This document shows positions 1-29,002 of a stretch of DNA of 29,002 nt, one piece after another; position 1 is the stretch's first letter, and the number at the start of each line of letters is the position of its first letter. The notes below the pieces were generated by a model, which did not search any database, was not told the origin of the DNA, and worked only from the letters and a program-made list of their open reading frames with translations. Source of the DNA: Thioalkalivibrio nitratireducens (lineage in GTDB: Bacteria > Pseudomonadota > Gammaproteobacteria > Ectothiorhodospirales > Ectothiorhodospiraceae); assembly GCA_011390385.1 (NCBI GenBank), contig JAABSN010000021.1:1-29002 (forward strand). The letters run 5' to 3'. The translations under genes were made by a program, and so were the position numbers.

Positions 1-70
1 GGGCACGCTCCAACAGCCTTTCCAGGGGTGACAGGCAGCCCTGCAGATCGCCGACAGCGTAGACGGTCAT
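1..70 (-). CDS. apaH: ApaH, diadenosine tetraphosphatase (partial, N-terminus only)
   Basis: Only the first 23 codons lie in the window; the gene runs off the left edge. The start ATG is at 70-68 and the protein begins MTVYAVGDLQGC, the N-terminal metallophosphatase signature of ApaH (GDLQGC, where the Asp binds metal). The family hydrolyses Ap4A symmetrically to two ADP in the cytoplasm. Its position directly downstream of apaG, at the end of the lptD-surA-pdxA-rsmA cluster, is the usual gammaproteobacterial place for apaH and supports the call. No clear Shine-Dalgarno is visible in front of the ATG. The 127 bases between apaG and this start hold nothing else recognisable. Confidence 0.9.
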   Translation of the reverse strand, partial: MTVYAVGDLQGCLSPLERLLERA

Positions 71-197
71 CGTGGGATCGAGGCGTGGAGCCGCGGCGCG
101 GGCCGCGTCCTGGCGGCCACTGGGGCCGCCGGGAAGAGTTCAGAGTCGAACGCCATGGGGTGCCGATGCGGTACATGGCATTGTCCCAGCGCCGGCA

Positions 198-578
198 TCA
201 GTGCAGGGCGTGCGGCACGGAAAGGGTAAACGTGGGAATAGGGGCTTCGAACGTAAAGCCGGAATCGTCCCGCATCTCGTAACTGCCCTCCATGGTGCCT
301 ACCGGTGTTTCGATCACCGTGCCGCTGGTGTATTCGAACTCCTCCCCGGGAGGAATGCGTGGTTGTTTTCCGACGACGCCTTCACCCCGGACTTCCTGCG
401 TCTGGTCGCGGGCATCGCGAATGATCCAGTGCCGGTTCAGCAGCTGAACCGATGCTTCACCTGCGTTGCGGATGGTGATGTGGTAGGCGAAGACGAAACG
501 CGGCGCCTCCGGGTCCGACTGCTCTTCGATATAGGCGGTCGCAACCTCGATCTCTATACGGTGTTCGGTGGGGCTCAT
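198..578 (-). CDS. apaG: ApaG (Co2+/Mg2+ efflux-associated protein family)
   Basis: A 126-residue protein of the usual ApaG length. It is a single fibronectin-III-like beta domain with the family motifs FAYHITIRN (about 29-37), NRHWIIRD (48-55), GVVGKQPRI (67-75) and the C-terminal PVGTMEGSYEM (92-102). The biochemical role of bacterial ApaG is not settled; genetic work links it to divalent cation resistance, and related domains occur in eukaryotic F-box proteins and PDIP38. The start ATG (578-576) overlaps the glk stop in an ATGA arrangement, so translation is probably coupled. It lies between glk and apaH at the distal end of the cluster. Confidence 0.95.
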   Translation of the reverse strand: MSPTEHRIEIEVATAYIEEQSDPEAPRFVFAYHITIRNAGEASVQLLNRHWIIRDARDQTQEVRGEGVVGKQPRIPPGEEFEYTSGTVIETPVGTMEGSYEMRDDSGFTFEAPIPTFTLSVPHALH

Positions 579-1585
579 GCTGTACTCTCTCCGAATGATT
601 CCACGGCCCGCCGCACGGCGACGGCCGCGCCCAGAAGGCCGGGTTCAGGATGGACGATCAGGCTCACGTGCAGTGTTTCCAGCAGATCCTGCATCGGCGC
701 CTTGTCGCGGAAGGCCCGGATGAATTCCGGACCCTGAAAATGGTGTAGCCAGCGGGGTGCGATTCCGCCTGCGATGTAGACCCCGCCGCGTGGCAATGCC
801 TCCAATGCGATATTGCCCAGCTGACTACCGTAAATGCTGACAAACCGTCCGATGACCCGCAAGGCCGGTGTGTTGTTCCGTTGCGCGAGCGCCCCGATCG
901 CGGCCGCCGGGTCGGTGTCGTGCAGGGCCTCGGCCATTGCGGCATCGGGCGAGTGCGACTGCAGGTAGGCGCCGATGCGCGCAATTCCTGGTCCACTGAG
1001 CACGTGCTCGCGGCTGCAGCGGCCCTCGCGATGGCGGATCCACTCGGCCAGGCCGGCCTGCCAGCCATCGGCAGGTGCGAAGTCTGCGTGGCCGCCCTCG
1101 CCGGCGAACAGAAGACTCTCCGGAGGCGAACCGACAAGGCAGGTGCCGAGGCCAGTGCCTGCCCCCACGACGAGGCGCAGTCCGCCGGTATCGACGGTCC
1201 CGGTCTGTAGCGGCACCGTGTGGGCGGGTCCCAGCGCATCGAGGCTGGCACCGACAGCCGCAAAGTCATTGATCAATAGCACCGGTGCATCGAATCGCTG
1301 GGCCAGATCCCGGGAATGCAGTTCCGGCCAGTCGAGATTGGTTGCCCGGCCCGACGTGTGTTTTCCGTCCACCGTCACGGGCCCCGCGAGCGCGATCCCG
1401 ATACCCGCCCTTGGCTCGGATTTCGGTCCGATATTTCCGAGCCATTGCTCGATCATGGCCGCCGCGCTCGGGTAGTCGCTGCTGATCATGCGGGTCTTCC
1501 GTTCGAGCTTCCAGTTCCCCGATTCCCATCGGGCAATGGCGATCAGTGTCTTCGTACCACCAACATCCGCAACGATGAAATTCAT
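575..1585 (-). CDS. glk: Glucokinase (Glk family)
   Basis: A 336-residue glucokinase of the bacterial Glk family (hexokinase/actin-like ATPase fold), which phosphorylates glucose to glucose-6-phosphate with ATP. Visible motifs are the phosphate-1 loop DVGGTKT (7-13), LAGPV (66-70), the catalytic Asp in LINDFAA (D107), the phosphate-2 motif VVGAGTGLGT (139-148), and the sugar-binding EGGH (163-166). The length is a little above the E. coli enzyme. Its ATG overlaps the rsmA stop and its stop overlaps the apaG start, both as ATGA, so it is built into the polycistron. A sugar kinase is unexpected between rsmA and apaG, so it was probably inserted secondarily, although codon use looks like its neighbours by eye. 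Confidence 0.93.
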   Translation of the reverse strand: MNFIVADVGGTKTLIAIARWESGNWKLERKTRMISSDYPSAAAMIEQWLGNIGPKSEPRAGIGIALAGPVTVDGKHTSGRATNLDWPELHSRDLAQRFDAPVLLINDFAAVGASLDALGPAHTVPLQTGTVDTGGLRLVVGAGTGLGTCLVGSPPESLLFAGEGGHADFAPADGWQAGLAEWIRHREGRCSREHVLSGPGIARIGAYLQSHSPDAAMAEALHDTDPAAAIGALAQRNNTPALRVIGRFVSIYGSQLGNIALEALPRGGVYIAGGIAPRWLHHFQGPEFIRAFRDKAPMQDLLETLHVSLIVHPEPGLLGAAVAVRRAVESFGESTA

Positions 1586-2412
1586 GGCTGGTCCATGGCG
1601 GCGCCGTTGTTGTCCGTGTTGCCGACGACCTCCGGGGATGCCGCACGGGCCAGACCGAGGAAATCCACGACACTCAGCTCCTCAGGTCTCCGGCCACCGT
1701 CGATGCCGGTGGTTTCAATGGCTGCCGGGTTCAGGGTGCCCGAGAGTGCACGGCGCAGGGTCTTGCGGCGGTTGGAAAACGCCTGGTTGACGATCTTGCG
1801 GAACCTGTCCTGCAGAGGGGCCGGGACGATCGGTTCGGCAAGCGGTTCGATACGGACCAGTGCCGATTCGACCTTTGGTGCCGGACGGAACGCGCCGGGG
1901 CCTACCGTGAAGAGTTGCTGAACCCGCGCGCATGCGGCAAGCATGACGGTCAGGCGTCCGTAGCGTTTGTTGCCTGGCTGGGCGGCCATGCGTTCGACAA
2001 CCTCTTTCTGCAGCAGGAAGTGCATGTCGCGGACCGCGTGGGCCTGGTCAAGCAAGTGGAACAACAGGGGCGTCGAGATGTTGTACGGCAGATTTCCGAC
2101 GATCCGCAGGCTGCGGGGAATGGTGGCTCGCGCGGCGAAATCGAACCCGAGCGCGTCAGCATTGAGGATCGTGAGCCTGGATGGCGGCGCCAGCTGGCGG
2201 AGTCCCGGGATGAGATCGCGGTCCAGTTCCACCACTTCCAGATGGTCGAGGCGTTCCAGCAGTGGAGCTGTCAGAGCCCCGAGACCCGGCCCGATCTCGA
2301 TCATCATGTCATCTCTTGCCGGGGCAATGGCCGCGACAATGCGGGACAGGACGGACTTGTCGTGCAGGAAATTCTGGCCAAACCGCCTGCGGGGCCTGAC
2401 AGGGTGGATCAT
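1582..2412 (-). CDS. rsmA: RsmA/KsgA, 16S rRNA adenine dimethyltransferase
   Basis: A 276-residue protein that dimethylates two adjacent adenosines (A1518/A1519 in E. coli numbering) in the 3'-terminal hairpin of 16S rRNA during late 30S assembly. The N-terminus RRRFGQNFLHD (8-18), the SAM-binding EIGPGLGALT (39-48) and the catalytic NLPYNIS (107-113) are all intact. The chosen ATG at 2412-2410 is an ATGA overlap with the pdxA stop. The frame is open 36 codons further upstream, but those residues are the antisense-like overlap with pdxA and are not expected in the family. The stop overlaps the glk start. Confidence 0.96.
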   Translation of the reverse strand: MIHPVRPRRRFGQNFLHDKSVLSRIVAAIAPARDDMMIEIGPGLGALTAPLLERLDHLEVVELDRDLIPGLRQLAPPSRLTILNADALGFDFAARATIPRSLRIVGNLPYNISTPLLFHLLDQAHAVRDMHFLLQKEVVERMAAQPGNKRYGRLTVMLAACARVQQLFTVGPGAFRPAPKVESALVRIEPLAEPIVPAPLQDRFRKIVNQAFSNRRKTLRRALSGTLNPAAIETTGIDGGRRPEELSVVDFLGLARAASPEVVGNTDNNGAAMDQP

Positions 2413-3449
2413 GTTCGTTTCCGGGTGTCTTCCGCGGGCGGTTGCGATGCGGAGCGGTCGCGATGTCGCGGGGCCGCCAGGTCGCGCGCCAGGTGCTCCG
2501 CTGCAAGAAAACTTCCCCATTCGGCGGCGCCGGTGCCCGCGAGGTCCAGCGCCGTACCATGATCCACCGATGTGCGGATGAAGGGCAGTCCGAGTGTGAT
2601 ATTCACCGCTTCACCGAAACCGGCGTATTTCAGGACCGGCAGGCCCTGGTCGTGATACATGGCGAGGACAGCGTCGGCTTCAGACAGGACGCGGGGTGTG
2701 AAGGCCGTATCTGCGGGCAGCGGCCCCTTGAGATCGAGTCCGCGAGCCCTCATGGCCTGCAGTGCAGGGGCGATCACGGTGTCGTCCTCGTGACCGAGCA
2801 CACCCTGTTCGCCCGCATGCGGATTCAGGCCGCACACGGCGATTCGTGGCCGGTCAATGCCGAAATCACGCTGCAGGTCATGAGCCAGGATCGTGATGAC
2901 CTCGGACAGGAGATCCACCGTGATGGCGTCCGCCACGGCACGCAGGGGCAGGTGCGTGGTGGCCAGGGCGACGCGGAGTGTACCGGCAACGAGCATCATG
3001 ACCGGCCGCGGGCTCCCGGCCCGACCGGCCAGCCATTCGGTGTGTCCGGTAAAGGGATATCCGGCCTGGTTGATCACGCCTTTGTGCACGGGTCCGGTGA
3101 CCATGGCATCGAACATGCCATCGAGACAGCCGTCGGCTGCCGTCTCCAGCAATGCCAGAACGTGAGCAGCATTGGCGGGGTTCAGTATTCCAACGTGCAC
3201 GGGAGCCGCGACCGGAACGGGGATGATTTCCAGCGTGCCTGCGGGTGTGGCCTGACGAGGTCCATCGGGGGAAAATTCGGCCAGTCGGACGGTCAGACCC
3301 AACTGGCGTGCCCGCTGCTCGAGAACTTCAGGGCTTCCGACTGCGATGCGCTGGGCACCGGTCGGGTGTTGGGCAAGCTGCAAAAGCAGATCGGGGCCGA
3401 TACCGGCAGGTTCGCCTGCCGTCATGGCAAGGCGGGCGACAGGGCGCAT
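2409..3449 (-). CDS. pdxA: PdxA, 4-hydroxythreonine-4-phosphate dehydrogenase
   Basis: A 346-residue enzyme of the DXP-dependent pyridoxal 5'-phosphate pathway, oxidising 4-phosphohydroxy-L-threonine with NAD(P)+ to a product that decarboxylates to the PdxJ substrate. Metal-ligand histidines fall at the same residue numbers as in E. coli: H166 (TTHLP), H211 (GLNPHAGE) and H266 (MYHDQG). The substrate-binding FTGHTEW (133-139) and the C-terminal SVDHGTALD (294-302) are present. The start at 3449 gives MRPVARLAMTAGEPAGIGPD, the family N-terminus; the frame stays open 43 codons upstream, but that part is not family-like. The end overlaps rsmA. The last about 20 residues form a short non-conserved polar tail. 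Confidence 0.96.
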   Translation of the reverse strand: MRPVARLAMTAGEPAGIGPDLLLQLAQHPTGAQRIAVGSPEVLEQRARQLGLTVRLAEFSPDGPRQATPAGTLEIIPVPVAAPVHVGILNPANAAHVLALLETAADGCLDGMFDAMVTGPVHKGVINQAGYPFTGHTEWLAGRAGSPRPVMMLVAGTLRVALATTHLPLRAVADAITVDLLSEVITILAHDLQRDFGIDRPRIAVCGLNPHAGEQGVLGHEDDTVIAPALQAMRARGLDLKGPLPADTAFTPRVLSEADAVLAMYHDQGLPVLKYAGFGEAVNITLGLPFIRTSVDHGTALDLAGTGAAEWGSFLAAEHLARDLAAPRHRDRSASQPPAEDTRKRT

Positions 3450-3609
3450 TAGTGGACCGTGTGGTAGGTTGGGTAACGACCTGGATCGCTCGGGCACGTC
3501 GTCGCAGGACGGACAAGTGCGGTAAAACCAGGGCGTTTTCCCAGCGTGTCGAGCGCAGTTCCAGCGCATCTGGCGCACCGCACTGGTGACGAACTATCCG
3601 CGTGGTGCA

Positions 3610-5004
3610 TCAGCCACCCAGACCCTCGATACGGTACTCGACGAAGGCCTCGTCGCGTAGCCGCCTGAGCCAGAGCTCCGTTTCTTCCTCGCGTTTGCGG
3701 CTTTGCAGGACTTCCTGGGCGCGGGCGCGCAGGAGATCGCGCGAGGCATCGGTTTCACGTCGCTCGAGCACCTCGATGATGTGCCAGCCGAACTGACTCT
3801 GGATCGGAGCGCTGACTTCGCCAATGGCGAGACTCTGCATGGCCTGCTCAAAGGCCGGGACTGTTTCGCCTGGGCTCAGCCAGCCCAGATCGCCACCGCG
3901 CGAGGCGGAGCCGACGTCATCGGAGTGGGCGCGAGCGAGATCGTCGAACGGAGCGCCTTCTCGGATCCTGTTGTGGAGACTGCGCGCCTGGGCCTCCGCT
4001 TCGGCTTCGGTGCGGATCTGATCGGGGCTGATCAGGATATGCCGCGCACGGGTCTGGGGTATCCTCTGTTCCGCACCAGCCTCGCGTTCAATCAGCTTGA
4101 CGATGTGAAAACCGCTCGGTGATCGCAGGACCTCGCTGACTTCGCCGGGGCGCATCAGGATCGCGGCGCGTGCGTACAGTGTCGGCAATTCGGCCGCACC
4201 GACCCAGCCGAGATCCCCCCCTTCCAGGGCGTTTGGGGCATCGGAGTGGCTGATCGCCAGGCTCGCGAAATCCTCGCCCTCGCGAATGCGTGCATGCAGG
4301 CTTTCGGCCTTGCTCTGGGCCTCGGCAATCGTTGCCGAATCGGCACCTTGCGGGAGTGCGACGAGAATGTGCGCAAGCCGGTAGCGGATGTCGCGGTCGA
4401 TCGCGCCGCTCTCGGCGGCGATCAGTTCATCGATTTCCTGATCCCCGACGCGGAGGCGGTTGTCGACCTGGCGTCTGCGCAACTGAGCGATGGTCAGTTC
4501 ATCCCGAATCTGCTCGCGGAAGGCGGCGAAGTCCACCCCTTCCGCGGCCAGGGCATTTCGGAGCTGGATCAGGGTCAGATCGTTTTCTGCGGCGATGCTC
4601 TCCATGGTTCGGTTCAGTGTGATCTCGTCGATATTGATGCCGACCCGTTCCGCCTCCTGCAACTGCACCCGTTCGACCACCATGCGCTCCATCACCTGCC
4701 GCACCAGTGTGCTCCGGTCCGGCGGCCGGGTGCCACGCTGCGCAAGTTGCTGTTCCGCCAGATTGATGCGCGACACCAGCTCACGCTGGGTAATCACGTC
4801 CTGACCCACGACGGCAACGATCCGGTCCACCAAACGATCGCGTTCCTGGCCTTGCACGGCGCCGCCCGCCGCGAGAAAAAGGGTCAGGGTCAGGGCCAGC
4901 ATGCCGAGCACGCGCGGGAAGCGCTGATCGGATCCGGAATCGCGAGTGGCGGTATTGCGCCGTGGGCGAAGCATCTCCCTAGTCGTAGTTGTCGTATCGG
5001 TCAT
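3610..5004 (-). CDS. surA: SurA, periplasmic chaperone and peptidyl-prolyl isomerase
   Basis: A periplasmic chaperone for outer-membrane proteins, including LptD. The order is: N-terminal extension and hydrophobic signal segment (about 33-47), SurA N-domain from DRLVDRIVAVVGQDVITQRE (57-76), first parvulin domain (about 206-306, with LAHILVAL and GGDLGWVG) and second parvulin domain (about 317-415, with ARHILISP and GGDLGWLS), then a C-terminal helix. Start choice is unsure: the ATG at 5004 overlaps lptD by 26 bases, and a second ATG at 4974 has AGGGAG immediately against it, too close to act as a ribosome site. Either start gives a long n-region for a signal peptide. At 464 residues it is slightly longer than E. 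coli SurA (428). The 160 bases between surA and pdxA show nothing definite. Confidence 0.95.
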   Translation of the reverse strand: MTDTTTTTREMLRPRRNTATRDSGSDQRFPRVLGMLALTLTLFLAAGGAVQGQERDRLVDRIVAVVGQDVITQRELVSRINLAEQQLAQRGTRPPDRSTLVRQVMERMVVERVQLQEAERVGINIDEITLNRTMESIAAENDLTLIQLRNALAAEGVDFAAFREQIRDELTIAQLRRRQVDNRLRVGDQEIDELIAAESGAIDRDIRYRLAHILVALPQGADSATIAEAQSKAESLHARIREGEDFASLAISHSDAPNALEGGDLGWVGAAELPTLYARAAILMRPGEVSEVLRSPSGFHIVKLIEREAGAEQRIPQTRARHILISPDQIRTEAEAEAQARSLHNRIREGAPFDDLARAHSDDVGSASRGGDLGWLSPGETVPAFEQAMQSLAIGEVSAPIQSQFGWHIIEVLERRETDASRDLLRARAQEVLQSRKREEETELWLRRLRDEAFVEYRIEGLGG

Positions 5005-7183
5005 AACCGGAAATTCCCTCGCGTAACAAATCGTCGAGCCCGGTATCGAGGCGGGTCAGGCCGTCGAGGGTCAACTGGAAATAGATGGAATTGTTGTACT
5101 CGCCATCGAAATCGCTCAGGTGTCGACGGAGCGCAACGCGCAGACCATAACAACACGTACGATACTCGAGCCCGGCCAATAGTTCGATATCGCGATCGTC
5201 GCGCAGACTGTAATTCCAACGGCCGATGGCCTGCAGGCGGTCGCTCAGTGGCCAGAAACCGGAGATATCGGTCTGTTCGATCTGGTCCTCGCGCAGCCGG
5301 TAGCCAAGGTTGAGCAGGACCCTGCGCTGTGGGTTGTACGATATTCCCATGGTCGCCAACCGGGCGCGGTCACGGTCTGTGTCGAACAGGACCGATGTGC
5401 GTGCCTGCCAAGCGTCCAGAAATCGAAACCGAGCCTCGGCTGCCAGTTCCGAGCGGTTCTCCCGGCGCGGCGGATCGGTCGGTCGCAACTGAACACGCCG
5501 GTCTTCGAGATAGGTGATTTGTCCGGCGGATACGGAAAGCTGCTCCATGCCTGTTCCCGGATCAATGATGCGACTGGTGAGTGCTGTCGTGATCTGATGG
5601 GTATCGCCCACCCGATCCGCGCCGGTGAATCGTTGTGTGGTGAACAGGCTGTCAAAGCTGAATTCACGTTCACCGGTGTCGAAACGCGGGATGTCGTCCT
5701 GGTCGCGAAATGGGACATACCCGTAGAATACACGGGGCTCGAGGGTCTGCAGGTTGCCGCTGCTGAGCATGCGATCGAAGACGAGGCCGCCATCGATGCT
5801 TAACGTCGGCAAGGTGCGGGAGATGCTGTCGCGCATGCCAGGATCAGTATCGTCGAGTTCGTAGCGCGTATGGCGCAGCGCGAGACGCGGTTCGATGAAA
5901 TAGCCGCCGCCATCGTGGCGATAGCCGATCTCCGGTCTAAAGTCGACACGCATACCGGTCAACGAGTCGGTGCGCTCGAACTGAACCAGTTCCGACCGCA
6001 GATCCCAGAACAGTCCCGAGTTCAGCGATTGCCCGGCCTGAAGCAACAACTGGGGCAGGCGTGTGTATGGAAGATCGTCCGGCGCCAGTGTGGGATCCAG
6101 TGATTCGAAATCCTGGATGCGGCCCGTCAGACGCCAGTTCGGTTGGCCGTACACGAGTTCGGCGCGCCGCTCCACCGCGGGAGTGCTGGAACTGTAGACA
6201 CTGTCGCCGAAATCCCGGAAATAGCTCTGATCCGACACCTCGGTTGCGTCGATTCCAAGCGAAAGGTCGGGGGTGATCTGCGCCTGCTGTTGCCACCGGA
6301 GCAGGTAACGGTCGTCATTGGCTTCGCGGTCATTGGGGAGGATTACAGCGTCAATGGAGCCCTGGATGTTGGGGCGGAGATAGCGCCACTCTGTATCCAG
6401 CATTACGCCGCGCTGCGACATGATGCGCGGGGTTAGTGTGGCATCGTAGTTGGGTGCGATGTTCCAGTACCAGGGGAGCGCGAGATCCAGCCCGCTGCGC
6501 GAACTGTAACCCCCTGTTGGTGTGAGCAGCCCGGATTGCCGACGGTCATCGATGGGAAAGTTGATATAGGGCGTGTAGAAGATCGGGACGTCCTTGAACC
6601 GCAACGTGACATCATTTGCATGGCCGCGACCGCTGTCCCGGTCGAGTCGGACCTGGCCTGCGGAAAGCCACCAGCTGTCATTGCCTTCCGGGCAAGTCGT
6701 GTAACGACCATCGGTCAGGTGGACGCGCCCCGGTCCCTCCTGGGCCGCCTCATCAGCGCTCCCGCGCGCGCTCCGGGATCTCAGCCAGTACTGAATATCG
6801 GAAAAAAGCCCCTTGTCGGCTTCGATCCGATAATTGACTTCCTGGGCCTGGATCAGAAGATCGCCGTCGTACAGGCGCGTTTTTCCGAATGCTTCCACCG
6901 TCTGGGACGAGGTTTCGTAGTCGATCGATTCGGCGTCGAGCCGGCGTCCATCCGCATACAAACTGACGTTGCCCCGGGCGCGCGTGCTCTCGGCGCCAAC
7001 GGTCTCCACGAAGTCGGACTCGATGTCGACCACGCCCGGGGCCAGGGAACGCAGTTCGGGCCAGAACGATTCCGGCGGGCTTGGACAGAACGAGGGGGGC
7101 TCGGCCCGCGCAGGCTGGGCCCCTAGCGCCAGGAACACGAGCGGCAGCGAGGGTAGTATTGATCGTAGCGGCATCGCCTTCAT
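4979..7183 (-). CDS. lptD: LptD, LPS-assembly outer-membrane protein
   Basis: The 734-residue outer-membrane translocon that inserts lipopolysaccharide into the outer leaflet together with the lipoprotein LptE. The sequence shows a signal peptide cleaved after ARA (27), a periplasmic jellyroll domain (about 50-180, e.g. RARGNVSLYADGRRLDAES), then a long aromatic-rich beta barrel. The cysteine pattern needed for the two inter-domain disulfides is preserved: C33, C164 and the adjacent pair C677-C678 (RTCCYGLR). This matches the E. coli arrangement (C31, C173, C724, C725). It is first in the cluster, with its own upstream promoter candidate. Two ATGs (7183 and 7174) are possible starts. Confidence 0.97.
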   Translation of the reverse strand: MKAMPLRSILPSLPLVFLALGAQPARAEPPSFCPSPPESFWPELRSLAPGVVDIESDFVETVGAESTRARGNVSLYADGRRLDAESIDYETSSQTVEAFGKTRLYDGDLLIQAQEVNYRIEADKGLFSDIQYWLRSRSARGSADEAAQEGPGRVHLTDGRYTTCPEGNDSWWLSAGQVRLDRDSGRGHANDVTLRFKDVPIFYTPYINFPIDDRRQSGLLTPTGGYSSRSGLDLALPWYWNIAPNYDATLTPRIMSQRGVMLDTEWRYLRPNIQGSIDAVILPNDREANDDRYLLRWQQQAQITPDLSLGIDATEVSDQSYFRDFGDSVYSSSTPAVERRAELVYGQPNWRLTGRIQDFESLDPTLAPDDLPYTRLPQLLLQAGQSLNSGLFWDLRSELVQFERTDSLTGMRVDFRPEIGYRHDGGGYFIEPRLALRHTRYELDDTDPGMRDSISRTLPTLSIDGGLVFDRMLSSGNLQTLEPRVFYGYVPFRDQDDIPRFDTGEREFSFDSLFTTQRFTGADRVGDTHQITTALTSRIIDPGTGMEQLSVSAGQITYLEDRRVQLRPTDPPRRENRSELAAEARFRFLDAWQARTSVLFDTDRDRARLATMGISYNPQRRVLLNLGYRLREDQIEQTDISGFWPLSDRLQAIGRWNYSLRDDRDIELLAGLEYRTCCYGLRVALRRHLSDFDGEYNNSIYFQLTLDGLTRLDTGLDDLLREGISGYDRYDNYD

Positions 7184-7351
7184 GGTCTGCGGAGGCTCCG
7201 TCCATTCTCGATCATCGGCTCATGTTCCTTGGTCCCCAGGCATCGCGCGCGCAGGCCCCGTTGGCCATGTTGCCGCCAGCCCGGGTGCTGCGGATTGGAT
7301 TCGTACCATTGGCGGTCTCGGAATAGGCTGCGGCTCCGTACCATCCGACGA

Positions 7352-7380
7352 CTTATACCTGTTGCGCACGTGACCCGCAA
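7352..7380 (-). promoter_or_regulatory. Candidate sigma-70 promoter for the lptD-surA-pdxA cluster
   Basis: Reading the minus strand: TTGCGG (7380-7375), a 17-base spacer, then TATAAG (7357-7352; 5 of 6 matches to TATAAT). The -35 is weak. The spacer contains a CACGTG palindrome. It would start transcription about 160 bases before the lptD ATG. The assignment comes from pattern and position only. Confidence 0.4.
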
Positions 7381-7408
7381 GGGCGATTCCCCTTCCCGGG
7401 AACGCCGC

Positions 7409-7414
7409 TATAAT
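7409..7414 (+). promoter_or_regulatory. Candidate -10 element (TATAAT) for ppa
   Basis: A perfect TATAAT at 7409-7414, about 32 bases before the ppa ATG, with no good -35 at the usual spacing (ATTCCC at 7386-7391). Transcription would start near 7420. The ribosome site GAGG (7434-7437) follows. It is divergent from, and close to, the lptD promoter candidate. Confidence 0.45.
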
Positions 7415-7446
7415 AGCGCGTCAATCCAGGCGTGAGGGCCTTGAAC

Positions 7447-7983
7447 ATGGATCTGAGCAAAATCGTCGCCGGCAAGGATTTACCGAACGATATCAACGTC
7501 GTCATCGAAATTCCGGCCCTGGGCCAACCCGTCAAGTACGAGATCGACAAGGAAAGCGGCGCACTGGTCGTTGACCGCTTCATGACGGTTGCCATGTTCT
7601 ATCCCTGCAACTATGGATTTGTGCCCCATACTCTGGCAGAGGATGGAGACCCGCTGGATGTGCTGGTGATTACCCCGGTGCCGCTGGTACCCGGCGCGGT
7701 CGTGCGTGCGCGCCCGATCGGAGTGCTGAACATGTCCGACGAAGCGGGTCCGGATGCGAAGATTCTCGCCGTTCCCGTCACCAAGCTTGATCCGCAGTAC
7801 GAGCGGATCAAGGGGCCGGAGGATGTGCAAAGGGAACTGCTCGATCAGATTACCCATTTCTTTGGCCACTACAAGGAAATGGAGAAGAACAAATGGGTGA
7901 AACTCGATGGCTGGTCGGATGCCGAATCGGCCAAGTCCGAGATCGTCGCCAGCTACAAGCGCTATCAGAAGAGCAAGGTCTGA
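7447..7983 (+). CDS. ppa: Inorganic pyrophosphatase (family I)
   Basis: A 178-residue soluble, Mg2+-dependent pyrophosphatase of prokaryotic family I (E. coli Ppa has 176). Visible are VIEIPALGQPVKYEID (19-34), FYPCNYGFVPHT (51-62) and the signature EDGDPLDVLV (65-74), whose aspartates 66, 68 and 71 bind the catalytic metals. The enzyme hydrolyses PPi to drive biosynthesis. Start choice: an in-frame GTG at 7432 precedes it, but GAGG at 7434-7437 sits 9 bases before the ATG at 7447, and the family begins MDLSKI-like, so the ATG is preferred. It stands alone. The 213 bases to the next gene (7984-8196) hold no gene or clear terminator that I can see. Confidence 0.97.
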   Translation: MDLSKIVAGKDLPNDINVVIEIPALGQPVKYEIDKESGALVVDRFMTVAMFYPCNYGFVPHTLAEDGDPLDVLVITPVPLVPGAVVRARPIGVLNMSDEAGPDAKILAVPVTKLDPQYERIKGPEDVQRELLDQITHFFGHYKEMEKNKWVKLDGWSDAESAKSEIVASYKRYQKSKV

Positions 7984-8196
7984 TTCCGGCCCGCTCTGTG
8001 CGTGGTGCCGCCTTCGGATACGCTGGTCGATCAGCCGGGTGCATCACGCGTCCGTGGCGCCCGCGAAGCAGGTGTCGTATTCCCGAGATACGGTCTTCGC
8101 GGATCAAGCGCGTTGAACACGAGCCGACGGGGCTTGTCATCCTCGTTAGGTACCGGATTTTCCGGGTGACCCAATAGCTGGAAAGGCGTTCCGCAG

Positions 8197-10080
8197 ATGT
8201 TGATCGACCGGCAGGACGACCTCCACGAAGAGCGCAGGGACCAGCAACGCTTCTCCGTGCGGGTGCTGGTTGCAGGCTTGATCACGCTTCTGCTTGTCCT
8301 GACGCTCGGTGCGCGCATGTTCAGTCTCCAGGTGGGAGCGCATGCGCACTTCACCACGCTGTCGGAGAACAATCGCTTGCGTATCGAGCCGATCCCGCCG
8401 ACGCGAGGGCTCATTTTCGATCGTAACGGTGTACTGCTGGCCGAGAATCGGCCGGCCTACCAGCTCGAAATCACGGTGGAACAGGTCGACGACCTCGATC
8501 AGTTGCTTCGAAAACTGTCGAGCCTGGTGGAACTCTCACCTGCTGAAATCCAGCGTTTTCGGACCTCGGCACGTCAGCGTCGGCCGTTCCAGCCGGTACT
8601 GCTCAAGGCAAACCTGGATGACGAAGCCGTGGCCCGTATCGCGGTCGCGCGACATGAGTTGCACGGGGTGGAAATCGAAGCACGACCGGTGCGGTATTAT
8701 CCCCACGGTGCGGATTTCGCTCATGCGGTCGGGTACGTGGGCCGTATCAACACCCAGGATTTGCAGCGCCTCGATACCCGGAATTATGCGGGGAGCTCCC
8801 ACACCGGGAAAACCGGGGTGGAGCGCTTTTACGAGGATGTTCTCCATGGGACCACGGGGCACCGCCAGGTGGAAGTGAATGCCCGGGGTCGGGTGATTCA
8901 CGAACTGGCGGTGGTATCGCCGGTACCCGGCCAGGATCTGTATCTGAGCATCGATGTCGGCATGCAGCGCGCGGCGCGTGATGCCCTTGCGCCACATGAT
9001 GGAGCGGTGGTGGCGGTCGACCCGAACACCGGTGAGGTGCTGGCGCTGGTCAGCGCGCCGGGTTTCGATCCCAATCCCTTTGTGAACGGGATTTCGCACC
9101 GGGATTTCGCTACGCTGCAGACGGACCGGCACAAGCCGCTGTTCAACCGGGCGCTGAGTGGGCAGTACCCACCCGGGTCGACGCTCAAGCCGGTGGTAGC
9201 CCTGGCCGGACTGGAAGAAGACGTCACGACGGCCGACCGCCGCATGTTTGCCGCCGGCTACTACCAGCTACCCGGACACGAACGCCGCTATCGTGACTGG
9301 CGGCGCAGCGGACACGGCTGGGTTGACCTGAGCCGAGCGATCGCCGTTTCCGCAGATGTCTATTTCTACGACCTCGGGCACAAGCTCGGCATCGACAGGA
9401 TGTCGCCGATGTTCGATGCTTTCGGCATGGGTAGTCGTGTCGGAATCGATGCCACGGGCGAGCGACCGGGCATCCTCCCCAGCCGGGACTGGAAACGGTC
9501 GGCACAGAATGTAGCCTGGTTTCCGGGGGAAACCCTGATCACCGCAATCGGGCAGGGTTATACGCTGACCACGCCACTTCAGCTTGCGGCCATCACGAGT
9601 ACGCTGGCCAATCGGGGCAAGCGTGTACAGCCTCGCCTGTTGCGTGCGATCCGTGCAGGCAGTGACCTCGAACCCGTGATGCAGCCGGTGCGTTATCTGG
9701 AACCGGTGATCGCGAGCGAAGCGCACTGGGAGGTGATCCATGAGGCCCTTGTCGATGCCGTGCATGAGCGACACGGAACCGCCTGGGGCAGCATCGGCAG
9801 TACCTCACCTCCCTACAGGATCGCGGGCAAGACCGGAACCGCGCAGGTGTTCAGTCTGGCGGACGACGAGGAATACGATGCGGATGCGTTGGACCGCAGA
9901 TTGTGGGATCACGCACTTTTCATCGGTTACGCCCCTGCAGACGCCCCGGAGATCGCGGTCGCCGTACTGGTGGAACATGGCGGTAGCGGTGGACGTGTGG
10001 CCGCACCGATCGCCCGCAAGGTAATGGATTTCCACATGGCTTCGCGCGGTCTGCTGATCAGGGCGGAGGGTAAGCCGTGA
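8197..10080 (+). CDS. mrdA: PBP2, elongation-specific peptidoglycan transpeptidase
   Basis: The 627-residue class B penicillin-binding protein of the elongasome, which cross-links peptidoglycan in the periplasm during lateral growth, paired with RodA. An N-terminal transmembrane helix (about 22-44) is followed by the pedestal domain (with TRGLIFDRNG, about 69-78) and the transpeptidase domain. The catalytic motifs are the nucleophile S328-T-L-K331 (YPPGSTLKP), S385-A-D387 (the SxD variant usual in PBP2) and K545-T-G (AGKTGTAQ). The ribosome site GGAAAGG lies about 10 bases upstream of the ATG. The stop overlaps the GTG start of mrdB. Confidence 0.97.
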   Translation: MLIDRQDDLHEERRDQQRFSVRVLVAGLITLLLVLTLGARMFSLQVGAHAHFTTLSENNRLRIEPIPPTRGLIFDRNGVLLAENRPAYQLEITVEQVDDLDQLLRKLSSLVELSPAEIQRFRTSARQRRPFQPVLLKANLDDEAVARIAVARHELHGVEIEARPVRYYPHGADFAHAVGYVGRINTQDLQRLDTRNYAGSSHTGKTGVERFYEDVLHGTTGHRQVEVNARGRVIHELAVVSPVPGQDLYLSIDVGMQRAARDALAPHDGAVVAVDPNTGEVLALVSAPGFDPNPFVNGISHRDFATLQTDRHKPLFNRALSGQYPPGSTLKPVVALAGLEEDVTTADRRMFAAGYYQLPGHERRYRDWRRSGHGWVDLSRAIAVSADVYFYDLGHKLGIDRMSPMFDAFGMGSRVGIDATGERPGILPSRDWKRSAQNVAWFPGETLITAIGQGYTLTTPLQLAAITSTLANRGKRVQPRLLRAIRAGSDLEPVMQPVRYLEPVIASEAHWEVIHEALVDAVHERHGTAWGSIGSTSPPYRIAGKTGTAQVFSLADDEEYDADALDRRLWDHALFIGYAPADAPEIAVAVLVEHGGSGGRVAAPIARKVMDFHMASRGLLIRAEGKP

Positions 10081-11195
10081 TCAGCGTGACGGGCAGGGAG
10101 CTGGCAACCTCTCAGTGGCTCCTGCGCAGCCTGCGGCTTGATGGGACATTGCTGCTTTTGATCGGCGTCGTTCTGGTTCTCGGACTCATGGTCCTGTTCA
10201 GCGCTGCCGGGGAGGATGTTGCTGCCCTGCAGCGACAGATGCTGCGCATCCTGGTCGGGTTTGCCGCATTGCTGGCTGTGGCGCGGGTTCCGGTATCTGC
10301 GTTGCGGGCATGGTCCCCCTGGCTGTTCCTGCTGAGTGTGGGGCTGTTACTGGCCGTCGTGTTCGCGGGCGACATGGGCAAGGGGGCGCGGCGCTGGCTC
10401 GATTTCGGGTTTATCCGCTTCCAACCCTCCGAGATCATGAAGCTGGCAATGCCCCTGACGCTGGCTTGGTACCTGTCGCTGCGGACCGGTCCCCCCCGGT
10501 TCACCGAACTGACCGTCCTCAGTGTTCTGATCGTCGTCCCGGTCCTTCTGATCATGCGTCAGCCGGACCTTGGCACCGCGCTACTGGTTGCTGCCGCCGG
10601 TCTTCTCGTGGTGTTTCTGGCCGGCCTGGGTTGGCGTTGGTTTCTCGGGATCGGGCTTCTCGTTGGTGCTGCAATCCCCCTGCTCTGGACACAGATGCAT
10701 GACTATCAGCGACAGCGGGTGTTAACGCTGCTGAATCCGGAATCGGACCCGCTGGGCGCCGGCTACCACATCATCCAGTCGAAGATCGCGATCGGATCGG
10801 GGGGGCTGTACGGAAAGGGGTGGCTCAATGGGACTCAGTCACAACTGCAGTTTTTGCCCGAACGTTCGACCGACTTCGTTTTTGCCGTGTACGCCGAGGA
10901 ATTCGGATTTGTCGGCGTTGCAGCGCTTCTGGTGCTCTACTTTCTGATCGTCGCGCGTGGGCTCTGGATCGCCACGCTGGCTCAGGATCGGTTTTCGCGG
11001 CTGATTGCCGGTAGCATCAGCCTGACCTTTGCGGTGTACGTGGTCGTCAATATCGGCATGGTCAGCGGGTTGCTTCCGGTTGTCGGCATTCCGCTACCGC
11101 TGGTCAGCTACGGAGGGACGTCTCTGGTGACGCTGATGGTGGGGTTCGGTATTCTGATGGCTGTTCATTCCCAACAGCGACTGGTGAATCGATGA
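10077..11195 (+). CDS. mrdB: RodA, SEDS-family peptidoglycan glycosyltransferase
   Basis: A 372-residue polytopic inner-membrane protein of the SEDS family that polymerises lipid II glycan strands for rod-shape elongation, working with PBP2. Many hydrophobic segments are visible, with the family motifs RRWLDF (105-110), QPSEIMK (116-122), RQPDLGTA (161-168) and the periplasmic-loop motif PERSTDFVFAV (261-271), whose D266 corresponds to the essential RodA aspartate. The start is GTG at 10077 inside a GTGA overlap with the mrdA stop, preceded by GGAGGG 6 bases upstream, so translation is coupled. The stop overlaps the mltB ATG. Confidence 0.97.
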   Translation: MISVTGRELATSQWLLRSLRLDGTLLLLIGVVLVLGLMVLFSAAGEDVAALQRQMLRILVGFAALLAVARVPVSALRAWSPWLFLLSVGLLLAVVFAGDMGKGARRWLDFGFIRFQPSEIMKLAMPLTLAWYLSLRTGPPRFTELTVLSVLIVVPVLLIMRQPDLGTALLVAAAGLLVVFLAGLGWRWFLGIGLLVGAAIPLLWTQMHDYQRQRVLTLLNPESDPLGAGYHIIQSKIAIGSGGLYGKGWLNGTQSQLQFLPERSTDFVFAVYAEEFGFVGVAALLVLYFLIVARGLWIATLAQDRFSRLIAGSISLTFAVYVVVNIGMVSGLLPVVGIPLPLVSYGGTSLVTLMVGFGILMAVHSQQRLVNR

Positions 11196-12232
11196 CTGCA
11201 ATCCATGATTGGACCCGGCCGGGCGCCATTTTTCTGCGGCTGTTCGCGAACGCGGCACTGATCACGGTTCTGGGCGCTTGCACTCTGCCGGGGGTTGCGG
11301 TTTCACAATCGGAATTCCGCGCCGGCGATCCGCCTTACCTGGAACGCCCGGAGGTGCAGTCGTTCATCGACGAGCAAGTCGCCAAGGGTCTGGACGGCGA
11401 CGTGCTCGCGGCGCTCTTTTCGGGCGTCGAGCCTCAGCAGCGGATTCTCGACCTGATCTCCAGTCCGGCGGAGGCCAGGCCCTGGAAGGATTACCGGCCG
11501 ATTTTCGTCAACGACCTGAGGATCGAAAGGGGCAGGGAGTTCCAGAGTGAGCAAGCCGCGTGGCTTGAACGCGCGGAAGAGGCCTTCGGTGTCGATCAGG
11601 CGTTGATTGCAGCCATCATCGGCGTCGAGACCAACTATGGCCGGAACCTCGGGAGTTTTCGGGTCTTCGACGCCCTGGTGACGCTCGGGTTCGACTATCC
11701 GCCACGTCAGGCATTCTTCCGGAGTGAACTGGAGCATTTCCTGCAACTGGTTCAGGAAGAAGCGCTCGATGCCCGTGAAACACGGGGGTCCTATGCCGGC
11801 GCAATGGGTCGTGGCCAGTTCATTGCGTCGAGTTATCGGGCTTACGCCGTGGACTTCGACGAGGATGGGCGGCGCGATCTGATCGATTCCTGGGCGGATG
11901 CGATCGGCAGCGTGGCCAATTATTTCCGCCAGCACGGCTGGCAGACGGGCGGGCCCGTGGTGGTGCCCGCCCGCGTCGAGGGTAACGGCCATGAGACGCT
12001 GCTCGGCGGAGGCTACCAGGCACGCTTCACGCTGGAGGAATTGGCGGAGCACGGTGTTCATCCGGCGGAAAACGTCGCCGAAGATGGTTACTTTTCCCTG
12101 ATCCGTCTGGATGGCAGTGGCGGACCCGAGTTCTATCTCGGATATCCGAATTTCTATGTCATCACACGCTACAATCGGAGTCCCCTGTACGCGATGGCGG
12201 TTCATGAGTTGACGGAGGCCCTGCGACAGTAG
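11192..12232 (+). CDS. mltB: MltB-type membrane-bound lytic transglycosylase
   Basis: A 346-residue family-3 lytic transglycosylase (Slt35/MltB) that cuts glycan strands, leaving 1,6-anhydromuramyl ends. An N-terminal signal ends in a lipobox-like LGAC (C30), suggesting an outer-membrane lipoprotein. The catalytic glutamate is E146 in IIGVETNYG. The MGRGQFIASSYRAYAVDF segment (205-222) and an EF-hand-like DFDEDGRRDL (221-230), the calcium site typical of Slt35, are present. The ATG overlaps the mrdB stop (ATGA), so it belongs to the mrdA-mrdB transcript. The length is close to the family norm. Confidence 0.95.
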   Translation: MTAIHDWTRPGAIFLRLFANAALITVLGACTLPGVAVSQSEFRAGDPPYLERPEVQSFIDEQVAKGLDGDVLAALFSGVEPQQRILDLISSPAEARPWKDYRPIFVNDLRIERGREFQSEQAAWLERAEEAFGVDQALIAAIIGVETNYGRNLGSFRVFDALVTLGFDYPPRQAFFRSELEHFLQLVQEEALDARETRGSYAGAMGRGQFIASSYRAYAVDFDEDGRRDLIDSWADAIGSVANYFRQHGWQTGGPVVVPARVEGNGHETLLGGGYQARFTLEELAEHGVHPAENVAEDGYFSLIRLDGSGGPEFYLGYPNFYVITRYNRSPLYAMAVHELTEALRQ

Positions 12233-12251
12233 AAGGGTGAAAGGTCCAGTC

Positions 12252-12361
12252 CGTAGGGTGCCGTGAGGCGAAGCCGAACCGCACCGACACCGGTTCGGCC
12301 TTGGTCCCCAAGCCCCCCGTGGCTCAGCGGTGCAAGTCGCTGCGCTCATTGGCACCCTACG
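12252..12361 (+). repeat. Unequal-armed inverted-repeat element, copy 1
   Basis: A 110-base element filling much of the gap between mltB and rlpA. Its left arm (12252-12285; cgtagggtgccgtgaggcga...) and right arm (12329-12361; inverse of cgtagggtgccaatgagcgc...) share the terminal CGTAGGGTGCC but diverge inside. The same two arms occur in swapped order at 18573-18671, so the unit is a dispersed miniature element present in both orientations. The central about 43 bases are not shared with copy 2. The remainder of the gap (12362-12485) shows a poor TTGTGC...TGTATG promoter-like pair and nothing else convincing. Confidence 0.8.
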
Positions 12362-12485
12362 CCAGCATTGTGCATGCTTCTGGTGGTATATGTATGGGAC
12401 CATGGGAGTGAGCGTGAAGCCACCCAGCGCGACGAGCAGGGACGCCCTGGGGGCGCGAAAATCTGTAGACGAGCAGGTGATCCGG

Positions 12486-13376
12486 ATGGCCAGAGGACGT
12501 CGAAGCAGTCGTCGATTTGCCGCGGCTGTACCCCTGAGGATCGGGTTGCCTGTGTGCCTGTTTGCCCTGCTGGTTGCTGGCTGTGGTGGGACCCCGGACC
12601 GATCCCGGCAGGCCGATGGTCATCCCGTTTCGATCCCGGTGGACCTCGCCTCGATACCGGACGCGGTGCCCAGAGACGAACCCCTGAGCCGCTACGGTAA
12701 CCCTCCGGAGTACGAGGTGTTCGGGCAGCGCTACCGAACGCTGGTTTCCAGCGAGGGGTTCGAACAGCGTGGAATTGCTTCCTGGTACGGTACCCGATTT
12801 CATGGTCGACGCACCTCCAGCGGTGAGCCGTATGACATGTTTGCAATGACCGCTGCCCATCGACAGTTACCCCTCCCCAGCTATGTTGAAGTCGTCAATC
12901 TCGAGAACGGCAAGCGCGTCGTGGTGCGGGTCAACGATCGCGGCCCTTTTGTTGGTGGCCGCGTGATCGACCTCTCCTACGCTGCCGCGCATCGCATCGG
13001 GATGCTCGAACGGGGTGTCGCACCCGTGCTGGTCCGGGCGCTCGGTCGTGACGACATCGGGTCCGCCACGCTCCAGTCTGCCGACGCCAATACCGTGGAC
13101 GGCCCGAATCATCCGGTGTCCTCTGGCGAGGCCAACGGCAATTCCCGCTTCATTCAGATTGGCGCGTTTGGCAGTCACGATGCCGCAAAAAGGGTGCAGC
13201 AGGACTTGAACGATCTCGGGTTTTCCGGGGTAACCATCACCATGATGGCGTCGGATGGCGGGGCGCGGCTGCACCGAGTACGGATCGGCCCGCTTGAGCA
13301 CCCCTCGACCGTTCGCGAGGTGGAAATGCGGTTGCAGCGGGCAGCCGTCGACGATTACCGGTTGGTAACAGAGTGA
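12486..13376 (+). CDS. rlpA: RlpA, septal-ring lytic transglycosylase lipoprotein
   Basis: A 296-residue lipoprotein with lipobox LVAGC (C33), a double-psi beta-barrel domain (about 96-185: GIASWYGTRFHGRRTSSGE...TAAHRQLP...VRVNDRGPF) and a C-terminal SPOR domain (about 219-295, RFIQIGAFGS...). In Pseudomonas RlpA cleaves glycan strands lacking stem peptides; the residues E114, H125 and D151 lie in the conserved catalytic groove motifs. The SPOR domain directs binding to denuded glycan at division sites. Start: the frame is open back into the repeat element, but the ATG at 12486 gives a normal Arg-rich signal peptide; GTG at 12477 is an alternative. AGCAGG about 10 bases upstream is a modest ribosome site. 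Confidence 0.94.
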   Translation: MARGRRSSRRFAAAVPLRIGLPVCLFALLVAGCGGTPDRSRQADGHPVSIPVDLASIPDAVPRDEPLSRYGNPPEYEVFGQRYRTLVSSEGFEQRGIASWYGTRFHGRRTSSGEPYDMFAMTAAHRQLPLPSYVEVVNLENGKRVVVRVNDRGPFVGGRVIDLSYAAAHRIGMLERGVAPVLVRALGRDDIGSATLQSADANTVDGPNHPVSSGEANGNSRFIQIGAFGSHDAAKRVQQDLNDLGFSGVTITMMASDGGARLHRVRIGPLEHPSTVREVEMRLQRAAVDDYRLVTE

Positions 13377-13457
13377 TGATTACCGGTCGGGGACGGAATA
13401 ATGTGCGCTGATCTCTGATATCGTTTGCATCGCCGAACTGTTCAGGTTGATCGTCCC

Positions 13458-14690
13458 ATGAAGAAACTGTTTTTGCTGCTTTCCGGCGCCTTGTCTCTGG
13501 CGCTGTTGCAATTCCCGTTCGTGCAGGCCCAGACACTGCCGGTACCCGGTGCCCCGGGTTCTGCTGTATTGTCGGTGATCCCGCAACCGCCTTCCGACAT
13601 CACGGCCAAGAGCTACATCCTGGTCGATTTCGATTCAGGGCTGCCGCTCGCGGCTCGGGATCCGGACGTGCAACGCGAGCCGGCAAGCCTGACCAAGCTG
13701 ATGACGGCGTACATGATCTTTCGTGAGATCCACGCCGGAAGGATCAGCCTGGACGACGAGGTCACGATCAGTGAAAGGGCCTGGCGCACCGGGATGGATG
13801 GCGCATCGCGCATGTTCATCGAGGTAGGCAACCAGGTCCGGGTCGAGGATCTGCTCCGAGGCATGATCGTGCAATCGGGGAACGATGCTTCGACTGCGCT
13901 GGCGGAGTTGGTGGGAGGCTCCGAGGGTGCCTTCGTCGACCTGATGAATGCCCAGGCCCGAGCCCTGGGCATGCACGATTCCTACTTCACCAATCCTCAC
14001 GGGTTGCCGAGCGAGGAAGCGCAGTACACGACCCCGGCGGACATGGCGCGGCTCGCGCGCGCGCTGATTCGGGACTTTCCCGATCTCTACGGCTATTACA
14101 GTGAAAAATCGTTCCGTTATAACGATATCAATCAATCCAACCGCAACATCCTGCTTTGGCGGGACGAGAGCTTCGATGGCCTGAAGACGGGTTGGACGTC
14201 GGCAGCCGGTTACAATCTGGTTTCCTCGGCCGAGCGAAACGACCGGCGTCTGATTGCCGTGGTCATGGGAATCGATGCACCCGACCACCAGCGTGGGGGT
14301 GTGATCCGGGCCAACGAATCCCAGGCCCTGATCAATTGGGGAATGCGTTTCTTCGACTCACGCAAGCTCTTCGAGGGAGGCACCGTCCTGGCCGAGCCTC
14401 GCGTCTACAAGGGAGCGGAGACCAAGGTACAGGCCGGACTCCCCGATCCGTTCTGGGTCGTGTATCGGCAGGGGCAGGGGGATCGACTGGAGGCGAGCAT
14501 GGAACTGTTTGATCCGCTGGTGGCGCCCATCGACGAGGGTGACACCGTGGGGGAGGTCGTGGTGACGCTTCAGGGTGAGACGCTGGTGCGGCAGCCTCTG
14601 GTGGCAATGGAGACCATCGAATCCGGCGGGGTCATCCGCCGCGCGTGGGACAGTGCTGCCCTGACGCTGCGCGCAGCCTGGCCATTCTGA
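13458..14690 (+). CDS. dacA: D-alanyl-D-alanine carboxypeptidase (PBP5/6 family)
   Basis: A 410-residue low-molecular-weight penicillin-binding protein that removes the terminal D-Ala from pentapeptides in the periplasm. A signal peptide (MKKLFLLLSGALSLAL..., cleaved after about A24) is followed by the S11 peptidase domain with S77-L-T-K80 (PASLTKLM), S140-G-N142 (VQSGNDAS) and K243-T-G (LKTGWTS). A PBP5_C beta-rich domain follows (about 295-385), then a C-terminal amphipathic membrane anchor (IRRAWDSAALTLRAAWPF). The ATG at 13458 is chosen for the signal peptide; the frame is open 11 codons upstream. It is 6 bases from the next gene, whose product also handles D-amino acids. Confidence 0.96.
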   Translation: MKKLFLLLSGALSLALLQFPFVQAQTLPVPGAPGSAVLSVIPQPPSDITAKSYILVDFDSGLPLAARDPDVQREPASLTKLMTAYMIFREIHAGRISLDDEVTISERAWRTGMDGASRMFIEVGNQVRVEDLLRGMIVQSGNDASTALAELVGGSEGAFVDLMNAQARALGMHDSYFTNPHGLPSEEAQYTTPADMARLARALIRDFPDLYGYYSEKSFRYNDINQSNRNILLWRDESFDGLKTGWTSAAGYNLVSSAERNDRRLIAVVMGIDAPDHQRGGVIRANESQALINWGMRFFDSRKLFEGGTVLAEPRVYKGAETKVQAGLPDPFWVVYRQGQGDRLEASMELFDPLVAPIDEGDTVGEVVVTLQGETLVRQPLVAMETIESGGVIRRAWDSAALTLRAAWPF

Positions 14691-14696
14691 CCGAAA

Positions 14697-15572
14697 ATGA
14701 TCGTCTACCTGAACGGCAGGTACATGCCACTGGAGCAAGCCTGCATTTCGCCCCTGGATCGGGGCTTTCTGTTTGCTGACGGGGTGTACGAAGTCATTCC
14801 GAGCTATGGTGGCGTCCCGTTCCTGCTGGACGCCCACCTCGACCGTCTGGGCCGGTCGCTCGCGGCGATCCGCCTTGCCGATCCGTTGCCTGGTCCGCTA
14901 TGGCGACAAATGCTGGAGCGTCTCCTGGTCGAAAATCCGGGTGGTGATCGGTCGATTTATGTACAGGTGACCCGGGGCACGGCTCCGCGCGACCATGCCT
15001 TTCCCGCAGGGACTCCAGCGACCGTCTTCGCGACGGTCAGTCCGATCGCGCAACCCGGACCCGCATTGGCTGAAACGGGAGTCGCGGTGGTGACCATGCA
15101 GGATCAGCGTTGGGGTCGTTGCGACATCAAATCGGTGGCATTGCTGGCGAACGTACTGGCCCGGCAACGGGCGGTCGATGAAAATGCAGTCGAGGCAATA
15201 CTGCTGCGCGACGGTCTTCTGACCGAGGGCGCCGCGAGCAATGTCTTTGTGGTCAGGAATGGTGTGGTGTCGACCCCGCCCGTGACTTCGGCGATACTGC
15301 CAGGGATCACCCGTGCGTTCCTGCTGGACCTGCTTCGGGCCGGGGGGCGAGTCTGCCACGAGGAACCTGTTCCGGAGGCCGCTTTACGTGCGGCAGACGA
15401 GATCTGGCTGACCAGCTCGACCAGGGAAGTGCTTCCGGTCACGCGGATCGATGGACAAGCGGTCGGTGATGGCCACCCAGGCACCATGTGGCGCGAAGCA
15501 CGGGCTCTTTACCGGAAGGCCCGGTTCGAACTTCACGGTGGAGTCGGCACGGAGAGCATCGATGAACAATGA
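14697..15572 (+). CDS. dat: D-amino acid (D-alanine) transaminase
   Basis: A 291-residue fold-type IV PLP aminotransferase. D-alanine transaminase moves the amino group between D-Ala/2-oxoglutarate and D-Glu/pyruvate. The N-terminus YLNGRYMPLEQACISPLDRG (4-23) and GFLFADGVYEV (23-33) are typical. K145 in CDIKSVALLAN is the PLP Schiff-base lysine and E177 in LLTEGAASNVF binds the pyridine nitrogen. The family also includes branched-chain aminotransferases and 4-amino-4-deoxychorismate lyase; FADGVYEV and the length favour the D-amino acid branch, although substrate cannot be proved by reading. It sits between dacA and ybeD with an 11-base overlap into ybeD. Confidence 0.88.
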   Translation: MIVYLNGRYMPLEQACISPLDRGFLFADGVYEVIPSYGGVPFLLDAHLDRLGRSLAAIRLADPLPGPLWRQMLERLLVENPGGDRSIYVQVTRGTAPRDHAFPAGTPATVFATVSPIAQPGPALAETGVAVVTMQDQRWGRCDIKSVALLANVLARQRAVDENAVEAILLRDGLLTEGAASNVFVVRNGVVSTPPVTSAILPGITRAFLLDLLRAGGRVCHEEPVPEAALRAADEIWLTSSTREVLPVTRIDGQAVGDGHPGTMWREARALYRKARFELHGGVGTESIDEQ

Positions 15573-15831
15573 ACGCGAAACCCTGCTCGAGTTTCCCTGC
15601 CGGTTTCCGATCAAGGTCATGGGTGAGGCGCACACGGAATTCTTCGAGGCCGTCGAGGCCTGTATCGCCCGATACCTCCCGGATCGGGAATCGGTCGATG
15701 TCGTGCGCCGTGAGTCGCGGGCAGGGAACTACGTAGGGGTGACCATTACCCTGACCGCGACCAGCCAGGAACAACTCGATACCCTGTACCGGGCGCTGGG
15801 GCAGTGCGCGCGGGTGCGCATGGTTCTCTAG
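15562..15831 (+). CDS. ybeD: YbeD, DUF493 ACT-like small protein
   Basis: An 89-residue protein of the YbeD/DUF493 family, a small ferredoxin-like (ACT-type) fold found next to lipB across Gammaproteobacteria; its function is not established, though a regulatory role linked to lipoate or dacA has been suggested. Recognisable are LLEFPCRFPIKVMG (8-21) and the closing LDTLYRALGQCARVRMVL region. The ATG at 15562 has GGAGAG 5 bases upstream and overlaps the dat stop by 11 bases, so it is translationally linked to dat. Confidence 0.93.
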   Translation: MNNERETLLEFPCRFPIKVMGEAHTEFFEAVEACIARYLPDRESVDVVRRESRAGNYVGVTITLTATSQEQLDTLYRALGQCARVRMVL

Positions 15832-15835
15832 GGAA

Positions 15836-16606
15836 GTGGCGAGGCAAGGCCTTCGTCATGGCGAGCGTAGCGCGGCAATCCAGGCGGAGGACGCGGTCGC
15901 AAGCTGGCCGTCCCTCGCTTCACACCGGCAGGGGACCCTGCACACCTACCGGCTCGGAATCCAGCCGTACGTGCCGGTCTGGCAGGCAATGCAGCTGTCA
16001 CTGCGCGATCGCTCTGCCTCGACGCCGGACGCGCTATGGCATGTTCAACACCCCCCGGTTTTCACCCTCGGACGTAATGCACGCCCGGAGCACCTTCTGC
16101 GGCCCGATGCAATACCCGCGATCCGGGTCGATCGCGGCGGGCAGGTGACGTTTCATGGTCCCGGGCAGGTGGTAGTCTACGTGTTGCTCGACCTGCGCCG
16201 TCACCGGCTGGGTGTCCGTGCACTGGTCGACCTGCTTCAGGACAGCGTGATCGAAACACTGGTCCGATTCGGTATGCGTGCGCAGGCTCGTGCCGATGCT
16301 CCGGGGGTATACGTGGGTGGCGCGAAAATCGCCGCTCTTGGCCTGCGCGTGCGCAACGGCTGTTGCATGCATGGTCTGGCACTCAACGTGCGTCCGCGGC
16401 TCTCCGAATTCGCGCGCATGGATGCCTGTGGCTACCCGGGGTTGGCGACGACCTCGATGCAGGCCCTCGGTTTGAACGCCGACCCTGACCGGGTGGCCCG
16501 AGTGCTGGAGCAGTACCTCGCGGATCGTTTGGGATGCCGTCTGGAGCCGGTTCACCATTTGCCCGAAACACTGGTGACGGCGTTGTCCCATCCGGGCGCT
16601 TCCTGA
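15836..16606 (+). CDS. lipB: LipB, octanoyl-[ACP]:protein N-octanoyltransferase
   Basis: Transfers octanoate from acyl carrier protein to lipoyl domains of 2-oxoacid dehydrogenases and GcvH. Core motifs are HPPVFTLGR (72-80), DRGGQVTFHGPGQ (99-111), GGAKIAALGLR (161-171) with K164, and RNGCCMHGLALNV (173-185), where C176 is the acyl-carrying cysteine. With the GTG at 15836 it is 256 residues, about 40 longer than E. coli LipB. The extra N-terminus is encoded largely by a dispersed repeat (15853-15884), and no ATG, GTG or TTG lies between it and the conserved LHTYRLG (35-41). A rare CTG at 15938 would give a normal-length protein. The 29 bases to the convergent lipA show no terminator. Confidence 0.93.
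   Translation: MARQGLRHGERSAAIQAEDAVASWPSLASHRQGTLHTYRLGIQPYVPVWQAMQLSLRDRSASTPDALWHVQHPPVFTLGRNARPEHLLRPDAIPAIRVDRGGQVTFHGPGQVVVYVLLDLRRHRLGVRALVDLLQDSVIETLVRFGMRAQARADAPGVYVGGAKIAALGLRVRNGCCMHGLALNVRPRLSEFARMDACGYPGLATTSMQALGLNADPDRVARVLEQYLADRLGCRLEPVHHLPETLVTALSHPGAS
15853..15884 (+). repeat. Single arm of a dispersed CGTCATTGCGAGC-type repeat inside lipB
   Basis: The stretch tcgtcatggcgagcgtagcg, continuing cggcaatccagg, matches the widespread intergenic repeat seen in many bacteria as CGTCATTGCGAGCG...CGGCAATCC. Only one arm is evident; no inverted partner ending in AATGACG is visible in the next 100 bases. It lies within the first 20 codons of the lipB frame, between the ybeD stop and the conserved LipB core. 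Confidence 0.6.
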
Positions 16607-16635
16607 CGGTCCTCGGGCGATCGGCGCGCAGGTTG

Positions 16636-17589
16636 TCAGGCCACGATATCCCGTGCCTGCTGGTCGGCGTGGTAGGAAGAACGGACCATCGGGCCGCTGG
16701 CAACCTGCCGGAAGCCCATTTCCCGCGCGCGCTCCGCGAGTTCGTCGAACTCTTCCGGGTTGAGGTAGCGTTCGACGGGTAGATGGTGACGGCTGGGTTG
16801 CAGGTACTGGCCGAGCGTCAGCATTTCGCATCCATGCGCGCGCAGGTCGCGCAACACCTCCAGCAATTCCTCGCGGGTTTCGCCGATGCCCAGCATCAGG
16901 CCCGATTTGGTCGGTACGCCGGGATGCTGGGCGCGGAAGGCCTTGAGAAGATTCAGTGACCAGGCATAGTCCGAGCCGGGTCGTGCCTTGCGATACAGGC
17001 GCGGGACGGTTTCCAGGTTGTGGTTGAAGACGTCCGGCGGCGCCTTGTTCATGATCTCCAGCGCGGTATCCATCCGGCCGCGAAAATCGGGCACCAGGAT
17101 CTCGATTCGAGTGTGGGGATTGAGTTCGCGCACCGACTCGATACAGGCCACGAAATGCGCGGCACCACCGTCGCGCAGATCGTCGCGGTCCACCGAGGTG
17201 ATGACCACATAGGCCAGGCCCATTGCGTGGATGGTTTCCGCCAGGTGCCGGGGCTCGTCGGAGTCGAGCGGATTCGGGCGGCCATGGGCGACGTCGCAGA
17301 AGGGGCAGCGTCGCGTGCAGATGTCGCCCATGATCATGAAGGTCGCGGTTCCGTGCGCGAAGCATTCGCCGAGATTCGGACAGTTGGCTTCCTCGCAGAC
17401 CGTATGCAGACGCTGCTCACGAAGAATCCGCTTGATTCGCCGGACCCCGGGATCGCCCTGGCTTTGCGCACGGATCCAGCGCGGCTTGCGCAGCGGTTGC
17501 TCAGTCGGCGTGATCTTGACCGGAATACGCGCCACCTTGTCGGCGGCCCGAAGTTTTTCGCCGGGTTCGGGTCGTTTACGGATGTCCAA
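16636..17589 (-). CDS. lipA: LipA, lipoyl synthase (radical SAM)
   Basis: A 317-residue radical-SAM enzyme that inserts two sulfur atoms into protein-bound octanoyl groups made by LipB. All ligands are visible: the auxiliary cluster [12 protein letters not shown] (first Cys about 65), the SAM cluster CTRRCPFC (about 91-98) and the C-terminal serine ligand in VRSSYHAD. The start is TTG at 17589-17587, not ATG: AGGAG at 17601-17597 lies 7 bases upstream and the next ATG would remove conserved sequence. It is convergent with lipB, whereas in E. coli both genes point the same way. Confidence 0.96.
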
Positions 17590-17662
17590 GTCTTTGCTCC
17601 TGTCTGGTTATGGGCGCATCGAATCCTGGCTGGAAGGATGGCAAGTGATGGTTCTCGACCTA

Positions 17663-17678
17663 CGTGACCTGCGTCACT
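17663..17678. promoter_or_regulatory. CRP-like palindrome GTGA-N6-TCAC upstream of lipA
   Basis: GTGA (17664-17667), CCTGCG, TCAC (17674-17677) form a perfect 4+4 dyad with the spacing of a CRP/FNR-family site (consensus TGTGA-N6-TCACA; the outermost bases differ). Its centre is about 81 bases before the lipA start, in the only gap between lipA and the upstream gene. The pattern is short enough to occur by chance. Confidence 0.3.
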
Positions 17679-17719
17679 TGTTCGTGCTGTGAACTGCGAG
17701 TGCTACCCAACCATCGGAT

Positions 17720-18205
17720 TCACGAACGCGACTGAAACGCGACCGCACCGCCGGCATCAATCAACCCCTGAGCGCGCAGCCAAGCGTCGGCATCCTCGCT
17801 GTCATCGGCAAACCAGGACCGGGTTGCACCAAGCCGGAAGCTGTAACCCCAGGCGTCCATGTCGACCATCAGGGATTCGCGCCCGACGTCGGGCAGATGG
17901 TCGGCAAGCAGGATCTGCAGTCGGCAGACTGCAGATTCCTCCAGATCGTCGCCGCCGGCGTCGGTATGTACGCCCGCGCGGCGTGCAGGGTCCATGCAGA
18001 TCAGGTGACAGGCCTCGTGCAGGGCCGAGTGCACCGGTGTATCCGGCCGCACATGAAGAACCGTGCCGACGATGCCTGCCTCCGGTTCGCCCCAGTAGCT
18101 TCCGGGAAGGGCGGCCGAAGCTGGATGCAGTTCCACTTCGATGTCAAACGCAGCGAGCAGATGCCGCAGGTGAGCGAGGCGAGCAGAATCATCACAGCGT
18201 AGCAT
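17720..18205 (-). CDS. Small putative zinc metallopeptidase (HEACH motif), ImmA/IrrE-like pattern
   Basis: I do not recognise a named family. The 161-residue, cytoplasmic-looking protein has no signal peptide or membrane helix. It contains H63-E-A-C-H67 within SALHEACHLIC, a perfect HExxH zinc motif in a hydrophobic helix. About 20 residues later comes LEESAVCRLQILLAD (E89/E90), resembling the second-helix glutamate ligand (ExxAxxFAxxLL) of ImmA/IrrE (M78) peptidases; the spacing here is short. The C-terminal third is acidic and Trp-rich (WGYSFRLGATRSWFADD). Its start lies 2 bases after the bolA stop without its own ribosome site, so it is probably translated from the bolA message. A perfect hairpin (17913-17936) lies in the coding sequence over the E89 region. 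Confidence 0.8.
   Translation of the reverse strand: MLRCDDSARLAHLRHLLAAFDIEVELHPASAALPGSYWGEPEAGIVGTVLHVRPDTPVHSALHEACHLICMDPARRAGVHTDAGGDDLEESAVCRLQILLADHLPDVGRESLMVDMDAWGYSFRLGATRSWFADDSEDADAWLRAQGLIDAGGAVAFQSRS
17913..17936. repeat. Perfect 10-bp hairpin inside the HEACH gene
   Basis: ATCTGCAGTC (17913-17922), loop GGCA, GACTGCAGAT (17927-17936): a perfect 10-base-pair stem with a 4-base loop. G-U and G-C pairs can extend it by two. It overlaps codons for the conserved-looking ESAVCRLQI stretch, and no T-run follows on either strand. Confidence 0.75.
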
Positions 18206-18207
18206 TT

Positions 18208-18447
18208 TCAGGAGCTTGCATACTCCTCGGGGGTCATCGCCCGGATCGACAGGGCATGCACGGCACCACTGGCGATCTCGTCACGAACGGTCGCATAGAC
18301 CGTCTGATGTTTTTTCACGGCGTTCATGTCGGCAAACAGCGGACTGACAACGACCGCCTCGAACTTGCCCTCACCCCCTGTGACCTCGACCTTCTCGGCT
18401 TCGGGCAGGCGGGAACGGATGAGTTCGGCGACTTCACTGGATTGCAT
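18208..18447 (-). CDS. ibaG: IbaG-like BolA family protein
   Basis: A 79-residue BolA-fold protein. LFADMNAVKKHQTVYA (38-53) and the C-terminal HALSIRAMTPEEY place it with IbaG (YrbA) rather than BolA itself; the conserved histidine in HALSI is the cluster ligand used when BolA proteins pair with monothiol glutaredoxins around a [2Fe-2S] cluster. The ATG at 18447 is favoured because GGAG lies 6 bases upstream; an ATG at 18459 is also in frame. The following HEACH gene begins 2 bases after the stop. In E. coli ibaG sits near murA and the mla genes, a different setting. Promoter signals in the upstream region are unclear. Confidence 0.92.
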   Translation of the reverse strand: MQSSEVAELIRSRLPEAEKVEVTGGEGKFEAVVVSPLFADMNAVKKHQTVYATVRDEIASGAVHALSIRAMTPEEYASS

Positions 18448-18572
18448 GGGTGGCTCCATTCGGGATTGCTGGTGCGAGACATGATAGCTAAAACGTTCCC
18501 GAACCACAGTCAGGCGCACGCGTCGTTGGGCTACCTGGCATCGGGATATGCACCAACCCGGATGATAAAAGT

Positions 18573-18671
18573 CGTAGGGTGCCAATGAGCGCAGCGAATT
18601 GCACCGCTCCCGGCCTTAACAGGGTTGGCGTTTCATCGTACCGGTTCGGCTTCGCCTCACGCCACCCTTCG
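18573..18671 (-). repeat. Unequal-armed inverted-repeat element, copy 2 (reversed)
   Basis: A 99-base element in the gap between bolA and the elyC-like operon. Arm cgtagggtgccaatgagcgc (running to about 18605) matches the inverse of the right arm of copy 1, differing at about one base over 33. The opposite end (18643-18671) is the inverse of the left arm of copy 1 (gtgaggcgaagccgaacc identical). The whole unit is therefore in reverse orientation relative to 12252-12361. The about 37-base middle is unrelated between copies. Both copies sit in intergenic DNA flanking operon starts. Confidence 0.8.
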
Positions 18672-18707
18672 GAATGGACGTTCGCGTTCACTTTCAAGCC
18701 CCACTGA

Positions 18708-18713
18708 TATAAT
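18708..18713 (+). promoter_or_regulatory. Candidate -10 element (TATAAT) for the elyC-ydbH operon
   Basis: A perfect TATAAT just after the repeat element. The best -35 candidate, TTCACT at 18687-18692, has a short 15-base spacer. Transcription would start near 18720, giving about 30 bases before the leader ORF ATG at 18752, a good fit to a normal leader. Confidence 0.5.
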
Positions 18714-18751
18714 CAGGGTTCACATCACCGTGTGTGCCTGGGAGGCTGTTC

Positions 18752-18847
18752 ATGATGGAGTCACTGGCGATGGCCGGTCGGTCGTGCCGAATCAGGTGCG
18801 TGCATGCGGACGTGCCGTCGCATGTCCACGCTGATCTCCGGGTGTAG
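18752..18847 (+). CDS. 31-residue leader ORF coupled to the ElyC-like gene
   Basis: A short ORF, MMESLAMAGRSC..., of 31 codons. Support comes from its signals: GGGAGG at 18740-18745 lies exactly 6 bases before the ATG, a perfect TATAAT is about 40 bases upstream, and its stop TAG shares its last base with the GTG start of the next gene (TAGTG). The peptide has two cysteines and three histidines in the second half and no known domain. It could be a real small protein or simply a leader that delivers ribosomes to the poorly signposted GTG. I do not recognise it. Confidence 0.5.
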   Translation: MMESLAMAGRSCRIRCVHADVPSHVHADLRV

Positions 18848-19629
18848 TGTCCGCCATGCTTTCCGGTGACGGTTCACTTCTGATTCTGCTCGAGCACCTG
18901 CTTCTACCCCCCGGTGGCGGGCTGTTCCTGCTGTTGCTCGGGTTGGCGGTCATGCCATTCTGGCGCCTGCTGGGCCGGCTTGCGGTCATCGCCGGTATCC
19001 TGTTTGCCGTGGCCACGAGTCTGCCGGTTGTTGCCCGACACCTTGCCGGCACACTCGAGCAGCCGTACGCCGAAACGGTGCTTCCACTGGAGCGAGCCGA
19101 GGCACTCGTCGTGCCGGGCGCGGGCCGAGTGCAAGCGCAGGGGGGCGATGTCGGCGATGTGCCCAACGCGCTCACGCTGGAACGCCTGCGTCATGCGGCA
19201 CGCCTTTATCGCAGCTCCGCCTTGCCGATCCTCGTGAGTGGCGGAGGCGATTCGAGAGCGGATCGTCGTTCCGAGGCGGAATTGATGGCGGACGTGTTAC
19301 TGGTGGATTACCGTGTTCCGCCGCGCTGGCTGGAAACCCGGAGCCGGAATACCTGTGACAGCGCCAGGTTGAGCGCCCAGATTCTCCGGGATGAGGGTTT
19401 CGAGACGATCTTCGTTGTCACACACGCAATGCACATGCCTCGCGCGCTGCGATGTTTCCGTGAGGCTGGCTTGTCGCCCCTGCCGGCACCCCTCGGGTTT
19501 CGTGGGGCCGGCACTTCCGCGTCGCATGGGCTGACCGATTTCCTGCCGCGGATCGAAGCGATCGAGACTTCGCGTTTCGCGTTACGAGAGTGGCTGGCGC
19601 GACTCGCTGGCGTTGTTCGCTTCGGCTGA
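18847..19629 (+). CDS. ElyC-like DUF218 (YdcF/SanA family) inner-membrane protein
   Basis: A 260-residue protein with two N-terminal membrane segments (about 11-33 and 42-62) followed by a DUF218 domain: ALVVPGAG (86-93), ILVSGGGDSRADRRSEAE (128-145), ETRSRNTCDSA (163-173), FVVTHAMHMPRALRCF (189-204). Length and two-helix layout match E. coli ElyC (259 residues), needed for peptidoglycan synthesis at low temperature and linked to handling of the undecaprenyl carrier; SanA and YdcF are relatives. The start GTG 18847 overlaps the leader ORF stop; ATG 18856 is possible. The stop TGA overlaps the next ATG by one base, so it is the first large gene of a coupled operon. Confidence 0.85.
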   Translation: MSAMLSGDGSLLILLEHLLLPPGGGLFLLLLGLAVMPFWRLLGRLAVIAGILFAVATSLPVVARHLAGTLEQPYAETVLPLERAEALVVPGAGRVQAQGGDVGDVPNALTLERLRHAARLYRSSALPILVSGGGDSRADRRSEAELMADVLLVDYRVPPRWLETRSRNTCDSARLSAQILRDEGFETIFVVTHAMHMPRALRCFREAGLSPLPAPLGFRGAGTSASHGLTDFLPRIEAIETSRFALREWLARLAGVVRFG

Positions 19630-21695
19630 TGACGAATGCCCGCGAGTGGCCGCTACCGGCGCTTGCCATCGTGTCGTTGTTGGCGACCGCGGACGTTGCG
19701 GCATCGGAGATGGCTCTGGAGGTCGAGCTGGATATCGGCACCGCGCTGCATGAAGCCTTCGGTGCGCAGAACGTTCGTGCCCGGGTTTTCTGGGTCGACC
19801 GCCAACCCCGGTTCGAGCTCCGTGCCGACAGCCTCGAGCTCCCCGAGCCCATCGGTCGCGTCGACGATGTGCGCCTCGTCTGCCCTCGGGTGGACTGGAC
19901 CTCGAGACGGCTCGCGTGTCCGGAAGCGGAACTCAGCGCCGATGCCCGTGAGTGGCGGCTTCGTGCGGCCCCTCTCGCTTTTGACTGGGATCGTGACCGT
20001 ACCGAGGTGCGCTTCGGCCTTCGATGGCCAGGACTGTTCCAGGGCCACGGGCGAGTCGACGGAACCATTGCCACGAGCGGCTTTCGCCTTGAGCTGGACC
20101 TCGCCGGTATCGATCTGAAGAGCCTGGATTCCTCCGGGCTACTTCCCGCCGAGATCCCCGTCGCACTCGACGCCGGGACTGCCGAGCTTTCTGGACAGAT
20201 CGATACCCGGGGCCGTGTGCCTTCGTTGCAGATGGAATTCGGATTCTCGGGATTGGCCTTCAGTGATGACCTGGGGTTGCGCGCCGGCGAGGATGTGGCG
20301 GTAGCGGGTGTCTTCGCCCATGGGTCCTCCGGCTGGGACATTCAGGTCGCGTTTACGGACGGCGCAGTATTCTTCGAGCCGTGGTTTCTCGATTTCGCCG
20401 AGGTGGGACGAGTGGACCTGTCCGTGTCGGACCTGACTATGGAGGTCCCCGCGAGGGGTCCCCAAGCCTGGCGGGCCTCCGAGGCGCGCATACGCTTGAG
20501 TGACCACACTGAAATCCGGGGACGGGACTTGCTTTATTCGGGCACGGCGCTCGAGGAGGCGGAGATCGCCTGGGAGTCGGATCGGCTCGGTCGCGTTGGC
20601 GACTGGGTCACGGAGCCCTTGTTGAGTGGGACAGTGCTTGGGCGTACGCGCTTCGAGGGCAAGGCCCAGGGTGCGGTTGCTATTCGTGACCGACGTCCAG
20701 TTCGCCTGCAGGTGAATCTGCAGGAGTTCGGCATGCACGATGGTGACGGGCGATTCGCGCTGGATGGTTTCACCGGCGCAATGGAATGGCGGGATGACGG
20801 ACCGGGGCTGGAGTCGCGTTTTTCGGTTGCCGGCGGGGCGATTTTTGGTCTTCCGGTCGGCCCTTTCGGGGCGCGAATGCTTCTTGAGCCCCGTGGGATC
20901 CGGCTCCTCGAACCCGTTTTCATTCCGATCCTGGATGGTGGTCCGAGTGTTGACATGCTCTACGTCGGCTTGGGTTCCGGGGGGCCGGAGGTCGCGTTCG
21001 AGGGTGGGATTCGTGCGTTGAGCCTGGAACACCTGACAGAGGCTCTCGGATGGCCCCCATTTGCTGGCAAGCTGGCTGGCGTCATTCCCCGTGTGTCCTA
21101 TGATGCCGACGGGCTCCGGGTCGACGGCCGTCTCCTTGTGCAGGTGTTCGATGGTGAGGTGGTACTCCGGGATCTGCGGATCCGCGATCTGTTCGGAGTG
21201 GCGCCGTTGCTGGGGGTCTCCGCCGAGATCCGCGATCTGGAACTCGAGCTTCTGACCCGGGCGTTCGACTTCGGGCGCATCGAAGGCCGGTTATCCGGTC
21301 GCCTTGACGACCTGCTGTTGGTGGATTGGCAGCCGTATCGGATGCAGTTGGTACTGGAGACACCCGCCGATGATCCGGGGCGCCGGCGTATCAGTCAGCG
21401 TGCGGTGGAAAACCTGGCGGCGCTGGGTGGTGGAATTCAGGGAGCGCTGTCGATGGTGTTCCTGCGGTTTTTCGAGGATTTCTCGTACCGGGAGCTCGGT
21501 TTCAGCTGCGAACTGGACGGTACGGTCTGCCACGCTGCGGGCGTCGCCGATGGTCCGAATGACTCGTTCGTGCTGGTGCGCGGTGGCGGCCTGCCAAGAA
21601 TCGATGTGATCGGCCACAACCGGCGTGTGGACTGGCCCGAGTTGGTTCGGCGTCTGGATGCCGTTCGAGAAGGGCCTCCGCCTGTTGTACAGTAA
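19629..21695 (+). CDS. ydbH: YdbH-like AsmA-type protein
   Basis: A 688-residue protein with an N-terminal hydrophobic segment (about 9-26) that may anchor or export it, then a long repetitive beta-rich region typical of AsmA-like bridge proteins. Segments such as IDLKSLDSSGLLPAE, ALSLEHLTEALGWPPFAGKLAG and VVLRDLRIRDLFGVAPLLG resemble the YdbH family (DctA-YdbH domain), as does the C-terminal region around RISQRAVENLAALGGG. In E. coli YdbH is redundant with TamB and YhdP in keeping outer-membrane lipid balance, spanning the periplasm. E. coli YdbH is longer (879), so this is a compact form. The DUF1318/YdbL gene 116 bases downstream strongly supports the call. ATG 19629 overlaps the elyC stop. 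Confidence 0.82.
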   Translation: MTNAREWPLPALAIVSLLATADVAASEMALEVELDIGTALHEAFGAQNVRARVFWVDRQPRFELRADSLELPEPIGRVDDVRLVCPRVDWTSRRLACPEAELSADAREWRLRAAPLAFDWDRDRTEVRFGLRWPGLFQGHGRVDGTIATSGFRLELDLAGIDLKSLDSSGLLPAEIPVALDAGTAELSGQIDTRGRVPSLQMEFGFSGLAFSDDLGLRAGEDVAVAGVFAHGSSGWDIQVAFTDGAVFFEPWFLDFAEVGRVDLSVSDLTMEVPARGPQAWRASEARIRLSDHTEIRGRDLLYSGTALEEAEIAWESDRLGRVGDWVTEPLLSGTVLGRTRFEGKAQGAVAIRDRRPVRLQVNLQEFGMHDGDGRFALDGFTGAMEWRDDGPGLESRFSVAGGAIFGLPVGPFGARMLLEPRGIRLLEPVFIPILDGGPSVDMLYVGLGSGGPEVAFEGGIRALSLEHLTEALGWPPFAGKLAGVIPRVSYDADGLRVDGRLLVQVFDGEVVLRDLRIRDLFGVAPLLGVSAEIRDLELELLTRAFDFGRIEGRLSGRLDDLLLVDWQPYRMQLVLETPADDPGRRRISQRAVENLAALGGGIQGALSMVFLRFFEDFSYRELGFSCELDGTVCHAAGVADGPNDSFVLVRGGGLPRIDVIGHNRRVDWPELVRRLDAVREGPPPVVQ

Positions 21696-21811
21696 ACCGG
21701 GAAAGGCAGCAGACCGACGGCGCGGAGCGAATGCGCCGCACGTACAAGACGGCGGCGGACCGGTCCCGCGGCCACCTCTTTTTCATCCGTTTCGAAGCGA
21801 GGAGTGCAGTC

Positions 21812-22432
21812 ATGAAGGCCATACAGCGTCTGTCGGTGATGTCATTGCTGGTGCTGGCGACCAGTGCCTGTGTCACCATACATATCTATTTTCCAGCGGC
21901 AGCGGCGGAGGAAGCGGCACGGGTGATTGTCCGCGATGTGCTCGAGTTGCAGCAGGATCCGGGCACGAGCGAAACGGAACGGCGTGACGAGCCGACAAGC
22001 CGTGGTCCATCAACCGCACCGAGTCTGATGATGCTGGCCTGGGCCCTTGATCGCTTCGTGGCACCGGCCGCCGCACAGTCGCCGGATTTACGCGTGGAAA
22101 CCCCGGCGACGAATCGCCTGCGCGCAGCGATGCGGGCACGCAATTCGGAGCTGGCGCCGTACCTGCGCAGCGGCGCCGTTGGCTTCGGGCGTGACGGATT
22201 CGTCGCGATCCGGGACCTCTCCGAAGTGCCGCTGCGGGATCGGTCGCAGGTACAGCGGCTGGTGCGCGAGGAGAATGCCGACCGCAGCGCGTTGTACAAG
22301 GAGATTGCCCGCGCCAACGACCGACCTGATTGGGAATCGAACATCCAGGAGACCTTCGCCCGGGTCTGGGTGGACGAGGCGCCTTCCGGCTATTGGTACC
22401 AGGACAGCGGCGGTAGCTGGCGCCAGAAGTGA
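21812..22432 (+). CDS. ydbL: DUF1318 (YdbL-like) lipoprotein with a YnbE-like N-terminus
   Basis: A 206-residue protein. The signal ends at TSAC (C20), a reasonable but not perfect lipobox, followed at once by CVTIHIYFPAAAAEEAARVI (20-39), a short beta strand and helix. A 75-residue low-complexity linker follows, then a YdbL/DUF1318 domain (about 100-206: NRLRAAMRARNSEL, VREENADRSALYKEIARAN, closing SGYWYQDSGGSWRQK). In E. coli ynbE (a small outer-membrane lipoprotein) and ydbL are separate genes after ydbH; no separate ynbE exists here, so this chain may do both jobs. ATG 21812 has AGGAG 7 bases upstream. A second hydrophobic stretch (about 70-88, LMMLAWALDRFVAPAAAQ) lies in the linker. Confidence 0.85.
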   Translation: MKAIQRLSVMSLLVLATSACVTIHIYFPAAAAEEAARVIVRDVLELQQDPGTSETERRDEPTSRGPSTAPSLMMLAWALDRFVAPAAAQSPDLRVETPATNRLRAAMRARNSELAPYLRSGAVGFGRDGFVAIRDLSEVPLRDRSQVQRLVREENADRSALYKEIARANDRPDWESNIQETFARVWVDEAPSGYWYQDSGGSWRQK

Positions 22433-23793
22433 GTGCTGACCCGGCAGAAGCGAGCCGGATCGTGCAGTGGTGGCAGCGCGCCGATGAACTTCTGAACCGG
22501 TCGGATCTCGCGGCGCTGCCGCGGGCGCAGGCCGTCGCGGTTGGTGTTGTCCGCGGATTGGCCGGAATCATTCGTGAGGCGGCGGAAGGCCAGCTCACGC
22601 TTCGGGCAATGAGCCTTGTCTACACCACCCTGTTGTCGGTGGTGCCACTCCTGGCGTTGTCGTTCTCGGTGCTGAAGGCTTTCGGCGCGCACAATGCCGT
22701 GGAGCCATTGATGCTGGGACTGCTCGAGCCGCTCGGGGAACAGGGTGAGGAGATCACGCTGAACGTACTGACCTTCGTCGACAACATGCGGGTCGGTGTG
22801 CTCGGATTCGTTGGTCTGCTGTTTCTGGTGTACACGGTGATTTCTCTGGTGCAGAAGATCGAGTTGGCGTTCAACGGGATCTGGCACGTCCAGGGGATGC
22901 GCAGCCTCGGCCAACGTTTCAGCAATTACCTGTCGGTGATCATGATCGGACCGCTATTGGTGGTCTCGGCGCTTGGTGTGAGTGCGACCGTAATGTCGTC
23001 GCGGTTGATGAAGACCGTGACTGCGGTCGAACCGTTTGGCAGCCTTTTTGCTGCCGCTTCCAGCCTTTTGCCCTTTGCGCTGATCGTCGCTGCGTTCACG
23101 TTCATTTATGTCTTCGTGCCGAATACCAGGGTACGGCTGCTGCCAGCGTTCCTCGGTGCGCTCGTTGCGGGATTGCTGTGGCAGGGTGTCGGCTGGGGGT
23201 TCGCGGCGATGGTCGCGGGTTCCACGCGCTTCGACGCCATCTATTCGGGCTTCGCGATCGTGATCATGTTGCTCATCTGGATCTACCTGGCCTGGCTGAT
23301 TCTGCTGATCGGGTCGAATATCGCGTTCTATATCCAGTATCCCGAATACATCCGGGTTCGGGGCGCCAGTTTGCGGGTATCAGGCGCGATGCACGAGCGT
23401 CTGGGTCTGGACCTGATGGCCAAGGTCGGGCAATCGTTCCTGAACGGGTCGCCCGCGCCAGCGCTCGATGAACTCGCCCATGAGCTGCAGGTTCCCGGCC
23501 GCTCGCTCGCCGGGGCCGCACGCGATCTGCAGAAAGCGGGTCTGCTGGTGACCATCGAAGACGATGACTCCCGATACGTGCCGGGCCGTGATCTGGCGCG
23601 GATCGAGGTTAACGAGATTCTCATGGCGCTGCGCGGTGACGACGACGATTTTCTGCATCGGAGACTGGCGGGTACCGATGCGGTTGAAAGACTTTTTTCC
23701 CGGCTGGAGAGTGCACGCTCCGACGCCCTCGATTCGCTGACCCTGCGGGACCTGCTGACGGAGGGGGAGACGGAACGCGCGGAACCGGGATGA
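22429..23793 (+). CDS. YihY/BrkB-family inner-membrane protein
   Basis: A 454-residue YihY (UPF0761) membrane protein. The family signature LRAMSLVYTTLLSVVPLLAL (58-77) opens a core of about six helices, including GVLGFVGLLFLVYTVISLV, FVPNTRVRLLPAFLGALVAGLLW and FAIVIMLLIWIYLAWLILLIG. The core ends near residue 305. A cytoplasmic-looking tail of about 145 residues follows, with a helix-turn-helix-like part (LDELAHELQVPGRSLAGAARDLQKAGLL), as in some family members of this longer class. Function is unknown; the family was once mis-assigned as RNase BN. The GTG start (22429) overlaps the upstream stop as GTGA, so it is coupled to the YdbL-like gene. Confidence 0.93.
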   Translation: MSADPAEASRIVQWWQRADELLNRSDLAALPRAQAVAVGVVRGLAGIIREAAEGQLTLRAMSLVYTTLLSVVPLLALSFSVLKAFGAHNAVEPLMLGLLEPLGEQGEEITLNVLTFVDNMRVGVLGFVGLLFLVYTVISLVQKIELAFNGIWHVQGMRSLGQRFSNYLSVIMIGPLLVVSALGVSATVMSSRLMKTVTAVEPFGSLFAAASSLLPFALIVAAFTFIYVFVPNTRVRLLPAFLGALVAGLLWQGVGWGFAAMVAGSTRFDAIYSGFAIVIMLLIWIYLAWLILLIGSNIAFYIQYPEYIRVRGASLRVSGAMHERLGLDLMAKVGQSFLNGSPAPALDELAHELQVPGRSLAGAARDLQKAGLLVTIEDDDSRYVPGRDLARIEVNEILMALRGDDDDFLHRRLAGTDAVERLFSRLESARSDALDSLTLRDLLTEGETERAEPG

Positions 23794-23813
23794 CGTCGAC
23801 GACACCCGCAAGG

Positions 23814-24020
23814 TTACTTGCGCGACTGGAACAGGAAATAGATACCCGCGCAGATGAACAGAACCCCGATGACCAATGCCCCGATACCGCCCAGGCTCTG
23901 ACCTTCGCTAACGGTGAAGCGGCTGAGGAAAACTTCGCCGCTGTACAGGACATAGGTACCGATACCCACAAGGACCAGACCGATGATCACCAGTCCCTCA
24001 TCGATGCGTCGGCGTCTCAA
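23814..24020 (-). CDS. Small two-helix membrane protein, unknown
   Basis: A 68-residue protein with an Arg-rich N-terminus (MRRRRIDEG), two hydrophobic helices (about 9-26 and 44-64) and a short linker, ending FLFQSRK. I recognise no named family. The start is TTG at 24020-24018 with GGAG 9 bases upstream; GGGAG also abuts it. It ends 20 bases from the convergent yihY-like gene. It follows cfa on the same strand after 90 bases, in which a GTG-initiated 38-codon frame (24133-24017) overlaps the cfa end and ends on this TTG as TTGA. Confidence 0.7.
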   Translation of the reverse strand: MRRRRIDEGLVIIGLVLVGIGTYVLYSGEVFLSRFTVSEGQSLGGIGALVIGVLFICAGIYFLFQSRK

Positions 24021-24110
24021 CTCCCGGATCTCCGCAGTTCCTTCACGGTGCTGGCGGTGTGGAACGCGATCCGTTCCCGCCCGCTCGCCTCAAGATTGTT
24101 GTAGCCGGCA

Positions 24111-25289
24111 TCATGGCTGGTAAAGGTAGTCACGAGTGATGGGCACCAGGCCGTGGCGTTTTGCCGCCTGTACCTGGAATACCACCTGATCCCAGTGTCT
24201 GAACGTGCCCTCGCAGGACGCAAGATAGAACTCCCACATTCGGCAGAAACGCTCGTCGAAGCGATCCGCCACCTCGGCTCGAACCGTTTGGAAACGGCGG
24301 AACCATTCCGCGAGGGTCTCGGCATAATGCAGACGCCAGATCTCGATGTCCGTGATCATCAGCGGCGTGGGCTCAAGGGCCGCGGAGAGTTCGGACAGTG
24401 CCGGCGTGTAGCCGCCCGGGAAGATATAGCGTCGAAGCCATGCATTCGTGGTGCCGGGGCCGTTCGTGCGCCCGATCGTATGCAGCAGGGCAATACCATC
24501 CTCCTTGAGCAGGTCGTTCAATTGCTGAAAGAAGGAACCGTAATAGGGCTGCCCCACGTGCTCGAACATGCCGACGCTGACGATGCGGTCGTATTGCCCA
24601 CGGTGTTCGCGGTAATCGCGGAAGTGAAAGGTGACTCGGTGTTCCAGTCCGCGCCTGGCGCATTCTTCGCGGGCGACCCGCAACTGCTCGCGTGAGAGCG
24701 TCAGACCATCGACCAACACCCCGTGTTCCCGTGCCAGGTGGAGCGCAAGACCGCCCCAGCCGCAGCCAATATCGAGTACGCGCATACCCGGTTCCAGGCG
24801 CAGTTTGCGTGCGATCAGGCGGCACTTCGCCTCCTGAGCCTGTTCCAGGGTCATGTCCGGCCGCTCGAAGTAGGCGCAGGAATAGAACATGCCCTCGTCC
24901 AGAAAACGGCGGAACAGCCATTCATCGATATCGTAGTGGTGGGATACGTTGCGATAGGCGCGCCGAACACGGTTGCCCTGTTGCAGAACCTTGCGGAGAA
25001 ACCCGAGCGGTTGCCGTGCCTGTTGCGAGAAGAAACCGGCAAAGTTGCTCATGGTCACATCAAGCAGGGCGCGCAACCCTTCTTCCCCGGGGTCCCAGCT
25101 ACCCTCCATGTAAGTCTGGCCGAACTCGAATCCCGGGTCGTAGGCGATACGCCGGATCGTTGCCAGGTCCCTGATATGGATCGTGGCTTCAGGCTGCCCC
25201 GAACCGAAGCGGCGCCTGGAGCCGTCGGGGAGGCTTAGATTCAGAGTGCCGTTCGTAACGTGTTCTTCCAGAAGTCTGGAGAGCGTCAT
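24111..25289 (-). CDS. cfa: Cyclopropane-fatty-acyl-phospholipid synthase
   Basis: A 392-residue SAM-dependent enzyme adding a methylene bridge across cis double bonds of membrane phospholipid acyl chains. Motifs are NVSHHYDIDEWLF (114-126), GMFYSCAYF (133-141, with the Cys near the bicarbonate site), SAM-binding VLDIGCGWGGLALHLA (171-186), SVGMFEHVG and the C-terminal RMWEFYLASCE. The ATG at 25289 has GAGGGACG upstream and is the family start; the frame is open 54 codons further without family resemblance. It lies behind a small Arg-rich ORF with a good promoter and may share its transcript. Confidence 0.95.
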   Translation of the reverse strand: MTLSRLLEEHVTNGTLNLSLPDGSRRRFGSGQPEATIHIRDLATIRRIAYDPGFEFGQTYMEGSWDPGEEGLRALLDVTMSNFAGFFSQQARQPLGFLRKVLQQGNRVRRAYRNVSHHYDIDEWLFRRFLDEGMFYSCAYFERPDMTLEQAQEAKCRLIARKLRLEPGMRVLDIGCGWGGLALHLAREHGVLVDGLTLSREQLRVAREECARRGLEHRVTFHFRDYREHRGQYDRIVSVGMFEHVGQPYYGSFFQQLNDLLKEDGIALLHTIGRTNGPGTTNAWLRRYIFPGGYTPALSELSAALEPTPLMITDIEIWRLHYAETLAEWFRRFQTVRAEVADRFDERFCRMWEFYLASCEGTFRHWDQVVFQVQAAKRHGLVPITRDYLYQP

Positions 25290-25386
25290 TGTTTCGTCCC
25301 TCGAGAAATGACGGCATTGACTCTGACAGCCGAGCGGCAAAGACCCCGCAGTCAGTGTACCTAAAAACAGCCTGGAACGTCGGGCG

Positions 25387-25527
25387 CTACAACGGGTTGC
25401 AGCCCAGCCACAGCGTGTTGTGCGGTGTCCGTCGGAGGTAACGCCCCGCACGGTTCAATATCTGATAGCGCGCGCAATCCACCCGGAACGCCACTTCATG
25501 ACGACGGGTCGTCTGCCGGCGATTCAT
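25387..25527 (-). CDS. 46-residue Arg-rich small ORF upstream of cfa
   Basis: The ORF begins MNRRQTTRRHEV and ends LWLGCNPL (46 residues, about 10 arginines, two cysteines). Support comes from position and signals: the ATG at 25527 is preceded by GAGGA 9 bases upstream, and a TTGAAC-16-TATGAT promoter lies just before it. The stop is 97 bases from the cfa start. No known domain. It could be a small basic protein or a leader for cfa. The same bases are open in another reading of a longer frame, but only this start has proper signals. Confidence 0.55.
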   Translation of the reverse strand: MNRRQTTRRHEVAFRVDCARYQILNRAGRYLRRTPHNTLWLGCNPL

Positions 25528-25549
25528 TGTTCGGATTCCTCGTGGTGAA

Positions 25550-25577
25550 ATCATAAACCGGCGGTGCTGATGTTCAA
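25550..25577 (-). promoter_or_regulatory. Candidate sigma-70 promoter for the small ORF and cfa
   Basis: On the minus strand: TTGAAC (25577-25572), 16-base spacer, TATGAT (25555-25550; 5 of 6 to consensus). The start of transcription would fall near 25543, just before the GAGGA ribosome site at 25541-25537. Confidence 0.5.
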
Positions 25578-25654
25578 GGGGTTCCCTGTGGACGGCGCCT
25601 CTGATCACGGGGCGAGCTTCGGAGTAACCGGTACACGGCATGGTTCCCTTGGAA

Positions 25655-27214
25655 TCAAGCATCTGAATGGCTTTCGAGCAATCCGTGTCGGTCCAGAAGG
25701 TGCAGCAACTCGACAAGCCTTTGCTCGATCTTTTCGCGTGCGGTGCTGGGCGATCCCCCGCCACCTGGCAGCAGGCCCAGGCCTCGCTCCGTCGCGGCCA
25801 CGGAAAGCATGGCTTCGACGATCTCCCGATGATTCCGGTCGCCGTCGAGCATCGATAGCAGACGCACGGAGATTGGATCCAGTTGCAATGTCTGGTGCCG
25901 GATTGTTGGTATCCGATGTTCTCCTTGTGCGGCCAGCCCCCGGGCCAGCCCCGATGCCCGGGGTCCGGTTCCGGGCGCGGATTGCATATCGCGGCCGGGC
26001 GTGGGTGCACAGAGCGTGGCGTGTACCCCACCGGAAACCAACAGGCTGAACAGCTGCTGCGGAAGCGCCGAGTCCTCCGCAGAGCTGGCTGACACCTTCC
26101 TCTCGGCGCATTCCTCGCGGACTTCCTGCAACACGTCGGCAAGCATGCGGGCCGTCGGAAACGCCTGTGTCAGGCGGGCGACCACCGCCCGGAGTAGATG
26201 GCTATCCAGATGAAAGTGCTGGCCGGTAGCGGAGCGGTAGCGGCCCTCCGCGTCCGGCGCCAGATCGCTGTAAAGGGGCAGGGACAGCAATCCATCGAGG
26301 TCAATCTCGCGCGTCAGATGATCGGCGCTGCGGCAAAGAAGCGACTGGCGAAACGGCCGCAGGCGCAGGAAGTCCGCGTACTGCTCTTCTTCGATCAGTT
26401 CGTCGAAGCGCGCCAGACTTGATTCCGCCGCGGCACCGAGGGTCGAAGGGAACAGCGTGTGTAGCTGTGCGTCGGCAAGATATTGCAGGCCGTGGGTACC
26501 GGCTCGTGCCACGAAATCAGTGAACAGCAGCGAGTCGTTCGTGTCCTCGAGATACTCGTGGTAAAGGTAGCTGTCACGCGCATCGCGAAGGCGGCTCAAC
26601 TCGCCGCTCAGCCAGTCATGGCCCGGCGGTTCGGACTCCAGCGGAGTCGAGAGGAAGTCGATCATCTCGCGCGCAGCCGCAAGCCGCTCTTTGGGGCGAG
26701 TGTACCCGCGCGCGTGGTGCAGCAGCATGTCGCGCAGCATGCTCCGCTGGCGGCCGCCGGGCAGGGTGTTGTAGCTGATGTAGGCGATGCCACCGGGCGC
26801 CAGTCTCGATGCGCAGACACTGAGGATGTGTTCCTGCACCTCAGGGGGGACCCAGGAGAACAGGCCATGCGCGATGATGTAGTCGAATGATTCGCCCTCT
26901 GGTTCGAAGGACTGCAGGTCCTGGTGCCTGATCTCGACATTCGCAAGCCCCAGACTGTCGGCGAGGGTTGCGCCACGCTCGGCCTGGACCCGGGACAACT
27001 CCAGCCCGACACAGCGGGTATTCGGCAGGTTCCAGGCGATGGGCAGGAGGTTGCCCCCTGAAGCACAGCCCAGTTCCAGCACCCGGGCGCGTGCCGGATC
27101 ACGGCAGGGAAGCCCGAACAGCCGTCCGATCACCGCAAGACGGTCCGGGTGAGTCTCGGTAATCGGAAAGCTCTCGTAGGGGATCTCGTCGTAGCCGGAA
27201 AGTGTTTCGCTCAT
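25655..27214 (-). CDS. PKMT-type SAM methyltransferase with regulatory domain
   Basis: A 519-residue class I SAM methyltransferase: VLELGCASGGNLLPIAW (45-61, motif I), GLELSRVQAERG (70-81), HQDLQSF (97-103), then HGLFSWVPPEVQEHIL (116-131). A middle methyltransferase regulatory domain follows (about 220-340: YLYHEYLEDTNDSLLFTDFV). A C-terminal winged-helix-like part (about 430-515: LDPISVRLLSMLDGDRNHREIVEAML) completes the layout of rickettsial protein-lysine methyltransferases that modify OmpB. That layout, and the neighbouring outer-membrane barrel gene, suggest but do not prove a protein substrate. The ATG at 27214 gives MSETLSGYDEIPYESFP, the usual N-terminus; a TTG 19 codons earlier is in frame. 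No good ribosome site precedes either. Confidence 0.85.
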   Translation of the reverse strand: MSETLSGYDEIPYESFPITETHPDRLAVIGRLFGLPCRDPARARVLELGCASGGNLLPIAWNLPNTRCVGLELSRVQAERGATLADSLGLANVEIRHQDLQSFEPEGESFDYIIAHGLFSWVPPEVQEHILSVCASRLAPGGIAYISYNTLPGGRQRSMLRDMLLHHARGYTRPKERLAAAREMIDFLSTPLESEPPGHDWLSGELSRLRDARDSYLYHEYLEDTNDSLLFTDFVARAGTHGLQYLADAQLHTLFPSTLGAAAESSLARFDELIEEEQYADFLRLRPFRQSLLCRSADHLTREIDLDGLLSLPLYSDLAPDAEGRYRSATGQHFHLDSHLLRAVVARLTQAFPTARMLADVLQEVREECAERKVSASSAEDSALPQQLFSLLVSGGVHATLCAPTPGRDMQSAPGTGPRASGLARGLAAQGEHRIPTIRHQTLQLDPISVRLLSMLDGDRNHREIVEAMLSVAATERGLGLLPGGGGSPSTAREKIEQRLVELLHLLDRHGLLESHSDA

Positions 27215-27328
27215 CGCGCGCGCTGGTTTTCGTGAACCAGGGAGTTTCCACGAAAGCGTGGGTTTGAACAAACGCGCAATGTCTCAATCTGGCAGTGCAT
27301 TCAGTGGCTACAGGTGGTGAGAGCAGAT

Positions 27329-27348
27329 GGCGGCCCCGTAGGGCCGCC
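27329..27348 (-). terminator. GC-rich hairpin after the TorF-like gene
   Basis: GGCGGCCC (27329-27336), loop CGTA, GGGCCGCC (27341-27348): a perfect 8-base-pair stem 25 bases past the TorF-like stop. The following minus-strand bases (ATCTGCTCTC) are only weakly T-rich, so termination may be partial. The position directly after the gene fits. Confidence 0.6.
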
Positions 27349-27372
27349 TGATGCTGGGTGGGTCACCCGCGC

Positions 27373-28035
27373 TTAGAAGCTGATGCTGTAGCCGACCACG
27401 AAGAGGGGATCCAGCTCGCTTTCGTCGGTCTGTGCATAGGTCAGGGAGATGTCCCCGTAGTCGGTCGACTTGGTCAGGCCGAGGCTCCAGAACGTCCAGG
27501 TGGTGCTGTCTGGTTCCAGATCGGTGTAACCGAGTTCGGCGTTGAGGCTGACGCTGGGCATCACTTCGAAGTCACCCCCGAGCTTGTAGATCATGCTGCC
27601 CTCGAAGTCACTGTCCTCTGCATTCAGCGCGTACTGGACGCTGGCATAGAACGGGCCGTAACCGACACTGCCGTAGACATCGCCGTAGTCGAAATCCTCC
27701 AGTGCGGGATAATAGTAGTAGACATAACCGAGGTCGAAGTCGAGGCCGCCGGCCTCGAATGCGTAACCGCCATAGAGGTCGACTTCCTGACCCTGGCCGT
27801 CGCCGAGCGTCGAAACCCAGGTCCCCAGATAGAAGCCGGATTCGTGACCATAGTCGATACCGCCCTGGACGACGGCGTTGTTGTCGGAGGCAGTGGTGCC
27901 CCAGAGGATATAATCGCTGTATATGCCGGCGTTGAACTCGAGTTCTGCCTGGGCGGTGCTGAGGCCTGCGGTGCCGATGAGCACGGCGCCGGTGACGGCA
28001 GAGCTGACCAGGGTCTTCTTGAGAGAGCGATGCAT
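27373..28035 (-). CDS. TorF family putative porin (Gcw_chp outer-membrane protein)
   Basis: A 220-residue protein: signal peptide cleaved after AQA (about 30), then a small beta barrel rich in Tyr, Gly and Asp. The mature start AELEFNAGIYSDYILWGTTA and the VQGGIDYGHESGFYLGTWVS stretch match the family called TorF putative porin (TIGR02001/Gcw_chp). The last residue is Phe (SISF), the usual outer-membrane C-terminal signature recognised by BamA. The acidic surface may suit a saline habitat (inference). The ATG at 28035 has AAGGAG 7 bases upstream, the strongest ribosome site in the window. A terminator-like hairpin follows, so it is probably transcribed alone. Confidence 0.9.
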   Translation of the reverse strand: MHRSLKKTLVSSAVTGAVLIGTAGLSTAQAELEFNAGIYSDYILWGTTASDNNAVVQGGIDYGHESGFYLGTWVSTLGDGQGQEVDLYGGYAFEAGGLDFDLGYVYYYYPALEDFDYGDVYGSVGYGPFYASVQYALNAEDSDFEGSMIYKLGGDFEVMPSVSLNAELGYTDLEPDSTTWTFWSLGLTKSTDYGDISLTYAQTDESELDPLFVVGYSISF

Positions 28036-28052
28036 GGTTGTTCTCCTTCGTT

Positions 28053-28065
28053 CATGTTTTACATG
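28053..28065. repeat. Small inverted repeat in the TorF-like leader
   Basis: CATGT-TTT-ACATG, a 5+5 dyad just upstream of the AAGGAG ribosome site of the TorF-like gene. As RNA it could form a small hairpin next to the ribosome site. It is short, so chance is possible. Confidence 0.4.
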
Positions 28066-28098
28066 GGGTGATCGGGATCGAATCACTGCAAAGCGAAG

Positions 28099-28116
28099 AA
28101 GCATCGATCGTGCCAA
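28099..28116 (-). promoter_or_regulatory. Candidate sigma-54 (-24/-12) promoter for the TorF-like gene
   Basis: Minus strand TTGGCACG-ATCG-ATGCTT. The -24 half (TGGCACG) is perfect, the GG-to-GC distance is the required 12 bases, and the -12 half has one mismatch (ATGC for TTGC). A start near 28088 would give a leader of about 50 bases. A 6+6 dyad, ACTGTC-GGT-GACAGT, lies directly upstream at 28116-28130. Confidence 0.45.
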
Positions 28117-28284
28117 CTGTCGGTGACAGTGGTTTGTTGCATTTGTGTTGCTTCCTGTTGCGTTCTCATCAGCTCATGCGCTCAGACAGGGCGCCTTGGC
28201 GGTGCAGGTTGCACGGAGATGGTGCACGGCCGCACCCGACGCCATATCTTTCACGTGCCCGCTGTCGCGTAGATGCAACGTTGC
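28116..28284. promoter_or_regulatory. Cluster of palindromes between the TorF-like and nuclease genes
   Basis: The gap of about 350 bases holds several dyads: ACTGTC-GGT-GACAGT (28116-28130), GTGCA-GGT-TGCAC (28202-28214), GTGCAC (28222-28227) and GCAACGTTGC (28275-28284). They are possible operators for divergent transcription. Apart from the sigma-54 candidate I see no convincing promoter, and no gene, in the gap. Confidence 0.35.
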
Positions 28285-28387
28285 TCGAGCCCCGGTTCGG
28301 CGATGCGGAGTGAACCCCTGGAGGGGACTACACTTGCCGGACCAGGGAAGCGGTTGAACGGATCATTGGCGCTGGAGGAGACGGACG

Positions 28388-28501
28388 GTGAAGGATTCTC
28401 AGGGGCAGTTCCGGGAACGGGTCTGGAATGCGTCGGCGCCTGTCTGTCCGCTGACCGGCGCCGGACCTTGGTGCGGCGTGTTTCCGAGCAGCGAACCATG
28501 A
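28388..28501 (+). CDS. 37-residue leader ORF coupled to the ATP-cone/nuclease gene
   Basis: A GTG-initiated ORF beginning VKDSQGQFRERVWNAS and ending VFPSSEP. GGAGGAG at 28375-28381 lies 6 bases before the GTG, a strong ribosome site, while the following gene's own ATG has only a weak one. Its TGA overlaps that ATG as ATGA (28498-28501). I recognise no domain. It may be a true small protein or a leader that brings ribosomes to the nuclease start. Confidence 0.5.
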   Translation: MKDSQGQFRERVWNASAPVCPLTGAGPWCGVFPSSEP

Positions 28502-29002
28502 CCGCGCGTCGTCACGGGGCTTTCGCTCAACCCCGCATCACGGTGCGCAAGAGCGACGGTCAGCGGGAGCCTTATTCGCCGAAGAAGCTGCGCGCCTCGC
28601 TGCATCGCGCTGGTGCCAGCGATGCAGTCGCGAGCGATGTGATCGCCGAGCTCGAACCCAGGCTCCGCGACGGGATCAGCACGGGGAAGCTGTATCGCCT
28701 GGCCCGCAGTGCGCTCAAGAAGCGCTCACGGCGCACAGCGATCACCTACAGCCTCAAACGTGCCCTGTTGGACATGGGGCCGAGTGGTTTCCCCTTCGAA
28801 CAGTTCTGTGGCCGCCTGTTCGAGGCCATGGGCTACACGGTGACCTACAACCGTTTTCTGCAGGGCCGATGCGTGCAACACGAGATCGACATCATCGCCG
28901 AGCGCGATGGCCGGCGTCTGTTTGCGGAATGCAAGTTCCACAATCGCGCAACCTACCGCAATGATGTGAAAATCCCATTGTACCTGCGCGCTCGCTCGTT
29001 CG
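28498..29002 (+). CDS. ATP-cone / Mrr-type PD-(D/E)XK nuclease fusion (partial, 3' end missing)
   Basis: The frame is open from ATG 28498 to the right edge (168 residues seen). Residues about 13-90 look like an ATP-cone: RITVRKSDGQREPYSPKKLR, followed by helical segments up to KRALLDMGP. ATP-cones bind ATP/dATP and are best known as allosteric sites of ribonucleotide reductase and in NrdR. Residues about 100-168 look like an Mrr-type endonuclease core: FEQFCGRLFEAMGYTVTYNR, then H128-E-I-D131 and FAECKFH with E144 and K146, the D...ExK triad of PD-(D/E)XK enzymes. A restriction or DNA-sensing role is inferred. GTG 28471 is an alternative start. Confidence 0.8.
   Translation, partial: MTARRHGAFAQPRITVRKSDGQREPYSPKKLRASLHRAGASDAVASDVIAELEPRLRDGISTGKLYRLARSALKKRSRRTAITYSLKRALLDMGPSGFPFEQFCGRLFEAMGYTVTYNRFLQGRCVQHEIDIIAERDGRRLFAECKFHNRATYRNDVKIPLYLRARSF

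Follow-up and report, generated by a model that had tools for sequence, protein, structure and literature searches.

The locus and its right-hand gene

The window, that is the whole stretch of 29,002 nucleotides that was analysed (Thioalkalivibrio nitratireducens, contig JAABSN010000021.1), ends inside a gene that has an ATG start at 28498 and runs without a stop codon up to the window end (Table 1). The visible part comprises 168 residues (MTARRHGAF...YLRARSF). A second in-frame ATG is present at 28273; the start was nevertheless placed at 28498, since the 98%-identical relative P0003 begins at the methionine encoded there. P0003 (290 aa; identity over the visible part) is the closest among the best 120 of 255 relatives found in a database search with the window protein, and the named close relatives belong to Thioalkalivibrio.

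Both domains of the visible part scored above their Pfam cut-offs: the ATP-cone (PF03477) with E 3.1e-9 and 37.7 bits against a cut-off of 25.8, and Mrr_cat (PF04471) with E 8.8e-6 and 26.3 bits against a cut-off of 21. The preliminary description of this DNA, made from its letters alone, had read an ATP-cone joined to an Mrr-type nuclease, and the profiles agree with it. With its relatives taken into account, the gene encodes an AF1548-type nuclease, consisting of an ATP-cone, a PD-(D/E)XK domain and, at the C-terminus, a small helical domain; this third part (AF1548-like) is present in relatives and lies beyond the window edge for the window gene. Elsewhere in the window, the translations of 575-7183 and 8197-15572 resemble core chromosomal clusters, which we take to be of the ksgA-pdxA-surA-lptD type and the mrdA-rodA-mltB-rlpA-dacA type, respectively.

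Table 1 Positions in the window of the nuclease gene, its domains and key codons, and its upstream neighbours
Feature	Position	Strand	Remarks
ATP-cone/PD-(D/E)XK nuclease gene, 5' part	28498..29002	+	168 codons; relatives ~260-294 aa
ATP-cone domain, residues 15-77	28540..28728	+	PF03477; K18 at 28549-28551, K30 at 28585-28587
Mrr_cat / PD-(D/E)XK core, residues 96-157	28783..28968	+	PF04471; fold matches
Codon E101, acidic, first helix of nuclease core	28798..28800	+	Invariant 230/230
Codon D131, predicted catalytic	28888..28890	+	Invariant 230/230
Codons E144-C145-K146, predicted catalytic ExK	28927..28935	+	E144, K146 invariant 230/230
Gcw_chp family gene, divergent upstream neighbour	27373..28116	-	Pfam; context only
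PKMT-type methyltransferase gene	25655..27271	-	Pfam; context only

Residue conservation and predicted fold

Conservation was scored in an alignment of 230 relatives with a length of 255 aa or more, taken from 240 listed (the best 120 of the 255 found with the window protein plus the best 120 of 980 found with a segment of AF1548), the 10 shorter ones being left out. Five acidic or basic positions of the nuclease core (E101, E129, D131, E144, K146) are invariant in all 230. Three of these, D131, E144 and K146, had been named as the active site in the preliminary description; they are the correct residues of the window protein, and with both Pfam matches and the invariance of these residues in hand, the joined architecture stands.

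Both ribonucleotide reductase and its repressor NrdR are switched by ATP-cones; here the cone is attached to a nuclease instead. Such domains are treated in PMC9110341, PMC11226230 and PMC5794259, the first of which reports V48, K50, R51, E56 and K62 of NrdR as contacting the nucleotide or as needed for binding. Positions matching V48, K50 and K62 by spacing are strongly conserved in the ATP-cone nucleases (V/I16 in 228/230, K18 in 227/230, K30 in 226/230), so that, judged by spacing to NrdR, most of the predicted nucleotide contacts are retained. The cones differ from that of NrdR at the inner site: where NrdR has R51, most bacterial rows have A or S, and the glutamate matching E56 (E24) is likewise mostly not kept in bacteria, being found in 42 of 118 bacterial-type rows as against 111 of 112 AF1548-type rows.

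An AlphaFold model of P0003 was built from alignment A1 (71 rows, drawn from the best 120 of 255 matches and also used for the distribution searches) and reached a mean pLDDT of 86. Its N-terminal part fits ATP-cones; a PD-(D/E)XK core follows, and the C-terminal part is helical. Domain profiles, conserved residues and model together establish an architecture of an N-terminal ATP-cone and a predicted PD-(D/E)XK catalytic domain with a conserved active site. Among the fold matches listed, the nuclease fold of the model is equally close to DNA enzymes (2vld, EndoMS) and to Card1, Can2 and Cdn1, with the same scores within error. The N-terminal domains of NucS/EndoMS and of Card1/Can2/Cdn1 differ from that of the window nuclease; the sensor of Card1/Can2 is a CARF domain, whereas the putative sensor here is the ATP-cone.

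Relation to AF1548 and to named nuclease families

The solved structure of AF1548 (PDB chain 1Y88) matches the family profile from the nuclease domain onward only and gave no ATP-cone match. When its 175-residue segment was used as query, 980 matches were obtained, the best being P0123 (99% identical, 265 aa), which carries an ATP-cone (PF03477), Mrr_cat and AF1548-like_C; PF03477 was counted by eye in 114 of the best 120 of these 980. Since P0123 and most of these relatives carry the cone, the crystallised protein appears to be truncated at its start, and the solved chain thus appears to have been determined without its N-terminal ATP-cone. AF1548 family members occur in archaea and bacteria, and several of the AF1548 relatives listed are named from Archaeoglobaceae, Aenigmarchaeota and Hadesarchaea. 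PF22357 as a search family gave zero matches anywhere, controls included, and is therefore uninformative.

The combination of ATP-cone and Mrr_cat is already present in databases: an NCBI family named 'ATP cone domain-containing protein' or 'restriction endonuclease' has the same length and domains, though it is so far a name only, and one record among the AF1548 relatives is titled 'Restriction endonuclease/ATP cone domain'. Type IV restriction enzymes of the Mrr kind are defined by an N-terminal Mrr domain. The window nuclease shares with them the Mrr_cat domain, above the Pfam cut-off, but has an ATP-cone in place of the N-terminal Mrr domain, and a defence context was not found. That Mrr domain was absent from all 10 full-length relatives scanned for it, the ATP-cone standing there instead (in one of them below its cut-off). 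To our knowledge there is no biochemistry for an ATP-cone nuclease; Aravind, Wolf and Koonin, in their article of 2000 on the ATP-cone, may mention such proteins. Among the open-licence papers listed, none was recognisable as describing the ATP-cone nuclease family.

Distribution

Searches with alignment A1 gave a patchy distribution. In the Thioalkalivibrio family 8 of 47 genomes matched, three of the eight being already known and one (G040) being cut. The other samples bear phylum names assigned from the titles of their centre loci: Bacteroidota, 50 of 296 genomes, centre genome included, with G256 a weak fragment; Patescibacteria, 51 of 192, comprising 15 near-full matches (centre included) and 36 short, mostly cone-only ones; Pseudomonadota, 10 of 398, comprising one full-length match (the centre genome) and nine weak partial ones. 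Three copies are present in the Bacteroidota genome G250, one of which (L079) lies in a longer operon. Among 72,556 plasmid records the nuclease was found in two.

A beta-CASP RNase as neighbour

An MBL-fold gene for a beta-CASP RNase lies directly downstream of the nuclease gene, on the same strand, in all nine Thioalkalivibrio-type loci (L001-L007, L036, L037; tblastn), among which are counted L002, from a MAG labelled Lysobacteraceae, with a nuclease alignment ending at residue 265, and L007, with a nuclease cut by the contig end. The arrangement is the same in both Bacteriovoracaceae-type loci (L021, L022) and on both plasmids (L088, L089). The RNase also adjoins the nuclease in 30 of 48 Bacteroidota loci, taken as one locus per genome; the Bacteroidota centre genome (G007, locus L020) has no RNase and stands outside the 48, its inclusion giving 30/49. 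No beta-CASP RNase was found next door in 24 other loci (8 Yonathbacteria-type, 11 from other Patescibacteria, and L009 and L017-L020), and of the 18 Bacteroidota genomes that lack an adjacent RNase, 15 showed no such RNase genome-wide at E 1e-30, the completeness of these genomes not being given. These 18 and 24 loci rule out an obligatory two-gene module of nuclease and RNase.

At the junction the two genes share an ATGA overlap in L001, L003, L005 and L036 (gene frames in GC-rich loci were set by codon-position GC). The partner has the domains Lactamase_B, Beta-Casp and RMMBL in the two representatives scanned, and the HxHxDH motif in all eight proteins checked. Its best solved relative is TTHA0252 of Thermus (E 4.6e-82, near full-length), followed by type VII Cas14 and aCPSF1/CPSF73-like proteins; the scores for Cas14 and aCPSF1 fall under the NCBIfam cut-offs. 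What sets the present RNase family apart from TTHA0252 is its frequent coupling to an ATP-cone nuclease, and tight linkage of this nuclease to a beta-CASP RNase of the CPSF73/TTHA0252 type is found in several phyla. On plasmids the RNase family is far more widespread than the nuclease (225 records against two).

Upstream genes of the window recur in the relatives, Gcw_chp in L003 and L005, and the PKMT methyltransferase and BrkB in L005, so that the window locus is very probably the same as the Thioalkalivibrio-type loci. A beta-CASP RNase gene is accordingly expected to start just past the window edge.

Genes for glucan breakdown, salvage and respiration

A gene that fuses an ATP-cone to a glucoamylase-family domain adjoins the nuclease in L069 (10717-12252), L070 (10751-12286) and L156. 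In L069 the glucoamylase-family domain (PF10091) has E 4.9e-86 and the cone a score of 24.7, below the cut-off of 25.8; of the 120 homologues listed, the cone is precomputed in nine, all among the ten closest (P0243-P0252). Matches of the fusion query at about 190-206 were due to cross-matching of the nuclease's own ATP-cone, and the Bacteroidota count used the glycosidase part only. The gene order of L069 and L070 is nearly the same, and the fusion may therefore represent a single event. Its position beside the nuclease fits ATP control of polymer breakdown. Proteins similar to the fusion are named from Fodinibius. A second ATP-cone stands ~340-365 bases after the nuclease in the Bacteroidota genomes G203, G302 and G338; in L069 it belongs to this fusion gene.

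On the plasmids L088 and L089 the genes after the nuclease encode an MBL-fold hydrolase, a thymidine-phosphorylase-family protein and a PRPP synthetase; the Criblamydia plasmid (L089) adds a phosphoketolase, an alpha-glucan phosphorylase and an acetate-kinase-family gene, with a glucoamylase on the other strand. Genes for a thymidine/AMP phosphorylase and a PRPP synthetase occur in four loci in all (L068, L079, L088, L089). The phosphorylase of L068 scores above the cut-offs of PRK04350 and TIGR02645 and below that for AMP phosphorylase, and the PRPP synthetase of L079 scores above the cut-off of PRK07199. A search for the phosphorylase over 24 genomes matched four, two of them weakly at 28-29% identity, and found none in the five Thioalkalivibrio-family genomes, so that salvage may play no part at the window locus. 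The idea that a complete salvage operon is the rule was rejected on these grounds.

Among plasmids with the RNase and without the nuclease, four of the 225 were viewed: three have the phosphorylase and PRPP synthetase and one an arginine-deiminase cluster. The three (L159, L160, L162; Alphaproteobacteria) carry the RNase, phosphorylase and PRPP synthetase genes near genes for respiration, NO stress or P-type ATPases, and in two of them a xylulose 5-phosphate 3-epimerase is among the annotated genes. The fourth (L161, Paraburkholderia) has the RNase in front of the arginine-deiminase cluster, near an F0F1 ATP synthase operon.

Respiratory genes were found at several loci. In L003, hemN, fixH, ccoP, ccoO and ccoN lie downstream of the RNase on the opposite strand, and ccoG was identified in L001 by a Pfam scan. 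The commonest Pfam families among 120 genes close to the nuclease, taken from 20 Bacteroidota loci, were Beta-Casp, RMMBL and Lactamase_B (10), Usp (9), SHOCT (7), E1-E2 ATPase (4) and Cytochrome_CBB3 (4). Control of the nuclease by an FNR/FixK-type box was dropped: upstream of the gene in the window and eight relatives the best sites had 2-3 mismatches and were no better than those in shuffled sequences. In Bradyrhizobium diazoefficiens the genes for an MBL-fold protein (bll3115), a PRPP kinase (bll3116) and a phosphorylase-family protein (bll3117), likened to the partner genes by annotation, are listed as microoxia-induced and carry no mark as targets of NifA or FixK2 (PMC6515984).

Phage defence

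The preliminary description had linked the gene to defence, as a restriction-type nuclease switched on by changes of the nucleotide pool during phage infection. Several observations are compatible with such a role: the Mrr_cat core, the patchy distribution, the fold likeness to CRISPR ancillary nucleases, a weak PADLOC match of the window protein itself (PDC-S02, E 4.7e-4), and, on the Criblamydia plasmid, an annotated AbiEii/AbiEi toxin-antitoxin pair ~8 kb from the nuclease. A terminase gene lies 8-10 kb from the nuclease on the same plasmid. Against a defence role, no ATP-cone nuclease was found in 50,697 phage records and no relative in the IMG/VR viral contigs, plasmid records are as scarce as given above, and the neighbours are metabolic and respiratory. 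Adjacent defence genes were sought in relatives: in 20 of the 48 Bacteroidota loci, the 120 genes up to three places from the nuclease were compared with PADLOC (threshold 1e-10). A single gene matched, to a GlgB model, whereas a control of 110 genes from these loci, five to seven places distant, matched 13 PADLOC families (families, not genes; 110 of 116 genes, six at locus edges or very long being left out). The phage, viral-contig, plasmid and neighbourhood results thus speak against phage defence as the leading idea, and we regard it as improbable; of the preliminary description, the ATP-cone joined to an intact Mrr_cat nuclease holds, and the link to defence is not supported.

Discussion

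Regulation by nucleotides would be the natural reading of an ATP-cone joined to a nuclease. We favour, at a probability of roughly one half, an ATP-gated nuclease for the turnover of nucleic acid under energy or oxygen limitation, a role that is likelier than phage defence because the relatives so often stand beside the RNase and beside genes for energy or oxygen stress. The cone would sense the cellular level of ATP (or dATP) and switch the nuclease, probably through a changed pairing of cones as in ribonucleotide reductase and NrdR; that low ATP turns it on is no more than a guess. Under shortage of energy or oxygen, nuclease and beta-CASP RNase would then jointly degrade nucleic acid of the cell, RNA most likely, and nucleotides would be recycled; the phosphorylase and PRPP synthetase, where present, would take up the products. 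Several findings weigh against this reading: the loci and genomes that have the nuclease and no such RNase, the many plasmids with the RNase family as against two with the nuclease, the negative phosphorylase search in the Thioalkalivibrio family, the negative search for an FNR/FixK-type box, the closeness of the nuclease fold to DNA enzymes, and the loss of E24 in most bacterial rows.

The main rival, which we consider unlikely, is a DNA-repair or mismatch nuclease of the NucS/EndoMS kind, in which the cone would read dATP/ATP and make cutting depend on the dNTP pool; shared stress regulation alone would then account for the linkage with the RNase. The fold is close to 2vld and EndoMS, but within error no closer than to Card1, Cdn1 and Can2. 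Moreover, what recurs beside the nuclease is an RNase of the CPSF73 type, and no repair family is among the 25 commonest of the 91 Pfam families in the 120 near genes of the 20 Bacteroidota loci.

Somewhat less probable again is a regulated factor for RNA 3'-end or transcript processing, with nuclease and beta-CASP protein forming an ATP-tuned pair for mRNA decay or termination and not for salvage. A partner of the CPSF73/aCPSF1 kind would suit such a pair, as would the properties of TTHA0252, which degrades RNA and whose disruption changed the expression of 207 genes in log phase (PMC4229858). Against it stand the four longer operons with their genes for salvage and glucan metabolism, the context of stress and respiration, and the frequent occurrence of the nuclease without the RNase.

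Nucleic-acid turnover under energy or oxygen limitation may also be part of something wider. Tentatively, the ATP-cone could be a portable energy-charge switch on depolymerases, placed on a nuclease that would yield nucleotides from nucleic acid and also on a glucoamylase-type glycosidase that would release sugar from glucan, so that oxygen- or energy-starved cells would consume their own RNA and glucan under the control of ATP; the nearby genes for RNase, phosphorolysis, PRPP, phosphoketolase and cbb3 would serve the same end. If true, such self-consumption would take ATP-cone allostery beyond ribonucleotide reduction, in archaea and bacteria alike. The family also offers a lead on a crystal structure of 2004 with 'unknown function' (AF1548, 1Y88), which was apparently solved without its regulatory domain. 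An ATP-cone on a conserved nuclease, often coupled to an RNase, would tie the nucleotide status of the cell directly to the breakdown of nucleic acid.
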